NCBI GenBank assembly: GCA_947473045.1
Contig: CANJCO010000026.1
Coordinates: 1-62,928, forward strand
Source of the DNA: Myxococcales bacterium
GTDB taxonomy: Bacteria > Myxococcota_A > Polyangia > Polyangiales > Polyangiaceae
Reading direction: 5' to 3'
Length of the DNA: 62,928 nt
Positions 1-62,928 of this stretch are shown piece by piece (position 1 is the stretch's first letter; each line of letters starts with the position of its first letter). Under the pieces are notes generated by a model. The model ran no database searches and was not told the DNA's origin. It saw only the letters and a program-made list of their open reading frames with translations. A program made the translations under genes and the position numbers.

Positions 1-84
1 GCGAACGCGGGTGCGCTTCACTTCGAGCGACAGGTCATTCGTGTTCGTGTCGACGACGTTCGTGGTGACGGTCTGCTTCTTCAT
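1..84 (-). CDS. partial class I lanthipeptide precursor (leader only)
   Basis: A short reading frame runs off the left edge, so only the first 28 codons are present. The start ATG (complement of 82-84) has a good ribosome binding site (AGGAG, then CCCACC). The visible peptide begins MKKQTVTTNVV and continues through TNTNDLSLEVKRTRVR, a hydrophilic, Lys/Arg/Asn-rich leader without a signal peptide. An LSL-type motif followed by basic residues is what LanB-modified leaders commonly look like. It lies divergently next to a full-length LanB gene and near a C39-peptidase exporter, and a sigma-54-like site sits upstream. The core peptide (Ser/Thr/Cys region) is outside the window, so the class is inferred from leader and context. 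Confidence 0.6.
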   Translation of the reverse strand, partial: MKKQTVTTNVVDTNTNDLSLEVKRTRVR

Positions 85-172
85 GGTGGGCTCCTGCGGG
101 TGGCTTGGCTGCGGCGACGAGCGCCGCGAAACTTGTCGGGAGCGAATCGCCGCTCCGTTGAGACTTCACATA

Positions 173-188
173 AGCAGACGGCGTGCCA
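173..188 (-). promoter_or_regulatory. sigma-54 (-24/-12) promoter of the precursor peptide gene
   Basis: On the minus strand the site reads TGGCACG, four bases, then CTGCT. The consensus is TGGCACG-N4-TTGCW, so the -24 block is perfect and the GG-to-GC spacing is exact. Transcription would start near position 162, giving a leader of about 78 nt before the precursor ATG. The rest of 85-370, between the divergent precursor and lanB genes, includes a short AT-rich patch near 203-222 but no convincing sigma-70 promoter for lanB. No enhancer-binding protein gene lies in the window. Confidence 0.6.
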
Positions 189-370
189 AGCGATGCGCTG
201 CCTTAATTCAATTACTTACGCTCGTTCGACCGCCTGCGCGCACCTGCGGTCCATTCCGCTGTGGACTGGACGTCCAAGTGTGAACGCGGCGTCCACGATT
301 GCGCTGCCTGCGGTTCGAGGGCGGCGCCATCGCAGCCCGGCCCGCGCCTCGCATGCTAACGGTCAGAAAA

Positions 371-3277
371 ATGAAGTCGGCCGATTTCTTCGTCGTTCGC
401 TCGCCGCTACTGCCCGCATCGCACCCTTTGGGAAAGGCGACGATCGAGTCGGCGCCCGAGATCCGCGAGGCCATCGAGTTGGCCAGCCCATCGCTCGCAG
501 CGGCGCTCGCCGGCCCAGGCGACGCGAGGGTGAGCCCGATCCCCGCGCTGAATCGTTACCTCGAGCGCGCACGCGGTCGATCGACGCCGTTTTCACTGCT
601 CGCCGGCTACTCCGTGGGCGACGCCACGCGGACGGCGGGCAGCGTCAGCGCGGTCGAATTCGCGCCGCGCGGCCAGTATCGCCGGGTCGTGCGCCTCGAC
701 ATCGACGTGGTCACGCGCATGGTCCGCGAGCGGGCACTGCTCGATGTGCGGCAGGGAAAATGGATGGCGCGCAGAGATCTCGTGCGCTTGCCCGACACGG
801 TGCGTTCGGCCGTGCGCGACGCGAGCGGCGATGCGGTCGCGCACACCGACGTGACACGCTCCAAGGCGCTCAGCGACGCGCTGGCCGCGGCCGACGAGCC
901 CATCGCGTTCGACGCGCTCGTGGCCGCGATCGCCGGCAGCCGCGAGACCGCGAAGGTCGAGGCTTTCGTGCGAAGCCTCATCGAGCGTGACCTCATCGTG
1001 CCTGCGCTGCTGCCGCCGGTGCTCGTCGAGGACGAGCTCTCCAACCTGGAGGCCGCAGGCCTTGGAGAAGCGGCCGCGCGGGCGCGCGCTGTGCGCGACG
1101 AGCCGCTCGGAAGATCGATCGCGACAGAAATGGCCGCCTTGCAGCCCGACATCGCGACCGCGTCGCTCATCTTCGACGTCATCAAGCCGACCGCAAGCGC
1201 AACGCTCGGAGCCGACGCGCTGACTGCCTTCGACGACCTGCTCCCCGTGCTCCCGCGCATCGCCAGCCGCGGCACCGATGAGCGTCTCTCCGCGTTCGAA
1301 CAGGCTTTCGGTGAGCGATACGAAAACCGGGCCGTCCCGCTCCTCGAGGCGCTCGATCCGCAGCGGGGGCTTCGTTTCGGCTTCGATTCGCCGCGGGTGC
1401 CAAACGCGGCGCTCGCCGACTGGCGCGTGGGGCTCTTCGAGCGCGCATGCCGAAGCGGAGCGCGTGAGGTGATTCTCGGGGAGGCTGACATTCCGAAGCC
1501 TGCGCTCTGGAAGTACCCGGAGGCCTTCGCCGTGCACTTCGGCCTCGCCAAGGATCCGCTCGCGATCATCGCTCCGAGCATCGCGCCTGCGACGCTGTAT
1601 TTTGCGCGGGCGGCCGGAGCGTCGCTCGACATTCGCGATCGCGCGCGCGCATTTCTGGCCGCAGTCGCAGCCCGCGAGCCTGAAGTCGAGTTCGCCGACA
1701 TTTCGTACTTTGTCCCGGGTCGGTCCGCCGCATTTACGCAGTATCCCCTGCTGCACGCGCGCGAGATTGCGCTCTCGACCGCAGCGAATCCGGCCTACCT
1801 CGACGCGGCCGATCTGCTGCTCGTCGCCGGTCGGGACGGCATCGAGCTGCGCGTCCGGTCTACGGGAAAGCTCGTGCGCGTGCGGCCCAGCGGCGCCGCC
1901 AATGCCGACCGCAGCGACACGACCGACCTCTACCGCTTTTTGAACGCGCTCGCGCGGCGCGAAGGAGGCGCCGCGTGGAGCTGGGGCGCGCTTTCCTCCG
2001 CGACGCACCATCCGCGCGTGCGGTATGGCGCGCATGTGCTCGCGCCGGAGCAGTGGCGAATCACGGAAGCCGAGAACGCTGGCCTTAAAGCCGCAAAGAC
2101 CGCCGCAGCGCGGTGGGACGCAGCGCAGCAGCTACGCGAGGCCCGCAACCTTCCACGTTTTCTGCGGGCGCTCGAAGGCATGGACCTCGCCCTGCCCGTC
2201 GATCTCGACGACCGCGCGAGCGTGGAGGCCTGGCTCGACGTGGCGAAGGGCGAGCTGCGGCTGTCGGAGGCGTTCCCGATCGACCGCTCCGTCGTCACGG
2301 GGCCCGAAGGCACGTTTCATCACGAGTTCGTGCTCCCGTTTTTCGGTCCGGTCGGCCCGAAGTCTGAGGCGCGCCGCCAGTTTTTGCCCGTCGACGTCAC
2401 GTTCGACAAGCGTATCCCGGGCGATGGCGCGCTCTTTCTGCGCTTCTCGGGCGACAGCGATGAGCTCCTGCCGCTGCTTCGCGAACTGGTCGAAGAGGTC
2501 GTTCGCCCGAGGCTCGCTTCCGGCGAGCTCAGTCACTGGTTCTTCCTGCCCTACTCCGATCCCGAGCCCCACGTGCGCCTTCGACTCTTTGGCGATCCCG
2601 AAGCCCTTTGGGACGGCCGAATCGTCAGCGAAGTGCACGCGCTGCTCTCACCCCTCGTCGAAGCGCGCACGGTGCGAGAGGTCTCGCTCGAGACCTACGA
2701 TCGGGAGAGCTACCGCTACGGCGGCGCGGCCGCGATGGATGTCGCCGAACAGGTATTTTACCGCTCGAGCGAGCTCGCGCTCTTGTCGCTCGAGCAGCAC
2801 AACTTCGACGTCGACGAAGGCGCTCCCGGAGATGCGATCGTGCCGCTCGTGGCGACGCTGCGCGCCCTGCTCGATGCGAGCGGGCTCGATATCGAGACGC
2901 GGGTCGCGATCGCGCGCGAGACCGCCGAAGGCTACCTTCGCGGAGCGGCCGACGCGGGCGTGCCGCGCGATCTTGCGGCGAAGCTGTTCCGCGAAAAGCG
3001 GACCGAGCTGCTGTCTGCTGCGGCCTCCGACAGTGAGTCCGTCGACGCGCACGTCGGGCCGCTGCGCGAGGCGCTCGCCGAGCTGCACCACGCGCATGAG
3101 CGAGGGCACGCCGCCCGCCCCCTGCGCAGCGTCATGAGCGATTTTCTGCACGTGCACGCGGTGCGTTTGCTCACCACATGGAGCAGCTGTCCGCAGCTCG
3201 AGACGGCCGCGTACCACGTGCTGCGCAAGGTGCTCGAAACCGAGCTCGCGCAGGCCCGAAGGCCCGAAAAAGGCTGA
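371..3277 (+). CDS. lantibiotic dehydratase, full-length LanB
   Basis: About 968 residues. LanB enzymes use glutamyl-tRNA to glutamylate Ser/Thr of a precursor peptide, then eliminate glutamate to give dehydroalanine/dehydrobutyrine. The N-terminal three quarters matches the glutamylation domain (start FFVVRSPLLP). The last ~270 residues match the SpaB-C elimination domain: LFLRFSGDSDELLPLL, then SHWFFLPYSDPEPHVRLRLF and ETYDRESYRYGG. Both domains are in one chain, as in true class I lanthipeptide LanB. In-frame starts exist at 299 and 353; 371 is chosen because the family homology begins there. It is divergent from the precursor gene and ends 8 bp from the convergent ABC transporter gene. 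No LanC cyclase is in the window; it may lie beyond the left edge. Confidence 0.9.
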   Translation: MKSADFFVVRSPLLPASHPLGKATIESAPEIREAIELASPSLAAALAGPGDARVSPIPALNRYLERARGRSTPFSLLAGYSVGDATRTAGSVSAVEFAPRGQYRRVVRLDIDVVTRMVRERALLDVRQGKWMARRDLVRLPDTVRSAVRDASGDAVAHTDVTRSKALSDALAAADEPIAFDALVAAIAGSRETAKVEAFVRSLIERDLIVPALLPPVLVEDELSNLEAAGLGEAAARARAVRDEPLGRSIATEMAALQPDIATASLIFDVIKPTASATLGADALTAFDDLLPVLPRIASRGTDERLSAFEQAFGERYENRAVPLLEALDPQRGLRFGFDSPRVPNAALADWRVGLFERACRSGAREVILGEADIPKPALWKYPEAFAVHFGLAKDPLAIIAPSIAPATLYFARAAGASLDIRDRARAFLAAVAAREPEVEFADISYFVPGRSAAFTQYPLLHAREIALSTAANPAYLDAADLLLVAGRDGIELRVRSTGKLVRVRPSGAANADRSDTTDLYRFLNALARREGGAAWSWGALSSATHHPRVRYGAHVLAPEQWRITEAENAGLKAAKTAAARWDAAQQLREARNLPRFLRALEGMDLALPVDLDDRASVEAWLDVAKGELRLSEAFPIDRSVVTGPEGTFHHEFVLPFFGPVGPKSEARRQFLPVDVTFDKRIPGDGALFLRFSGDSDELLPLLRELVEEVVRPRLASGELSHWFFLPYSDPEPHVRLRLFGDPEALWDGRIVSEVHALLSPLVEARTVREVSLETYDRESYRYGGAAAMDVAEQVFYRSSELALLSLEQHNFDVDEGAPGDAIVPLVATLRALLDASGLDIETRVAIARETAEGYLRGAADAGVPRDLAAKLFREKRTELLSAAASDSESVDAHVGPLREALAELHHAHERGHAARPLRSVMSDFLHVHAVRLLTTWSSCPQLETAAYHVLRKVLETELAQARRPEKG

Positions 3278-3284
3278 TTTTGGC

Positions 3285-5366
3285 TCAGGTGTGGGCGATG
3301 ACCATCACGGTCTTACCGCGGCGACGAACGCACGCGAGCGCAGCCAGCAGGGTGTCGGGATCGAGGGCGCCAAAACTCTCGTCGAACAGAAGCAGGTCGG
3401 CCTGCTGGAGCAGCGCGCGGGCGATGAACAGGCGACTCCGCTCGCCGTGCGACAGCTGCCACCCGTTGTCGCCGAGCAGCTGCGCGTAGCCTTGCGGCAT
3501 ACGGGCGATCAACCGATCGAGCCCCAGCTCCGCGCAGATGGCGCGGGCGTCGTCGGAGGCGAACTGCGCATCACCGAGGGGATCGAGATTAAACGCAAGC
3601 GAGCTTGAAAATACGTGATTTTCGTGAAATTGCGGCGCGGAGGCGACGCGCCTTCGCCACTCTTCTTCGGAGACCGAAAACGCGTCGGAACCTCCCACGA
3701 GAATTACCCCTCCGGTCGGACGGCGCTCACCGCCGAGGAGCTTGAAGAGCGTAGTCTTTCCGCCGCCGGAGGCCCCCGTCAGCAGCACGCGCTCGCCGCT
3801 GGCGACGCGCAGGTTGGCGCCGGCGAACACGGGCCGGCCGCCTGTCCGGTGCGCGAACGAAAGCGCCGAGACCGACAGCACCGTGGGCAATTTGCCCTCG
3901 TCCACATCCGCAGGCTCGGCGCGCGGCGGTCTCGGACGCGCTGCGCCCGCGTCGAGTAACGGGCGCACGCCGCGATAGGCAGCAAGCCAGGCTGCGGCGG
4001 GCTCGGCGGCCTGGAAAAGGCCTCCGAAGGCCCGAAATGCGGCCATCACGCCCAGGGCCGGCACGAGGAACGACGTGGTCGCGCCGCCCGAAACGAACGC
4101 GCCGAGCAGCACGCTCGCCGCTGCGAAGAGCCAGAGTCTGGGATAGCTGCTCGACGCCGACAGCGAGCGGTCAAGGCGCGCGCCAGACTCGGCGTACGCC
4201 GCGAGGCCAGGGTCTTCGTCGACATGACGGCGCGCGACGGGCTCCTGAACGGCGCGCGTGCGGTAGCCCAGAATCTTCTCGACGAGGTCGTCGGTGAGCT
4301 CGATGCGGCGCACGTAGCTGTCTGCGTAGTGCTGCACGAGCGATCGAATCATCCAAGCCGCCAACGCTACCGCGACGCCGAGGAGCGGAAGAAAGATCGA
4401 GGCGAGCGGCCCGTACCAAAAGAGCGTGGCCGCCAGCACCAACTGCCCGATCGGCAGCAGCGCCGCGACGAGCTGCGCGAGGTTGGTTTGTTCGATGACG
4501 GCAGCTTCGCTCACGCGCGCGACGATCGCTCCGAAGCCCTGACTTCTCACCGCTGCTTCTTCGATGGTGAACGTACCTTCGAGCATTCTGCGGCGAAGGC
4601 GCGCGCCCAGCGCGATCGAAAACGCGCCGAGCGCCCGCGTAGCGAGGTACTGCAAAGGCACGTCGGAAAACGACATGACCGCCCACGCGAGCACGCGGCC
4701 CGCGTCGACGCGCCCGTCGAGCGCCGCCGATCCGAGGGTCCACGTCGCGCCGAGGAGCGCGGCCCCCTGAATGGCGGTGACCACGCCGTAGCCCGCCAGC
4801 GCGCGACCGGCACCCATCTGAATCAGCTGCTGCGAGAGCGGGGTCGCTGCGTCGAGTTCATAACGAACGAGCACGACGGGGCGCGCGTCGAGCGAGCCGA
4901 CATCGAGGAGCGCCGAGAGCACGTCGTCGCCCCCGTCGAGTCCCGAAAAGATCGCGCGCTGTGCGTCCGTGGCGACCGACGCCTCGCGAACGTAGGCGTC
5001 GTAGAGATCAAGACGGCTAACCGCGAAATCGCTCTGCGGACCGAGCACCCGCGCGCGCGATCGCCCCTCACCGACGTAGGTCAGGACGCGCAGCGAATCG
5101 CCCGCATAAAAGAGCACGAGCGTCGGGCCTCGCGACTCGAGCAGACGGTCGAGAAACGCCGCCCGCGAAGGTCGCTCGACGCGCGCGTCGAACCCCATGA
5201 GGCGCGACGCGCGATGGAGCCAGTGGCCGATGAGACGGTCCTGGTCGGGGACGGGCGGCAGCTCGCCCCCGAGCGAAGGCAGACCGGCTCCCGAGAGCAG
5301 CCCCGCGACAGCCTCCCTGAGACGCGACAGCGGCCAAAACAGCGCTGCGTCCGGCGGGGCCGTCAT
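3285..5366 (-). CDS. ABC transporter (permease-ATPase fusion) with degenerate N-terminal domain
   Basis: About 693 residues, second ABC half-transporter of the peptide export operon. Residues 1 to ~190 form a domain without a catalytic Cys that resembles an inactive C39-like domain. A hydrophobic transmembrane region follows (for example GQLVLAATLFWYGPLASIFL). The ATPase has Walker A GASGGGKTTLFKLLGG, signature LSHGERSRLFIARALL, Walker B ADLLLFDESFGALD and an H-loop in VMVIAHT, where the protein stops. Most exporters continue for 20-40 residues after this His, so the C-terminus is unusually short. The start at 5366 overlaps the stop of the upstream transporter (ATGA), indicating translational coupling. 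With that protein it probably forms a heterodimer like the two-ABC NHLM-type bacteriocin exporters. Confidence 0.85.
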   Translation of the reverse strand: MTAPPDAALFWPLSRLREAVAGLLSGAGLPSLGGELPPVPDQDRLIGHWLHRASRLMGFDARVERPSRAAFLDRLLESRGPTLVLFYAGDSLRVLTYVGEGRSRARVLGPQSDFAVSRLDLYDAYVREASVATDAQRAIFSGLDGGDDVLSALLDVGSLDARPVVLVRYELDAATPLSQQLIQMGAGRALAGYGVVTAIQGAALLGATWTLGSAALDGRVDAGRVLAWAVMSFSDVPLQYLATRALGAFSIALGARLRRRMLEGTFTIEEAAVRSQGFGAIVARVSEAAVIEQTNLAQLVAALLPIGQLVLAATLFWYGPLASIFLPLLGVAVALAAWMIRSLVQHYADSYVRRIELTDDLVEKILGYRTRAVQEPVARRHVDEDPGLAAYAESGARLDRSLSASSSYPRLWLFAAASVLLGAFVSGGATTSFLVPALGVMAAFRAFGGLFQAAEPAAAWLAAYRGVRPLLDAGAARPRPPRAEPADVDEGKLPTVLSVSALSFAHRTGGRPVFAGANLRVASGERVLLTGASGGGKTTLFKLLGGERRPTGGVILVGGSDAFSVSEEEWRRRVASAPQFHENHVFSSSLAFNLDPLGDAQFASDDARAICAELGLDRLIARMPQGYAQLLGDNGWQLSHGERSRLFIARALLQQADLLLFDESFGALDPDTLLAALACVRRRGKTVMVIAHT

Positions 5367-7984
5367 GAGGCTTCCTCGCGGATCGCGCCTTCGCCTACGC
5401 GCACGACGCGCCACGCTTCCGGACTCCACGCCTCGGCGAGCACTTCACGCTCCGCGCGAAGCATCGAGGCATAGGCCGTATCGCGGGCGGCGAGCTCCGA
5501 CGGAGCTCCGTCTTCGACAACGGCGCCGTCGGCCACCACGAGCACGCGGTCGAACGCGAGAGACTCGGCGATGTCGTGACTGACGAAGAACAGCGTCGAG
5601 CGCTGCAAAGCGCCGCGAACGCGCGTGAGCATTTCGCTTCGCGCGGTGCGCTCGAGGCCACGAAAGGGCTCGTCGAGGATGGCGAGCCGCGTGGAGGCAC
5701 GAAGCAGCGCGCGTCCAACCCGCACGCGCTGCCCCTCGCCGCCCGAGACGAAAGCGCCCTCGGCGCCGAGGGGCGTGTCGAGCCCGCGCTCAACGCCAGC
5801 GAGCACCGACAGCAGGTCAGCCTCTTCGAGCACATCGAGCACCGCTCGCCGCTGGACACCTTTGGCCGCGTATTCGAAATTGGCGCCGAGCGACGCGTTC
5901 CACAGATGCACCGCGGGGTCGATCCACGCCGAGATTTCGCGCAGCTCCTCGATCAGCGACTCGTCGAGGACACACCCGTCGATGAGCACGCTGCCTGCCG
6001 CCGGTTGATGGAATCCGAGCAGCGCGCCCACAAGACTCGACTTGCCCGCGCCTGAACCGCCGACGATGGCGACGTGCTCGCCGGGCGCAAACGACAGGTC
6101 GATCCCCGTAAGGATCGTCTGACCGCCCGCGACGAGGGAGACGCCTCGCAGTGAAATCGCGACGCCCGCGCCACTTCGGGCGAGCCGCAGGCGCGGAGTT
6201 TGCGCGGGCGCCGCGTAGTGGGTGATTTCGAGGAGGCGACCGACGGCGTTTCGCTGGAGCGGCAGCGCCTGCGCGAGCGAGACGAGCGTGCGCACCGCCG
6301 CAGGAATTCGAAATGACCACAAAGCCAGCAAGACGAACGCGCGGGCGTCGCCGGCCGTGGCCAAATGCGCAAAAAAGAGCGCTGAAAGCACGCCTACGGA
6401 CACAGTGCCGAAGCCGGCTTCGAGCTGCGCGTCGGCCTCAACCTGCTGCGCTGCCGTGCCCCGCCACTGCTCGAGCTCGCGCATTTGTTCGTCACGCAGC
6501 GGGTCCTGAAACCCGTGAAGCCGCACCGGCCGAAGCCCCCGCAGGGCATCGAGCAACAGCACCAGCATTCGTGCCGCGTGAACCTGAAGCTTCGTGTCGA
6601 TGTCCTGCAACGTGCTCCGGAGCGCCAGCCACGGCGCCGTAAACAGAGCCGCGCCCGCGATCGCGATGACCGCGTAGCGCGGGTCGAGCCAGGCAATCGC
6701 CGCGAGCGTCACCAGCACGTCGGCGCCCGCGCGGCATGCGGCGACCACGGTCGAAACAACATGACCGGCGGCAGACAGGAGGTGCGCGCGATAGGCCAGG
6801 TCCGAGATTGGCCTGGAGCGCACGAACGCGTCGGACACCCGCGGCAGCGACCACAGGGTCGCGACGCGCATCTCGAGCTCGACGACCCTGCCGAGCTTGC
6901 GCGCCCCCCACGCAGAGAGCGCTTCGAGGGCGATCAGCGCGGCCAGCAGAGCGGCCACGCACGTCGCCGCAGTGAGGCGAAGTCCCCACGTGGTGAACAG
7001 CCGCGGCGCGTCGAGCGCGGCGCGGTAGACCAGCAATTCGGCGGTCGTCGCCACAGCGAGCGCGGCCGTCCCGAGGGCGAGCCACACGAGCAACCTTCGA
7101 CCGGAGGGACCCACGAGGCGAAGCACCTCGCGCCAGACGGAAGCGCTGCCGACGCGCTCGAGGCCTGCTTGCCGAACGGCGGCCTGCCGGCCCGCGATCG
7201 ACCCGCCCGATCCGGAATCGTCGCGCGGCTCAGGCGAGCCGAGGAGCACGGCTCCTTCGGTGAGCACGACGTCGCCGCGGCGGGTCACGCGACGGAGCGT
7301 CTCAGGGAGCAGCCCTTCCCGCGCTGCATTGAGCGCGCGCTCGAAGAGCGCGTCACGCCAGCGTTCGGGCTTCGATGCGACGCCGGCGGCCTTCGCGACG
7401 AGACGAAGCGCCGCGTCGACGGACCCGAACGCCTCGGGATCGAGCGCAGCCAGGGCCGGTGCTACCGCGGACTCGTACATCGAAGGCGAGAGCAGCGCCC
7501 GTGCCCTCAGGCGAAGCGCTTCCAGGAACGCGCTCGTTGCCATCCACGCTCGCCATGTGTCGACAGGCAGGGGCAACACGTGCACGTGAAGCTGCTCTTC
7601 GAGGCGGGCGCGAGCGAGCCACTGGCGGCCGCCGCGCGGGTCCATTACCTGCAGCCGACCTCCGAACACCCGCCAGAGGCAAACGTAGTGAACGGCGGCG
7701 GGACCCGCGACGTCCACGAGCGCGACCATCGGCATGCGCTCGCGGGCCGCGTCGAGGAACAGATCGACCGGAATCACGTGCTGGCAGACATCGACCCCGA
7801 GCCCGAGGCAGACGTCCTCGAGAGCGTCGATCGACGTGCCGTCGACGGAGGTCTGGCAGGCCTCGCGAAGCTTTTCGTAGCTGACATCGGCGCCCAGTCC
7901 GGCGAGCATGCACGACAGCGCCGCGACGCCGCAGTCCATCGACGAGATCTGCAGAACCTCGGGAGCCAGGAACGGGCGGGCCAA
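5363..7984 (-). CDS. C39-peptidase-containing ABC transporter (bacteriocin export and leader cleavage)
   Basis: 873 residues. The N-terminal C39 peptidase carries the expected residues: Gln12 and Cys18 (LQISSMDCGVAAL), His99 (AVHYVCLW) and Asp115 (VMDPRGG). Such proteins cut the leader off a peptide, usually after a double-Gly site, while exporting it. A long linker of about 170 residues separates the peptidase from the transmembrane region. The ATPase has Walker A GGSGAGKSSLVGALLG, signature VSGGEGQRVRVGRALLR, Walker B TRLAILDEPFRGLE and H-loop FFVSHDI. The stop overlaps the next ABC gene (ATGA) and the start lies 3 bp after the HlyD gene. The substrate is presumably the peptide made at the left edge; this is inferred from location. 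Confidence 0.9.
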   Translation of the reverse strand: MARPFLAPEVLQISSMDCGVAALSCMLAGLGADVSYEKLREACQTSVDGTSIDALEDVCLGLGVDVCQHVIPVDLFLDAARERMPMVALVDVAGPAAVHYVCLWRVFGGRLQVMDPRGGRQWLARARLEEQLHVHVLPLPVDTWRAWMATSAFLEALRLRARALLSPSMYESAVAPALAALDPEAFGSVDAALRLVAKAAGVASKPERWRDALFERALNAAREGLLPETLRRVTRRGDVVLTEGAVLLGSPEPRDDSGSGGSIAGRQAAVRQAGLERVGSASVWREVLRLVGPSGRRLLVWLALGTAALAVATTAELLVYRAALDAPRLFTTWGLRLTAATCVAALLAALIALEALSAWGARKLGRVVELEMRVATLWSLPRVSDAFVRSRPISDLAYRAHLLSAAGHVVSTVVAACRAGADVLVTLAAIAWLDPRYAVIAIAGAALFTAPWLALRSTLQDIDTKLQVHAARMLVLLLDALRGLRPVRLHGFQDPLRDEQMRELEQWRGTAAQQVEADAQLEAGFGTVSVGVLSALFFAHLATAGDARAFVLLALWSFRIPAAVRTLVSLAQALPLQRNAVGRLLEITHYAAPAQTPRLRLARSGAGVAISLRGVSLVAGGQTILTGIDLSFAPGEHVAIVGGSGAGKSSLVGALLGFHQPAAGSVLIDGCVLDESLIEELREISAWIDPAVHLWNASLGANFEYAAKGVQRRAVLDVLEEADLLSVLAGVERGLDTPLGAEGAFVSGGEGQRVRVGRALLRASTRLAILDEPFRGLERTARSEMLTRVRGALQRSTLFFVSHDIAESLAFDRVLVVADGAVVEDGAPSELAARDTAYASMLRAEREVLAEAWSPEAWRVVRVGEGAIREEAS

Positions 7985-7987
7985 CCC

Positions 7988-9190
7988 CTAGCTCCCTGCG
8001 TGAGGCGCGGGGGCCGCGAGCGGCTTCGCGGCGCCTGTCACATACTGGCCCGCCATTCGAAGCAGCAGCTGCAGCGGAGCTACGCGCTCGACCTCGACCT
8101 CTGCCTTGCCGGTCAGGCCGTGAACCGAGGGAATCGAGGCGTTCGGCGCTCCGAGGCGCAGTTCGACGCGCACGACGCCGTCGCGCGGCTCGGCTCCGAC
8201 GTGGTCGACCACGGCTGCGAGCGTGCCATATTGCGTCCAGGGAAAGTTGTCGATTCGAAGCACCGCCGGCTGACCAGGCCGCACACGACCGATGCTGTCT
8301 TCCGGGTTGAAATAGCCGACGACACGGAGCTCCGCGTCCGGGAGCACCACCGCCAGGCGTTGGCCTGGAACCACCGCCATGCCGCTCGTGCAGGCCACGA
8401 TATCGGCGAGCACGCCGCGGACCGTGGCGCGAACGACGCGTCGCTCGATTTCGTACTGCGCGGTACTCAGCTGCGCGCGATGAACTTCCGCAAGCGTCCG
8501 CGCGTCGCTGAGCTCTTTATCGAGTGACGCGAGCTGCGCATCGCGATCCCGAACCGTAGCGACGCTGCCGCTCGTGTCGAGGGCGGCCTGCGCCGACGTC
8601 GCCGAGGTCTGCGCGCGCTGCGACCGCGCATCGCTCCGGGCACGCATCACGTCGAGCCCGGTGGCGAGCGACGCGTCCTGCAAGCGCTGCAGCACATCGG
8701 CCTCGTCCGATTTCGACCGCGCTGAAGTCTCCTGAGCCGACACCTTGGCGCTCCCCGCCTGCGCCGTCTTTTGAGACAGATCGCGAATGGCATCGCGCGC
8801 GCGCTCTTCGGCACCGTGGCGCGCGGCCAGCCCGTCGACCGCGGCACTGTCGGCGGTCAGCTGGGCGACCAGCTCATCGCGACGACGCTCAAAGGGCTGC
8901 GTATCGAGATGTACGAGCACATCGCCGGGCTGTACGCGCTTCGAGAGCGCGAGATCACACGCCGCGACGACGCCGTCAACAGGCGCTTCGACAGGCATCG
9001 GGTAATGGTCGGCTTCGAGGCGCGCTTGCTGCGAGACGGCGTAAATCGAGACGCGGCCCGCCGTGAGCCATGCGGTCCACGCGCCAAGGAGCAGCAGTGC
9101 GGCCATGATCAGCCCGCTCTGGCGTCGAAGGCGCATGCCACGAAGGCTTCGGACGGTTCGCGAGAAAACCGCCGACGCTCCTTCGCTCAT
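7988..9190 (-). CDS. HlyD-family periplasmic adaptor (membrane fusion protein)
   Basis: About 400 residues. One N-terminal transmembrane helix (LIMAALLLLGAWTAWL) is followed by a lipoyl/biotinyl-like half (VEAPVDGVVAACDLALSKRV), a long Ala/Gln-rich coiled-coil hairpin, and the second lipoyl half plus beta-barrel (VVRATVRGVLADIVACTSG). It would link the ABC transporters in the inner membrane to an outer-membrane exit channel; no TolC-like gene is in the window. ATG 9190 is chosen because it overlaps the kinase stop codon (ATGA). Confidence 0.88.
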   Translation of the reverse strand: MSEGASAVFSRTVRSLRGMRLRRQSGLIMAALLLLGAWTAWLTAGRVSIYAVSQQARLEADHYPMPVEAPVDGVVAACDLALSKRVQPGDVLVHLDTQPFERRRDELVAQLTADSAAVDGLAARHGAEERARDAIRDLSQKTAQAGSAKVSAQETSARSKSDEADVLQRLQDASLATGLDVMRARSDARSQRAQTSATSAQAALDTSGSVATVRDRDAQLASLDKELSDARTLAEVHRAQLSTAQYEIERRVVRATVRGVLADIVACTSGMAVVPGQRLAVVLPDAELRVVGYFNPEDSIGRVRPGQPAVLRIDNFPWTQYGTLAAVVDHVGAEPRDGVVRVELRLGAPNASIPSVHGLTGKAEVEVERVAPLQLLLRMAGQYVTGAAKPLAAPAPHAGS

Positions 9191-10983
9191 GGTTTGTGCA
9201 CGCCTGACCACGGGTCAGACTTGTCGAGACCGGTGCCCTTCGCTGACGGGGCCGGCGTCGCCGGAGCGCTCGCCGTCGTAGCTGGCGCAACCGGCGCAAC
9301 CGGCGCAACCGGCGCAACCGGCGCAGAGGCGGAGACAGCCGGACTCAGCCTAACCGAAGGGGCGACCGCAGCAGGCGCAGAAGCCGCCTGCGGGCGCGCC
9401 GAAATAGCCGTGACCGGAGCAGGACTGACCGACGCCGAAGGGGCAGTGTCGACGGGCGCCGCTTTCGTCAGGCTCCAGTCGAGCACGACCTCGGCGCTGT
9501 CGAGAACGAGGTCCTGCTCTTGCGGCGCGTGACCAGGGGCGGTCGCGCGAAGTTTGTGCACGGCGGAGTCTCGAGGAAACCGGCCCGTCGGTGGCGAGCC
9601 GGGGAGCGGCACGCCGTCGAACGTGACCGCGGCCCCCTCGGGACTGACGCGCACCGTGAGCGCCGCGACCGCAGGCGCAGGTGCGTTGGCTGGCTGCCCG
9701 CGCCCGCGAAAATAGACAGCGCCGCCGAGCACGGCGAGCCCGACCGCACCGACGAGCGCGAGGAGCATCGTTCGCGACGCGCGCGGAGCCGGCGGAGCGG
9801 GCGAAGCGGGCGAAGCGGGCGCGGGCGCTGCAGCCGCGCTCGCGGAGAAGTCCGACCTGCGCAAATCGACGCCGCTGGTGGAGCGAGGCTCGACTCCGCT
9901 CGCCGAGCCCGGGCCCGCGAAGACGCTGAGGTCGGCGATTTCGTCGTGCTTGGTGCGCTGCAGCTGCGCTTCGATCAGTGACTTGATCTTCGCACGCTCG
10001 ACCGAAAACGACTCCGCCACGAATTTGCCGAGCTCACGCGTGGTCGCGCGGAGCTCGGCGTGCGCCGCGACATACCCTTCGAGCTCCGCCTGCAATTCGG
10101 CGGCGCTGGCGTAACGATCGGCGGCCTCGGGTGCGAGCGCCTTCATGCAAATCGCTTCAAGGACCGGATCGAGATCGGGCACGCGCTCGCTCGGACGAGG
10201 CACGTTCCCGGAGGCCAGTCGGCGAAAGATATCGGCGTCCGAGAGGCCCTTCCACAGGCGGGCTCCGGTGATGGCCTGCCAGAGCATGACGCCGACGGCG
10301 AACACGTCGGCGCGCCGGTCGACCGGTTGGCCTCCGAACTGCTCGAGCGCCATGTAGCCGCACTTGCCCTTGAGCACGCCGGTGCGCGTGTCGGTCGACG
10401 AGTCGGCCGCTTTCGCGATTCCGAAGTCGAGAAGTTTCACGTTGCCGTCGTAGGTCACCATCACGTTGTGCGGAGAGACGTCGCGATGCACGACGTTCAG
10501 CGCGGTGCCGTCGAAGTCCTCGAGATCATGGGCGCACTGCAGCGCCTCGAGCACCTTGTTAATCGCGACGAGGTACAACTTCAGCGGGATGGCGGCAGCG
10601 GCATCGAGCGCCTCTGCGGTCGCACCCGGTCCCGCGGATCGCTGCTTCGATCGACGAACGAGCTGCTCGAGCGACTGCCCCTCGATGTACTCCATCGCGA
10701 TGAAGTGACCTTCACCGTCGAACCCGACTTCGAGGGTGTGCACGACGTTGGGATGGGCGATGCGCGCCGCGAGGCGGGCCTCGTCGAGAAACATTCGCAG
10801 AAACTCCGGCTCCGCCGCGAGCGCGGGGCGCAGCCGCTTGACGACCATGAGCTTGTGGAAACCTCCGAGGCCGCGCACAGCCGCGAGGTAGGCCGTCGCC
10901 ATGCCGCCCTTGCCCAATTCGGCGATGGGCGCGTACTTGCTGCCGGATCCGGCAGCGACACTTTCGGAGGCAGAGGACTCCAT
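9187..10983 (-). CDS. membrane-anchored Ser/Thr protein kinase (PknB/Hanks type)
   Basis: 598 residues. A eukaryotic-like kinase domain fills residues ~15-290: Gly loop ELGKGGMATAYLA, ATP-binding Lys49 (VVKRL), helix-C Glu68, catalytic HRDVSPHNVMV and DFGIAK. It therefore looks active. One transmembrane helix (MLLALVGAVGLAVLGGAVYF) sits near residue 400. The outer part holds a PEGA-like fold (ALTVRVSPEGAAVTFDGVPL) and an Ala/Pro-rich tail with APV repeats. It is the first gene of the kinase-HlyD-ABC-ABC operon and is coupled to HlyD by an ATGA overlap. A kinase is not a normal export component, so regulation of export is an inference from context. Confidence 0.92.
   Translation of the reverse strand: MESSASESVAAGSGSKYAPIAELGKGGMATAYLAAVRGLGGFHKLMVVKRLRPALAAEPEFLRMFLDEARLAARIAHPNVVHTLEVGFDGEGHFIAMEYIEGQSLEQLVRRSKQRSAGPGATAEALDAAAAIPLKLYLVAINKVLEALQCAHDLEDFDGTALNVVHRDVSPHNVMVTYDGNVKLLDFGIAKAADSSTDTRTGVLKGKCGYMALEQFGGQPVDRRADVFAVGVMLWQAITGARLWKGLSDADIFRRLASGNVPRPSERVPDLDPVLEAICMKALAPEAADRYASAAELQAELEGYVAAHAELRATTRELGKFVAESFSVERAKIKSLIEAQLQRTKHDEIADLSVFAGPGSASGVEPRSTSGVDLRRSDFSASAAAAPAPASPASPAPPAPRASRTMLLALVGAVGLAVLGGAVYFRGRGQPANAPAPAVAALTVRVSPEGAAVTFDGVPLPGSPPTGRFPRDSAVHKLRATAPGHAPQEQDLVLDSAEVVLDWSLTKAAPVDTAPSASVSPAPVTAISARPQAASAPAAVAPSVRLSPAVSASAPVAPVAPVAPVAPATTASAPATPAPSAKGTGLDKSDPWSGVHKP
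9284..9326 (-). repeat. 9-bp tandem repeat in the kinase tail
   Basis: About four and a half copies of a 9-bp unit (gcgccggtt on the coding strand) encode Ala-Pro-Val repeats in the extracytoplasmic tail of the kinase. Copies are nearly identical at DNA level, so length variation by slippage is plausible and would stay in frame. Confidence 0.8.
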
Positions 10984-10992
10984 CGGTCATGG

Positions 10993-11021
10993 ATCGTATC
11001 TGACCCGCCCACGCGAGGCAA
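10993..11021 (-). promoter_or_regulatory. weak candidate sigma-70 promoter of the kinase/export operon
   Basis: Minus-strand TTGCCT (3 of 6 matches) and TACGAT (4 of 6) are 17 bp apart. Transcription would start only a few bases before the kinase ATG, giving a nearly leaderless mRNA. This is a weak pattern match. Confidence 0.25.
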
Positions 11022-11145
11022 TCGTGCGCGCGGGCGCGCAGCCATTCGCCAGAACGAACGAGGGTCGCGCGCGGCTTCGGCCGTCGGGCGCGCACCCTGC
11101 CGCGCGGACGCCCGCGCGGCGCACGCAGTTCGATGCGCGCTCAGG

Positions 11146-13749
11146 TCAGAGCACTTCGGGCGGCGGCGGCGGCGCGACGAGCAGGTCCCTGCGCTTTGCG
11201 GCCTCGCGCTGTTCGACGAGGTACCAGCCCGCCGGGAGCACCAGCACGGCCGCGAGCAGGCAGCAGATCTCGCCCACGACGGCCAGCGCGCCGAGGCTGC
11301 GAATCGCCTGATTGTGCGACGCGATGAGCGCGAGATATCCGAGGATGGTCGTCAGGCTGCACAGCACGACGGCCCCGCCCGTCGTCGACAGGGCGTCCTG
11401 AATCTTTTTGCGCCCGTCGGCGTGGTAGCGCTGCATGAGGTTTACGGCATAGTCGACGCCAATTCCGAAGGTGATCGGCAGCGCAGCGAAATTCAGGAAG
11501 TTGATCCTGATATGTGCGCAATACAAATATACGCTCACGCCCGCGAGCCCCACAAAGAGCGCGAGCAGCACGCTGAGCGACTGCATGCCGCGTCGAAACG
11601 TCAAAAACACGGTCAGAAACGTCATCACCAGCGACAGCGCGACCGCCTTGGGAATGTCGGAAGTGACGGCTTTTAGAATGTCGGCGAACACGACCGCCCT
11701 GCCCGATCCGCGAACGACCGCGCCGCCAGGAAGTCTCGTCTCCCGAAAACTGTCTGCGTAGCGAATCAGGTAGCGCAGGTCGTCGTCGTCCGCGGCGACG
11801 GTCGGCTGAATGAGCACGAGCGTGCCCCGCTGACCGCTCTTGTCGGTAAACGAACGCGCCACGTCTTCGGGTAGCTCCGCGATGCCGAAGGGCTTCAAAT
11901 CGCCCGGCGGCAGGATCGGCGCGATCTGCTTCCAGTCCGCGTCCTTCACCCAGCCTTTGTCGCGAGCGTGGCGCATGCGCTCGGCGATGTCGAGCAGCAC
12001 GGGCAGCTTCGCCGCCTGGTCGTCCGGAACAAAGTCGAACAGCGTATGGACGCCCTCGAACGGCTTGGCATTCGCGGGCGCGGCCTCCCAGCGGGCGTCG
12101 AGCGCGACCTTGAGCTCACGCGCCTGTTCGGGCGTCTCGGCGAGCACGACCATCGCGTTTTTGTACTCGCCCAAGATCGCGGAGGCGATGTCGGTGGCGC
12201 GATAAATCGACTGCGACTCAGCCCCGGAACGTGCATTTTGCACCTTTCGGAGATCGTACTCCATGGGGTCGCTCGCGGCGTAGCGCGTGGCTGCGGCAGC
12301 GCCGGCGACCGCCAGCAGCACGCCGACGACCACCACCGCGACGGGGGCCTTCGGGACGATAACGCTGAAGATGTGGCCATACGACACGCCGCGCGCGCGC
12401 ACGCGCCTGATGAGCCCCAGCGGAGCAGACGGCGCGGAGTAGTCGGTCTTTGCGTCGACCAGGATGAGCAGCGCCGGCAGCAGCGCAATCGTGACGAGCC
12501 AGCACGCCACCATGCCTGCGGCCCCGATGAACGCGAAGTGCTTGAACGCGCGAAAGTCGGTCACCGAGAGCGACATGTACGCCGCAGCGGAGGTCACCGC
12601 GGCCACGAGCGTCGACTGCCACGTCGACTTGTGGGTAAGCAAAATGGCCTCGGCCGCCGAGCGACCCGATCGGCGCTCCTCGTAATAGCGCGCGAGATAG
12701 AGAATACCGACGTTGATGCCGTTGCCCGCCACGACGCTAAACAGAAAGCCCGTGGCGACGTTGACGTGACCGATCACCAGACGGGTGAGCCCGAACGTTA
12801 CGGCGAGCCCGCTCAGAATCGTGATCGCCATCACAACGAGCGCCCGCACCCGCGCGAAGTAAAGGAGCACCACCGCGAGCACGAGCACGACGCCGGTTCC
12901 GCCGACCTCGAGCAGGTCGGACTTCACAGCGCCGTATTCATAAAGACTGGTAACGAGATCGCCCGCGTACGAGACCCTCGCGGCCGCGCGTCCGGGCGCC
13001 GCGGCCTGCACGCGCCCGGCGGCCTGCTTGATGTGCACAAGCGCCTGCTGGCTGCTCGAAAGATCGCCTGCGGGAATCGGCACGCGGACCACGACCACAA
13101 GGGCCTTGCCGTCCGGGCTTTGGTAGTAGCCGTCCGGAAAGCGATCCTGTTTGCCGTCGGCGCCAAAGCGCTTTTTCAGCTGTGCTTCGTCGATCGGCGG
13201 AGGCGGGTCGTCGTCGTCCAGGGCCGTGCCCGCGGCGTGGGAGACCTCCCAGTCCCACCTCGCGTCGACATCTGCGCTGAGCTTTTTCAGCTCGCCGAGC
13301 TTGCCGAACAGGCCGGCCCGGGGCTCGAGATACGCGCGCGCCCTGAGAATACCGTCTTCGGCATAGGCGACCTCGCCGCCGCCGATCCGTTCGATCTCGG
13401 GTACGAGGGCGTCGCCAAACGATCGCAGCGAGGGCGTATCGAGGCCTTCGAGCACAATCATCACGCTCTGCGCCGCGCTCGTGCCCGCGGTCACCCGCTT
13501 GAGCTCGAGCACGCTCGGTTGCGACTCGGGCAGCAGCTGATCGTAACGGGTCCGAAGCTCGAGCTGGCTCGCGAGCCGTGCGCCCACGAGCGAGAGGATG
13601 CCTACGACAAAAACCGCCATCCACGGGGAGCGCGCCTGCCATGCCGCGAGCCGCTCGATGAGCGACGCAGCCGCCTTGCCCGGCCGGCTCGACGGCGGCG
13701 GCGGAATCGAGCGAAAGCTCGCTCTGGAAGGGCTGCTTTCGCCTCGCAC
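11146..13749 (-). CDS. MMPL/RND-family transporter (HpnN-like)
   Basis: About 867 residues, an RND-type permease with two repeats. A first helix (SPWMAVFVVGILSLVGARLA) is followed by a periplasmic domain, a helix bundle around residues 290-480, a second periplasmic domain, and a second bundle near the C-terminus (for example GEICCLLAAVLVLPAGWYLV). It uses proton-motive force to move a hydrophobic substrate; relatives include hopanoid transporter HpnN and lipid exporters. The substrate cannot be told and no hopanoid genes are adjacent. The start is set at GTG 13749 because GAGAAGG lies 7 nt upstream; longer readings to 13938 lack a binding site and give a low-complexity Arg-rich extension. Confidence 0.85.
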   Translation of the reverse strand: MRGESSPSRASFRSIPPPPSSRPGKAAASLIERLAAWQARSPWMAVFVVGILSLVGARLASQLELRTRYDQLLPESQPSVLELKRVTAGTSAAQSVMIVLEGLDTPSLRSFGDALVPEIERIGGGEVAYAEDGILRARAYLEPRAGLFGKLGELKKLSADVDARWDWEVSHAAGTALDDDDPPPPIDEAQLKKRFGADGKQDRFPDGYYQSPDGKALVVVVRVPIPAGDLSSSQQALVHIKQAAGRVQAAAPGRAAARVSYAGDLVTSLYEYGAVKSDLLEVGGTGVVLVLAVVLLYFARVRALVVMAITILSGLAVTFGLTRLVIGHVNVATGFLFSVVAGNGINVGILYLARYYEERRSGRSAAEAILLTHKSTWQSTLVAAVTSAAAYMSLSVTDFRAFKHFAFIGAAGMVACWLVTIALLPALLILVDAKTDYSAPSAPLGLIRRVRARGVSYGHIFSVIVPKAPVAVVVVGVLLAVAGAAAATRYAASDPMEYDLRKVQNARSGAESQSIYRATDIASAILGEYKNAMVVLAETPEQARELKVALDARWEAAPANAKPFEGVHTLFDFVPDDQAAKLPVLLDIAERMRHARDKGWVKDADWKQIAPILPPGDLKPFGIAELPEDVARSFTDKSGQRGTLVLIQPTVAADDDDLRYLIRYADSFRETRLPGGAVVRGSGRAVVFADILKAVTSDIPKAVALSLVMTFLTVFLTFRRGMQSLSVLLALFVGLAGVSVYLYCAHIRINFLNFAALPITFGIGVDYAVNLMQRYHADGRKKIQDALSTTGGAVVLCSLTTILGYLALIASHNQAIRSLGALAVVGEICCLLAAVLVLPAGWYLVEQREAAKRRDLLVAPPPPPEVL

Positions 13750-13878
13750 GGGGTGCCCTTCTCGCACCTTACGCAATGATTTGCCAGTTTCGCGGCGTCG
13801 GGCTGAAACCGTCCGGCGGCGTGGCCGTAACCGGCGTGCGGGCTCAAGTATTGGAAGGCAGGTCCGTTCACGCAGAGT

Positions 13879-14433
13879 ATGGGCCGGCCTGCTGCAACCC
13901 CTTCGACCCGCGCGGCGGCCTGTGGCGTGCCGCTGCACCTCATGTTCGATGCGCCGCTACGCACGGCGACGGCCCCCGACATCGCGCTCGACACCATCGC
14001 CATGCTGCGGCGCGCGGGCGTTGTCGCCTCGCTCACGTTCGTCAAGCACGACGACGACAACGAGGTCTCGCTGCGCGACCTGCGCGCCAGGGCGGCGGCC
14101 CTCAAGATCGACCAGCACGTGCGGTTCGAGGCATCGGCGGCCGACGCACAGGGCGCCGACGCGCTGCTGGTGCTTCACCGGTGGGCAGGCGAAACGCTCG
14201 ACGCCGCGCTCCGGGCGATGCGCGGGGGCGTTCCGATCGTGGCCTACCCGCAAGGTGGGGCGAGGCGATTCTTCGACGAGCACCCGTTCGCGGCGCGCGC
14301 CAAATCGTGCTCGGGCAGAGATGTCGCAGCGGCCGTGACGGCGCTCGCCGCCGACGAGCTGACAAGGCGCCGTCACATCAAAGGCGCGCGCGAGTACGTC
14401 GGGCGACAGCGCAACGGGCACCAGCCGCAGTAA
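13879..14433 (+). CDS. GT4-like glycosyltransferase fragment (C-terminal half only)
   Basis: 184 residues. From residue ~19 (LHLMFDAPLRTATAPDIALD) the sequence resembles the C-terminal nucleotide-sugar-binding half of a GT4 glycosyltransferase: a strand-helix opening, then KIDQHVRFEASAADAQGADA and a donor-loop-like segment (GETLDAALRAMRGGVPIVAY). The N-terminal acceptor-binding half is missing and the first ~18 residues are low-complexity. It may be a decayed remnant or a stand-alone domain. It converges with rpiA, 2 bp apart. No other sugar genes lie within 10 kb. Confidence 0.5.
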   Translation: MGRPAATPSTRAAACGVPLHLMFDAPLRTATAPDIALDTIAMLRRAGVVASLTFVKHDDDNEVSLRDLRARAAALKIDQHVRFEASAADAQGADALLVLHRWAGETLDAALRAMRGGVPIVAYPQGGARRFFDEHPFAARAKSCSGRDVAAAVTALAADELTRRRHIKGAREYVGRQRNGHQPQ

Positions 14434-14435
14434 GC

Positions 14436-15116
14436 CTACCCCTTGCGTTCAAGCAGCCGCACACCCGAAGCCGCTGCCACCACCACAACGTCGGCGCGCC
14501 CCAAAAAGAGGCCGGTTTCCACGATTCCCGGGATAGCGCGCATGGCGCGGTCGACGACGCGGGGATCGTCCATCGGCCCCACCGCCACGTCATAGATCGC
14601 GTTGCCGGCGTCGGTCACGAACGGCGCGTCGCCTTTCATGCGGCGCGAGACTTTGCCGAGCTCGCCGAGGCGCTTTTTTGCGTGTTCATGCCCGAACAGC
14701 AGCACCTCGACCGGCACGTGCCACTTCTCACCGAGGCGCGCCGACAGCTTGCTCTCGTCGACGATGATGACGTTCTTCTTCGACGCGTCATTGACGATTT
14801 TTTCGCGCGTGAGCGCGCCGCCGCCGCCCTTGATGAGGTTCAGCTGCGCGTCGACCTCGTCGGCCCCGTCGACGCAAAGCAGGATATCCCACATTTCTGC
14901 GTCACCCAGAAGTGGGATACCCAGCGCCTCGGCCTGCAACCGCGTGCCCTGAGAAGTGGGGACGCCGCGATAGGCGGCGCCGGCTTTCACGCGCGCGCCC
15001 ACTTCGTCGACAAACAGCTTCGCGGTCGATCCTGACCCGAGCCCCAGGGTTCCGAGGGCGGGGAGCAAATCGACCGCGGCGCGGGCGGCAGCGAGCTTGG
15101 CTTCGTTCTGATTCAT
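14436..15116 (-). CDS. rpiA: ribose-5-phosphate isomerase A
   Basis: 226 residues, the normal length. It interconverts ribose-5-phosphate and ribulose-5-phosphate in the non-oxidative pentose phosphate pathway. Family motifs are clear: phosphate loop GLGSGSTAKLFV, active-site DGADEVDAQLNLIKGGGGAL followed by TREKI, and VIIVDESKLSARLG. It lies 15 bp downstream of the glycine-oxidase-like gene on the same strand and is probably cotranscribed with it. Confidence 0.96.
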   Translation of the reverse strand: MNQNEAKLAAARAAVDLLPALGTLGLGSGSTAKLFVDEVGARVKAGAAYRGVPTSQGTRLQAEALGIPLLGDAEMWDILLCVDGADEVDAQLNLIKGGGGALTREKIVNDASKKNVIIVDESKLSARLGEKWHVPVEVLLFGHEHAKKRLGELGKVSRRMKGDAPFVTDAGNAIYDVAVGPMDDPRVVDRAMRAIPGIVETGLFLGRADVVVVAAASGVRLLERKG

Positions 15117-15131
15117 CGTGGTTGTCTGCTT

Positions 15132-16193
15132 TCAGTCGCCCATTACGGCGCGCGTGACGAACTGGGCGGTGTGGCGGGCTAACAGGATGCCGTTGCGGTG
15201 ATGTCCGGTCGCGAGAAACAGGCCGTCCATGGCCGAGGCCCCGATCAGGGGAGCGCCCGATGCCGACTCGGGGCGAAAGCTCGACCACATGCCCTCGACC
15301 TGCGCCGAAGCCAGCTCGGGCGCGAGGGCGATCGCGGTCGCGAGCACGTCGCGGACGCCGAGGGCCGTCACTTCTCGCTTGTATCCTACATGTTCCATGG
15401 TGGACCCGCAGAGCACCAGACCGTCACCGCGGGGCACGACATAGCCGCCCGCCCCGAAGACGATGGTGCGAAGGGTGGGAGGTCGCTCATCGAGCATCAC
15501 GATTTGCCCGCGCACAGGCTTGACGGCGGGCACAGACGCCGGCACGCCCGGCACCAGCGACGACCAGCTGCCCGCGGCCAGCACCACCGCATCGCAATGC
15601 ATGTCCCCCGAGTCGGTCGCGACCCCGACGCAGCGCTCGCCTGACGTCAGAAGCCCCCGAACCGACTCGCCCGAGCGGACCGTCACCGTGGGCTCACGGG
15701 CCATCGCAGCGACCAGCGCTCGCAGCAGGCGCCTCGGGTCGACCTGGGCGTCGTCGGGGAAATAGGCCGCTGCGATCACCGCGCTCGACAATCCCGGCTC
15801 GATCGACCGTGCCGCCTCGCCGCCGAGGAGCTCTGCGCGCAGCCCCGCCGCCGCCTGCCAGTCCACGGTCGCCGAGAGCGCGGCCACATCGGACTCGCGA
15901 AGCGCGACGCGCATCACGCCGCATCGCTTGTATCCTACATCGATTCCGACGCGCGACCTGAGGGCATCGGCCCACCCGGCGTAAGCGTCGCGTGCGGCCA
16001 CGAGCGCGCTCGCGTGATCGCCTGGCCCGTGCGACTCGACTTGCGCGCCCAAAATACCGGCAGCCGCCGTGGAGGCCTCTGCGCCCGGAACGCTGCGCTC
16101 CAAAACGACGACCTCGGCGCCGCGCCCGGCGAGCGACAGCGCAGTCGCGCAGCCCATCACCCCTCCGCCCACGATCACAATTTTCATTGGCAT
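15132..16193 (-). CDS. thiO: FAD-dependent amino-acid oxidase, glycine oxidase ThiO-like
   Basis: About 353 residues. It begins with a Rossmann FAD site (IVIVGGGVMGCATALSL, with the acidic strand end VVVLER). Later motifs fit the DAO/ThiO family: PDDAQVDPRRLLRAL, VLAAGSWSSLVPG, a HVGYKREVTAL-like segment, and the C-terminal GHHRNGILLARHTAQFV typical of ThiO (GHxRNGILLAP). ThiO oxidises glycine to iminoacetate for thiamine thiazole synthesis. No other thi genes are nearby, so a general amine or D-amino-acid oxidase remains possible. ATG at 16193 or 16187 could start it. It carries two copies of a 17-bp DNA repeat. Confidence 0.8.
   Translation of the reverse strand: MPMKIVIVGGGVMGCATALSLAGRGAEVVVLERSVPGAEASTAAAGILGAQVESHGPGDHASALVAARDAYAGWADALRSRVGIDVGYKRCGVMRVALRESDVAALSATVDWQAAAGLRAELLGGEAARSIEPGLSSAVIAAAYFPDDAQVDPRRLLRALVAAMAREPTVTVRSGESVRGLLTSGERCVGVATDSGDMHCDAVVLAAGSWSSLVPGVPASVPAVKPVRGQIVMLDERPPTLRTIVFGAGGYVVPRGDGLVLCGSTMEHVGYKREVTALGVRDVLATAIALAPELASAQVEGMWSSFRPESASGAPLIGASAMDGLFLATGHHRNGILLARHTAQFVTRAVMGD
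15375..15940. repeat. 17-bp exact direct repeat inside the thiO-like gene
   Basis: The plus-strand string tcgcttgtatcctacat occurs at 15375-15391 and 15924-15940. Both copies encode a VGYKR peptide with identical codons. Listed range spans both copies; the sequence between is ordinary coding sequence. Confidence 0.7.
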
Positions 16194-16317
16194 TATCCCG
16201 ACGGCGCGCGCTTGGCTACCACAGGGAAAACGCTGGCGCGACTCGCGCGAAGCCCCCGGCGGGCGATGGAGGCGCCGCCGCGGGCGCAGGTGCGCGCGGG
16301 TACCCCCGGACGCGGCT

Positions 16318-16980
16318 CTATTGGAGCTTGCGGGCGAGCTTGGCGATCGTCGCGACGTTCCAAGCGGCGAAAAGCAGAAACAGGCCCATGAGCGCTGCCA
16401 CGCCGCGCGCATCGCCCGGAGCCTGACCGTCGACCAGCAGCCACGCGCCCTCCGGCACCGCCTGACCGGTGAGCGACTTCACCGAGGCGACGAGGCCGCG
16501 GTGCCGCAAACCTGCTTTTTCGAAGGGGATCAGCCGCCCCTTGAACTGGGTCGCGGGCACGTAGCGCGCGCCCTCTTCGCCCACGGGCACGCGCGCCTCG
16601 ACCCACACGTTGTCGCGTCCCGAAACCGGCGCGAGCCGGTAGCTGTCGCGTTCGAACGGGTGCTCGTAGCGAATCGCCGCGCCGCCCGCGAGCATGGCCT
16701 GCCCCTCGACGAACGCATTGCCGCGGAGCGACTCCGCCGGCGCCGTGCGCAAATCGCCAAGCGCAACCGCGCGCGAGGGCGACAGCGCATACGAAGCATC
16801 GCGCGACAGGGCACCCACCATCGCGAGCGAGGCGACGGCGGCCACCGCGAGCAGCCCGATCGTCGTACGCCGCTCATGGCGGGGCGGATCCGGCAGCCCC
16901 ACGAGCTCGGGATCGACCGCATCGCTCGCGAGCGCGGGCTCGACCTCGGTGACGACTGGATTGGAAGCGTGCGCGGGCAA
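16318..16980 (-). CDS. unknown two-helix membrane protein
   Basis: About 220 residues, not recognised. It has a cytoplasmic N-terminus, a first transmembrane helix (TIGLLAVAAVASLAMVGAL), a central non-membrane domain of ~120 residues (for example RGNAFVEGQAMLAGGAAIRY and NVWVEARVPVGEEGARYVPA), and a C-terminal helix (GVAALMGLFLLFAAWNVATI). The arrangement is vaguely like E3-ligase-type GIDE membrane proteins, but that is too weak to name. TTG 16980 is preferred because AGGAAAG lies 6 nt upstream; the frame is open to an ATG at 17049. Confidence 0.6.
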   Translation of the reverse strand: MPAHASNPVVTEVEPALASDAVDPELVGLPDPPRHERRTTIGLLAVAAVASLAMVGALSRDASYALSPSRAVALGDLRTAPAESLRGNAFVEGQAMLAGGAAIRYEHPFERDSYRLAPVSGRDNVWVEARVPVGEEGARYVPATQFKGRLIPFEKAGLRHRGLVASVKSLTGQAVPEGAWLLVDGQAPGDARGVAALMGLFLLFAAWNVATIAKLARKLQ

Positions 16981-17143
16981 GGCTGACTTTCCTGACTGTA
17001 CCACGGTCGCGGCGCCGCGGGGCCGAGGCGGCGAACGGCAGCCTCGCACGGTACGACACGGGCGGGCGACCGTGGTTCCCGACGATCGTCATCCGGGAGC
17101 CCTTCCCCGCGATTCGCGCGCGGTGCCATGGTATGCGACGCCG

Positions 17144-17626
17144 ATGCACGACTTCCGACCACGGGCCGATTGGCCTGATTCTTCCGGTTCTGGCGACGAC
17201 GACCTCGTTCACCTGAACCCGAAGATCGCACGCTTCGCGGGTGGAGCGTCCCTTCTGGCCGGAGCAATCGGCCTGCTCGACGGGGTTCAGGTTCTGGCCT
17301 CGGTCACCATCCACTCGACCTGGGCCGTCGCGCCGTACGCACTCGCGGCGCTTGGCGCCACGCTGCTCGCGCTCGCGCACGGCGTCTTTCGAGCGCGCGA
17401 GCTCCACGCGCTGGCGGCGCTCATCGTGTCATCGCTGCTCACCGTCGCGGCGGGGGTCTGGGCCGTTTTTGCGATGAGCCACGGTTTTTTTGCGATCTAC
17501 GCGTTTTGGGCGCCCGCGTGCGGCGCCCTGTCGGTCGCGCTGACGGCGGTCTCGCTCCCGGCTTGTGAACGGGCCGCGCGCGCCCGCAAGCGCCTGAGCG
17601 GTCAGGGACTGAATCTCGGGCGCTGA
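17144..17626 (+). CDS. unknown four-helix membrane protein
   Basis: 160 residues, not recognised. A polar, acidic N-terminus (ADWPDSSGSGDDDLVHLNPK) precedes four hydrophobic segments (GASLLAGAIGLLDGVQVLAS, APYALAALGATLLALAHGVF, LAALIVSSLLTVAAGVWAVF, IYAFWAPACGALSVALTAVS). ATG 17144 is used because codons upstream give only low-complexity Arg-rich sequence. It lies 103 bp before a zinc-ribbon membrane protein gene on the same strand. Confidence 0.6.
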   Translation: MHDFRPRADWPDSSGSGDDDLVHLNPKIARFAGGASLLAGAIGLLDGVQVLASVTIHSTWAVAPYALAALGATLLALAHGVFRARELHALAALIVSSLLTVAAGVWAVFAMSHGFFAIYAFWAPACGALSVALTAVSLPACERAARARKRLSGQGLNLGR

Positions 17627-17729
17627 CCGCGATCGGCCGCGGCCCGTTCGCGCCGGTCGGCACGATTAACGCGAGGCCCCGCAGCCCGGTTGCGCGCGCA
17701 GGCGCTCGGGTAGTAGTCTCCTCCGCAGC

Positions 17730-18257
17730 ATGGCCGCCAAAGTTACCTGCCCCTCCTGCGGTTTCAGTAACGCCCCCGGGAGCACGCGCTGCGTCTCGTG
17801 TGGCTCGAAAATCGACAACCTGTCGAAGGCTCAGCGCACGCGCGAAGAAGAAGCCGCCCGACGCTACCAGCAGGAGGGCGTCAGCATGGTGTGGATGGCC
17901 ATCGCCCTCGCCGTGCAGGGCGTGCTCACCGCAGCCTTGATTTTCGGGCTTCCGATGGTCGTAACGGCGCTCGACTTCGAAGGCGGAAACGGCATGGCCG
18001 TCTGCATTCCGGTGTGGGGTATCGGCGGAATGCTGGTCGGCATGATTTCGCCCGGGCGCACCTTCATCGAGCCGGTCGTGGCGAGCTTTCTCGTGGCGAT
18101 TCCGTCGACGTACCTGCTCGTGCAAAGCCAGACGGTGCGCACGATGCCTACGTTTTTGTACATGATTCTCGCGGCCATCGGCGTGATGTTCACGCTGATC
18201 GGCGCCTACGCGGGCGAGCGCATTCAGCTCGGACCGGCGCCCAAGCTCTCTGAGTAG
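17730..18257 (+). CDS. zinc-ribbon membrane protein
   Basis: 175 residues. The N-terminus is a four-Cys zinc ribbon (CPSCGFSNAPGSTRCVSCGS), followed by a charged linker and four predicted membrane helices (for example MVWMAIALAVQGVLTAALIF and MPTFLYMILAAIGVMFTLIG). Function is unknown; such fusions are common as uncharacterised membrane proteins in myxobacteria. Its end overlaps the probable true N-terminus of the next gene in another frame. Confidence 0.75.
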   Translation: MAAKVTCPSCGFSNAPGSTRCVSCGSKIDNLSKAQRTREEEAARRYQQEGVSMVWMAIALAVQGVLTAALIFGLPMVVTALDFEGGNGMAVCIPVWGIGGMLVGMISPGRTFIEPVVASFLVAIPSTYLLVQSQTVRTMPTFLYMILAAIGVMFTLIGAYAGERIQLGPAPKLSE

Positions 18258-18327
18258 CCCGCTGCTCGACGCGGCCTTCCCGCCCCCGCGCCTTCGCTTC
18301 CTGGACCGCCTGCGCGGTCTCGCCGTC

Positions 18328-19230
18328 GTGGTGATGATCGAGGTGCACGTCACCAACGCGCTGCTGGCGACTTCGCTCCGGCACACGCAGACATTCCGCG
18401 TGGTCGACTTCGTCAACGGGCTCGTGGCGCCCGCGTTCCTGTTTTGCGCAGGTTACGCTGCCGCGGCCGGACAGCACTCGCTGGCACGCGACGCGAAGCG
18501 AACGGGCGTGCTCGTGGCGCTCGGCTACCTGCTGCATTCAAGTGCGCTTCTGCGGGCCGACTGGCCAGGCTTTTTTCAGGCCGACGTGCTCCAGATCATG
18601 GGCATTTCGCTGATGGGCGTGTCGGCGGTGGGAAGGCTCGCAAGAAAACGCGCGGCCGTCGCGTGGGCGATGCTCGCGGCAGCGTCCCTGCTCCTTGCGC
18701 CCGCAAGCCGATCGCTCGACAGCGCAAGGTGGGCTGCTGCGCTGCGTCCGTATCTGACCGACGCCGTTCCTTCGCAGTTTCCGCTGTTGCCGTGGGCGGG
18801 CTTCGTCTTCGGCGGCGCCGCAGCAGCGCGCATACCTCCGCGATCGCTGGCACCCGTGGGCGGCGTCGCCCTCGGGGTTGCGGGCGTGGCCAGCCTGCTC
18901 ATGCATGCCGCTTCGTCGCCCGAGGCTTACCGCGCGTCGCCGTCCGTGGCGCTGACACGCTTGGCGATCGTTGCGCTGCTCGCCGGAGTACTGGCACGCG
19001 CCGAGGCCGTCTCGATGGCGCTCTCCGATACGGTAACGGCGACGCTGAGCCGCCGCTCACTGCTCGTGTATTTTGTTCACATCGCCATCGTTTACGGCAC
19101 GCACCCCGCGAGCTTGCGCAGCCTCGTAGGACCGAAACTCGGCTGGGAGGCGTGCGCGCTTGTGTGGATTGCCGTGACGGCGGCCATGACAGCGCTCGCG
19201 GCTAAAATGCCGCGGGTCAAGCTGTATTGA
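18328..19230 (+). CDS. DUF1624/HGSNAT-type membrane acyltransferase; true start uncertain
   Basis: At least 300 residues with many hydrophobic helices. It resembles the DUF1624 / heparan-alpha-glucosaminide acetyltransferase catalytic family (MIEVHVTNALLATS, then NGLVAPAFLFCAGYAAA), which acylates sugars across the membrane. The first standard start is GTG 18328. The family's opening motif (LRFLDRLRGLAVVVM) begins upstream, at about 18292, in the same open frame. That frame extends back to a stop at 18196 with no ATG, GTG or TTG; CTG codons at 18250 and 18262 are the nearest alternatives. Either a rare start codon is used or a sequence change removed the original one. Confidence 0.75.
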   Translation: MVMIEVHVTNALLATSLRHTQTFRVVDFVNGLVAPAFLFCAGYAAAAGQHSLARDAKRTGVLVALGYLLHSSALLRADWPGFFQADVLQIMGISLMGVSAVGRLARKRAAVAWAMLAAASLLLAPASRSLDSARWAAALRPYLTDAVPSQFPLLPWAGFVFGGAAAARIPPRSLAPVGGVALGVAGVASLLMHAASSPEAYRASPSVALTRLAIVALLAGVLARAEAVSMALSDTVTATLSRRSLLVYFVHIAIVYGTHPASLRSLVGPKLGWEACALVWIAVTAAMTALAAKMPRVKLY

Positions 19231-19265
19231 ACGAAGCCGATGAGCCGCCGAAACGCGGCCCGAGC

Positions 19266-19622
19266 TCAGGCGTCTTTCTGGTCGCGAACGCGGGCGGCCT
19301 TGCCGGCCAGGTTGCGCAAATAAAACAGGCGGGCGCGACGAACGACGCCGCGGCTCACGACTTCGACCTTGTCGATGCGCGGCGAGTGATTGAGAAACAC
19401 GCGCTCGACGCCGATGTTGAAGGAGATCTTGCGCACCGTGAAGGTGCTGCGTGCGCCCGCGCGGTGGCGCTTGAGCACGACGCCCTGGAAGACCTGAATG
19501 CGGTCTTTGTCGCCTTCTACGATCTTGTAGTGAACGCGCACAGTGTCGCCGACGCGAAAGTCAGGGAGGGTGGACTTGAGCTGAGCGCTCTCGAGGGCGG
19601 CAATGGTCGGGTGCGTGTTCAT
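19266..19622 (-). CDS. rplS: 50S ribosomal protein L19
   Basis: 118 residues, standard length. L19 lies at the 30S-50S interface. The family pattern is plain: [40 protein letters not shown], and [28 protein letters not shown] precedes ATG 19622. The gene has its own promoter and is not next to rpsP, rimM or trmD, with which it is often clustered. Confidence 0.98.
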
Positions 19623-19648
19623 GATGGGGCTCCAGAAACGGAGCGCGG

Positions 19649-19677
19649 CTTAAAGCACGAGGCGCGTGGCGTGTCAA
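19649..19677 (-). promoter_or_regulatory. sigma-70-type promoter of rplS
   Basis: Minus-strand TTGACA, 17-bp spacer, TTTAAG. The -35 is perfect and the -10 matches 4 of 6. It lies 27 bp before the rplS start codon, consistent with a short leader. Confidence 0.7.
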
Positions 19678-19759
19678 CGCGCGCTCGCAGTGTCTTTTCG
19701 CCGCGACAGGGAGGAGCTTCATAGCATCAAACGAGCGTTGTCTACGAGGAGAACCCCGC

Positions 19760-20230
19760 ATGAGCTTGAAGGTCGGTGACGCAGCCCCCCTGTTTGACGT
19801 AACCGCGCACGACGGGCGCCGCGTCGCGCTGAGCGACTTCGCCCGCAAACGGAACGTCGTGCTGTTTTTTTATCCGAAAGACGAAACATCGATTTGTACG
19901 AAGGAAGCATGCGGCTTCCGCGACGCCTACGAAGAGCTGATGGGCCAGGACACCGAGGTCATCGGCGTCTCTTACGACTCGAACGCGTCGCACGACCAGT
20001 TCGCCCGAAAGCACCACCTCCCCTTCCCGCTGCTCCCCGACACGAGCCGCGCGCTCGCCAAGGCGTACGGAGCCACCTCGCTGATCGGCGGGCTGTTCAA
20101 CACGCCGTCGCGCATTACGTTTCTCATCGGCAAAGATGGCGCAATCGCTGGCATTTTCCGGGGCGCGCTCTCGGCTGACGTGCACGTCGAGGGCATTCGC
20201 GAGGCCGTGAAGAAGCTGCCCGCCGCCTGA
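19760..20230 (+). CDS. bcp: peroxiredoxin of the Bcp/PrxQ type
   Basis: 156 residues. A thiol peroxidase that reduces hydroperoxides. The active-site motif PxxxTxxC is present in FFYPKDETSICTKEACGFRD; the second Cys five residues later is the resolving Cys of Bcp/PrxQ enzymes. The usual Pro-Gly before the peroxidatic Cys is Ser-Ile here. Cytosolic, no signal peptide. RBS GAGGAGAA lies 7 nt before ATG 19760. Confidence 0.92.
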   Translation: MSLKVGDAAPLFDVTAHDGRRVALSDFARKRNVVLFFYPKDETSICTKEACGFRDAYEELMGQDTEVIGVSYDSNASHDQFARKHHLPFPLLPDTSRALAKAYGATSLIGGLFNTPSRITFLIGKDGAIAGIFRGALSADVHVEGIREAVKKLPAA

Positions 20231-20236
20231 CGCCTG

Positions 20237-20265
20237 TTGACATGAAGGAGACTTACGCGTAGTTT
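20237..20265 (+). promoter_or_regulatory. sigma-70-type promoter of rpsT
   Basis: TTGACA, 17-bp spacer, TAGTTT, located 35 bp before the GTG start of rpsT. The -35 is perfect; the -10 is weak. Confidence 0.65.
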
Positions 20266-20299
20266 CCGCCCTTCAATTCCCGCCAAGGAAGCATCCGTC

Positions 20300-20563
20300 G
20301 TGGCCAATCACCCGTCAGCAGCAAAGCGTAACCGCCAGCGCATCACGCGCACCGCCCGCAACCGTTCCGTCTCGAGCGCCGTTCGCTCGCAGGTGAAGCG
20401 CGTTCGCGCAGCGATCACCGCCAAGGACAAAGAGGGAGCCAAGACGGCCCTCGCCGCGGCTATCTCGCAGATCGACAAGTCGGCGACCAAGGGTGTTACC
20501 CACCCGAAGGCCGCTTCCCGCACGATTTCGCGCCTCGCCTCGGCCGTTCACAAGCTCGGCTGA
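20300..20563 (+). CDS. rpsT: 30S ribosomal protein S20
   Basis: 87 residues. S20 binds 16S rRNA early in 30S assembly. The sequence begins as ANHPSAAKRNRQRITRTARN after a GTG start, and ends with the typical TKGVTHPKAASRTISRLASA segment. RBS AAGGAAG lies 8 nt upstream. It has its own promoter and terminator, so it is monocistronic. Confidence 0.98.
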   Translation: MANHPSAAKRNRQRITRTARNRSVSSAVRSQVKRVRAAITAKDKEGAKTALAAAISQIDKSATKGVTHPKAASRTISRLASAVHKLG

Positions 20564-20576
20564 GCTTCCCGGCAGG

Positions 20577-20603
20577 GGCTTGCGTCGATCGCGAGCCTTT
20601 TTT
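20577..20603 (+). terminator. intrinsic terminator after rpsT
   Basis: Stem GGCTTGCG / CGCGAGCC (one G-U pair), 5-nt loop, then six T. It begins 14 bp after the rpsT stop codon. Confidence 0.9.
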
Positions 20604-20680
20604 GCCAACAACTACGGGTGTCCGTACAGCGCTCCTCGCTTAACTCGCGGGTGGGCGCTGTCGTTTTGTCTGGAGTGCTC

Positions 20681-21049
20681 ATGCGCGTTCTGCTCGTTGA
20701 TGACGATGACTCCTACGCCCGCGCGGTGACCCGCTGGCTCGTGACCGCCGGTTGCGAGGTGGTCTACGCCGCGAACGGCCAGGAGGCGCTCGAGATCCTG
20801 CGCGAGGCTCCGGTCGACAGCATTCTTACAGACCTGTTCATGCCCGAAAAAGAAGGGCTCGAGACGATCACCGAGGCGCGCATGACGCGGCCGGGCGTGC
20901 GCATCGTCGCCATGTCGGGCGGCGGATCGCTCGGCGACGGTCGCACGCTGCTCACAGTAGCCCGCGCGCTCGGCGCGTCGGCGACGCTGCAGAAGCCGTT
21001 TTCGCGCCAGCAGCTCCTCGCCGCGCTCGAGTTGCCCGCAAACGGATGA
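20681..21049 (+). CDS. single-domain response regulator (CheY-like)
   Basis: 122 residues, a receiver domain with nothing attached. It starts MRVLLVDDDDSYARAVTRWL with the acidic pair, carries the phospho-acceptor Asp in ILTDLFMPEKEG, and the conserved Lys in LQKPFSRQQLL. It should therefore accept phosphate from a partner histidine kinase that is not in the window. An in-frame start at 20618 exists, but family homology begins at 20681. Confidence 0.88.
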   Translation: MRVLLVDDDDSYARAVTRWLVTAGCEVVYAANGQEALEILREAPVDSILTDLFMPEKEGLETITEARMTRPGVRIVAMSGGGSLGDGRTLLTVARALGASATLQKPFSRQQLLAALELPANG

Positions 21050-21124
21050 TCGTCGCGCGTTACGAGTTCGCAAACGCCGAAAAACATGATAAGTACCGCC
21101 CTCATCGCGTCGGGCTACGCGAGA

Positions 21125-21197
21125 GTCCCCATCGTCTAGAGGCCCAGGACTGCAGCTTTTCACGTTGCTAACAGGGGTTCGAATCCCCTTGGGGACG
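21125..21197 (+). tRNA. tRNA-Glu (anticodon TTC)
   Basis: A 73-nt cloverleaf. The acceptor stem GTCCCC pairs with GGGGAC, discriminator G, no encoded CCA. The anticodon loop TTTTCAC gives TTC for Glu, closed by stem GCAGC/GTTGC with one G-U pair. The T arm is AGGGGTTCGAATCCCCT. It is followed directly by a strong terminator. No integrase or repeated 3' end suggests use as an attachment site. Confidence 0.95.
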
Positions 21198-21204
21198 CCC
21201 CCCG

Positions 21205-21241
21205 AAACCCCTCGTTGGTCCTGCGAGGGGTTTTTTCTTTT
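21205..21241 (+). terminator. intrinsic terminator after tRNA-Glu
   Basis: A perfect 10-bp stem (AAACCCCTCG / CGAGGGGTTT) with a 9-nt loop and a run of T. The 150 bp from here to 21390 hold no visible gene. Confidence 0.9.
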
Positions 21242-21389
21242 TGTGCGACGCAGCGCCTGCGGCGGCCGGCTGGGGTGCTCGCGCGACGAGCGAGCATGTC
21301 CGCCTGCCATGTTCGCCAGCGTGACGTCCGCAACTGCGAGCCGCTCGATCGCAGGCTTTCGCTGCGGGAGCGTCTGCCGCTCCCGGGGC

Positions 21390-23729
21390 TCAGTTCGGGG
21401 TGGCGCAGGCTCCCGTGCCGACACCCACGTTGTTGTCGGTGCGGCACTCATGCCACGCTGGATGGGCCACCTTCGTGTCGTCGACAATCGCGTATACCGG
21501 CGTAGTTCCCTCTTTCACACCGGCCGGCGGATTGGCAAGGAGAAGCACAACCGACTCGGCCTGCGCCGAATAGAGCGTCTGCGTGGTTGCGCCCTCGCCG
21601 ATACGCTGACCGCTGCCCGGCGTGCCCGCATAAAAGCCGACGATAACCCCCGGCGGGAGCGCAGACTCTCCAATATTGGTCACGGTCGCCACGAGCCCGT
21701 AGTCGGGGCCGCAATCGGGCCGCACCGCCACGATCGCGTCGGGCGCAGCGAACTCGCTGCCGGGCTGCTTGTTCTGGCGGAAGTTGTTGAGCCCGGCCTG
21801 CTTCCAGTTCGGAAGCTCATTCGCCGGAATCGTGCCGTCTTCGTTCACGTTGGTGACGTGATAGGTGTGCTCGTTCCAGACGCGCCGGGTGCGCACCCAG
21901 CTGCCCGCGCTGTCGCCAAACACGCGCACGCCCGACTGCGCGAGGTTCTTTCCGTCGTTGCACTGGTAGGCCAGGTTGCCGCTGGCGTATCCGTTCGACA
22001 CGACGACGATATCGGCGTGACCGTCGTTGTCGACGTCTGCGATGACCGGATATTCGATGAGCGTGCCTGTGGTGTTGCAAGTCTCCCACAGGACTTTGCC
22101 GGTCGGCCCTTCGTAGATTCGCAGGTGCTGCTCATCGGAGTAGACGACCTCCGCTTTGCCGTCGCCGTCGAAGTCGAACACGGAGCTCCCCGTTACGGCC
22201 GACGAGCAGTCGGTGGTGGCGACGGCCCATAGCAGTGTATTGGGGTTCGAAATCGCTGGATTCATGACCAGCGCGCCATCGAAAATCGCATAGCCGATGC
22301 CGCCGGCGAGGGCCACGTCCGGGGTCCCGTCGCCGTTGAAATCGGCAATCGTCGGGGGACCTCCGCCCTTCGTGTAGCCAGCGCTGTTGACGGGGCAGTG
22401 CTGCACGAGGGTGCCGTTGATGTCTACGCCTTGCCGGATCATCGTGAATTTTCCAGCCGCCTGCGCGTCGAAGCGCCAGAAGCCGGCGAGGTGAGTCCCC
22501 GAGTTGATGAACACGACCTCCGGCTTGCCGTCCTTGTCGAAGTCGCCAATCGCCGGGTAGCTCGCCGGCACGGCAGTGTCGACGAACTGAACGCCGTCAC
22601 CGTGGTAGCCCTGACTCGAAGTGACGATGTCGAGCTTGCCGTCGCTGTCGAGATCGCTCACCAGAAATCGCCCACTCAGCGGCTTGGAGTACGCGGCCTT
22701 GAGCGCTCCGGACTGTCCGTTCAATATTCCGCCTTCGACAACCACCTCGGCGATGCCGTCGCCGTCGAGGTCGGCGATCGCAGGGATCGCGCACAAGACC
22801 GCCGGGCTCTTCCACAGCAGCGTGCCGTCGCCGTTGAACGCGTGCACGGTGCCGTCGGCTGCGCACGCGACGATCTCGTTGCCGGGGGCTCCGTTGATGT
22901 CGCCGCCCGCGAGCTGCCCGGACGGATTGGCCTCGCCCGGCCTCGACCACTTGTCGACGATTTGGCCCTTCACGATCGAAATGGCGCGAACGGTGCCGTT
23001 GGTTGTGTATGCGCCCCCGGTGAACGTCGTAAATACGATCTCCGGAATATCGCGCTCGGTGATCTTGCCGTCGCAGTCGTCGTCGTCGAGCTCAACCACG
23101 ATCGGCGTCATCATCACGTCGGTAGCGTGCGGCGCCGCGATTTGACCGCCCCAGGCAAACTTGAGCTCCGGGGCGAACATTCCGCCTCCTCGATATTCGC
23201 ATTTCTCGAGACAGCTCGCCGCGCCGCCGTCCGCGGCGCCCGCGTCGCCTGCGCACACCGGAGGCAGCGGAAGGCACCGCCCGCTTTTCTGTATGGCGCC
23301 CCCCTGGCAGCTTGCGTCCGCGGCAACGCCGCCGTCGCCGCCCAGCGCATAATCGCAATACTCCGTGGCGGCGCAATCGGACGAGTCGAAGCACACCTTG
23401 CCAGGGGTCACGCACTTCTGAAACGCACACACCTCGCCGCCCCCGCAGCATTTGCTGCCGCACGCGCTGTCGGGCCCGCAGCAGTTGCCGCCCGCGCATA
23501 CGCCTCCATCGCCGCACGCGGTCCCGTCGACGCAGCGTGTGCCAATCACGCCCTGATCGGACTGCGCGTCTTCCGCGGCAGCCGCTTCGCCGCCTCCTGC
23601 GTCAAATAACGCCTGCGCCTCGGTGTCGCCCCCGCAGCCGGGCGCCATGAAGGCAGCGCCGCAACCCAAAGAAGCAACAGCAACGACGAGGAGAGCCTGC
23701 TTGCGATGAAACGCGCCGGAGACGTGCAT
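21390..23729 (-). CDS. FG-GAP/VCBS-repeat lipoprotein with Cys-rich N-terminus
   Basis: About 779 residues. An N-terminal hydrophobic segment (QALLVVAVASLGCGAAF) looks like a lipoprotein signal with Cys after SLG. A Cys-rich stretch follows, about 15 Cys in 65 residues (for example CGPDSACGSKCCGGGEVC). The main part has repeated FG-GAP/VCBS calcium-binding blades (IADLDGDGIAEVVV, VSDLDSDGKLDIV, IADFNGDGTPDVALAGG, VFDFDGDGKAEVVYSDE), so it is probably a surface beta-propeller. It lies 52 bp downstream of the TonB receptor on the same strand and is likely cotranscribed. Start ATG 23729 is chosen at the signal sequence. The ligand is unknown. Confidence 0.8.
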   Translation of the reverse strand: MHVSGAFHRKQALLVVAVASLGCGAAFMAPGCGGDTEAQALFDAGGGEAAAAEDAQSDQGVIGTRCVDGTACGDGGVCAGGNCCGPDSACGSKCCGGGEVCAFQKCVTPGKVCFDSSDCAATEYCDYALGGDGGVAADASCQGGAIQKSGRCLPLPPVCAGDAGAADGGAASCLEKCEYRGGGMFAPELKFAWGGQIAAPHATDVMMTPIVVELDDDDCDGKITERDIPEIVFTTFTGGAYTTNGTVRAISIVKGQIVDKWSRPGEANPSGQLAGGDINGAPGNEIVACAADGTVHAFNGDGTLLWKSPAVLCAIPAIADLDGDGIAEVVVEGGILNGQSGALKAAYSKPLSGRFLVSDLDSDGKLDIVTSSQGYHGDGVQFVDTAVPASYPAIGDFDKDGKPEVVFINSGTHLAGFWRFDAQAAGKFTMIRQGVDINGTLVQHCPVNSAGYTKGGGPPTIADFNGDGTPDVALAGGIGYAIFDGALVMNPAISNPNTLLWAVATTDCSSAVTGSSVFDFDGDGKAEVVYSDEQHLRIYEGPTGKVLWETCNTTGTLIEYPVIADVDNDGHADIVVVSNGYASGNLAYQCNDGKNLAQSGVRVFGDSAGSWVRTRRVWNEHTYHVTNVNEDGTIPANELPNWKQAGLNNFRQNKQPGSEFAAPDAIVAVRPDCGPDYGLVATVTNIGESALPPGVIVGFYAGTPGSGQRIGEGATTQTLYSAQAESVVLLLANPPAGVKEGTTPVYAIVDDTKVAHPAWHECRTDNNVGVGTGACATPN

Positions 23730-23781
23730 GCAGCCGAGGCTAACACGCGCCACTCCGGGGCCGATGCCTACAGGTAGAAGT

Positions 23782-26388
23782 CTACAGATCGAGCCCCATC
23801 GTGAGGAAGAAGCTGCGACGGGGCTGAGGCAGCAGTGAATTGAAAATGTCCTGGCTGCCAGTATACGTCGACCCGCTGAACGTGCCGGGAACGGAGCCGG
23901 AACCTGCCGTATTGGTGCCCGGGTGAAAGTACTGCGCATCGAGCAGGTTGCGGACGCGGAGCCCGAACCACAAGCCCTCGAACCCGACATGCGCCAGCGT
24001 CACGTTCGCGTCGAGGGACAGAAACGAAGAGACCGTGCCCACCGGATTCGTCGACACGGTATCGCGCGGGCCGATCCAGCGCCCGAGCACAGTCGCGGTG
24101 AGCGGTCCGCGATCGTAGCTCGCCCCCGCCCACACTTTGTCGATCGCGAGGTCGCCGATCGGGGAAATCGCGCTACTGCCCTCGTCGGTCTGCTCGGCCT
24201 TGAAGATGCGAGAGTAGTAAGCCCACACTTGAAACGGCCGCAGCAGGAGCCGCGCGCCCAAATCGCCGCCGGCGATCGTGCGCGACTCGCCGTTGACGAA
24301 ACCCGCGGACTCCGCCTTTGCGAACACGATCGGCTTGCTGAAGAGCACATCGTACAAGTCAGCCGAGAGCACCACGAGCTTCGCGATCGTCCATTGCGCG
24401 TTCGCTTCGAGCGTCTGCGATTTCTCCTCGACGAGCGTGGTGAGCGCGCGCGACACGTCGTAGGTGCTCGGTGACGCGACGGCCTGCCCGTAGAGGACCT
24501 TGGCCGTGACGTCACCCAGGGTTCCAACGTAGCCGCCGCGGAACGTCGCATAGGCGTTGTCGGTGACGCCATTGTAGTCGCCGCGTACGCCTGCGTGCAG
24601 GGCGTTGGCCTTCGGGAAGGCGTACTTGCCAACCAGATAGGCGCCGCCCGCCCCGAGGGCGCCGAGCCGCGTTCGGCCGTCGTTGGCCGTCGAGTTTGGC
24701 GGAGCCGAGCTGACGCCGCTGCCGACCGGATCGGTCGTGTTCAGCGGATAGGTGATCTGGGTGAGCGTACGGAGTCCGTCTCCGGCGTCGATGTATTGAT
24801 ATTTGAGCCCAAACCCGAGCTGCAGGGAGTCACCCTCGATCGCGATATTTCTCGCGACAGAGGCGTCGAAATCCTGCCGGAGCATGGCCCCCGTGTTGGA
24901 TGAATCGACCGAGGTGAGCGTGGGCCCGGAGCTGGCGAACCCCGCGTTTCCTGCCAGCAGCGGACGGGCGAACTGCGACGACGGAGAGGCAAGGTCACTC
25001 TGGCGATACTGAACGAGCGTGGTCGAGGTGACCTGCGCCGAGAGCTTTGCGGTGTGCCTCGCAAAGACCGAAATTTCATTGTTGGTCCAAGGCACGTTTG
25101 CCTGCACCTGGTCAGCCGCGAACCGTGTCCCGTGCCCCGTCGCGAGCTGGAAGAATTGAGCGCCGATCTCGGTGTCTTTGCCCAGATATAGCCGACCATC
25201 AAACGCGAGCTTGTTGTCGGCTGACCGAAAAGTCCCAGACAGCGTGTCGTAAGTCTGAAGTACCGGCGCGCCCCAGATTTTCGGATCCGAATAATACTTC
25301 GATTTGGTGTATTCGAAGCTGTCGCCGATCGATCGGTCAAGCACGCTGGTTTCGATGCGCGAACTCAGGCGAAGGCGCCAGTCTTTGTTGCCATACGACA
25401 TCGTCGTATCGGCGATCTTGGTCGTGTCGGCGAAGCTCGAAAAATTCCGCTGCGGACCGCCGAAGGTAACGCGACTGTCCGCGGAGACGACCACGTCGCC
25501 CGATTTCTCGAGAGCCGCTTTGTCTTTGGTGATGACGTTGATCACGCCCATCTCTGCGTTGGCGCCGTAAAGCGCTGACGCTGGCCCGTAGAAGATCTCG
25601 ACGTGGTCGATCGACGTTAGCGGAAAGGTCGCCAGAATGTTTGAGTCGCCGAAAAAGAGGGAGTTGAAGGCGATTCCGTCGAGAAGCACGAGAAACGGAT
25701 CAGCCCCCTCGTCACGATAGCCATGCCAGTAAAGCGAGAAATAGTTGTCGCCGTACGGGCGGACCACCTCCATGCCGGGCAGGTCATCGAGCAGTTCGCT
25801 GAGGTTCGTATAACCTCTCATTTTAATGTCCTTCGCCGTAATGACGATGACATTGGCGGGCACAGCGAGCGCGCCTTCCACGCGGCCGGAGGCTGAGAGC
25901 ACTGGAGCGTTGACGATCTCCTCGATCGACAGGCCCCCCGGCGAGGCGATCTCCTGCACTTGCAAGTCTCCGCCCGAGGCGCTGGCGCGGGTCAGTTGCT
26001 TCGGAACGCCGGGCTTGGCAGTCTGCGCGTCGAGATCGGCAGGAGCATCTTGTGGCGGCGATGGCGGATCGGCCACGAGCGGCGCGTCCGCCGCCTTCGC
26101 GGCGTCGGGCGCCTTCGGCGTTGGCGGAGCCTTGGCGTCGGGCGCCTTGGGGGCGTCGGGCACCTTGGGGGCGTCGGGCACCTTGGGGGCGTCGGGCACC
26201 TTGGGCGCCGCGGGCACCTTGGGCGCGGCGGGCGCGAGCTTGCTCACGTCGGGCAGTTGCGCGAGCGCGACACCGGGCGCCACCACCCACCCAACGACCA
26301 GCACAGCGGGCCCGAACCAGCCGAGCACACGCGAGCTCCGGCTCCACCTGAACATGCCGCGGGAAGGTAGCTGAAAAGAGGTCTTCAC
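23782..26388 (-). CDS. TonB-dependent outer-membrane receptor
   Basis: 868 residues. A signal peptide (VLGWFGPAVLVVGWVVAPGV, cut near ALA-Q) precedes a ~100-residue Pro/Ala/Lys-rich spacer with KVPDAP repeats. Then come a plug domain (ALAVPANVIVITAKDIKMRG, NLSELLDDLPGMEVV, HVEIFYGPASALYGANAEMG) and a beta-barrel ending in an aromatic strand (RRSFFLTMGLDL). The plug resembles receptors of the BtuB/CirA/FecA class; the substrate cannot be read. It starts 43 bp after tssE on the same strand, so T6SS read-through is possible, but the two are probably unrelated in function. Confidence 0.9.
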   Translation of the reverse strand: MKTSFQLPSRGMFRWSRSSRVLGWFGPAVLVVGWVVAPGVALAQLPDVSKLAPAAPKVPAAPKVPDAPKVPDAPKVPDAPKAPDAKAPPTPKAPDAAKAADAPLVADPPSPPQDAPADLDAQTAKPGVPKQLTRASASGGDLQVQEIASPGGLSIEEIVNAPVLSASGRVEGALAVPANVIVITAKDIKMRGYTNLSELLDDLPGMEVVRPYGDNYFSLYWHGYRDEGADPFLVLLDGIAFNSLFFGDSNILATFPLTSIDHVEIFYGPASALYGANAEMGVINVITKDKAALEKSGDVVVSADSRVTFGGPQRNFSSFADTTKIADTTMSYGNKDWRLRLSSRIETSVLDRSIGDSFEYTKSKYYSDPKIWGAPVLQTYDTLSGTFRSADNKLAFDGRLYLGKDTEIGAQFFQLATGHGTRFAADQVQANVPWTNNEISVFARHTAKLSAQVTSTTLVQYRQSDLASPSSQFARPLLAGNAGFASSGPTLTSVDSSNTGAMLRQDFDASVARNIAIEGDSLQLGFGLKYQYIDAGDGLRTLTQITYPLNTTDPVGSGVSSAPPNSTANDGRTRLGALGAGGAYLVGKYAFPKANALHAGVRGDYNGVTDNAYATFRGGYVGTLGDVTAKVLYGQAVASPSTYDVSRALTTLVEEKSQTLEANAQWTIAKLVVLSADLYDVLFSKPIVFAKAESAGFVNGESRTIAGGDLGARLLLRPFQVWAYYSRIFKAEQTDEGSSAISPIGDLAIDKVWAGASYDRGPLTATVLGRWIGPRDTVSTNPVGTVSSFLSLDANVTLAHVGFEGLWFGLRVRNLLDAQYFHPGTNTAGSGSVPGTFSGSTYTGSQDIFNSLLPQPRRSFFLTMGLDL
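26133..26230 (-). repeat. 18-bp tandem repeat in the TonB receptor spacer
   Basis: Several near-identical 18-bp units (gcgtcgggcaccttgggg on the plus strand) encode KVPDAP repeats between the signal peptide and the plug. Some copies are identical, so unit number may vary between strains while staying in frame. Confidence 0.85.
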
Positions 26389-26431
26389 GCGAAATATCCG
26401 GCGAAAGCGCCGGCGCAGAGGAGCGCAGCGC

Positions 26432-26794
26432 TCATGACGCGCCCACGACGTCGAACGTGCGCTTGGCGAGGTCGACGACGACCTGGAGTTTCTCGCCGCT
26501 CGCGCGCAGACGCATGCGCACGGAGAGCCTCGTGCGCTTGCCGGCGTCGTCCCAGTCTTCGTCGATATCGATGACCTCGACGCGGGGCTCCCAGAGCCTC
26601 ACATTTTCGCGGATCTCGGCCGTGAGCGCGACGACCATCTCTTCAGGCGTGCGGAAGCCCACGTCGCTGGTGCCAAAGTTGGGGAGGAAGTACCCGGTGC
26701 CCCGCTTCGTTCCGAGAACATTGGAGAGGTTGCGAACAACGTCTTCGAGTTCGGTCGTAGGGTGCCCTCCCAGAAAGTTTTTATACAGAAACAT
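26432..26794 (-). CDS. tssE: T6SS baseplate protein TssE (gp25-like)
   Basis: 120 residues. TssE is a wedge component of the T6SS baseplate that starts sheath assembly. The gp25-like pattern is clear: a region around YFLPNFGTSDVGFRTPEEM, the WEPRVEVIDID core (EPR is the hallmark) and a C-terminal KLQVVVDLAKRTFDV. Its start lies inside the 3' end of tssG (14-nt overlap). Last gene of the tssK-M-J...A-G-E block. Confidence 0.9.
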   Translation of the reverse strand: MFLYKNFLGGHPTTELEDVVRNLSNVLGTKRGTGYFLPNFGTSDVGFRTPEEMVVALTAEIRENVRLWEPRVEVIDIDEDWDDAGKRTRLSVRMRLRASGEKLQVVVDLAKRTFDVVGAS

Positions 26795-27719
26795 CGACCT
26801 TCGAGCCCCTTACGAAATCCGGTTGTGCGCCGGTGATCCCGCGAAACAGCACGACGCTGTGGCCTGCCTCGGCGTCGCCGCGGAGTCTGTCGTAGCCCAA
26901 AAATCCGCTCTCTTCGGTCGACGGCCGATCAAGCCTCGCCCAGCTCTCGTGGCGGAGCACGCGCAAGCGAATCATCAGCGGAATTCGAAATGGCGACAGC
27001 ACGGGCATCAGCCGTTCGTCGAGGCGCTTGCGCGCGACGGCCGCCCACGATCGCCCGCGATCGTCGGTCTCGTCTTCAGCGATGAGCTCGAGCACGAAGC
27101 CCTGCGCGTCCGATTCATAGGCGCGACCAATGACCGAAGTTCCGTCGAGCGCCGATGCGCCCGTGCGAAACGAGTGCGACTCGGTCGCGTTTGAAAACGC
27201 CTGCCGCGTAACGTAGCTCCGGAGGTCGGGAAAGTACGTCTGGCCGAGCCACTGAAGCGTCGCGACGGAGCCGAATCCGCCCATGCGAAGCAGCGAGCGC
27301 TGCACCGCCTGATAGTCGGGATACACCGCGGGGTCGTCCTCGGGAAATACCGCAGCGAGATAGTTGGATATAAGCCGGTGGTCGAAGAAGCGAATGAAGT
27401 CGTAGAACCGGTCCGGATCGTTGCTTTTTTCGACCGCGCTGACGAAGTAGCTTGGAAGCAGGCCGTTGTCGCCCAACAGACCGAGATTGACCGTGATGAG
27501 CACCGTCTGGAGCGGCTTGATACGGAACTCTATCTCATGAACAATCGACGCGGCTCCGCCTTCGTTATTGCCCTGAAACAGTATCGACTCGCGCGGATAC
27601 CCTGCCTGCTCGAGCAGCTTTACGAGCGTACGCAGGTCGAACCTGCGCGCGCTGCGGGATATCTTCTGCTCGAGCGCAGCGCGAGCGGCTGAATCCCGAC
27701 GCGGACGCCCGCCGGCCAT
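26781..27719 (-). CDS. tssG: T6SS baseplate protein TssG
   Basis: About 312 residues. TssG partners TssF in the baseplate wedge. Family features include FDLRTLVKLLEQAGYPRES near the N-terminus and the hallmark LGLLGDNGLLPSYFVS, followed by FYDFIRFFDHRLISNYLAAV. The C-terminal half has the usual beta segments. Start ATG 27719 overlaps the tssA stop (TGATG). In most T6SS loci tssF and tssG are adjacent; here tssF is about 18 kb away. Confidence 0.85.
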   Translation of the reverse strand: MAGGRPRRDSAARAALEQKISRSARRFDLRTLVKLLEQAGYPRESILFQGNNEGGAASIVHEIEFRIKPLQTVLITVNLGLLGDNGLLPSYFVSAVEKSNDPDRFYDFIRFFDHRLISNYLAAVFPEDDPAVYPDYQAVQRSLLRMGGFGSVATLQWLGQTYFPDLRSYVTRQAFSNATESHSFRTGASALDGTSVIGRAYESDAQGFVLELIAEDETDDRGRSWAAVARKRLDERLMPVLSPFRIPLMIRLRVLRHESWARLDRPSTEESGFLGYDRLRGDAEAGHSVVLFRGITGAQPDFVRGSKVDVSV

Positions 27720-28684
27720 CAACCGCCTACGAAGCGGCGGAGGTCGACCCGGTAGAACTGAACCATCGCCTTCCACGCCGTCGAGTCGCGCTGCCCCCAG
27801 AACGAAGAGAGCGCCTCGATGTTGTCGCTGAACTTTTCGCTGAAGTCGGCGAACATGTCGGGGAAATAGGTGCGCGGGTCGAAGTTGTCGACGCTGCGCA
27901 TGATGTCGTCGGCGACGACCGCTGCTTTCACCATCTCTTTTTTGTCGACGAGCTTCTGGAACGCGGCGAGCTTCTGGACCAGCTCGAAATAGGCCGGCGA
28001 GACGCCCACTTCGGCGCGCCCCGAGCGAACGACCATTCGGCCGCCCTCGGTGGCGGCAGCGACCGCCGGAGCGGCCCCCTCGCCGGACGCATGCCCGTCA
28101 CCCGGCTCCGATACGGGGGGATCGTCGACCGGACGCGCGAAGGCCTCGGCGAGCCCGTGAAGGCGCGGCGCGAGCGCGGTGAGCGCCTGCCGCGCCGGAA
28201 GAAACGTCGGTGGCAGCGCTGCGTCGAGGCCGCCGAGCGCCTTGATGGCGGCGTCTATCTGCTCAGGCGACACCCCGCTCGCCCACGCACGCCAATCGGC
28301 AGTTCGCTTGCTTTCGTGATATTGAATGCCGTCTCCGATTTTGAGCGACAACCACGCGAGACGCTTGGCAAAGTGGGTATCGCGCTTGTCGACCGGACCG
28401 AGCGATTCGAGGTTCACCGACACGAGCGCTGTGAGAGTCGTAAATATTTCAGTGAGGGCGGAGACGCCGCTCCTTCGCCATTCGAGCCATAAATAGTAGG
28501 TGATCGCGCGGACGTCGTTCACCCCGGCATCGAACAGAGACTCGACGCGCGTCGCGAGGTCGTCGAACTGCTCCTTGTCGGCCATCGTCGACAGCTCTGC
28601 GAGCGCGGGGTCGACCGAGTCCAGCCCCTTGGCCTCAGCGGTCATCGGTTCGCGAAGAAACGCGAGGTCGCGAAGCTTTTTCAT
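27719..28684 (-). CDS. tssA: T6SS TssA-like protein (ImpA N-terminal family)
   Basis: About 321 residues. TssA proteins organise baseplate and sheath assembly. Segments match ImpA-type proteins: DFAFLREP-like opening (KKLRDLAFLREPMTAEAKGL), DLATRVESLFDAGVNDVRAI followed by TYYLWLEWRRSG, and LALK-type helices. The C-terminal part is a short alternative domain (DPRTYFPDMFADFSEKFSDN) rather than the long form. ATG 28684 overlaps the stop of the PAAR-like gene (ATGA). Confidence 0.8.
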   Translation of the reverse strand: MKKLRDLAFLREPMTAEAKGLDSVDPALAELSTMADKEQFDDLATRVESLFDAGVNDVRAITYYLWLEWRRSGVSALTEIFTTLTALVSVNLESLGPVDKRDTHFAKRLAWLSLKIGDGIQYHESKRTADWRAWASGVSPEQIDAAIKALGGLDAALPPTFLPARQALTALAPRLHGLAEAFARPVDDPPVSEPGDGHASGEGAAPAVAAATEGGRMVVRSGRAEVGVSPAYFELVQKLAAFQKLVDKKEMVKAAVVADDIMRSVDNFDPRTYFPDMFADFSEKFSDNIEALSSFWGQRDSTAWKAMVQFYRVDLRRFVGG

Positions 28685-29067
28685 CCGGCCAGCACCGCGA
28701 ATTGGCCTGGAACGTTGATCTGAATGACCCCGCCCCAGTTGCACATGAGCTTCGAGTCCATTCCGAGCGCGGGCATCTCTCCGATGAGCACAGTGGGCAC
28801 GCCCGGGACCCACGGGGCGACCGTCATCGGAATGCACGGCATCGGGGTCATTACGCCCAGCGCAGCGGCGGTCGCGGCGATGACCATCGGGTTCGCCATG
28901 CTCATGCACATGCCAAACGGCGGCACGTTCACGATGGGCTTGTTATCCATGATATTCGCGACCGGAGTGGGCGCGAGCACCCGATTGAGCGGAAGCACAT
29001 TGAGCGCCGAAGGCGCGGCGCCGAAAGTGCATTGCATCAACGCACCCGTACAAGCCAGCATCGCCAT
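28681..29067 (-). CDS. PAAR-like (DUF4280-type) spike-tip protein
   Basis: 128 residues, rich in Met, Pro and Gly. It resembles the DUF4280/PAAR-like family that caps VgrG spikes: CTGALMQCTFGAAPSALNVL, IMDNKPIVNVPPFGMCMSMA, TPMPCIPMTVAPWVPGVPTV and a C-terminal LMCNWGGVIQINVPGQ. The several Cys could bind metal at the tip. It has an excellent RBS (GGAGG, 6 nt before ATG 29067). It lies between the ANL-like gene and tssA, far from vgrG. Confidence 0.85.
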   Translation of the reverse strand: MAMLACTGALMQCTFGAAPSALNVLPLNRVLAPTPVANIMDNKPIVNVPPFGMCMSMANPMVIAATAAALGVMTPMPCIPMTVAPWVPGVPTVLIGEMPALGMDSKLMCNWGGVIQINVPGQFAVLAG

Positions 29068-29086
29068 GATTACCTCCAGGGCGACT

Positions 29087-30802
29087 TTACGTGGTGCGCT
29101 GCGAATCACCAAATATCCAGCCGAGCCTGGCAGTCATTGCAAAGATCGGAGAGCGCGCGCGGGCCGAAAGCGCACCGCTGAGGTATTGGCTCCTGCACCA
29201 CGCGACGTCCACAACGCCGTCGATGAAACGCGGGCGCAGGGCGTAGACGGCGACGCGCGCGGGTACATGGCGATCGCCCATTTCCTGCCGCACACGCGCG
29301 AGAATCTCGGCAGCGGGCGGAGCAGGCGCGGCCTTGTCGCCGCGCGCGTCGGGTTCGACGAACACGAGCAGCACGACGAGCGCGTCGTTCATCCAGCGAC
29401 CCGGAACGACGACCACGGCCGCTGCGCGCACCGCCGGATGCCGCTCGGCGGCTCGCGCAATTTCAGCCCCGGGCACAGTGCGCCCCTCAGGCCCAATCGC
29501 GAGTGAGCCGCCCAGGGTCCAGCCGTGGCCATCGCGCGTGAGCACGACCTCGAGCAGGGAGGCATCGGGCTCCTCGCCCGCGAGCGGCGTGTACGTTCCT
29601 GATTCCCCGAGCGAAGCGAGTGTCCCTGCGCCCACCTGTGAGAGCTGGTAGACGCGCCCGGGAACGGGCCACACGCGCAACCCCGAGGTCGCGAGGCCCC
29701 GGGGCGCGAAGAGGTGCGCGCCGCCCGACGCCGCACTTGTGAGGAGCGCGAAGCCAAAGATGTTGCGGCCCGCGAGCGCTGTGGAGAGCTGCTGCCAGCG
29801 GTCGTAGTCGAGCACGTCGTTCATCGCGCGAAACCAGCTCGCGCCGGGCGGTACCGACTCCCCTCCCTGGCGCAGCAGCAGCTCGCGCAGCGCGCGCGAC
29901 ACGCCAAGCGTGGTGACCCCGGCCTTGATGAGAACCTTCGCATCCGCTTCGAGGTGCCGCGGCTCGAGCTCGACCCACGCGGCCCCGGCAATCCACGCCG
30001 TCAACATCGCGAGCGGCTGCATTTGCAGCGGATCGAAGCCCGGCGCCGCAAGGCGCTCGCCCGGAGCGAGGGTGTAGACGAGCGCAGAATCGCGCAGCAG
30101 CGCTTCATGCAACGCGGCAGCGCTCAGTTCGGACGGATCCGCGTCGTTGGGGCCGAACGCAGAGAGCAGCCGAAGTGGGATGTCGTCGTCGGCGTAGGTA
30201 TGGGATGCGGACAAGCTCGCGTCGCTCGACCCTGGCGTCAAGGCAAGCAGCGGCGAGTCAGGAGCGAGGGTGCGCTCGTGACGCCCCGACGAGACAACGT
30301 GGTCTACGCCGAGGCGCGAGACGCGCGATCGAACATAGGTGGGCCCGAGCGGCGGAAGCACCGAAATGGTAAGTCCCATTCGAAGCGCAGTCACCATCGC
30401 GACAGCGAGCTCGATGCCGACAGGCAACACGATGGCTACCGATTCGCCCGCCTTGACTCCCGCCGCGCGCCACGCGTTGGCCAGGGCGCTCGACCGCTCA
30501 TGCAGCGAGTCGAACGAGAGCGAGAGCAAGTCCCGGTCATCGTGCACCAGCAGCGCCGCGCGCTTCTTGCCAACATTGGCGAGCACGCAATCATGATAAA
30601 AGTCGAATCCCGTTCCCGGTCGCCCCTTTATCGCGCCTCCGCGCTGCTCAGCGACGCTGCCATAGAGCCCCTTCTGAAAGCGCGCGGGGTCGTTCCAGGT
30701 CGAAGGAAGCCAGCCCGACAGCCACGCTTCGGTCGCCCGGCCTGCGCGAAGTACCTCGCGAACGGCCTGAAAATCGATGCGACGAGGCTCAAGCAGCGTC
30801 AC
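29087..30802 (-). CDS. adenylation-enzyme (ANL)-like protein lacking catalytic motifs
   Basis: 571 residues with the architecture of AMP-binding enzymes (acyl-CoA synthetases, NRPS A domains). The N-terminal half matches well (ERSSALANAWRAAGVKAGES, VAIVLPVGIELAVAMVTALR), and the C-terminal domain aligns through VPGAEIARAAERHPAVRAAA. Two signature sites are gone. The phosphate loop (normally YTSGSTGxPKG) reads VYTLAPGERLAAPG, and the catalytic C-terminal Lys (TGK motif) is Val in FIDGVVDVAW. It is therefore probably a pseudoenzyme. GTG start. It sits between tssJ and the PAAR-like gene, in the middle of the T6SS operon; its role there is unknown. Confidence 0.8.
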   Translation of the reverse strand: MTLLEPRRIDFQAVREVLRAGRATEAWLSGWLPSTWNDPARFQKGLYGSVAEQRGGAIKGRPGTGFDFYHDCVLANVGKKRAALLVHDDRDLLSLSFDSLHERSSALANAWRAAGVKAGESVAIVLPVGIELAVAMVTALRMGLTISVLPPLGPTYVRSRVSRLGVDHVVSSGRHERTLAPDSPLLALTPGSSDASLSASHTYADDDIPLRLLSAFGPNDADPSELSAAALHEALLRDSALVYTLAPGERLAAPGFDPLQMQPLAMLTAWIAGAAWVELEPRHLEADAKVLIKAGVTTLGVSRALRELLLRQGGESVPPGASWFRAMNDVLDYDRWQQLSTALAGRNIFGFALLTSAASGGAHLFAPRGLATSGLRVWPVPGRVYQLSQVGAGTLASLGESGTYTPLAGEEPDASLLEVVLTRDGHGWTLGGSLAIGPEGRTVPGAEIARAAERHPAVRAAAVVVVPGRWMNDALVVLLVFVEPDARGDKAAPAPPAAEILARVRQEMGDRHVPARVAVYALRPRFIDGVVDVAWCRSQYLSGALSARARSPIFAMTARLGWIFGDSQRTT

Positions 30803-30811
30803 GCGACGGCC

Positions 30812-31225
30812 CTAGCGCTTTCGAACCTGCACGCGGTCAACTTGATTGGCGCCGAGGTCGATATAAACCTCGGACGGAAGCGGCTTGGGCAGCGGGACCC
30901 GCCAGTTGCTCTGCGGATGCGAGAAGAAGAAGTAGAGGACGACCTGCTTGGCATCGGCATCGCTCAGCACGATGTCGACCGTGTTGCCGGGGAAGATCGG
31001 CTGACTCGACAGGACCGACGGATCGGGAGGGTCTGCGAACAGCTTCGCCGCCATATCCTGATACTGCTCGTTTACGCTCGTCTTTCCCTCGACGTTACGC
31101 GCCATCATGTAGAGCGTATTTCCGTCGTTCGTCAGCTGGGTCGACTTCACATAAACGTGAGTCGTCGTGGCACAGCCCATAGACAGCGCGGCGAGTCCGA
31201 CGCCGCACGCGACTTTGGCGATCAT
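30812..31225 (-). CDS. tssJ: T6SS outer-membrane lipoprotein TssJ
   Basis: 137 residues. A lipoprotein signal (GVGLAALSMGC) anchors it in the outer membrane, where TssJ tethers the periplasmic end of TssM. The rest is a small beta-rich domain (VVLYFFFSHPQSNW, PLPSEVYIDLGANQVDRV) matching the family in length. Its start overlaps the tssM stop (ATGA). Confidence 0.88.
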   Translation of the reverse strand: MIAKVACGVGLAALSMGCATTTHVYVKSTQLTNDGNTLYMMARNVEGKTSVNEQYQDMAAKLFADPPDPSVLSSQPIFPGNTVDIVLSDADAKQVVLYFFFSHPQSNWRVPLPKPLPSEVYIDLGANQVDRVQVRKR

Positions 31226-34200
31226 CGCACTCCCCCGCTGTCGCCCGAGCCGCGCACGAGCCGGGCGAGCCCGAGAAACGGTCCCATGGGGTCGCCGTAC
31301 GCCGCGAAGCGGGCTCGGGCGCCGCTCTTGTCGCCGCCCGGAACCCAGCTGTAGATCACAGTGCCCGCCTCGGCTCGCGAGGGCGCGGCCTCGGAGGCCT
31401 TGGTGAACAACCGAAAGAGGCTGAAGTAGCCGGGATCGATCGATATCGGCGTCGGGAACTTGTTGTCCTTCGTGTCGAGATCCGTGAGTTGAAGCCCGAC
31501 CTGACTGGCCACTTCTTTCGTCCAGTCGAGGTGCAGCGTCGTCACGCTGGCTTTCTGGTTGAAGTTGAAGACGGATGCGTCGCCAACCGTAAGATACGCG
31601 AGGGTGAGCGCTGCGCTCGGATTCGAGCCGTGATCGAACGGAACGGTGCCGACCCGAACATCGAGCGCCTTGCTCAGACCGGTCGAGTCGAACAGGCTCG
31701 ACGAGACTGCAGCGACCGAATTGACCACAGCAAACATACGGGGCGGATAGACAATCCTGCCGCGCAACGCGGGCAACTCGCGGAACGACTTTCCGTCGCC
31801 AAAGTCAGATACGGGCTCGAGCAGCCGGCGGAAGGCGTCGAAGAACACGCCCTTTTGCGGGTCGAAGAAAGCAATCAGATCTTTGGACCGGACCTCTTCC
31901 TTCGACGCCAGGTCGAACGGAAACTTCGTCACGATCGGCGCGAGACCGCTCATGATTTCGCGCTCCCATGAGCGGGCGACTTCCCGCTCGATTTCACGGA
32001 GCCCGATCGCCGTGAGCTGCTCAACAGGCAGCACGAATGGCCGCTGGAAGGAGTCGCGAAGCGCAACGCCTGCGACCCAAACGCGGACCATCGAGGGATA
32101 CGATCCCTTCTCTCCGCGGACGGCCTTCAGCGTCAGGACGCCTGCCGGGGAAAGTCCCGTCTCGAGCGTCGGCTTGCCTGCCGCGGCTGCCGGAGCGTCG
32201 GCGGCCGGCGCGGCGGCGGCTGCGGGCGCCCCGTCGACGGGCGGCCCGAGGTCGGTGAGGAGCTGCTTGAGGATCTCCTTGTATTTCGCGATCTCCGGCG
32301 CTCCGCCAGTGGCGTCGAGCACTTTATGAAGATTGGAAAATTCGGCTAGCGCCTCGTCCATCGGCGCAAGCCAGGGGTGCGTGTTCTGAATGCCAACTTG
32401 CTTGTCGACGGTCGTCAGAAAGTCGTTGAACGCCGACGTGTCGGCCACCATTTGTCCCAGCACCACGCGCAGCTCCTGGGGCGACGAGGCCCTCAAGCCA
32501 AAGCTCTGGTAGAAGCGCGAAACCTGAGCCTTGTATTCCGCTGCGTACGAGGCGACCTGATCTTTGATGAGCTCGGCGAGGGCGCGCTTGAGGTCATCGG
32601 GCACAGGCGACTTGTCGAGAGTCTCGCTGAGCTTCGTGATGGTCCCGAGAACGTAGGTGTCGAACGCCGCGCGGGTGTAGCGCGCCTCGATCTCGGATTT
32701 TCCGAGGAACATCGAAGTGCCGTCGTTGCCGGGGTTCCAGGCTACGGGCCGGAGCTGAGCGTCGGCCTGCGCTCCGAAGAAGACGGAAGTCGGCGCGAGG
32801 CGGGGACGCACGTAGCGCGCGACCTGCTCGGTGGCCTTGCTCGCGCGGATCAGGTCGGCCCACTTGTGCGTCTCGAACGAGAACTCCTGCGCGCCAAACT
32901 TGACCTTCACCGTGCGGTCGGCCGACGTATCGAGGCTCTCCTGCTGCAGCGACGAGAGGCGGTCGCCGAGCGCCGACAGCAGCTCCACATCGGGCGAGAC
33001 GAGCGTCGACGCGCGAATGATGCGGAGGATCGACTTGAGATCCTCCCGCGCCGCGTAAACGTCAGAGGTGACTCCGTCGTTGAGCAGACCTTCGTAGCGT
33101 GGCTCGTAGGCGATCCTGAGCTGCGCGCGGCCCGCGTTCGGGTTCTTCGGCGTCGTGAAATTCGCGGCCGCGTCGAGGTCGCCCAGAATGGCGAGGGTTC
33201 GCTCATCGTGTTCGAATCGCGCGAACGTTCCAAAGAGTTCAGCGGCCCGCGCCTGCAGGCGCTGCAGGTCGTCGGCCTTTACGATTCGGCCGTCGACGGT
33301 CGTTCCGACGTCGCGCAGGAAGGACGTCCACAGCGTGACTCCGTCGCGCCCGTCGAGCGCTGGATTCGGAAGTTCGAAGGAGACCGGAGTTCGGTAGGAA
33401 GCGTCGGTCGTTTTCAGGTAGTCGCTAATGAGATCCGGCGGCAAATCGGTCATTTGCGCCCACACGTTGAGGCTGCGCGTGTCGAGGATGTGCATCCCGT
33501 CGTTGTGATCGCCGTGAATGAGCGCGAGGAAGTAGAGCGACCGCCGCCACGCCGTGCCCGCCGCATCGGCCGATCCCGCTGCCGACGCAGAGACCTGCCG
33601 AAGACGTGGGACGAGAAGCTGATCGCGCAGCTCGCGAGACAACCGCGCGCGCACGGCCTCTCTGCGGGCATCGAAGAAGTCGGGGTACGACAGGGCGCCG
33701 TGCCGTCCCGCTCCAAAGGCCCGGATCACAACCCGCCTCGAGCGCTCTCCCTCGGTCCCGCGCTCTCTCGGATCGTAGTCGTGAAAGGCTTCGAGCGCCG
33801 CGCGGCACGCGCTCCGCTGCTCGACAAATGCCAGCACCAAAAAGAGCGATGCGGCAGCGGCGATGGCGCCGACGAACAACTTGTGGCGCGCGCGCGGATC
33901 GGGGCCCGGCCCTGTTTCTGCCGCGTTGCGCAGCGGACTGGGGAGCGCGACCGCGTCTCCAGCGAGGAATACTCCGCCGCACGCGGGAGCGATCGACAGC
34001 GCCTCCCTCGCGAACAAAGCATCGACGAACCTGCCGACCGAGGGCGCGATCGCGCCCGATCCGCGGACGAACTCGACCGCCTTCCGAAACTGGGAGGTAG
34101 GAAGCGTGACGAGCGCTCGGGCCAGGTGTCCGCGATTGGACGCGAGCCACGCGTCGACCTGAGCTTCGGCGGCCAGCTTGCTCGCGCCCTGCTCCACGGC

Positions 34201-34944
34201 GATGCGGAGCGAGATGCCCTCCTCGCGGCACAGGGCCGCGAAGTCGACGAAGCCGGGCAGCTCGTCGAGGTGGGTCAGTACGACGCGAACCTCGATCGCC
34301 CGGCCGCGTATGCGACTGATGACGTTGATTTTGCCGCGAATGCGCTCAGCGAGATCGGTCACCTCTTCGGGGGTTGCCTCGCGGAGGCGAACGGCGTCGA
34401 CGGCCACGAGGACCGTGGGGGAGCGGCCCTTGTAAAGCGGACGCCACAGGCGCTCGAGCGCCTTTTGGCAGCCCTCGCTGTAGTCGGAGAGTACCCGCCC
34501 CGGGAGCTCGGTGATAACGGCCCACGACCCGAGGTATACTTGCAAATCATCGTCGAACGACTGACTGCCCACGAACTGCTTGGCCTGCCGGCGCCAGTCC
34601 GAATAGTCGTCGATGACGCGGCTCTTGCCGCTGCCTGGGGCGCCAATGACGACGTAATGCTCAAAATTGAGGATGGATCGCCGGTAGACGCGCGGGAGCG
34701 ACGACAGGAAGCGAAGCCACGCGCGCCGAAGCTGCGCGGGTCCAATCGCGCCCGACCGGCCCGACGGCTCGCCTGGCGCCGACACGGCCGGCGGCTCGGC
34801 TTTGCTCTTTTTTCGCGCCACCCACCATGCGACGGCGAGCCCGCCAACGATGACCAGCACGGGGAGCAAGAAGCCCAAAACCGTCGCGACTCCCGGCGGA
34901 ATGCCGAGCTTGGTGACGAATTCAAGCGCTTTCTTTGGGTCCAT
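31222..34944 (-). CDS. tssM: T6SS membrane complex protein TssM (IcmF)
   Basis: 1240 residues, normal for the family. An N-terminal helix (TVLGFLLPVLVIVGGLAVAW) and a second helix near residue 355 (FVGAIAAAASLFLVLAF) flank a cytoplasmic NTPase-like domain with an intact Walker A at 101-108 (GAPGSGKS). The large C-terminal part is periplasmic and contains an Ala/Pro-rich insert (PAAAAAPAADAPAAAAG). TssM spans the envelope with TssL and TssJ to anchor the machine. The adjacent order tssK-tssM-tssJ fits; tssL lies in the other block. Confidence 0.95.
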   Translation of the reverse strand: MDPKKALEFVTKLGIPPGVATVLGFLLPVLVIVGGLAVAWWVARKKSKAEPPAVSAPGEPSGRSGAIGPAQLRRAWLRFLSSLPRVYRRSILNFEHYVVIGAPGSGKSRVIDDYSDWRRQAKQFVGSQSFDDDLQVYLGSWAVITELPGRVLSDYSEGCQKALERLWRPLYKGRSPTVLVAVDAVRLREATPEEVTDLAERIRGKINVISRIRGRAIEVRVVLTHLDELPGFVDFAALCREEGISLRIAVEQGASKLAAEAQVDAWLASNRGHLARALVTLPTSQFRKAVEFVRGSGAIAPSVGRFVDALFAREALSIAPACGGVFLAGDAVALPSPLRNAAETGPGPDPRARHKLFVGAIAAAASLFLVLAFVEQRSACRAALEAFHDYDPRERGTEGERSRRVVIRAFGAGRHGALSYPDFFDARREAVRARLSRELRDQLLVPRLRQVSASAAGSADAAGTAWRRSLYFLALIHGDHNDGMHILDTRSLNVWAQMTDLPPDLISDYLKTTDASYRTPVSFELPNPALDGRDGVTLWTSFLRDVGTTVDGRIVKADDLQRLQARAAELFGTFARFEHDERTLAILGDLDAAANFTTPKNPNAGRAQLRIAYEPRYEGLLNDGVTSDVYAAREDLKSILRIIRASTLVSPDVELLSALGDRLSSLQQESLDTSADRTVKVKFGAQEFSFETHKWADLIRASKATEQVARYVRPRLAPTSVFFGAQADAQLRPVAWNPGNDGTSMFLGKSEIEARYTRAAFDTYVLGTITKLSETLDKSPVPDDLKRALAELIKDQVASYAAEYKAQVSRFYQSFGLRASSPQELRVVLGQMVADTSAFNDFLTTVDKQVGIQNTHPWLAPMDEALAEFSNLHKVLDATGGAPEIAKYKEILKQLLTDLGPPVDGAPAAAAAPAADAPAAAAGKPTLETGLSPAGVLTLKAVRGEKGSYPSMVRVWVAGVALRDSFQRPFVLPVEQLTAIGLREIEREVARSWEREIMSGLAPIVTKFPFDLASKEEVRSKDLIAFFDPQKGVFFDAFRRLLEPVSDFGDGKSFRELPALRGRIVYPPRMFAVVNSVAAVSSSLFDSTGLSKALDVRVGTVPFDHGSNPSAALTLAYLTVGDASVFNFNQKASVTTLHLDWTKEVASQVGLQLTDLDTKDNKFPTPISIDPGYFSLFRLFTKASEAAPSRAEAGTVIYSWVPGGDKSGARARFAAYGDPMGPFLGLARLVRGSGDSGGVR

Positions 34945-35062
34945 GGGGCTGTCGGAGGCTTCGAGACGGTCGCGAGAACATTCGCGCCATCAGGCTGGAG
35001 CACAACGCAAGCCGGATGCTAACCGTCAGCCTGAGATACGGCCAACTTCACATCGCAAGGAC

Positions 35063-36313
35063 TTAGGCGTCGCGCCAATAAAGGTAGAGGCGGCAATCCT
35101 TGAGCGCGGGAGAGTCGAACAGCACGACCTTGCCCTCCGCAACGGCGTAGTCCCACTCCTGCCCGGGGGTCACCGAGAAGAAGTCCACGGTCGAGGCGAG
35201 ACCGTGGTGAAACGGGGGACTCTCAAGCTTATTAAACGAGATGCCGCGCAACGCTCGCTCGTGAACGAGGTTGATTCGGCCCTCGCTCGCCAGCTTGACC
35301 CTCGCGAGGTCGAGCTTGATGGCGACCTGCGGCTTCTGCACGAGAAGAAACACGTCCTTGGCCCGCCGCACCTCTTTGCCGAGCGCGCAGGTCAGCACGC
35401 CGTCGCGAAGCTGAAATTCCGAGTACGGCAGGCGCTGGCGCCCGATGTGAACCTGCTCTTCGAGCTCCGAGAGCAGCGTATCGAGTGAGCTCGCGAGCTC
35501 TTCGTGCTCGTAGCCGCGATCGAGGCCCGCAGGGTGCACGTTTCGGAAAACGCAAACATCGAGATAAAGCGCGCGGACAGCGCAAAACACGTCGTAGGGA
35601 TGAGGGCGAATCTCCCGCCCGATGTCTCCCAGGAAAGCCGTAAACGCAAAGAGTCCGCGGAGGCACTGCTTGGCCGCCGCCTGCCCCTCGGCGGCGAGGT
35701 AGTTCTCCTTGACCTCGTCGAGGAGCACCTGCTGCAGCGCCGTCGCGATCGCCGCGCCCCGCGCGATGAGCGGCTTGAAGAATGGTTCGTCGCCGACCCG
35801 AACCATGGCGGGCAAAAAGTTGGGGTCGAGCGCCCACACGCCGTTGGGCGCGCACTCGAGGCGGGCGAGCTTGAAGGACTCCGCGCCGGTCGCGCTGTAC
35901 GGCTCTACCGAGAGCTCAATCTTTTGAATGACGCGCTCGACGCCGTCGTCGCCGGGAGCACCCTGCGAGACGTTTGCAGTCTCGTATCCGCTCTGCAGGT
36001 GCAGATACACCGTTACGCTGGTCGCACCGGTAGCGTTCAGATTGAGGAACGCAGGAGACGTATTGCCCGGCACATCCACGAGCGCGCCCGAGCGGAGCAA
36101 CAATGTGAGCTCCTGCACCGTGACCACGCCTTTTTGAAGCTGAAAGTCGTCCCACGTGAGCGACGCCACACCGAACGCCGGCGCGCTCCCGAGCCGAAGG
36201 CGAAGTCCGAACTCCTCCCGGAGGGACTGCTCCTGCGCGTAAAAGTGCTCCGGCAGCAGGGCCTGGCCCATGTGCCAATGCACCCGCGAAGTCTGATGGG
36301 CAACCTTCTTCAT
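35063..36313 (-). CDS. tssK: T6SS baseplate-membrane connector TssK
   Basis: About 416 residues. TssK trimers join the baseplate to the TssJLM complex. The N-terminal hallmark is present (VHWHMGQALLPEHFYAQEQS), as are HPYDVFCAVRALYLDVCVF-type and GRQRLPYSEFQLRDG segments and a C-terminal head ending CRLYLYW. ATG 36313 starts exactly at the conserved N-terminus. The gene begins 196 bp after tube2, behind a terminator, so it probably has its own promoter, which I could not identify. Confidence 0.93.
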   Translation of the reverse strand: MKKVAHQTSRVHWHMGQALLPEHFYAQEQSLREEFGLRLRLGSAPAFGVASLTWDDFQLQKGVVTVQELTLLLRSGALVDVPGNTSPAFLNLNATGATSVTVYLHLQSGYETANVSQGAPGDDGVERVIQKIELSVEPYSATGAESFKLARLECAPNGVWALDPNFLPAMVRVGDEPFFKPLIARGAAIATALQQVLLDEVKENYLAAEGQAAAKQCLRGLFAFTAFLGDIGREIRPHPYDVFCAVRALYLDVCVFRNVHPAGLDRGYEHEELASSLDTLLSELEEQVHIGRQRLPYSEFQLRDGVLTCALGKEVRRAKDVFLLVQKPQVAIKLDLARVKLASEGRINLVHERALRGISFNKLESPPFHHGLASTVDFFSVTPGQEWDYAVAEGKVVLFDSPALKDCRLYLYWRDA

Positions 36314-36454
36314 GGCGCGGACTCTACCAATGAAACGGAAAATGGGAGGGAGTAGTGCGGGCGCCGCACCACGCCACAGACGCGCGAAGCGGCGGCTCCG
36401 CGAGGAGAGTCGCGTCGCGTGCGCAGAGCGACAGGCGACAACCAGGATCGCGCG

Positions 36455-36495
36455 AAAACAAAACGGGCGAGGGCAGCTCGCGCCACCCCCGCCCG
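36455..36495 (-). terminator. intrinsic terminator ending the tube1-tssB-tssC-tube2 operon
   Basis: On the minus strand, 15 bp after the tube2 stop, CGGGCGGGGG pairs with CCCTCGCCCG (one G-U pair) across a 12-nt loop, followed by TTTTGTTTT. This separates the sheath/tube operon from tssK. Confidence 0.85.
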
Positions 36496-36509
36496 CAAAG
36501 AGCCAGAAA

Positions 36510-37181
36510 TCAGGCCGGGATCGCGGTGAGCGGCTGCGTGCCGACCTTGAGACCCCAGGCGTTGACGAACTTCTTCTCGGCGTCCATCGCCCCACCGATC
36601 GTGTACGTCGAGTTCGCCGCGGGGACGACCTCGAAGGACACGCGGTAGACGTTCACGTCGACGTTCGCGGCGACCTTCGTCGGCTCGGCAGCGACGTGAA
36701 GGCGGATATCCGCGCCGCCCGGAGCGTTGAGCTGGCCGGTGACGTGGGTGGGCTCCTTCGGGTAGCTCTCCTCGAACCACTTCTTGTTCACTTCGTCGAA
36801 GTTCGTGATCCACCAAGCGAGCTTGGTGATGGACGTCGACTTCAGCGTCGTCTGAAGTTTGGTCTGAATCTGCTGCGCGTTCTCAGACGACAGATAAGCC
36901 GAGAAGACGAGCGGATCGCCAACGCCGCCCGACCAGCTGAACGACTCGATGACACCAACGCAGGTGATCTTGTTGGGCGTCATCGACGCGTCGATAACAA
37001 GGTTCGCCGTGTCGGTGTAGTCGGCGGGAGCCGCGTTGAAGGGCATGAAAACCTGGATATCGGCCGCGAGCGTCGCGTCGAGTCCCATGCCGTTGAGCGC
37101 CAGCAAGTAGCCGCAGCGCTGCTTCTTCTGCGGGTCCATAACGAACCCGGCTCTCCAGTCGCAATCAAAGGGATTAGGCAT
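36510..37181 (-). CDS. T6SS tube-like protein 2, paralogue of the protein at 39487-40104
   Basis: 223 residues, no signal peptide. It does not show canonical Hcp motifs but is clearly homologous to the other tube-like protein: CDWRAGFVMDPQKKQRCGYL here versus CDWRFGFNVDPKKKAAVGYL, then DIQV.xPF, GVIESFSWSGGVGDP, YLSSENAQQIQTKL and a terminal VNVYRVSFEVVPA. Lying immediately after tssC, where hcp/tssD usually is, and being small and beta-rich, it is inferred to be a tail-tube (Hcp-role) protein. The leader GAGATTATagATG resembles that of tssC (GAGATTATctATG). Confidence 0.6.
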   Translation of the reverse strand: MPNPFDCDWRAGFVMDPQKKQRCGYLLALNGMGLDATLAADIQVFMPFNAAPADYTDTANLVIDASMTPNKITCVGVIESFSWSGGVGDPLVFSAYLSSENAQQIQTKLQTTLKSTSITKLAWWITNFDEVNKKWFEESYPKEPTHVTGQLNAPGGADIRLHVAAEPTKVAANVDVNVYRVSFEVVPAANSTYTIGGAMDAEKKFVNAWGLKVGTQPLTAIPA

Positions 37182-37219
37182 CTATAATCTCGTTTCTATT
37201 TTCGTGGAGTTGTTCAGAT

Positions 37220-38704
37220 TCAACCGAGACGGGCGTCGACCCGAAGATCGACGTCCATGCCTTCGAACTGAATGTGCGGCAGGACCGACAAGTTGCAGTG
37301 GTACCAACCGATTTTGCCGGGCACTTCGGCCACGTCGAGGCTGTAGGCCTTGAAGGGGAAATAGCGGAGCGTGAGGTCGTCGGGGTTGACGACGGTGGTG
37401 ACGAAACGCGACATCCAGCTGCCGATCTGGGCCTGCACGTAGGCCGCGTTGGCGGAGCTGCCGATGTTGTCTCGCATGATGCACTTGAGGTAGTGCGCGA
37501 TGCGCGTGATCGAGAAGGTGTACGAGAGGTTCGTCACCAGCTGGGAGTTCTCGGAATCTTTCGGATCCTTGAACTTGTGGGCCTTCTTGAGCGACTGCAC
37601 GCTGAAGAACACGGCGTCCGCCGAGTTCTTTTTGTGGATGATCGGGATGAGGCCGGTGTTCGCGAGCTCGAGCTCGCGGAAGTCGGGCATCGACACCTCG
37701 ATCGGCGCGCGGAGCTCGTCTTCGCCGCGAAGATTGTAGCTGTACGACGGCAGGCCGGAGATGAGACCGCCGCCCTTGACGCCGCGGAGGTACTGACACC
37801 AACCGGAGCTCTCGAACGACTTGGCCAGGTTGCGGGCGAGGAGCATGGAGCCGCTGCCCCAGAGGTACTCGCTCGACTTCTCGCCGTGGATCGACTCGGT
37901 GAAGTTGATGCGCTCGGCCGGGTTGGTCGTGTCGTTCCAGGGGATTCGCGCGAGGTAGCGCGGAGCGACGAGGCCGAGATACGCGGCTTCTTCGCTGTCA
38001 CGGAGCTGATTCCAGCCCGAGTACGCGGGGGTGTCGACCATGCCGGCGATGTCGCGCAGCGAGTTCATCTCGGCGAACGTCTCGCAGCCGAAGAACTTCG
38101 GCGCGACGTTTCCGATGAACGGCGCGTGAGCCGCGGTGGCGATCTTGCCAATGGTGCGAAGGAAGAGAATGTCCTTCGGGGTATTGGCGAAGTCGTAGAG
38201 GCCAATCATCGCCCCGTAGGGCTTTCCGCCGAACTGATCGTACTCGGAGACGTAGACCTTCTTGAAGAGCTCGGAGCCGGCGATGTCCTGCGCGGTCAGC
38301 TCGAGGTCGTCGAACAGCTCATCCTTCGTCACGTCGAGGAGGCTGATGTCGATGTTCGCGCGGAAGTTCACGTTGCGGACGAGATCGGCGATCGAAGTCC
38401 ACGCAGATTCCACGGCCTGGAATTCCGGCGCGTGGAGAATTTCGTTCAGCTGGGCTTCGACGATTTTGTCGATGCCGGCGACGAGGACCTGGATCGACTG
38501 CTTGTCGAAGCGGTCTTCACCCTTGGGCATGTTGTAGACAACGGCCGCGAGGCTCGAAACGAAGCGGTCTTCGGGCGTGACGTCTTCGACGAGCTTCTCG
38601 AGGTTGCCCTGAAGCATGGGCGTGGGCTTGCCCATGTCGGGGCTCAACTTCACGCTCGAAAGGAAGCTCTTGATACTCAGCGTATCGGTAGTGGTTTCAG
38701 ACAT
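37220..38704 (-). CDS. tssC: T6SS contractile sheath large subunit TssC (VipB)
   Basis: 494 residues. TssC and TssB form the contractile sheath. Clear family regions: IDKIVEAQLNEILHAPEFQA, ESAWTSIADLVRNVNFRANI, YGAMIGLYDFANTPKDILFL, VAPKFFGCETF, and near the end HYLKCIMRDNIGSSANAAYV. It starts 32 bp after tssB, with AGGAG 12 nt upstream of the ATG. Confidence 0.97.
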   Translation of the reverse strand: MSETTTDTLSIKSFLSSVKLSPDMGKPTPMLQGNLEKLVEDVTPEDRFVSSLAAVVYNMPKGEDRFDKQSIQVLVAGIDKIVEAQLNEILHAPEFQAVESAWTSIADLVRNVNFRANIDISLLDVTKDELFDDLELTAQDIAGSELFKKVYVSEYDQFGGKPYGAMIGLYDFANTPKDILFLRTIGKIATAAHAPFIGNVAPKFFGCETFAEMNSLRDIAGMVDTPAYSGWNQLRDSEEAAYLGLVAPRYLARIPWNDTTNPAERINFTESIHGEKSSEYLWGSGSMLLARNLAKSFESSGWCQYLRGVKGGGLISGLPSYSYNLRGEDELRAPIEVSMPDFRELELANTGLIPIIHKKNSADAVFFSVQSLKKAHKFKDPKDSENSQLVTNLSYTFSITRIAHYLKCIMRDNIGSSANAAYVQAQIGSWMSRFVTTVVNPDDLTLRYFPFKAYSLDVAEVPGKIGWYHCNLSVLPHIQFEGMDVDLRVDARLG

Positions 38705-38736
38705 AGATAATCTCAGCTCCTAGTTCGTCTTTAAAG

Positions 38737-39279
38737 TCAGCTCGCCTGGGTCGCGTCGGCAGGCTTGTCGCCCGCGGGGACCTTGAAGTCGTCGAAGCCC
38801 TCGAGCTCCTTGACGATGGACTCGACCGCGTCTTTGTCGGCGGCGAGCAAGCGCATCAGGCGGCGGAACTCCTTGCGGTTGTCGAGGTTCGCTTGAACTT
38901 CGAGGAGGAGCTTGCGCAGCACGAGCAGCGACTTGATCTTCGGGACCGAATTGGCGACTTCGGCGGGCGTGAACGAACGCATCGAGGAAATCGGAATCGT
39001 CGCCGAGAGGGACTCGGACTTTTCGGGATCGACGCGGTTCGGAACGTTGACCGAGACCGACATTTTCATGTCGCTGATCACGTCGTCGAGGTTCTTGCCG
39101 TCGAGCCGGCGCAGATTGCGCGCGTCAAGGTCGACCTGGCGGTCTCGGGAAGTGCCGCCCGAGAGATCGCCCATCACAACAAGGCGAAACGGGAGTTGGA
39201 CCTCTTCGGCCTCACCGCTGACGGTTGTGCGGTAGGTAAGCGTCAGTCGTGACTTCGGGATTTCGTCGTTAATGGCCAT
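38737..39279 (-). CDS. tssB: T6SS contractile sheath small subunit TssB (VipA)
   Basis: 180 residues. Typical segments: EVQLPFRLVVMGDLSGGTSR, ARNLRRLDGKNLDDVISDMK, VPKIKSLLVLRKLLLEVQAN. ATG 39279 has GGAG 6 nt upstream. It follows tube1 after a 206-bp spacer that contains a repeat-loaded hairpin. Confidence 0.96.
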   Translation of the reverse strand: MAINDEIPKSRLTLTYRTTVSGEAEEVQLPFRLVVMGDLSGGTSRDRQVDLDARNLRRLDGKNLDDVISDMKMSVSVNVPNRVDPEKSESLSATIPISSMRSFTPAEVANSVPKIKSLLVLRKLLLEVQANLDNRKEFRRLMRLLAADKDAVESIVKELEGFDDFKVPAGDKPADATQAS

Positions 39280-39417
39280 TGTTACTCCGTTGACTGTGGC
39301 ACGCAGGAGATGCGCGAACGATCTGCACCGCGCAGGATCGCGCATCGGAAGTGAAAAGGATAGGAATTAGAGCGAAGGTTTGGCGCTTCGCTAAGCGGCG
39401 CTTGCGCGCGCTACACG

Positions 39418-39462
39418 GCCGTTCAGAGCGCCCCCCTTCAGAGCGCCCCCCTACTGAACGGC
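39418..39462 (-). repeat. inverted repeat with internal tandem repeat between tube1 and tssB
   Basis: GCCGTTCA at 39418-39425 and TGAACGGC at 39455-39462 are perfect inverted copies. The segment holds two adjacent 15-bp copies of ttcagagcgcccccc (39422-39436 and 39437-39451). In the tube1-tssB mRNA this would form a stable stem-loop. There is no T-run, so it looks more like an mRNA processing or stability element than a terminator. Confidence 0.65.
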
Positions 39463-39486
39463 GCCGCCGGCTCAGCGGGCTCGAAA

Positions 39487-40104
39487 CTAGCTCGCAGCCT
39501 TGGCCCACTGGCGCACGACGCGGGTTGTGGGGCCGGTTGCGAATTCGAGGTTCGCAGTGGCACCATCGGCCGGGACGATCTGGAACTCGGCCCGATAAAG
39601 GTGAATGTCGAGCTGGGGCGAGAGCGCGACAGGCTCGTTCGAAACGAAGAGTTGCAGGTCACCGTTCATCGTGTCGAGCACGGCGTTGACGCTGCCCGAC
39701 GCGTCTTTGATCAGCGCGGCCTCGTACCAAGTCTTCTTTTCGCCGTCGAAGTCGATGATGTACCAACCAACCTTGAGCTTGGTGGTCGTGAGCGGCGAGG
39801 CCAGCTTGGCGCGAAGATTGGCCGCTGCGCCTTTGCTCAGGTACGTCGAGATGCGGATCGGATCATCGGAGCCGCCCTGATACGAGAACTTGTCGATCAT
39901 CCCGATGCACTCGACGGTGGCGCCGCTGACGATCGTTTGGCCGCTCGACGAGAACGGATTCCACACCTGGATGTCCTGGGGGAGCGTTAGACCGCCGCAG
40001 CCGCTCCAGAAGAGCAGGTAGCCAACGGCGGCCTTTTTCTTGGGGTCGACGTTGAAGCCGAAGCGCCAATCGCACTGGTAATCGAGGTTGTTGGTCGGGG
40101 GCAT
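39487..40104 (-). CDS. T6SS tube-like protein 1, paralogue of the protein at 36510-37181
   Basis: 205 residues, no signal peptide. It aligns along its whole length with tube-like protein 2: CDWRFGFNVDPKKKAAVGYL, LPQDIQVWNPF, IGMIDKFSYQGGSDDP, GWYIIDFDGEKKTWYEAALI, DIHLYRAEFQIVPADG. Canonical Hcp motifs are absent. It is the first gene of the operon that also encodes both sheath subunits. By location and fold type it is a tail-tube or tube-initiator candidate. The two paralogues could form a mixed tube, or one could be a baseplate-proximal or terminal ring. Confidence 0.6.
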   Translation of the reverse strand: MPPTNNLDYQCDWRFGFNVDPKKKAAVGYLLFWSGCGGLTLPQDIQVWNPFSSSGQTIVSGATVECIGMIDKFSYQGGSDDPIRISTYLSKGAAANLRAKLASPLTTTKLKVGWYIIDFDGEKKTWYEAALIKDASGSVNAVLDTMNGDLQLFVSNEPVALSPQLDIHLYRAEFQIVPADGATANLEFATGPTTRVVRQWAKAAS

Positions 40105-40189
40105 CGGGCTCTCAGTGCAATTTTGTCAGGCGAAAAATTAGGCTAAAAAACTTCATTGCCGTACAGTTACCTACATCTGGAGGTTCCTG

Positions 40190-40537
40190 ATGGCGAGCTG
40201 GAAAACTGCCCATGAAATCGAGGCTTCGTACCTCGTCAACGAAGGCCGACTCGTCGCGTACGGAATGCGAGGCAACCTCTCGTTCCGGCGCATGGGCGAC
40301 GGCGAGATGCTCTTCGATGAAGCAGCCGTCGCCCGGCTCTTTCGTCCGCGCGGCGAGGAGGGCTCGGCCGCCATGCAGGGGTTCGGCGTTCTCGGCGGCC
40401 TCACGCTTGGCCGCGCTGCGGAAGCGGTAGCCTCTCCGCTTTCTACCACCCGCCTGTCGGGGCGCGACGCGCGAACGCGGGCCCTTCGCATGGGCCGCGA
40501 GATCGTCGAACAGACGCAGAAAAAGGCGACCGGCTGA
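40190..40537 (+). CDS. small possible DNA-binding protein (MerR-like helix-turn-helix)
   Basis: 115 residues, the only plus-strand gene inside the T6SS locus. The first ~55 residues resemble a MerR/excisionase-type winged helix: HEIEASYLVNEGRLVAYGMR, then a basic wing (GNLSFRRMGDGEMLFDEAAV). The C-terminal half is Ala/Arg-rich and unrecognised. A strong RBS (GGAGG, 6 nt before ATG) and the AT-rich divergent region 40105-40189 shared with tube1 suggest that it is expressed and could control tube1. DNA binding is an inference from a weak resemblance. Confidence 0.6.
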   Translation: MASWKTAHEIEASYLVNEGRLVAYGMRGNLSFRRMGDGEMLFDEAAVARLFRPRGEEGSAAMQGFGVLGGLTLGRAAEAVASPLSTTRLSGRDARTRALRMGREIVEQTQKKATG

Positions 40538-40556
40538 ACCGGTCGAGCGGACGGCC

Positions 40557-43109
<2,553 letters not shown>

Positions 43110-43155
43110 GAACTCTCCATGGAGACGTGGTTGGGTAGCGTGACGGGCGCGCGGC

Positions 43156-43881
43156 TCAATGCCGCGGCGCCGGAGGCGGTGCGGGAGCCGGCGGGGGCGC
43201 AGCGGACGTCGGCGGCGCGCTCGGAGGCGCCGGGACGGACGCAAGGGGCGGCGCGATTGGGGCCGGAGCGGCCGGCGGCGGGGCCCCTTCCGACAACCGC
43301 CACCCGGGCGGCTGCTGCTTCACCTTCTCGCTCGCGAACGACTCATCAAGCACGTAGTCGAGATGCGCCGAGCGACCGGCGACGATGCGATATTTCTGGC
43401 CCGCCCAGGTGAAGAGAAAGCCCTTCGCCCACCGCGCAGCAAAAGGCTCGGGCTCGCCGGGCGCGTTCTCCATGGCGGCGATCAGGAATCGGCGCGCCTC
43501 GGGCGGAGGGGGCGGATCGCCGTCGTGCGCTTCGGCAAACCACAGCGTTCGCCCGGCCTCGCCCCGCGAGAAGCTGACCAACAAGAAACCGTCGCGGACG
43601 TCGATCGCGACGCCGGGCGTGTGCGCGGGGATGACGATCTGCTCGATGCGAACGCCATCCTGAATGACGAGCGCCGCGCCCTGCGTAGCCTTCGCGCGAA
43701 CCGCGAGCTCGCGCTGCAGCACGATTTCTTCGGACGTGAAAAACTGGATGCGGCCGACGTCGCCAGCGCTGAGATTGTAGCGATCGCGCACCGCCTGGGT
43801 GAACGCGGTGTTCGCGCAGCCTGCAGTGAGCAGGACGAATACAGCCAGGGTTGCTCTCAGGGACCGGACGACGTTGCTCAA
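43156..43881 (-). CDS. unknown T6SS-associated lipoprotein
   Basis: 241 residues. A lipoprotein signal (LAVFVLLTAGC) is followed by a beta-rich domain of ~180 residues (VGRIQFFTSEEIVLQRELAV, DGVRIEQIVIPAHTPGVAID, TWAGQKYRIVAG) and an Ala/Pro-rich tail of about 45 residues. No family recognised. It overlaps the lytic transglycosylase gene by an ATGA, which suggests a joint role in the envelope. Confidence 0.75.
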   Translation of the reverse strand: MSNVVRSLRATLAVFVLLTAGCANTAFTQAVRDRYNLSAGDVGRIQFFTSEEIVLQRELAVRAKATQGAALVIQDGVRIEQIVIPAHTPGVAIDVRDGFLLVSFSRGEAGRTLWFAEAHDGDPPPPPEARRFLIAAMENAPGEPEPFAARWAKGFLFTWAGQKYRIVAGRSAHLDYVLDESFASEKVKQQPPGWRLSEGAPPPAAPAPIAPPLASVPAPPSAPPTSAAPPPAPAPPPAPRH

Positions 43882-44597
43882 CTCTTGGCCTTGGGCGGAG
43901 ACGCTACCACTTCGCCTCCCGCCGATACAACCGGCCGACCGACCGGCCCTGCAGGCGGGCGGGCCGATGACGACCCCGGCCCTCCGAAGCGGTGGTAGGC
44001 CGCGAGCACGGCCACGACGTAGCGCTGCGTGGCTACGATGGGCGGAATTCCGCCCGCGCGCCGGACGCTACCCGCTCCCGCGTGGTAGCCGGCGAGCGCG
44101 AGCGACACGTCCCCGTCGAAGACGTTGATGAGCATGCGCAGCAGGCGCGTGCCGCCCATCACGTTTTGCTGCGGGTCGAACGAGTCGAGCACGCCCAGCT
44201 CCTCGGCCGTTGCGGGCATCAGCTGCATCAGGCCGCGCGCCCCGACGCGGGAGACCGCGAACGGGCGGTAGTTCGACTCGACCTCCATCACAGCCCGCAC
44301 GAGCGCGGGAGGGAGGGCGTAGACGTGAGCGGCCTCGACGACGAGCGCGGAGTACGGAAACACGCGGCCGGGCGCGTGCGCGGACGCACCCCAGGGGCGG
44401 TCGTCAGGCGACGCAGCGGCGTCGGGCGACGCGGGCAGGCCCGGCGCGGGGCCGACCTCGGGCGGGGTTGCCGGCGCGACCCTGTGCACGTGTCCGTCGC
44501 GGTCCCTGTAGCTGAAAGGATCGGCCGACGCGGAAGCCGCGCACAACGCGAACGCGAACGCGAGCGCCAGCGGCCCGGCGTGCATGCGCGGCTTCAT
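43878..44597 (-). CDS. secreted lytic transglycosylase (SLT domain)
   Basis: 239 residues. A signal peptide (LALAFAFALCAASASA) exports it to the periplasm. A DUF4124-like start (DPFSYRDRDGHVHRV) and the SLT fold follow: catalytic Glu in RAVMEVESNYRP, then GARGLMQLMPATAEELGV and ALAGYHAGAGSVRRAGGIPP. It cleaves peptidoglycan. Inside this operon, with ATGA overlaps on both sides, the obvious role is to open the cell wall for assembly of the TssJLM channel; an effector role is less likely because it has a Sec signal. Confidence 0.9.
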   Translation of the reverse strand: MKPRMHAGPLALAFAFALCAASASADPFSYRDRDGHVHRVAPATPPEVGPAPGLPASPDAAASPDDRPWGASAHAPGRVFPYSALVVEAAHVYALPPALVRAVMEVESNYRPFAVSRVGARGLMQLMPATAEELGVLDSFDPQQNVMGGTRLLRMLINVFDGDVSLALAGYHAGAGSVRRAGGIPPIVATQRYVVAVLAAYHRFGGPGSSSARPPAGPVGRPVVSAGGEVVASPPKAKS

Positions 44598-44953
44598 TTG
44601 CGATGCGCCACGCGCATGAAGACTTCACAGAGGTCTTCGATATTTTCGAGCGTCGAGACGAGCGTCGCGCGCAGCTCGTCGTCGCCAGGCCCCTCCTCGC
44701 TCGGCTCCGACTCCTGCATGCGCGTGAGCAGCCGGGCGGCGCGGTCGAGAAACGGCTCGAGGGCGTCTCGATGGGCAGCGAACTGAGAGAGCACGTCCGC
44801 GCGCAACTTCTCGAGCGTGGAGCGACCGGCCTCGAACGGATCGAGTGGCACTGTGACCTCGCCGAAGCGATCGGGGAGCCCCTCCGGCACGGGATCGCGC
44901 ATCCGGTCAAAGTTCCGGCGAACGCGATCGAAATCGAGGAGCTCGCGCGTCAT
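44594..44953 (-). CDS. unknown small T6SS-associated protein
   Basis: 119 residues, acidic, no signal peptide or membrane helix. It appears mostly helical (TLEKLRADVLSQFAAHRDAL, ATLVSTLENIEDLCEVFMRV). No family recognised. It starts 12 bp after tssL and its stop overlaps the transglycosylase start (ATGA), so it is a tightly coupled operon member. Confidence 0.75.
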   Translation of the reverse strand: MTRELLDFDRVRRNFDRMRDPVPEGLPDRFGEVTVPLDPFEAGRSTLEKLRADVLSQFAAHRDALEPFLDRAARLLTRMQESEPSEEGPGDDELRATLVSTLENIEDLCEVFMRVAHRK

Positions 44954-44965
44954 GCCGCGGCCTCG

Positions 44966-45745
44966 CTAGACATCGGCCACGAGCCCGGCGAACCACGCGA
45001 GCGCGAGCCACACGCCCGCGACCGCTGCGACTGCGATCACGTAGGCCTTCCAGGGAAACGGCACGAGCTGCACCGCGTGGGGCTCGCGCTGGAGCAGCTC
45101 CGCGTGGTCGGTCTGGCGGAGCGGAATGCGCTCGCGCAGACGCGTCTTGTAGTCTTCGAGCTTGGGGCGATCGGCGGCGTACATGCCGAGGAATCCGTCA
45201 CTCAGGCAGAAGTAAAAGACCTCGAAGACAACAGGCGGGGTTTCTTCTTTGCGCAGGCGCTCGTCGAGGATCGAATAAAAGAGCTCGCCGCCATTGTCGA
45301 TGTCGTAGAGCTCGCCCTGGAGCGACTCCCAGCGCGAGGTTTGCCCTGGCATCACCGTCGCGACCAGCTCGTCCGTGTAGACTACAATCGGAAACAGCGC
45401 GTAGTAGACTTCGTGCTCACTGAGCGCTTCGCCGAGCTTCGATTTGAGCCACCCGAAGCGCTTGCGAAGGCGCGCACGAAGCTCGACGAGATCGGGGCCG
45501 TCGGGGTGTGCTTCGAGGAACTCGAGGTCGCGCGAGAGCTCGGCGGCCTTGGCTTGCCGCGGATCGCCAGCGTCGAGGTCGTCGTCTTCGGGAAGCTTCC
45601 GCCCGCCCATCATGGCCCGGAGCATGGCGCCCTCCGCCTGCTTGCGCTGGAGCGCGAGGCCGGCTGCGCGCGCCTCGATACAAAGCGTCTCGATTTCGGC
45701 AAAAGCCGACTCGATCGAAAACCAAAGTGCGGTGGAGGATGCCAT
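44966..45745 (-). CDS. tssL: T6SS membrane protein TssL (DotU)
   Basis: 259 residues. The cytoplasmic domain has the family pattern: YYALFPIVVYTDELVATVMP, WESLQGELYDIDNGGELFYS, VFEVFYFCLSDGFLGMYAAD and RPKLEDYKTRLRERI. A single C-terminal helix (AYVIAVAAVAGVWLALAWFA) anchors it. It joins TssM and TssJ in the envelope complex. There is no C-terminal peptidoglycan-binding extension, which may explain the separate cell-wall gene downstream. Confidence 0.93.
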   Translation of the reverse strand: MASSTALWFSIESAFAEIETLCIEARAAGLALQRKQAEGAMLRAMMGGRKLPEDDDLDAGDPRQAKAAELSRDLEFLEAHPDGPDLVELRARLRKRFGWLKSKLGEALSEHEVYYALFPIVVYTDELVATVMPGQTSRWESLQGELYDIDNGGELFYSILDERLRKEETPPVVFEVFYFCLSDGFLGMYAADRPKLEDYKTRLRERIPLRQTDHAELLQREPHAVQLVPFPWKAYVIAVAAVAGVWLALAWFAGLVADV

Positions 45746-45763
45746 GGATGAACTCGCGCCTCG

Positions 45764-47407
45764 TTAAGTGTAACGCAATAACTTGTCGAGGTTGGGGACC
45801 CTCGCGATGAGCTCGATGACCTCATCGGAGCTCCACGCCGCAAGGGCGATGAGAAGCTTGGAGCAGAACAGATCGAGCCGCGGCACATCCGAGGGCGTCA
45901 AGTCGTCGAAGACCAGCTCGTAGACGTGCTTGAAGCCGCTCGCCGCCCGCGAATGCGGTTTGTCGATGATGGCGACCGTGGCCAGCTGCTTGACGAATTT
46001 CGCAAACGCGCGTTCGCGGTGGACGCCGAGGGCGCGAAGCAGGAAACGAAGCTCGTCGAGCCCGAGCAGGCGCTGCGCCTTGATCGACAGCAGCTGCAGG
46101 AGCGCCTCGCGATCGTCGTCGAGCTCGACATCGGCGTGCGCGACGAGCGGACCGAATCCGCGCCACTCGATGCCCTCGACGAAGCGCTCGGAGAGCCGCA
46201 CTTTGAGGTCGGAGGCCCGGCGCGCGCTGACGTCGGGCTGGTGCCAGAAGGCGTCGACGACGATGCTCTCGGGCGACTCAAACGCCGTCGGGATGTTCAG
46301 CATCACGTGCGCGCGACGGTGCTCCGACTTGCCCTCGACGAGCGCCTCGAACGACTCGCGGTCGGTGCCCAGCGTTGCGGGCTCGAGGGGAACGAGACCG
46401 CCAGGGGTCGTCTTGTAGACGCCGTGCACCGAAAGCGGCACGAAGTGATCGGAGCGCTCGGGGTGCTGCACGACGTACTGCGCCTGCGTCCCGTCGCACT
46501 CGATCGGACTGGCGCTGTCGCGGCAGATGTTGACCATCGGAACGACATGGAGCTGAAAGCACTCGGCGTTGAGGCGCAGATTCGCGGGCCAGCCGTCGTC
46601 GAGGTCGAAGCACACCGTAAACTGCTGCCAGTTGCGCGGAGGCCGCACGCCCTTTACGCGAATGTACAGCTCCTGCTGGGGAAAATGGAGCGACGACCGG
46701 GTGCGCTGAAGCGGGTGTTCGAAGGCCTCGAGTTGGTGCGGCTCGGCCGGACGCGGCCCGAACTCGACGCTGCAAGGCGTGCCCTGCGTCGTCTCGTCGA
46801 CCGTGTGGCTGTAGACGACGGATACCGATTTGATGTGGGTGCGAAGCTCGTGCATCGCGACGAGCGACGACTGGAGATCGTTGAGGTAATCGACGTGGAG
46901 ATCGAGGTCGCCGATCGCATCGTTGCGCGGAAACTGTGATGAAAATCGAACCGTGATTCGAAACCCCTGGGAGCCGGCGCGGATGGTGTCGAGGCCATCA
47001 ATCGCGATCGGCAAAATGCGCAGCGGGGCGAGCGTCTTGAACCGGTAGACGCGCTCGGGGGTCTCGAGCGTGGCGGGCGCCACGAGGCTGACCTCGGACC
47101 CTCGGGGCAGCTCGCTGACGTCGACGTAGCGCCGCGTCACGCCTGCGCGCAGCATCACCATCGCGGGGACCGGACTGAGCAAATACGGAAAGTGCTGCCG
47201 AAGGATGCGCGTCAGACTTCCGTCGACGTTTCGCTCCGAAGCGAGCCGCGTGCGCGCGGTGAAAAAAGCCATCGCTTCGAGCAGCCGACGAATGTCGGGG
47301 TCTTCGCGCGCAAGCGGCACGCTCGGATACATGCCCGCGTACGACATGCGGAATTTCTCGAGTGATTCGAGCTCGGTGAGGAACGCTTTTTCGAGATCGA
47401 TTTCCAT
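45764..47407 (-). CDS. tssF: T6SS baseplate protein TssF (VasA)
   Basis: 547 residues. Opening ELESLEKFRMSYAGMYPSVP and DPDIRRLLEAMAFFTARTRL fit TssF, as do FPYLLSPVPAMVMLRAG, INICR-like VVPMVNICRDSASPIECDGT and the C-terminal LDLFCSKLLIALAAWSS. It sits between the beta-needle protein and tssL, well away from its partners tssG and tssE. Confidence 0.9.
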   Translation of the reverse strand: MEIDLEKAFLTELESLEKFRMSYAGMYPSVPLAREDPDIRRLLEAMAFFTARTRLASERNVDGSLTRILRQHFPYLLSPVPAMVMLRAGVTRRYVDVSELPRGSEVSLVAPATLETPERVYRFKTLAPLRILPIAIDGLDTIRAGSQGFRITVRFSSQFPRNDAIGDLDLHVDYLNDLQSSLVAMHELRTHIKSVSVVYSHTVDETTQGTPCSVEFGPRPAEPHQLEAFEHPLQRTRSSLHFPQQELYIRVKGVRPPRNWQQFTVCFDLDDGWPANLRLNAECFQLHVVPMVNICRDSASPIECDGTQAQYVVQHPERSDHFVPLSVHGVYKTTPGGLVPLEPATLGTDRESFEALVEGKSEHRRAHVMLNIPTAFESPESIVVDAFWHQPDVSARRASDLKVRLSERFVEGIEWRGFGPLVAHADVELDDDREALLQLLSIKAQRLLGLDELRFLLRALGVHRERAFAKFVKQLATVAIIDKPHSRAASGFKHVYELVFDDLTPSDVPRLDLFCSKLLIALAAWSSDEVIELIARVPNLDKLLRYT

Positions 47408-47428
47408 GACGCTTTCCGACAGAGCGGC

Positions 47429-48091
47429 TCAGCCGAGCTTGATGAGCTGCGCGCTCACGCTCACGAGCGACCCCTTGATGGTGGTGATGTCCTGACCGAC
47501 CGTCGTCATCGGCGCGGCCATCTCGGCCTGGGCCGTGCCTGCGATGCCGACCTTGAGGCCGCTCACTGCGACCTCGGTCGTGCCGCTGAGCGTTGCCTTC
47601 TGCAGGGCGCTCACGGTGGTGTTCTGCCCCGACAGGCTCGCGTCCATAGTCGCGCTGAGTGACAGCTTCTGCGTCGCCGACAGCGACATGTCCTGAACGC
47701 TCGACGCCGTGAATTTCTGCGTGGCCGAGATCGTCGTGCTCTGCGTGCTCGTCAGCTTGATGTTTTGCGTCGCGGCCACCACGGTATCCATCGTCGAGTT
47801 GAGCTTGATGGAGTCGGCGTCGACTTGAAACGTTCCGCAGGCGATCTTCACCGTGTCAGCCTGCTGCGTGATGGTGCTGCTCGCCGCGGGGCCGGCCACC
47901 TTCGTGATGAGACTGTCGACCGCCTGCGTGACGGTCGTCGTGTTGATCGCGTTCTTCACCGTGAGCACGATCGTCGTCCCGTTCATCACCATCGTCTGCG
48001 TGACGAGGCCGAGCGTGTCCTTGACGGTGAGCGTAAGGCCGTCGGCCTTGCTCATTTCGATGGAACAGTTGAGGATCGTGGTCGTCGCCAT
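47429..48091 (-). CDS. repetitive beta protein, probable separate spike needle
   Basis: 220 residues, no signal peptide, mostly Thr, Ser, Ala, Val and Gln in short repeats of about eight residues (for example TQNIKLTSTQSTTISATQKF and LSATQKLSLSATMDASLSGQ). This alternating pattern is like the C-terminal beta-prism (gp5 needle) of VgrG proteins. It follows vgrG, whose own C-terminus is helical instead. I infer that the needle part of the spike is encoded as its own trimeric protein. No catalytic motif is seen. Confidence 0.65.
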   Translation of the reverse strand: MATTTILNCSIEMSKADGLTLTVKDTLGLVTQTMVMNGTTIVLTVKNAINTTTVTQAVDSLITKVAGPAASSTITQQADTVKIACGTFQVDADSIKLNSTMDTVVAATQNIKLTSTQSTTISATQKFTASSVQDMSLSATQKLSLSATMDASLSGQNTTVSALQKATLSGTTEVAVSGLKVGIAGTAQAEMAAPMTTVGQDITTIKGSLVSVSAQLIKLG

Positions 48092-48184
48092 GGTGTTCGC
48101 GTGCCGCCCAAAATGCGGGCCGCTTCGCAGGTTAGCGGCCGGGCGCGCGGGCGGCCCACTTCCTGACGAGACGGCGCCGCCGCC

Positions 48185-51100
48185 TCAGATTTGACCGATG
48201 GCGGTCTCGATGGCTGCGAGGCGGGGCGCGAAGCCGGCCCACGCAGCATCGAGCTGGGCGTCGAGGACGGCCTGCGCCGGGATCGTGACTGAAAGCTGGC
48301 TGACGGCTGCGTCGTTGAGGGTTTCGACCCCCGCGAGGTTTGGCGCCGCCGCGGGCCGTACGCCGGCCAGCTCGGTCTTGATCTGCGCAAGCTGCGTGTC
48401 GAGCGGGACGCGCTGCGTGACAAGCTGCTGCTCGAGCGTAGCCTTGGCGCCCGCGACAGATTCGTTGATGCCCGCGAGCGAGGTCGAGAACGTCGTGCGC
48501 GTGCCTTCGATCTGCGTACCAAGCTGCCCGACCGCCGTGTCGACCTGCCCGCCAAGCGTGGTCTTCGAGGTCGCGAGCTGTGCGCGCACGCCGCCGACGG
48601 CCGTGTCGAGCTGCGTTTTTCCGGTGCCGAGCGCGCTGTCGGCAGTGCCGGTCGCCGTCGTGGCCTGCGTCGCGGCGAGGCCAATCGCAGTGTTGACCTG
48701 CGCAACCGCTGCATCGGCGACGGAGGCCAGCTGGTTTTCGAACGCCGTCACGGCCCCGTCGATTTGCGTCTGCACCGTCGCGAGCTGCGCCTTCACTGGC
48801 GGCAAAATGGCCTGAATCTGCGTGTTCATCGTGCCCGCGAACGTCGTGATCCCGGTCATGCCCGCCTGCTCGGCGGTCCCCACCTGCGCCATCAGCGTTG
48901 TCGCCATTGTCTGGAGCTGGGTTCCTGCCGCCGTCGCCGCCTCGGTGACGAGCGGTAGCACGGCGCTCAGCGCGGCTTGAATGCCTTGCACCGCGGGACT
49001 CACGAGCGCCTCGGGCAACGCCGCTGCCGGAATTGCGTCGAGGGTCGCGCTCGCGGTGTCGATGAACGCCGTTAAAACGTTCGCGCCCGTTTGAAAGATC
49101 GTCTCGAGCTCGCCGACGATGTCCTGCAGCGCCTCGATCGGCGGCATGATCTCCGCGCGCATTCCGGCGATGAGCGCGTTCAGCGCGCCGAGACTCGCCG
49201 ACGCCCCATTCACGAGCGCCATGAAGGCGTCGATGAAGCCCTGCAACGTGCCTGACGCCGTCGCGAGCGCGGTGTCGAGCGCGGTCGACGTGGCTGCGAC
49301 GATCGTGTTCGCCGACTGCCGGGTGGAGGTGACCACGCCGAGCGCGGCCTGCACCGGCACGCGCGCCGTGGTGTTGATCACGCCGGAAATACTGGTCACG
49401 CTGCCCAGCGTCGCTGTGAGCGTCTGCTTCGCGGTGGCGGCAGACGCCATCACCGCCGTCTTTGAGTCCTTGATCGACGAAGACAAGCGCGTGAGCTCGG
49501 CCGTAGTCGTCTGGTCGAGCGCGTTCGCGCGCGCCGTCGTCGAAGCCTTGAGCGACGCGCTCGTAGCCTCGAGGCTCGTCTTGACGCCATCGGCGGACGC
49601 GAGCAGCGGCGGAACGCGCGCTCCAATCGACGCAGCCGAGAGCTTGGCTGGCGCTCCGGCCGTCACCGCCGACGAATTCATCTGCTTCTTCTTGGCAGAA
49701 ACCTCTGAGGCGACCGAATCGAGGGTCGACAACGCGCGGTCGCGCGCCGGTTGGAGGGCCGCGCGCGCCGCATCCTTGAGCGAATCGAGCCCCGGGCGAA
49801 TGATAGCAGCTTCGGAAGCAGCCGTCGGCCCCCCCGCCGCGACAGCGGCTTGAAGCTTCGCCGCGAGTTGACCTTGCTGCGTCGAGGCAGACGCCAGCAG
49901 CGCGTCGTATTTTGCTCCGGTCGCGGTGCGGCGACTCGACAGCGCGCTGTCGACGGGAGCCCAGCCGCCGGCGAGCTTCGTCACGCACGACGAAACGTCG
50001 GCGTCGACGTCGGACTGGGCGCGCCGCGCTGCGCCGCTCTGCGCGTCGATGTCGTTGCGCAACGCAGCGAGGTCCGCAAAAGGCCCGCTCGTGGCGCCGG
50101 GCCCCAGCGCGCTGATATCGGCGCGGAGCGTGGCGAGGCGGTTTTTGACCTCTTCGCGCAGACGGCCGACGTCGCCCTCGGGCTGGTCGCAGCGCTGCGC
50201 GACCCCCGCATCAAGCTCCGAGATGTCCTTCTTGAGCGCTGCGTTCTGCAGGTCGACGACCGTCAGGAACGTAGTGATGCGGGTGTCGGCGTCGACCAAC
50301 GGGGCGCGCACCTCGTCGAGCCCCTGCACCGAATTGGTGACCTTGGCCTTCGCTGTCCGCGTCGCGTTCGAGATCGACATCATCGCGGCGTTCGCGTCAC
50401 CCGCCATGCCCTGCAGCTCGCCGTCGACCGCGAGCAGGTCGCCTTTGATCTTCTTTTCGGTCGCGCCGATCTCGGCGTCGATGGCGGCTGTGCTCTCGTC
50501 GATCTGCGCCGACACGCCGCCGACCGCCCCCTGAAACTGCGCGGTCACGGCGCCGACGGCTCCGCCGACCTCACCCGTGACGGCGTCTTTCGCCGCGTCG
50601 ACCTGCGGAGAAACGTCGTAGAGGGGAAGGGCCGTGGGCACCGTCACCACCTCACTCAGCGAGATGAGCACGTTGCCGTCCGTCATCGAAAAGGTCGCTG
50701 TCTGGCCCGAGTTCTTTCGAACGATGTTCAGCTCCGGCTTTGCGTCCTGATAGTCGTGCTTGATGATCGTGCCGTTCGTCGACTGATAGCCGAGCACGAT
50801 CTGGTCGCCCTGCGAGGCTGACGGCACACGCGCCTCATCGGCCCAGTCGATGAACCCTGCGAGGGTGGCGCGGTCCCAGTCGACGTCGACCAGCACGCGC
50901 TGGTCTTTGTAGGCCGGAAAAAAGAAGTGCCCCGACAGGTAGGTCGGCGCGAACGGAACCGGGATGACCTTGTTGTAGAGTGGAACGTTGATTTTGTAAG
51001 TCCACAGGGAGTCGTCGGAATTCTCGACGGCGGCCCAGCTTCGATCGGTCGCCTCGCCTCCCGAGCTCACGACCGTGCCCTCGAGCCTCACGATGCGACG

Positions 51101-52240
51101 TGGATCGGAGAACGGCGGCAACCACGCCACGGCGCTGCCGGAATTCTCGACCTCGAGCGTGATGTCGAGGTCGTAGACCACGAGCGCATCATCGACCTCA
51201 GCGAGCGATTTCTCATTCTGAACAGCCGAAGCCCGCAGCCGAACGCCGCGGTATTTGCTGCCCGAGGGCAGCACGGCATCGCTGAAGCCGTCTCCGACCG
51301 TGATGAAATCGAGCGGCTGCGAGACGATCGCAGGACACCGTTTGTAGGTAATCACCACACCGTGCGAGCGCGCTCGAAAACGCGAGCTCTCCACTTGCGC
51401 GCGCCGATCGACGTTCGCCGAGATCAGGGTGTGCTCGATGACGTCGCGGCGGACGCCGGTGGCCGCGAGCGTGTTGGCGAGCGACCTCGTGACTGGCGTG
51501 ACCGAAAACGGGTTGAGCACCCGGCCCGCGAACCGCGGCGGCTCAGGAAAGACGAGGCTGATGCTGGCGATGTCTTCGGCGTCGAGAGCGACGGCGTCGC
51601 CGCCCCTGGCCTTCTTTCCGCCGATTCTGTAGGCGCCAGCGCGCGCGTCGAACTCGAGCACGCCCTGATTGCGTTCGACATACCAGATTACGAAATCGTA
51701 GTAGCTGGCGACTCCCTCGCCGTGGAGACTGAGGCAGATGATGTCCTGCTTCTCTTGCAGAATCGACCAGTCGTAGGTGAGCGCGACGCCGACCGGTTTG
51801 TGCAGATCGAAGACCGTTTCCATGGTGGCCGCGGCGTAGAGGTCGATCGGCCTGTGCTGCTTCCAAAAAGCCTGCCCGGCGTCGACTACGCGAAGGGTGT
51901 AGAGGCGCTTGATGACCGGTGCGCCCTTCATGCTCGCGCCGACGGTCTCGGCCACCGCCCGCTCGACGCCATAGCCGACGACCTTGAAGCCGCCGCTGTC
52001 GTCGGACACGCCCTCGACTGCGCGCACGAACGTGAACGTGGCACCGATGAGCGTGGTGCCGGTGAAAGGGCCGAAAATCGGGTCTGGCGCCTGAGACGAG
52101 TCGACCACGAAGTGAATCGTCGCGTCAAAGCCCCACGGCTGAACGTCGACCTCGAAACGCTGAATGCTCCCCGCGGGGACCTCGAACGACGCGCTGCCGA
52201 TCGTAAGGGTGAGCAGTGACTTGAGTCGGTCGGTGAACAT
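48185..52240 (-). CDS. VgrG (TssI) with a very long helix-rich C-terminal tail
   Basis: 1351 residues. Residues 1 to ~540 look like a divergent VgrG core: a gp27-like part (AMPKGAPVIKRL-type beta region, YYDFVIWYVERNQGVLEFDA) and an OB-fold-like part (GHFFFPAYKDQRVLVDVDWD, IDWADEARVPSASQGDQIVL, STNGTIIKHDYQD). Residues ~545-1340 are Ala/Thr/Gln/Val-rich and strongly helical (VDAAKDAVTGEVGGAVGAVT, TLGGQVDTAVGQLGTQIEGT), broken by a few Pro-containing segments (MRAEIMPPIEALQDIVGE). No enzymatic effector domain is visible. Typical VgrGs are 600-800 residues. Promoter not identified; 93 bp separate it from the needle gene. Confidence 0.8.
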   Translation of the reverse strand: MFTDRLKSLLTLTIGSASFEVPAGSIQRFEVDVQPWGFDATIHFVVDSSQAPDPIFGPFTGTTLIGATFTFVRAVEGVSDDSGGFKVVGYGVERAVAETVGASMKGAPVIKRLYTLRVVDAGQAFWKQHRPIDLYAAATMETVFDLHKPVGVALTYDWSILQEKQDIICLSLHGEGVASYYDFVIWYVERNQGVLEFDARAGAYRIGGKKARGGDAVALDAEDIASISLVFPEPPRFAGRVLNPFSVTPVTRSLANTLAATGVRRDVIEHTLISANVDRRAQVESSRFRARSHGVVITYKRCPAIVSQPLDFITVGDGFSDAVLPSGSKYRGVRLRASAVQNEKSLAEVDDALVVYDLDITLEVENSGSAVAWLPPFSDPRRIVRLEGTVVSSGGEATDRSWAAVENSDDSLWTYKINVPLYNKVIPVPFAPTYLSGHFFFPAYKDQRVLVDVDWDRATLAGFIDWADEARVPSASQGDQIVLGYQSTNGTIIKHDYQDAKPELNIVRKNSGQTATFSMTDGNVLISLSEVVTVPTALPLYDVSPQVDAAKDAVTGEVGGAVGAVTAQFQGAVGGVSAQIDESTAAIDAEIGATEKKIKGDLLAVDGELQGMAGDANAAMMSISNATRTAKAKVTNSVQGLDEVRAPLVDADTRITTFLTVVDLQNAALKKDISELDAGVAQRCDQPEGDVGRLREEVKNRLATLRADISALGPGATSGPFADLAALRNDIDAQSGAARRAQSDVDADVSSCVTKLAGGWAPVDSALSSRRTATGAKYDALLASASTQQGQLAAKLQAAVAAGGPTAASEAAIIRPGLDSLKDAARAALQPARDRALSTLDSVASEVSAKKKQMNSSAVTAGAPAKLSAASIGARVPPLLASADGVKTSLEATSASLKASTTARANALDQTTTAELTRLSSSIKDSKTAVMASAATAKQTLTATLGSVTSISGVINTTARVPVQAALGVVTSTRQSANTIVAATSTALDTALATASGTLQGFIDAFMALVNGASASLGALNALIAGMRAEIMPPIEALQDIVGELETIFQTGANVLTAFIDTASATLDAIPAAALPEALVSPAVQGIQAALSAVLPLVTEAATAAGTQLQTMATTLMAQVGTAEQAGMTGITTFAGTMNTQIQAILPPVKAQLATVQTQIDGAVTAFENQLASVADAAVAQVNTAIGLAATQATTATGTADSALGTGKTQLDTAVGGVRAQLATSKTTLGGQVDTAVGQLGTQIEGTRTTFSTSLAGINESVAGAKATLEQQLVTQRVPLDTQLAQIKTELAGVRPAAAPNLAGVETLNDAAVSQLSVTIPAQAVLDAQLDAAWAGFAPRLAAIETAIGQI

Positions 52241-52355
52241 GGGAGCGTCTGCGTGCGCGTCAGGTCGCGCGCTCGTCGCTCATACTCCGGTTACGTGTAG
52301 GGCGCACGTGCTCGCGACAATCGCGGTGCGCAAGCCACGGGCGTGGGGGCCTCCG

Positions 52356-54326
52356 TCAGTGCGGCGTAAGCAGGGCCTCGGTCTCGAGCACGAGGCGGTA
52401 GCGCTCGGCAGCGACGCGCTTGATTGACTCCGCAAACGAAGGATTGTCCCGCAAAATACGGGCAAAATCAGCCTTGGCGAGCACGAAGACGTCGGCGGCC
52501 GACTTGGCGCGAACCGTCGCGATGCGCGGCATGCTCGTGAGCAGGCCCACTTCACCGAACACGTCGCCGTCGGACAACTCCTTGATGACGTGCCCCGCAT
52601 CGTCGAGCACCTCGACCGTGCCGCGAACGAGCAAAAACATCTCGCGGCCGACGTCCCCCTTTTTGATGACCACCTCGCCGGCAGCGAGCTGCTCGGGCCG
52701 GAGCGCGAGGATGATCTGCTCGTGAAGGAAGCGATCCGCGTCCTTGAACAGCGGGACGGCCCGGATGACGTCCTCCGTGATCACCTCGTGCCACCGGCGG
52801 GCGTCGCGATCCATGAGCGCCTCAGCCTCGATCGGGCCCCAGCTTCCGCGGGCGTAGTTCGGAAATTCCGGCACCGTCTCGGACCACCGGCTCAAGATCG
52901 GCTGCGCCACGCGCCAGGCCGCCTCGACGAGGTCGCCGCGCGAAAACAGCGTCGCGTCGCCGTGCGAACAGGCATAGAGCATCACTTCATATCCCGTGTA
53001 GCGGGAGGCCTTGAACGCGTCGCCGTAGCCAAAACGCATGTTGACGCGCTGCAGGTTGAGCCGCGGCCCCGGCACTTTCGCCTGAAACTGAATCTCGATT
53101 CCCTGATACGGCTGAATGTGAAAAATAAGCCGGTTGGCTCCGAGAGCCGATACGGGGGTACCGCGAAAAATGCGCTCCGGGGCCTTTTTGAACTCGACGA
53201 TAATCTCGGTCCCGCGCTTCCACAGCGCCTTGCCGGATCGCAGGTAAATCGGAACGCCTTCCCAGCGCCAGTTGTCGATGTGCAGGCGCGCCGCCGCGTA
53301 CGTCTCCGTCGACGACTGCGCGTTTACGTCTTTTTCCTGCCGGTATCCTGGCTTGACCACGCTGCCCGCGTCATCGGACTGCGGCCCGTACTGCCCGCGA
53401 ACGGTAAATCGGTCGACCTCGTCGGGCGAATACACGCGCACCGACTGCAGGAGCTTGGCCTTTTCGTTGCGGATCGCGTCAGGCTCGAAGGAGCCGGGAA
53501 CCTCCATGCACAGATACGCGAGCATCTGGAACATGTGATTTTGCATCATGTCGCGCAGGACACCGGACGAATCGTAGTAGCCGCCGCGATTCTGGACATC
53601 GACGACCTCGGAGACATTGAACTGAATGTTGTCGATATAGTTCTTGTTCCAAAGCGGCTCGAACATGCCATTCGAAAATCGGAACGCGAGCAGGTTCTGA
53701 ACGGTCTCTTTTCCGAGGTAGTGGTCGACCCGGTAGATTTGGTCCTCGTTCCAGTGGGCGAGCACGTCGCGATTGAGCTGAAGCGCCGACGCGAGGTCGG
53801 TTCCAAAGGGCTTTTCAACGATGATGCGCCGAAATCCCGTGCCGCCCTTGAACCCTGACAGGTATAGATTCTCGCAGAGCAACCCAAAAAACTTTGGCGC
53901 GGTGGCGAAATAGAAAAGGATATTCCCGCGGGCTCCGTGGAGAAGATCGAGCCGGACAACTTCTGATTTGAGCGACTCGAAGTGCTTGAGGTCGCCAAAG
54001 CCGCCCGGCATATAGTGAAACCTGGCCACCAGCTCGCTCCACGCGGCCTCGTCGAACGATTGCCTCGTGTGAAACTGCCGAATATCGTCGCTCATCCGGG
54101 CGCGGAACGATTCGGTGTCGAGCGCGTCGATCGCGGTTCCGAGGAGCACGAAGTTCTCGGACAGCAGCCCGTCACACGCGAGGTTGTAGAGCGCGGGCAC
54201 GAGCAGACGCCTCGTGAGATCGCCCGAGGCGCCGAACACAAGCATGACGCACGGCTCGGTCGGAGCGTCGGCGTCCGAGGGGTTGGCTCCGGCCGTAGAG
54301 AAAATCAGCGAATCGTTGACGGACAT
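52356..54326 (-). CDS. zwf: glucose-6-phosphate dehydrogenase fused to a cyclic-nucleotide-binding domain
   Basis: 656 residues. Residues ~25-515 are a complete G6PD: NADP loop FGASGDLTRRLL, EKPFG (171-175), and substrate/catalytic motif RVDHYLGKE with His202. It oxidises glucose-6-phosphate to 6-phosphogluconolactone, entering the pentose phosphate pathway. From ~525 a cNMP-binding domain follows, with a phosphate-binding cassette FGEVGLLTSMPRIATV that keeps the Glu and Arg used to bind cAMP. Family G6PDs end near 490-510, so the extra 130 residues are a true fusion, in one frame. RBS GAGGGAG precedes ATG 54326. It suggests direct control of NADPH supply by a cyclic nucleotide. Confidence 0.95.
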   Translation of the reverse strand: MSVNDSLIFSTAGANPSDADAPTEPCVMLVFGASGDLTRRLLVPALYNLACDGLLSENFVLLGTAIDALDTESFRARMSDDIRQFHTRQSFDEAAWSELVARFHYMPGGFGDLKHFESLKSEVVRLDLLHGARGNILFYFATAPKFFGLLCENLYLSGFKGGTGFRRIIVEKPFGTDLASALQLNRDVLAHWNEDQIYRVDHYLGKETVQNLLAFRFSNGMFEPLWNKNYIDNIQFNVSEVVDVQNRGGYYDSSGVLRDMMQNHMFQMLAYLCMEVPGSFEPDAIRNEKAKLLQSVRVYSPDEVDRFTVRGQYGPQSDDAGSVVKPGYRQEKDVNAQSSTETYAAARLHIDNWRWEGVPIYLRSGKALWKRGTEIIVEFKKAPERIFRGTPVSALGANRLIFHIQPYQGIEIQFQAKVPGPRLNLQRVNMRFGYGDAFKASRYTGYEVMLYACSHGDATLFSRGDLVEAAWRVAQPILSRWSETVPEFPNYARGSWGPIEAEALMDRDARRWHEVITEDVIRAVPLFKDADRFLHEQIILALRPEQLAAGEVVIKKGDVGREMFLLVRGTVEVLDDAGHVIKELSDGDVFGEVGLLTSMPRIATVRAKSAADVFVLAKADFARILRDNPSFAESIKRVAAERYRLVLETEALLTPH

Positions 54327-54646
54327 GGCGTGCTCCCTCGCCTCAGAACGGGCGCCCTCAAGCTACCACCCGCTGGGCGTTGACCACCATCCCGCGCGGG
54401 GTGAGGCCAGTCGTGGGCGCGGCACCCCGTGCGCAGGAGGCAGGAGCGCTGGCGAGCGCCATCGGGGCGCGGGATGCTGCAGCGCCTGCGCCGCGCAGCC
54501 TCGAGCTTAGCGCCAAAAGTGGCTGTTTTTAGCTGCTTCGGCCGCCCTGGCGGCAGGGGCCGGCAGGGCGCCCGCAGTGGCACGCGAGGTGCTGGTCTTG
54601 GTCCGACATGCGCAGACCGAAGACACACGATCAGGGATGGGCGGTC
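54327..54646. other. intergenic region between divergent zwf and the polysaccharide operon
   Basis: 320 bp without a supportable gene. Its right end carries the sigma-54-like site and the RBS of the sugar phosphotransferase gene. I see no clear sigma-70 promoter for zwf and no strong hairpin. Confidence 0.6.
54578..54593 (+). promoter_or_regulatory. sigma-54 (-24/-12) promoter of the polysaccharide operon
   Basis: TGGCACG, four bases, GTGCT. The -24 block is perfect, TGC of the -12 block is kept and the spacing is exact. Transcription would start near 54604, giving a 43-nt leader to ATG 54647; this also argues against the alternative ATG at 54608. It is the second such site in the window, with the same TGGCACG block as the lanthipeptide site. 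Confidence 0.6.
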
Positions 54647-55987
54647 ATGATGAGCCAACGCGTCGATGCGGCGCTGATTTGGGTAGCGGCAGCGACCGGC
54701 TCGATCGGCGCCGCGGCCCACAGCGCGGCGCTGATGGCGGTCGCTGGCGGCGTCGCCACGCTGGCCTGGCTGGCGGCGGCTCGCTTGCTGCGACAGTACG
54801 ACCCGACGTCCGGCAGGACGTTCCCCGGTGACGTGGCGCTCACCGCGACGATGCTCTCCGCAGTCGCCCTGCCCGTCGCCGCGCTCGCACACACAGGCCT
54901 GCTCTCGGAGCTGTCCGGACTTCGGTTCGCGGCCGTTCTGCTGGCCGCGGGCCTCTCCGCGCGGATCGCCACTGTGGGACTGAAGCTGCGGGCGGTGAGC
55001 CCCGAGGAGGCCGTCGTCATCGCAGGCGCCGGCTCACTTGGGAGGTTGACGCGCTCTCACCTCGAGCGATCGAGCTCGCGTCAACGCGTGGTGGGATATC
55101 TCAGGTTCGACGGCGAGTCGCCGCACGCTCGCCTCGGCGCGCCGCTGCTAGGTGACGTATCCCGCCTCGAACGAACCCTCGAGCAACGCGTCGTCGACGA
55201 GGTGTACTTCGCCTCGACGCAGCCCGAGCACGCTGCCGACGTGCAGCAGGCGATCCGCGTCTGCGAGCGACTCGGGGTGCCTTTCGCCCTGCCCCTGTGC
55301 GCTTACCGGCTCACCCGCGCGCGGCCCGCCAACGACGCCGCTCCAGCAGACGGCTACGCGCACTTTCTGTCGGTGTCGCACAAGCCGCTTCAACGCTGGG
55401 TCAAGCGCTCGATCGACATCGTGGCGTCACTCGGCGCCCTCATCGCACTGGCGCCCCTGCTCATCGCTGCCGCGATCGCGATCAAGACCACGTCGCGCGG
55501 CCCGGTGCTGTTTCGCCAGGCCCGGGTCGGGCTCCACGGTCGCGCGTTCGCGATGCTCAAATTCCGCTCGATGGTCGACGGGGCCGACGGACTCAAGGCC
55601 GCCCTGATGGCGCGGAACGAGCAGTCAGGGCCCGTGTTCAAAATGAAGTCGGACCCGCGCGTTACCCGGGTCGGGAGGGTGCTTCGAAAGTACAGCGTCG
55701 ATGAGCTGCCTCAGCTCGTCAACGTGCTTCGTGGCGACATGTCTCTGGTAGGTCCGAGGCCCCCCATTCCCACCGAGGTCGCCCGCTACGAAGCGTGGCA
55801 GCGACGGCGACTTTCCGTGAGGCCTGGACTCACGTGCGTGTGGCAGGTGAGCGGTCGCAACCAGATCTCCTTTGAGGAGTGGATGCTGCTCGACATGCGG
55901 TACATCGACCACTGGAGCCTACTGGGAGACCTGTTTCTGATCCTGAAAACCGTGCCCGTCGTTTTGTCGGGCCGGGGCGCGAGTTAG
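54647..55987 (+). CDS. polyprenyl-phosphate sugar-1-phosphate transferase (WbaP/EpsZ type)
   Basis: About 446 residues. It starts polysaccharide synthesis by moving a sugar-1-phosphate from a nucleotide sugar onto undecaprenyl phosphate. N-terminal membrane helices and a CoA-binding-like middle domain (EEAVVIAGAGSLGRLTRSHL) precede the catalytic domain: KRSIDIVASLGALIALAPLL, a helix, then GPVLFRQARVGLHGRAFAML, KFRSMVDGAD and RKYSVDELPQLVNVLRGDMS followed by LVGPRPP. RBS AGGGA is 9 nt before ATG 54647. First gene of the operon. Confidence 0.94.
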   Translation: MMSQRVDAALIWVAAATGSIGAAAHSAALMAVAGGVATLAWLAAARLLRQYDPTSGRTFPGDVALTATMLSAVALPVAALAHTGLLSELSGLRFAAVLLAAGLSARIATVGLKLRAVSPEEAVVIAGAGSLGRLTRSHLERSSSRQRVVGYLRFDGESPHARLGAPLLGDVSRLERTLEQRVVDEVYFASTQPEHAADVQQAIRVCERLGVPFALPLCAYRLTRARPANDAAPADGYAHFLSVSHKPLQRWVKRSIDIVASLGALIALAPLLIAAAIAIKTTSRGPVLFRQARVGLHGRAFAMLKFRSMVDGADGLKAALMARNEQSGPVFKMKSDPRVTRVGRVLRKYSVDELPQLVNVLRGDMSLVGPRPPIPTEVARYEAWQRRRLSVRPGLTCVWQVSGRNQISFEEWMLLDMRYIDHWSLLGDLFLILKTVPVVLSGRGAS

Positions 55988-55997
55988 GGAGGTTACT

Positions 55998-56414
55998 ATG
56001 AGTATCGAACGTCCACTGGTTCTGGTCGTCGAGGACGAGCCTGAGCTCGCGCAGTCGATGGAAGTAAAGCTGGTGTCGATGGGGTTCGACGTGAGGTGCG
56101 CAACGCACTTCGGCGCCGCCCGCGACCAGCTCGAGGCAGCGACTCCCGGTCTGGTGTGCGTCGCTCTCGAGCTGCCCACTGAATCTGGAATTGAGCTGTG
56201 CGAGTACATTCGCGGCGACCTCGGCATGGACGACGTGCCCATCCTCGTCACCAGCGACGCGGCGAGTGCGACCGCGCTCGCCGACGCCGAGGACGCGGGC
56301 GCCAGCGCGTTTCTACGCAAGCCGTTTTCGATGCTTGAGCTCGAACGATACGTCTCGGCGCTCGTCTGCGAGCAGCCAGCATCGGACGCGTATTTTCGGA
56401 GGCTCGGGCCATGA
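55998..56414 (+). CDS. receiver-domain protein lacking the phospho-acceptor Asp
   Basis: 138 residues, a stand-alone CheY-like fold. The acidic pair (VVEDEPELA) and the Lys (FLRKPFSMLEL) are kept, but the phosphorylated Asp is replaced by Ala56 in GLVCVALELPTESG. It therefore cannot be switched by ordinary phosphorylation and may act through protein contact. Strong RBS GGGAGG, 6 nt from ATG. Its stop overlaps the OPX gene (ATGA), so it is made together with the export machinery. Confidence 0.88.
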   Translation: MSIERPLVLVVEDEPELAQSMEVKLVSMGFDVRCATHFGAARDQLEAATPGLVCVALELPTESGIELCEYIRGDLGMDDVPILVTSDAASATALADAEDAGASAFLRKPFSMLELERYVSALVCEQPASDAYFRRLGP

Positions 56415-57016
56415 GTGGGCGCGCGAACGTGCGCGCCGTGACGCTGCCGCTCGGCCTTGCCGCGGTTATGGTTCTGCTGTCGTGCGCCTCGTCGCGCTCC
56501 TGGAAGTGGGCGGAGGACTGCCCAGCGGAGCGCGCGGCCGACGACTACGCGATCGCGGCGTCGGATCTGCTCGGCGTACGCGTATACGGACAGGAGCCCC
56601 TGACAACACGCTCCCGGGTTCGCAGCGACGGCCGAATCTCGATGCCGCTCATCGGTGACGTCATGGTGAGGGGCATGACCCCCGCGCGTGTGGCGGCGGC
56701 GATCGCTGCGAGGTTGCGCGAATATGTCGTATCTCCCATGGTCACAGTCACCGTCGAAGAGAGCGCACCCTCGTCGATCTCAGTACTCGGTGAGGTCGCG
56801 CGACCTGGCATTTACCCGCTCGACAGCGCAGCGGCCGTATTGCCTGCGCTCGCGGCGGCGGGAGGTCTGACGCAGTTCGCCGGGCCCAGCGAGATTTACG
56901 TGGTGCGGGCGGAGCCGCCTCTGCGCGTGCGATTTAGTCTGGCGAAGCTCACCGAAGCAGGCAGCCCCGCCGCGACCTTCCGACTTCGTCGTGGCGACGT
57001 AGTCGTCGTGGAGTAG
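56411..57016 (+). CDS. polysaccharide export lipoprotein (OPX/Wza family, short form)
   Basis: 201 residues. A lipoprotein signal (GLAAVMVLLSCAS) precedes a Poly_export domain (YAIAASDLLGVRVYGQEPLT, VRSDGRISMPLIGDV, RGMTPARVAAAIAARL) and one SLBB-like domain (ISVLGEVARPGIYPLDSAAA). It lacks the extra domains and C-terminal amphipathic helix with which E. coli Wza crosses the outer membrane. Such short OPX proteins are known to need a partner outer-membrane barrel, and the next gene fits that role. Confidence 0.9.
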   Translation: MSGRANVRAVTLPLGLAAVMVLLSCASSRSWKWAEDCPAERAADDYAIAASDLLGVRVYGQEPLTTRSRVRSDGRISMPLIGDVMVRGMTPARVAAAIAARLREYVVSPMVTVTVEESAPSSISVLGEVARPGIYPLDSAAAVLPALAAAGGLTQFAGPSEIYVVRAEPPLRVRFSLAKLTEAGSPAATFRLRRGDVVVVE

Positions 57017-57020
57017 TCCG

Positions 57021-58193
57021 GTGATTTTCGCAATGGGACTCGCCGCCGCGCTCACGGGGGCCGTGTCGCTGGCCGATCGCACAGAGCTTCGGGTGCGCTC
57101 TCCCGGCGCCGATGACAGCCAGCCCTCGGCCGATGCGGAGACCGTGGTGACAGCGCGCGTGACCTTGGAGAGCCATACCACGTCCCTCGACGTGTCGTAC
57201 ACGCCGCGACTTACTTTATGGGATGCCAACACGAGCGCGCGGGCGGTCGTGTTGATGAACGCGGGGGAGGTACGAGGGCGATGGAGCTCGCGGGGAGTCA
57301 CGCTCGCGCTTGCAGAGAGTGCTCGCTACGGACAGGTCAATATCGCCAGTGTCGCGCTGACCCCGGTCGACGGTCAGCCCGGCCGGGTCGATGTGGTACC
57401 GATCGCACAGGCGCTCGCCTACGAGCAGACAGAAACAAGCCTCGTCGCGCGGGTCGAACGAGCACGTTGGGTCCTCGGGTCCACGGTGAGCTACCAGGTC
57501 TCCGGGGGCGCCGATTCGGCAGCGAGGGCGCTACTTCCACTGCAGTACGGCCCGAGCGGGGAGCTGCGTGCGGCGTATGCCGCGACGAGGCGCACGCAGG
57601 TCATCACCGCCGCTACCGGCTCGGAGACCGCATTTTCGACCGGGTCGGAGATCGTACTTGTGGACCTCACGCAGGGTGTTCGAACGCAGTGGTCGGCCGG
57701 GACGGAGACGGGGCTGACGCTGGGCGCGAGCGCTGCGCGCGTTCGCGTCGCAGCCGATGCTGAGCACAAGTTCACTCCGTATCCCGTCGCCGAAATGCAG
57801 GCCGCGCGCGCTTCGCCTGCCCTCGGTGGGCGGCTTACGCTGCGAGCCGCCTTGCGGCTGGCGCCCGTTGTAAACAGGCTCGTGGGACAGGTCGACGAGC
57901 GGCTCCAGGCCGTCGTCGCCGGCGGTTGGACCAAGCGCAAGTGGACCGTCTCCGCCTACGCAAACGCCCAGCAAAGCGTGCCGCCGGGCGCGAGCGGCGC
58001 CGTGCAACTCCTCGTTGGCGAGGTGGGCTGCGCCTACGCCGTCTCGCCCGCGGTGACGCTCGATGCCGGCGCCCGAATGCTCGCCCAGCGCGCCTACCAA
58101 ACAGCCGACCCCGCAGCGACGACTGCGGCGACGTTCTTGCAATTCATCGCGTTCGCCGGCCTGACCGTGCGCGCACCCACCTCCCACTTTTAG
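57021..58193 (+). CDS. probable outer-membrane beta-barrel partner of the OPX protein
   Basis: 390 residues, GTG start with a short hydrophobic N-terminus (IFAMGLAAALTGAVSLA). The remainder is many amphipathic strands with alternating residues (VVTARVTLESHTTSLDVSYT, VARVERARWVLGSTVSYQVS, RLTLRAALRLAPVVNRLVGQ) and it ends in Phe (RAPTSHF), typical of barrels. It begins 5 bp after the OPX gene. In Myxococcus, beta-barrel porins (the WzpX/EpsX type) are required with short OPX proteins; homology is suggested by location and strand pattern, not a motif. Confidence 0.7.
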   Translation: MIFAMGLAAALTGAVSLADRTELRVRSPGADDSQPSADAETVVTARVTLESHTTSLDVSYTPRLTLWDANTSARAVVLMNAGEVRGRWSSRGVTLALAESARYGQVNIASVALTPVDGQPGRVDVVPIAQALAYEQTETSLVARVERARWVLGSTVSYQVSGGADSAARALLPLQYGPSGELRAAYAATRRTQVITAATGSETAFSTGSEIVLVDLTQGVRTQWSAGTETGLTLGASAARVRVAADAEHKFTPYPVAEMQAARASPALGGRLTLRAALRLAPVVNRLVGQVDERLQAVVAGGWTKRKWTVSAYANAQQSVPPGASGAVQLLVGEVGCAYAVSPAVTLDAGARMLAQRAYQTADPAATTAATFLQFIAFAGLTVRAPTSHF

Positions 58194-58203
58194 GATTTCA
58201 AGG

Positions 58204-58701
58204 ATGCTGGCTTCAAACTCGGTACGTGACAACGAGGAGCTGTGGATGCGCATGCAACGCGGCGCATGGCGAACGCTCGCAATCATCCCGGCGAGCGCGC
58301 TCGACTCGGCGGCCAGCTTCGCCTTCGCGCGGCTGCTCGTGCGATGCGGCCAGAGCTTCGGGCAGGCCGTAGAGCTCGCGGACCTCCGCCAGATACGCAT
58401 GGCGCAGGTCGGCGCGCTTCTCGAGGTCGTCGACTGGCGGCTGCAGACGGGACCGAGGGTGATCCTCTCGACGCTGTCGCCCGAGGAGAATCCGGCTTCC
58501 GTCGCATTCGGTCGCGCGGCCGACGCGGCTGCGCTTTGCGTCACAGTGGGCGCAACTTCGCTGACAAAGGCCAGGGTCGCGGTCTCGAGGGTCGGGCGCG
58601 AGCGGTTCGTCGGCACGATCTCGCTCGCCGCCCACAAGGGCCCGGATACGCAGCGCGGCTTGCTGCAACTGGCCCCACGCCCGGACGAGCTCGCTCCTTG
58701 A
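58204..58701 (+). CDS. degenerate BY-kinase (CpsD/Wzc)-like protein
   Basis: 165 residues. The layout resembles the tyrosine-kinase domain of polysaccharide co-polymerases: an opening TLAIIPASALDSAASFAFAR, a middle LRQIRMAQVGALLEVVDWRL, and an end like the Walker B-to-C-terminal region (RVILSTLSPEEN, then DAAALCVTVGATSLTKARVA, RFVGTISL). The Gly-rich Walker A loop and Asp-rich Walker B are missing and there is no Tyr cluster. It is probably a non-catalytic relic acting as a regulator. Its last codons overlap the next gene (TTGA). Confidence 0.6.
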   Translation: MLASNSVRDNEELWMRMQRGAWRTLAIIPASALDSAASFAFARLLVRCGQSFGQAVELADLRQIRMAQVGALLEVVDWRLQTGPRVILSTLSPEENPASVAFGRAADAAALCVTVGATSLTKARVAVSRVGRERFVGTISLAAHKGPDTQRGLLQLAPRPDELAP

Positions 58702-59474
58702 GCGCCGCGCTCCCCGAGCGGCGACGCTTCGTCGGGCGGCTTCCCGTCGACGCGGTGACGTTCGAAGAGGCTCTGCGCGTCATCTGCGCGCTGTCACGAG
58801 GCGGCAGCGGGGGCGCCGTATATACGCCAAACGTCGACCACGTTGTGATGGCCGAAGACGACGAAGCGCTGCGCTGCGCCTATGCACGCGCTGAGCTGTG
58901 CCTCGCCGATGGCGTGCCCGTGGTGTGGGCTTCGCGACTCTCGGGAGACGGAGTTCCCGAGAAAATCTCGGGCGCCGACCTGATGCCGAGGCTCATGGCC
59001 GAGGCCGAGCGCGTCGGCCTGTCGGTCTATCTTCTCGGAGGCGCGGTTGGCGTCGCCGATCGTGCCGCGCAGTCGCTGCTGGCAAGGCACCCTCGTCTCC
59101 GCATTTCTGGAGTGGCATGTCCGGCGGTCAACATGTCCGAATCGCGAGCGTCGAGAGTGCCGATTATAGAAGCGATTCGTGCGGCTGATCCTGACTTGGT
59201 ATTTGTGTGTATGGGAGCGCCAAAGCAGGAGCTGTTCATCGCCGAGTCGAGGAGCGCCCTGCCGCGGCAGATCATGCTCGGCGTGGGCGCCGCGCTCGAT
59301 TTCGAGGCCGGGACGGCGTCGCGCGCGCCCGCGTGGGCGTCGGCAGCCGGACTCGAGTGGGCCCACCGACTGCTGCACGATCCAGCGCGACTGTGGCGGA
59401 GGTATCTCCTTCGCGACCCGCGCTTCGCGGCCGTCGTGCTCCGTGACTGGCAGGTTGCAAGGAGCTCGTCATGA
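58698..59474 (+). CDS. WecG/TagA/CpsF-family glycosyltransferase (GT26)
   Basis: 258 residues. Adds a sugar to the lipid-linked intermediate. Family motifs: GRLPVDAVTFEEALRVI, VYTPNVDHVVMAEDDEALRC, LCLADGVPVVWASRLSGDGV, KISGADLMPRLMAEAERVGL, YLLGGAVGVADRAAQSL, and FVCMGAPKQELFI with the C-terminal VGAALDFEAGTASRAPAWAS. The start is TTG 58698, which overlaps the previous stop (TTGA) and matches the beginning of family homology. The stop overlaps the flippase start (ATGA). Confidence 0.92.
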   Translation: MSAALPERRRFVGRLPVDAVTFEEALRVICALSRGGSGGAVYTPNVDHVVMAEDDEALRCAYARAELCLADGVPVVWASRLSGDGVPEKISGADLMPRLMAEAERVGLSVYLLGGAVGVADRAAQSLLARHPRLRISGVACPAVNMSESRASRVPIIEAIRAADPDLVFVCMGAPKQELFIAESRSALPRQIMLGVGAALDFEAGTASRAPAWASAAGLEWAHRLLHDPARLWRRYLLRDPRFAAVVLRDWQVARSSS

Positions 59475-60982
59475 GCGCTCGGCCGATGGACCCGACCGAC
59501 GCAGACGGCGCCGCAGAGACGAGGCGCGCAGTACGAAACGTGCTCACGCTCGGCGGATCGCTGATACTGACGCTGGGCATTGCGATCGCGATGCGCGTGC
59601 TGCTTCCCAGGCACCTCGGGCCCGAGCGCTTCGGGGCGCTGACGTCTGCCGACGCGCTGACTACCGCGGCGTTCATCGTGCTGGAGCTCGGCGCCGACAT
59701 CTACGTGCGCAAACACGTTTCGGTTAGAGCAGGCCACGCGAGCGACTTCTTCGGTGGCGTGCTCGCCCTGCGCGTCATGGCGGCGGCGCTGGTCACCGGC
59801 GCGATGGCGCTGTTCATGGCCATCACGCACCGGCCCGCGGAGCTGCGCGCGCTCGTCTACCTGCTGTCGGCCGCGCAGCTGCTCATTCACATGAACGCGA
59901 CGCTTTCAGCTCTGCTCCACGCCAAGGGCGAGGTCAGCGCGATGTCGGCGCTCTCGGTAGTCGCAAAGCTGGTATGGGCCGCGATGACCCTCGCCGCGGT
60001 GCTGGCCGCCGCGCCTCTGTGGACGTTTGCGCTGGCGGCGCTCGCCTCCGAGTCGCTGCGGTCGGTCGTCCTGCTCGGGCTTGCCCGCCGTCACCTCGGA
60101 CTCATCGTTCGACTCGACCCGCGGGCGACCCGCCTGATGGTCGTTTCAAGCCTTCCATACTATTTGAACACGTTCGCGACCACGGCCTACGGAAAGCTGG
60201 ACATCACACTTTTGTCGCTGCGAGCCGGAACCCGCGAGGTTGGTTGGTACGCCGCTGCGGCGGCAGTGGCCGGACTCACCCTGCTCCTCGCCCCGCTGCT
60301 GGGATGGGTGCTGATGCCGACCTTCGCTCGCGCCGCCGCGCAGTCGCGCGACGCGCTGCTGTCGCGCATTCGGGGAGCGACCATGCAAGTGCTGACCCTC
60401 GCGATCCCCGCTTCGTTTCTCGTGGCGCTCGGCGCCGACCGCTGGGTGAGTATGCTGTTTGGCGCAGCGTTCGCCCCGGCCGCCCTGTCGCTCCGCATCC
60501 TGGCCGTGACGTTTGTGCTGACCTACCTCAACATTCTTTATGCCATTACGCTGACGATACTCGACCGACCGTGGACGCTCACGCTCATCTCGGGCTGCGG
60601 GCTCGTGGTGAACGTCGCCCTGAATCTCGGTCTGGTGCCACAAACCCTGCGGCTCCTCGGCGACGGGGGCGGCGGCGCCGGCTGCGCGATGGCCACGCTC
60701 GGCACCGAGCTGTTCGTCACCACGGCGATGCTGACGGTAGTAGGTCGCGAAGCCTTTGATCGGGATACTGCCATCATGGTCGCGAAGCATTTGGCCGCGA
60801 CAGCGGCTGCGCTCGGGCTGGGGCAGGTCACAGGCGCGACCGGGATGGCCCGACTGCTCATCGTGTCCGGAGCCTACGTCGCACTGGTCATGGGCACGGG
60901 CGCCGTTCGGCTGGGCACCATGACGAGCGCGGTGGTCGACGCAGTGAGGGCGCGCAGCCCGCTTTCCGCTCAGCGGCGGTAG
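59471..60982 (+). CDS. polysaccharide flippase (Wzx-like, MOP superfamily)
   Basis: 503 residues with about 12-14 membrane helices. Wzx flippases move lipid-linked repeat units across the inner membrane. The N-terminal GSLILTLGIAIAMRVLLPRH followed by LGPERFGALTSADALTTAAF is typical, as are YGKLDITLLSLRAGTREVGW and VSMLFGAAFAPAALSLRILA. Last gene of the operon. Its 3' end overlaps the convergent esterase gene by 13 bp. Polymerase and co-polymerase genes are not visible in the window. Confidence 0.9.
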   Translation: MSARPMDPTDADGAAETRRAVRNVLTLGGSLILTLGIAIAMRVLLPRHLGPERFGALTSADALTTAAFIVLELGADIYVRKHVSVRAGHASDFFGGVLALRVMAAALVTGAMALFMAITHRPAELRALVYLLSAAQLLIHMNATLSALLHAKGEVSAMSALSVVAKLVWAAMTLAAVLAAAPLWTFALAALASESLRSVVLLGLARRHLGLIVRLDPRATRLMVVSSLPYYLNTFATTAYGKLDITLLSLRAGTREVGWYAAAAAVAGLTLLLAPLLGWVLMPTFARAAAQSRDALLSRIRGATMQVLTLAIPASFLVALGADRWVSMLFGAAFAPAALSLRILAVTFVLTYLNILYAITLTILDRPWTLTLISGCGLVVNVALNLGLVPQTLRLLGDGGGGAGCAMATLGTELFVTTAMLTVVGREAFDRDTAIMVAKHLAATAAALGLGQVTGATGMARLLIVSGAYVALVMGTGAVRLGTMTSAVVDAVRARSPLSAQRR

Positions 60983-62133
60983 AGCGGGGCGGCGGCCTCG
61001 GCCCAGAGTCGATTAATCGAAGCGATCCCGCGGTCGCCGGGATGAATGCCGTCGCGAAGCTCGTCGGGATGCGCCGCAAACCACGAATAGAGATCGGGCC
61101 CCCGAAGCAGAGAGTGACCAGCGCGAACCTGCTCAATCTGCGTATTGAAATCGGCAATGTGCCGATGATGCCCATCGGACGAGAACGGGATCGTCGCGAT
61201 CATGACGATCCTGGAAGAGCGCTCGAGCCGCGTGACCATCGACTCGAGGTTCGCACGAAAGGCCGCCGGAACTTCCGAATCGCCGGCGGCGTCATTGGTT
61301 CCGAACGCGAGCGCCCACACGCGGGCGTCCTCGTTGCGCGCCAGCCACGAATCGAGCTTCGCGGCTCCGTCGCCGCTCATCGCGCCGCCCGTGCCCCCAC
61401 AGATCGTCGCCGGGTGGTACAGTGGATGCGAAGCGGCGATCAGCTCAGCGAATCGAGATTCCATTCGCGGCGACTGGCCACAGGCGAACGCGGTGATGCT
61501 GTCGCCGGCAAAAAACCAGGTGTCGCTCGCGCCGCGAGACGCGTCGTGCACTTCGAATTCGGTGAGCTGCACCCCGTTGGGACTCGGATCGGGCGTGGCG
61601 GTGATCACCATGCGAACCCACCTCTTGCCGCCGAACCCCAGCGCATGGAGCTGCGCGTGGACCCCGACGTGGGGCACGTCCGCCGCCTCCGTCCACGAAC
61701 CATCGTCGCCATTCGTCGAGTCAGAAGACGTCTCGAGCCGGTACGCTCCCGGACTTCCGTAGTCGGTCTCCTCGTAATTGAAGCTCCCCGACGCCCGCCA
61801 CGACACAACCACGCGCGACGGCCCGGTGCCAATGTCGACGGCCAGCCACGCCGGCTCCGCGTCGGTGGGCCTGCCGGCTGCCCACGAGGTGGAGTCGTCG
61901 CCGTCGATCGCGTTTCGCGGGGTCGCAAAGTGCGCGAGCGAGCGACCGAATACCGGCCGACCACGCGACAGCAGCCTGCCCGGAACCAGCAGTCCGTCCG
62001 CCGCATCGAAGGCGGGCAGGTCAGGCTGCGGCGCGAGCGTGGCGGAGACTCCGGCGGGGGCGCCGCGCGAACAGGCGAGCGAAGAGGCGCATGCCGCCGC
62101 TACCAAACAAGCCTGCGCCAGACGCGTCGTCAT
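60970..62133 (-). CDS. SGNH/GDSL-type esterase lipoprotein with F5/8C-like domain
   Basis: About 387 residues. A lipoprotein signal (ACLVAAACASSLAC) is followed by a discoidin-like carbohydrate-binding region (NAIDGDDSTSWAAGRPTDAE, PAWLAVDIGTGPSRVVVSWR) and an SGNH hydrolase: block I FFAGDSITAF, oxyanion Gly in ICGGTGGAMSG, block III FGTNDAAG, and DGIHPGD with the Asp-His pair. Such proteins deacetylate or hydrolyse polysaccharide esters, which fits the adjacent polysaccharide genes. ATG 62133 overlaps the acyltransferase stop (ATGA), so the two genes probably form an acyl-on/acyl-off pair. Confidence 0.88.
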   Translation of the reverse strand: MTTRLAQACLVAAACASSLACSRGAPAGVSATLAPQPDLPAFDAADGLLVPGRLLSRGRPVFGRSLAHFATPRNAIDGDDSTSWAAGRPTDAEPAWLAVDIGTGPSRVVVSWRASGSFNYEETDYGSPGAYRLETSSDSTNGDDGSWTEAADVPHVGVHAQLHALGFGGKRWVRMVITATPDPSPNGVQLTEFEVHDASRGASDTWFFAGDSITAFACGQSPRMESRFAELIAASHPLYHPATICGGTGGAMSGDGAAKLDSWLARNEDARVWALAFGTNDAAGDSEVPAAFRANLESMVTRLERSSRIVMIATIPFSSDGHHRHIADFNTQIEQVRAGHSLLRGPDLYSWFAAHPDELRDGIHPGDRGIASINRLWAEAAAPLYRR

Positions 62134-62928
62134 CGCGCCACCGAGGTCTGCGCGGCGCGCCCGGGTGCAAGGCGATCCTTGAGCGCGAGCAGTCGGCGCT
62201 CGAAGAACTCGAAGCTCGCTGCGGCGAGCAGAAGCGACGCGGAGGTGCCGGCCACCGCGAGCAGGAGCACCGCGGCGCTGTGCGAGCCGAGCGCGGCGCC
62301 GAGTCGAAACTCGGCTCGGGACTCGAACATGGCATACGCGACAATCCCGTGAAACGCATACAGCCCGTAGCTGTAGACGCCGAGAGCGCGCAGCGGTCGG
62401 CCGACGAGCACGCGACAGAGCCGTGACGATTGAGGCGCTGCGGCGCTGAGCAGCATCAGCGATGCAAACGCGATCGCGATCCACGTGCCGCGCGACGACA
62501 GGACGGCCGCGCGCGCGCCACCCGACATGCGCATCGCCGCGAGCGAAGTGCCGACGACCAGCGCGCAGCTGACCGCAAGCGCACGCGACGCGTGCCGGGC
62601 GAGCTCTCCGACGCCAACCTCTCGGACGGCGACGGCCAGACCGGCGCCGAGTGCGAGCGCATCGAGTCGCAGCGGCGTGAGCACAACCAGCGTCACATCG
62701 CTCGCGCCGAGCGCGGCGCACAGGCAGCGAAGGCCCGCGGACCCCAGCGCGACCGCCGCGCAGACGCGGAGCAGGCTGCCGCGCGAGCCCCACAGCACAA
62801 CAAGCGGCCACACAAGATAGAAGTGCTCCTCTACGGCCAGAGACCAGAAATGTGCGACGTAAGGCAGCGACCACGTCCCGCGCCCTGCGAGAAAGAGATT
62901 GGTGCCGTACGTCCATATCCACGACTGA
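62130..62928 (-). CDS. OafA-type membrane acyltransferase, 5' end beyond window
   Basis: The reading frame stays open to the right edge, so the N-terminal part is missing. The visible 265 residues include the family hallmark HFWSLAVEEHFYLVWPL just inside the edge, then several membrane helices (for example GTWIAIAFASLMLLSAAAPQ) and the typical GVYSYGLYAFHGIVAYAMF. Acyltransferase-3 proteins O-acylate surface polysaccharides. A GTG at 62813 is internal to the hallmark motif and is not the start. It is coupled by an ATGA overlap to the esterase lipoprotein. Confidence 0.9.
   Translation of the reverse strand, partial: QSWIWTYGTNLFLAGRGTWSLPYVAHFWSLAVEEHFYLVWPLVVLWGSRGSLLRVCAAVALGSAGLRCLCAALGASDVTLVVLTPLRLDALALGAGLAVAVREVGVGELARHASRALAVSCALVVGTSLAAMRMSGGARAAVLSSRGTWIAIAFASLMLLSAAAPQSSRLCRVLVGRPLRALGVYSYGLYAFHGIVAYAMFESRAEFRLGAALGSHSAAVLLLAVAGTSASLLLAAASFEFFERRLLALKDRLAPGRAAQTSVAR

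What the first reader, a model, noticed from the sequence alone, without database searches (positions are those of the whole stretch)
29087..30802. Adenylation-enzyme pseudoenzyme inside a T6SS operon
An ANL-fold protein between tssJ and the PAAR-like gene has lost both the P-loop (VYTLAPGERLAAPG) and the catalytic Lys (Val in FIDGVVDVAW). Keeping a full-length but non-catalytic fold in this operon suggests a structural, adaptor or ligand-sensing role not described for the core T6SS.
Basis: partly seen in the sequence, partly recalled or inferred. Interest (0 to 1): 0.75.

Follow-up and report, generated by a model that had tools for sequence, protein, structure and literature searches.

The report
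Dead enzyme as secretion-machine part
A protein with the shape of acetyl-CoA synthetase, but with its catalytic motifs destroyed, is carried by every sampled genome that holds this Francisella-like injection machine and by none without it, so a metabolic fold seems to have become a fixed part of a bacterial weapon.

Summary
P0001 (30802-29087, minus strand, 571 aa) is a full-length ANL (acyl-CoA synthetase) fold (pLDDT 89; best solved match Z 32) without ATP P-loop or catalytic Lys. Motifs A3, A5, A7 and A8 are degraded in all 20 family members read; the A10 Lys is not conserved.

The operon is not canonical T6SS. IglE, IglG (DUF4280), IglI, a PdpA-like protein, a short VgrG-like protein and an IglB-closest sheath mark it as Francisella-type (T6SSii-like). 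Of 379 genomes of the phylum, 17 carry the pseudo-ANL; the same 17 carry IglI, with matching copy numbers, while 51 other TssC-bearing genomes lack it. dN/dS is 0.14-0.29. The gene sits beside IglG and IglI, in the slot of Francisella iglF, which is needed for efficient initiation of sheath assembly.

Most likely it is a non-catalytic assembly factor, the IglF counterpart, acting with the TssA-like IglI and the PAAR-like tip. Homology to IglF was not tested (referred). Ligand sensing and cargo roles are not excluded.

The parts
29087..30802 (-). pseudo-ANL protein (571 aa), acyl-CoA-synthetase fold without catalytic motifs
   Evidence: Pfam; fold; motif table; family and tree
30812..31225 (-). 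IglE-like (TssJ-equivalent) lipoprotein
   Evidence: PF22361 IglE_N E 4.8e-18, NF041245 E 3.6e-6 (below cut-off)
28681..29067 (-). PAAR-like tip protein, DUF4280/IglG family, without the N-terminal extension of Francisella IglG
   Evidence: PF14107 E 6.6e-33; NF041248 IglG E 1.1e-14, below cut-off, match begins at model position 57
27719..28684 (-). IglI-family protein, TssA-like (ImpA_N) N-terminal part
   Evidence: NF041244 215 bits, cut-off 100; profile match to T6SS protein 6rju E 1.4e-4; fold match to TssA ImpA_N 6hs5 prob 1.00, E 0.02
26781..27719 (-). TssG (IglJ position)
   Evidence: PF06996 E 1.8e-4, TIGR03347 E 2.2e-4, both below cut-off; conserved next to IglI
26432..26794 (-). TssE
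   Evidence: PF04965 E 2.9e-10, TIGR03357 below cut-off
31222..34944 (-). TssM/IcmF
   Evidence: PF14331 1.6e-10; TIGR03348 1e-19, below cut-off
35063..36595 (-). TssK
   Evidence: TIGR03353 E 2e-82, above cut-off
36510..37181 (-). conserved tube-like (Hcp candidate) paralogue 2; identity inferred from position
   Evidence: homologous to 39487-40104 and next to TssB/TssC in many loci; no Pfam, NCBIfam or PDB match
37220..38704 (-). TssC sheath, closest solved relative is Francisella IglB
   Evidence: TIGR03355 488 bits; IglB 413 bits against 343 for the next TssC
38737..39345 (-). TssB sheath
   Evidence: TIGR03358 E 2.1e-39
39487..40104 (-). conserved tube-like (Hcp candidate) paralogue 1; identity inferred from position
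   Evidence: no family match
40557..43244 (-). ClpB-like AAA+ unfoldase
   Evidence: TIGR03346 ClpB 1104 bits against TssH/ClpV 765, both below cut-off
44966..45745 (-). DotU/TssL
   Evidence: PF09850 E 1.3e-21
45764..47407 (-). TssF (IglH-like)
   Evidence: PF05947 E 3.7e-26; NF041246 IglH/TssF E 4.7e-12, below cut-off
47429..48091 (-). short VgrG-like spike protein
   Evidence: DUF2345 E 0.0018, below cut-off; conserved in T6SS loci
48185..52240 (-). PdpA-like spike-hub protein with long helical C-terminus
   Evidence: only solved match of the family profile is PdpA (6u9e, E 2.6e-4)

Best explanation
An acyl-CoA synthetase fold that lost catalysis before the family spread became an obligate, non-enzymatic part of a Francisella-like (T6SSii-like) secretion machine in this phylum. 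Shown: fold, loss of motifs, one clade, purifying selection, 1:1 occurrence with IglI-type machines, position between IglE and IglG/IglI. Inferred: it is the functional counterpart of Francisella IglF and helps to start assembly by bridging the PAAR-like/VgrG-like spike or the membrane complex to the TssA-like IglI and the baseplate; the conserved segment at the old A10 site (DxxWCxxQYxSGxL) and the C-terminal helix would be a binding face in place of a catalytic loop.
For: 20 of 20 family members read (window included) lack the Gly-rich P-loop, the A5 Glu, the A7 Asp and the A8 motif, and the A10 Lys is not conserved. They form one clade with 100/100 support against 13 motif-bearing ANLs. 17 of 379 genomes carry the family and the same 17 carry IglI, with copy numbers 2:2, 3:3 and 2:2 in multi-copy genomes; TssC is found in 68 genomes, so 51 TssC-bearing genomes lack it. 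A congener (G349, 89% complete) lacks this gene, IglI and TssC alike. ANL-(PAAR)-IglI order in all 18 T6SS loci where both can be read. dN/dS 0.14-0.29, in the range of TssC and TssG. iglF lies directly before iglG and its product binds IglG (PMC5014421); deletion of iglF or iglG nearly abolishes sheath assembly (PMC5481754); IglF is 67.9 kDa (PMC5924787).
Against: No direct comparison with IglF was made (referred). IglG binds IglF through an N-terminal extension that the window's PAAR-like protein lacks. In seven readable loci no PAAR-like gene was found beside the ANL, so the tip link is less constant than the IglI link. One genome (G057) has the ANL on a stretch where no other T6SS gene was found. 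No interaction, secretion or phenotype was measured.
Confidence: 0.6

Rival explanations
1. It is cargo or a cargo adaptor: a protein that rides on the PAAR-like tip, or loads effectors, and is injected with it. This is how Rigard et al. read IglF.
For: Gene next to the DUF4280 tip gene in 10 loci, with the tip gene between ANL and IglI; IglF called a putative effector and found secreted.
Against: 1:1 with the machine across six families, with no variable effector-like replacement; constraint like that of structural genes; iglF needed for assembly itself; PAAR-like gene not found adjacent in seven loci.
Confidence: 0.17
2. It is a ligand sensor: the old nucleotide/acyl/CoA cleft still binds a metabolite and gates assembly or firing.
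For: The whole two-domain fold with its C-terminal domain is kept; a Ser survives at the first P-loop Thr position in 19 of 20.
Against: The ATP-binding signatures A3, A5, A7 and A8 are all degraded. No coordinates were available to look at the pocket.
Confidence: 0.12
3. It is an enzyme with altered chemistry, still transferring AMP or acyl groups with other residues, as some 'pseudokinases' do.
For: Fold and domain arrangement kept; two of three close relatives in one genus have a GK near the A10 position (L070, L072).
Against: The third (L071) has GQ; P-loop Gly and Lys, A5 Glu, A7 Asp and A8 Asp are absent throughout.
Confidence: 0.07
4. It is a passenger: a decaying metabolic gene caught in the operon.
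For: Catalytic motifs are lost.
Against: Open in all 20 copies (one cut by a contig end), one old clade, low dN/dS, perfect co-occurrence.
Confidence: 0.02

Closest known systems
Francisella IglF (T6SSii)
   Same: Gene directly before the IglG/DUF4280 gene and upstream of IglI; similar size (67.9 kDa against 571 aa); published role in efficient initiation of sheath assembly (PMC5481754).
   Different: Sequence and fold not compared here (referred). IglG's IglF-binding N-terminal extension is missing in the window's PAAR-like protein; in Francisella vgrG lies between iglE and iglF (order partly from my knowledge).
AMP-forming acetyl-CoA synthetase (ANL superfamily)
   Same: Complete N- and C-domain fold; best profile matches are acetyl-CoA synthetases, E 1.6e-24.
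   Different: A3, A5, A7 and A8 motifs lost and no conserved A10 Lys; T6SS-linked; about 14% identity to Acs.
TssA of canonical T6SS
   Same: Neighbour IglI carries a TssA-like ImpA_N region.
   Different: That is the neighbour, not the ANL protein; the ANL itself resembles no T6SS protein known to me.

Membership tests
ANL superfamily (fold) | AMP-binding N-domain plus C-terminal lid domain | tested here: met
   (20 of 20 members match AMP-binding at E <= 0.1)
ANL superfamily (active enzymes) | A3 P-loop [ST]SG[ST]TGxPK | tested here: not met
   LSAFGPNDADP in the window; 0 of 20 family members have it
ANL superfamily (active enzymes) | A10 catalytic Lys | tested here: not met
   Val in the window; GK only in L070 and L072 with a one-residue shift, GQ in their sister L071
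ANL superfamily (active enzymes) | A5 TE, A7 GD, A8 GRxDD motifs | tested here: not met
T6SSii (Francisella type) | IglE, IglG, IglI and PdpA-type components | tested here: met
   of the Igl models only IglI passes its NCBIfam cut-off; DUF4280 and IglE_N pass Pfam cut-offs; the PdpA match is weak (E 2.6e-4)
T6SSii (Francisella type) | sheath closer to IglB than to canonical TssC | tested here: met
   413 against 343 bits among solved chains only; no sheath tree was made
T6SSii (Francisella type) | no unfoldase gene in the cluster (general ClpB used) | tested here: not met
   A ClpB-like gene lies within the cluster; the FPI lacks a ClpV homologue
IglF | gene directly upstream of the IglG-type gene in an IglE...IglI string | tested here: met
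   FPI neighbours
IglF | sequence or fold homology to IglF | not tested
   comparison referred
IglF | binds the N-terminal extension of its PAAR-like partner | tested here: inconclusive
   the window's partner has no such extension; binding itself cannot be tested here

The most novel reading that the evidence does not exclude
IglF-type proteins are degenerate acyl-CoA synthetases: the T6SSii class, thought to be confined to Francisella, has wider relatives in this phylum and uses a captured metabolic fold as an obligate assembly-initiation part beside a TssA-like protein.
Probability: 0.45. Interest if true: 0.82.

Novelty: new variant of a known kind. Interest (0 to 1): 0.72.

Why it matters
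The Francisella T6SS has several essential parts of unknown origin (IglF, IglI, IglJ; PMC5481754, PMC5924787). Related machines in another phylum make them readable: IglI looks TssA-like, whereas a 2018 review says no Francisella TssA is known, and the iglF slot is filled by a recognisable dead acyl-CoA synthetase. It would be a clear case of a metabolic enzyme fold recruited as an obligate part of a contractile injection machine, in organisms where it can be studied away from a dangerous pathogen.

Tried and rejected
Guessing NF041247 to be an IglF model: it is UsfY, irrelevant. The search for related loci in genome contigs with the single protein gave only a Lysobacter sequence matching about 81 residues, an ordinary ANL relative; the alignment was too diverse for viral contigs; no plasmid match. 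A sample of 398 genomes of another phylum gave no match at E 1e-25, which shows little without a positive control. Distance correlations between gene families: ANL-TssM 0.70, ANL-IglI 0.58, ANL-PAAR 0.19; small numbers, so not used as proof. Some first-pass reference ORFs were wrong-frame; the clean motif table is. The coordinates used for IglI and TssG were off and were corrected. No paper held discusses an ANL protein in a T6SS under the terms tried. The canonical T6SS reading was rejected on the neighbours' families.

Full report
What was checked. The ORF at 30802-29087 on the minus strand is open and encodes 571 aa. Pfam finds AMP-binding at 2.8e-10 over residues 90-162 only, and the C-terminal domain weakly. 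A profile of 20 family members reaches acetyl-CoA synthetases at 1.6e-24 over both domains. The AlphaFold model made with that alignment has pLDDT 89.2 and pTM 0.90; Foldseek's top matches are acetyl-CoA synthetases at about 1e-25, and the second aligner gives Z 32.1, rmsd 2.8 over 383 residues to 5u2a, with many ANL enzymes tied near Z 30. It is therefore a full ANL fold.

Motifs. Aligned with six motif-bearing Acs-like enzymes from the same group of genomes, the P-loop YTSGSTGKPKG corresponds to LSAFGPNDADP in the window, A5 QTETG to SAASG, A7 YFTGD to WTLGG, A8 GRxDD to a gap, and A10 SGK to DGV (P-loop and A10 also). None of the 20 family members has a P-loop; one is cut by a contig end before A10. 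Two close sequences of one genus (L070, L072) have a GK near A10 and their sister L071 has GQ, so the Lys is not conserved.

Family. Against 13 motif-bearing ANLs the 20 sequences are one side of a branch with 100/100 support; some branches are long. dN/dS for close pairs is 0.14-0.29, similar to TssC and TssG of the same loci. The gene is therefore kept by selection, as a protein without the known ANL chemistry.

Surroundings. The operon holds TssB, TssC, TssE, TssF, TssG, TssK, TssM, DotU and a ClpB-like unfoldase, but the diagnostic neighbours are Francisella-type: IglE_N (4.8e-18), DUF4280/IglG (6.6e-33; IglG model 1.1e-14, below its cut-off), IglI (215 bits, cut-off 100), an IglH/TssF match (4.7e-12, below cut-off), a large protein whose only solved relative is PdpA (2.6e-4), a short VgrG-like protein, and a TssC whose best solved match is IglB (413 against 343 bits). 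It is called T6SSii-like here and not T6SSii, because several of these matches are weak, no phylogeny with Francisella was made, and a ClpB-like gene lies in the cluster. IglI itself looks TssA-like: profile match to 6rju (1.4e-4), and the model's best fold match is the ImpA_N domain of TssA (6hs5, prob 1.00, E 0.02, TM 0.33-0.40). The fold match is modest; the two lines support each other.

Distribution. In 379 genomes of the phylum the ANL profile matches 17 at E <= 1e-20; the weakest of these genomes has 6.5e-76, so ordinary ANLs do not intrude. IglI is present in the same 17 (sixteen over the cut-off, one split over two contigs), and two more genomes have weak sub-cut-off matches of 54-57 bits. 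Multi-copy genomes match: G260 2:2, G321 3:3, G351 2:2. TssC is in 68 genomes including all 17, so 51 genomes with TssC lack the ANL. The 17 fall in 12 genera and six families, and relatedness means they are not independent events. One genome outside it (L025, titled Lysobacter) holds only ordinary ANLs. A congener of the window (G349, 89% complete) lacks TssC, IglI and the ANL.

Order. In 18 loci (the window included) the ANL is followed by IglI, directly or with the PAAR-like gene between them. The PAAR-like gene lies between in ten, on the other side in one (L076), and was not found beside it in seven. In L068 the contig ends inside the ANL gene; in G057 the ANL lies on a contig stretch where no other T6SS gene was found, while IglI, TssG and TssE lie on another contig. 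IglI is thus the constant partner, the PAAR-like gene a frequent one.

How it probably works. Francisella iglF lies between vgrG and iglG; IglF binds IglG and has been called a putative effector (PMC5014421). Its size is 67.9 kDa (PMC5924787). In F. novicida, deletion of iglF or iglG leaves about one sheath per 400-500 cells in 5 minutes, and iglI and iglJ are essential, so the authors list all four as putative structural parts (PMC5481754). The string IglE-ANL-IglG-IglI-TssG in the window matches iglE-iglF-iglG-iglI-iglJ once vgrG, iglH and dotU are left aside (the full FPI order is from my knowledge; IglJ as TssG counterpart is from PMC9600919). The best explanation is that the pseudo-ANL fills the IglF role: a non-enzymatic assembly factor at the base or tip, working with the TssA-like IglI. 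Position, size and obligate occurrence are shown; homology to IglF, binding partners and mechanism are inferred. Fetching the Francisella protein for comparison was left out because it is described as a possible injected effector of a listed germ.

Rivals. Cargo or cargo adaptor (0.17), metabolite sensor (0.12), enzyme with altered chemistry (0.07) and passenger (0.02) are set out in the fields above. The sensor idea is not excluded, because the fold is kept whole and nobody has tested binding.

Verdict. Novelty: a new component type in a known kind of machine. The search for prior reports covered only open-licence papers, so an earlier description elsewhere cannot be excluded.

Noticed in passing
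27719-28684 (-): IglI-family protein looks TssA-like by profile and fold, while a 2018 review says no Francisella TssA has been identified.
   Followed up: partly
48185-52240 (-): 1351-aa protein whose family profile matches PdpA; it has a long helical C-terminus (apolipoprotein-like Pfam match) found in no other member of the alignment.
   Followed up: partly
36510-37181 and 39487-40104 (-): Two paralogous Hcp-like candidates flank tssC/tssB; no family or solved-structure match.
   Followed up: partly
52356-54326 (-): Glucose-6-phosphate dehydrogenase with a C-terminal cyclic-nucleotide-binding domain.
   Followed up: no
43878-44597 (-): Lytic transglycosylase (SLT) gene inside the T6SS cluster.
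   Followed up: no
L067, L073, L082, L083: IglI orthologues carry long Asp/Ser/Glu-rich linkers between their two conserved parts.
   Followed up: no
54608-57016 (+): Exopolysaccharide genes (EpsZ- and EpsY-like) next to the T6SS cluster.
   Followed up: no
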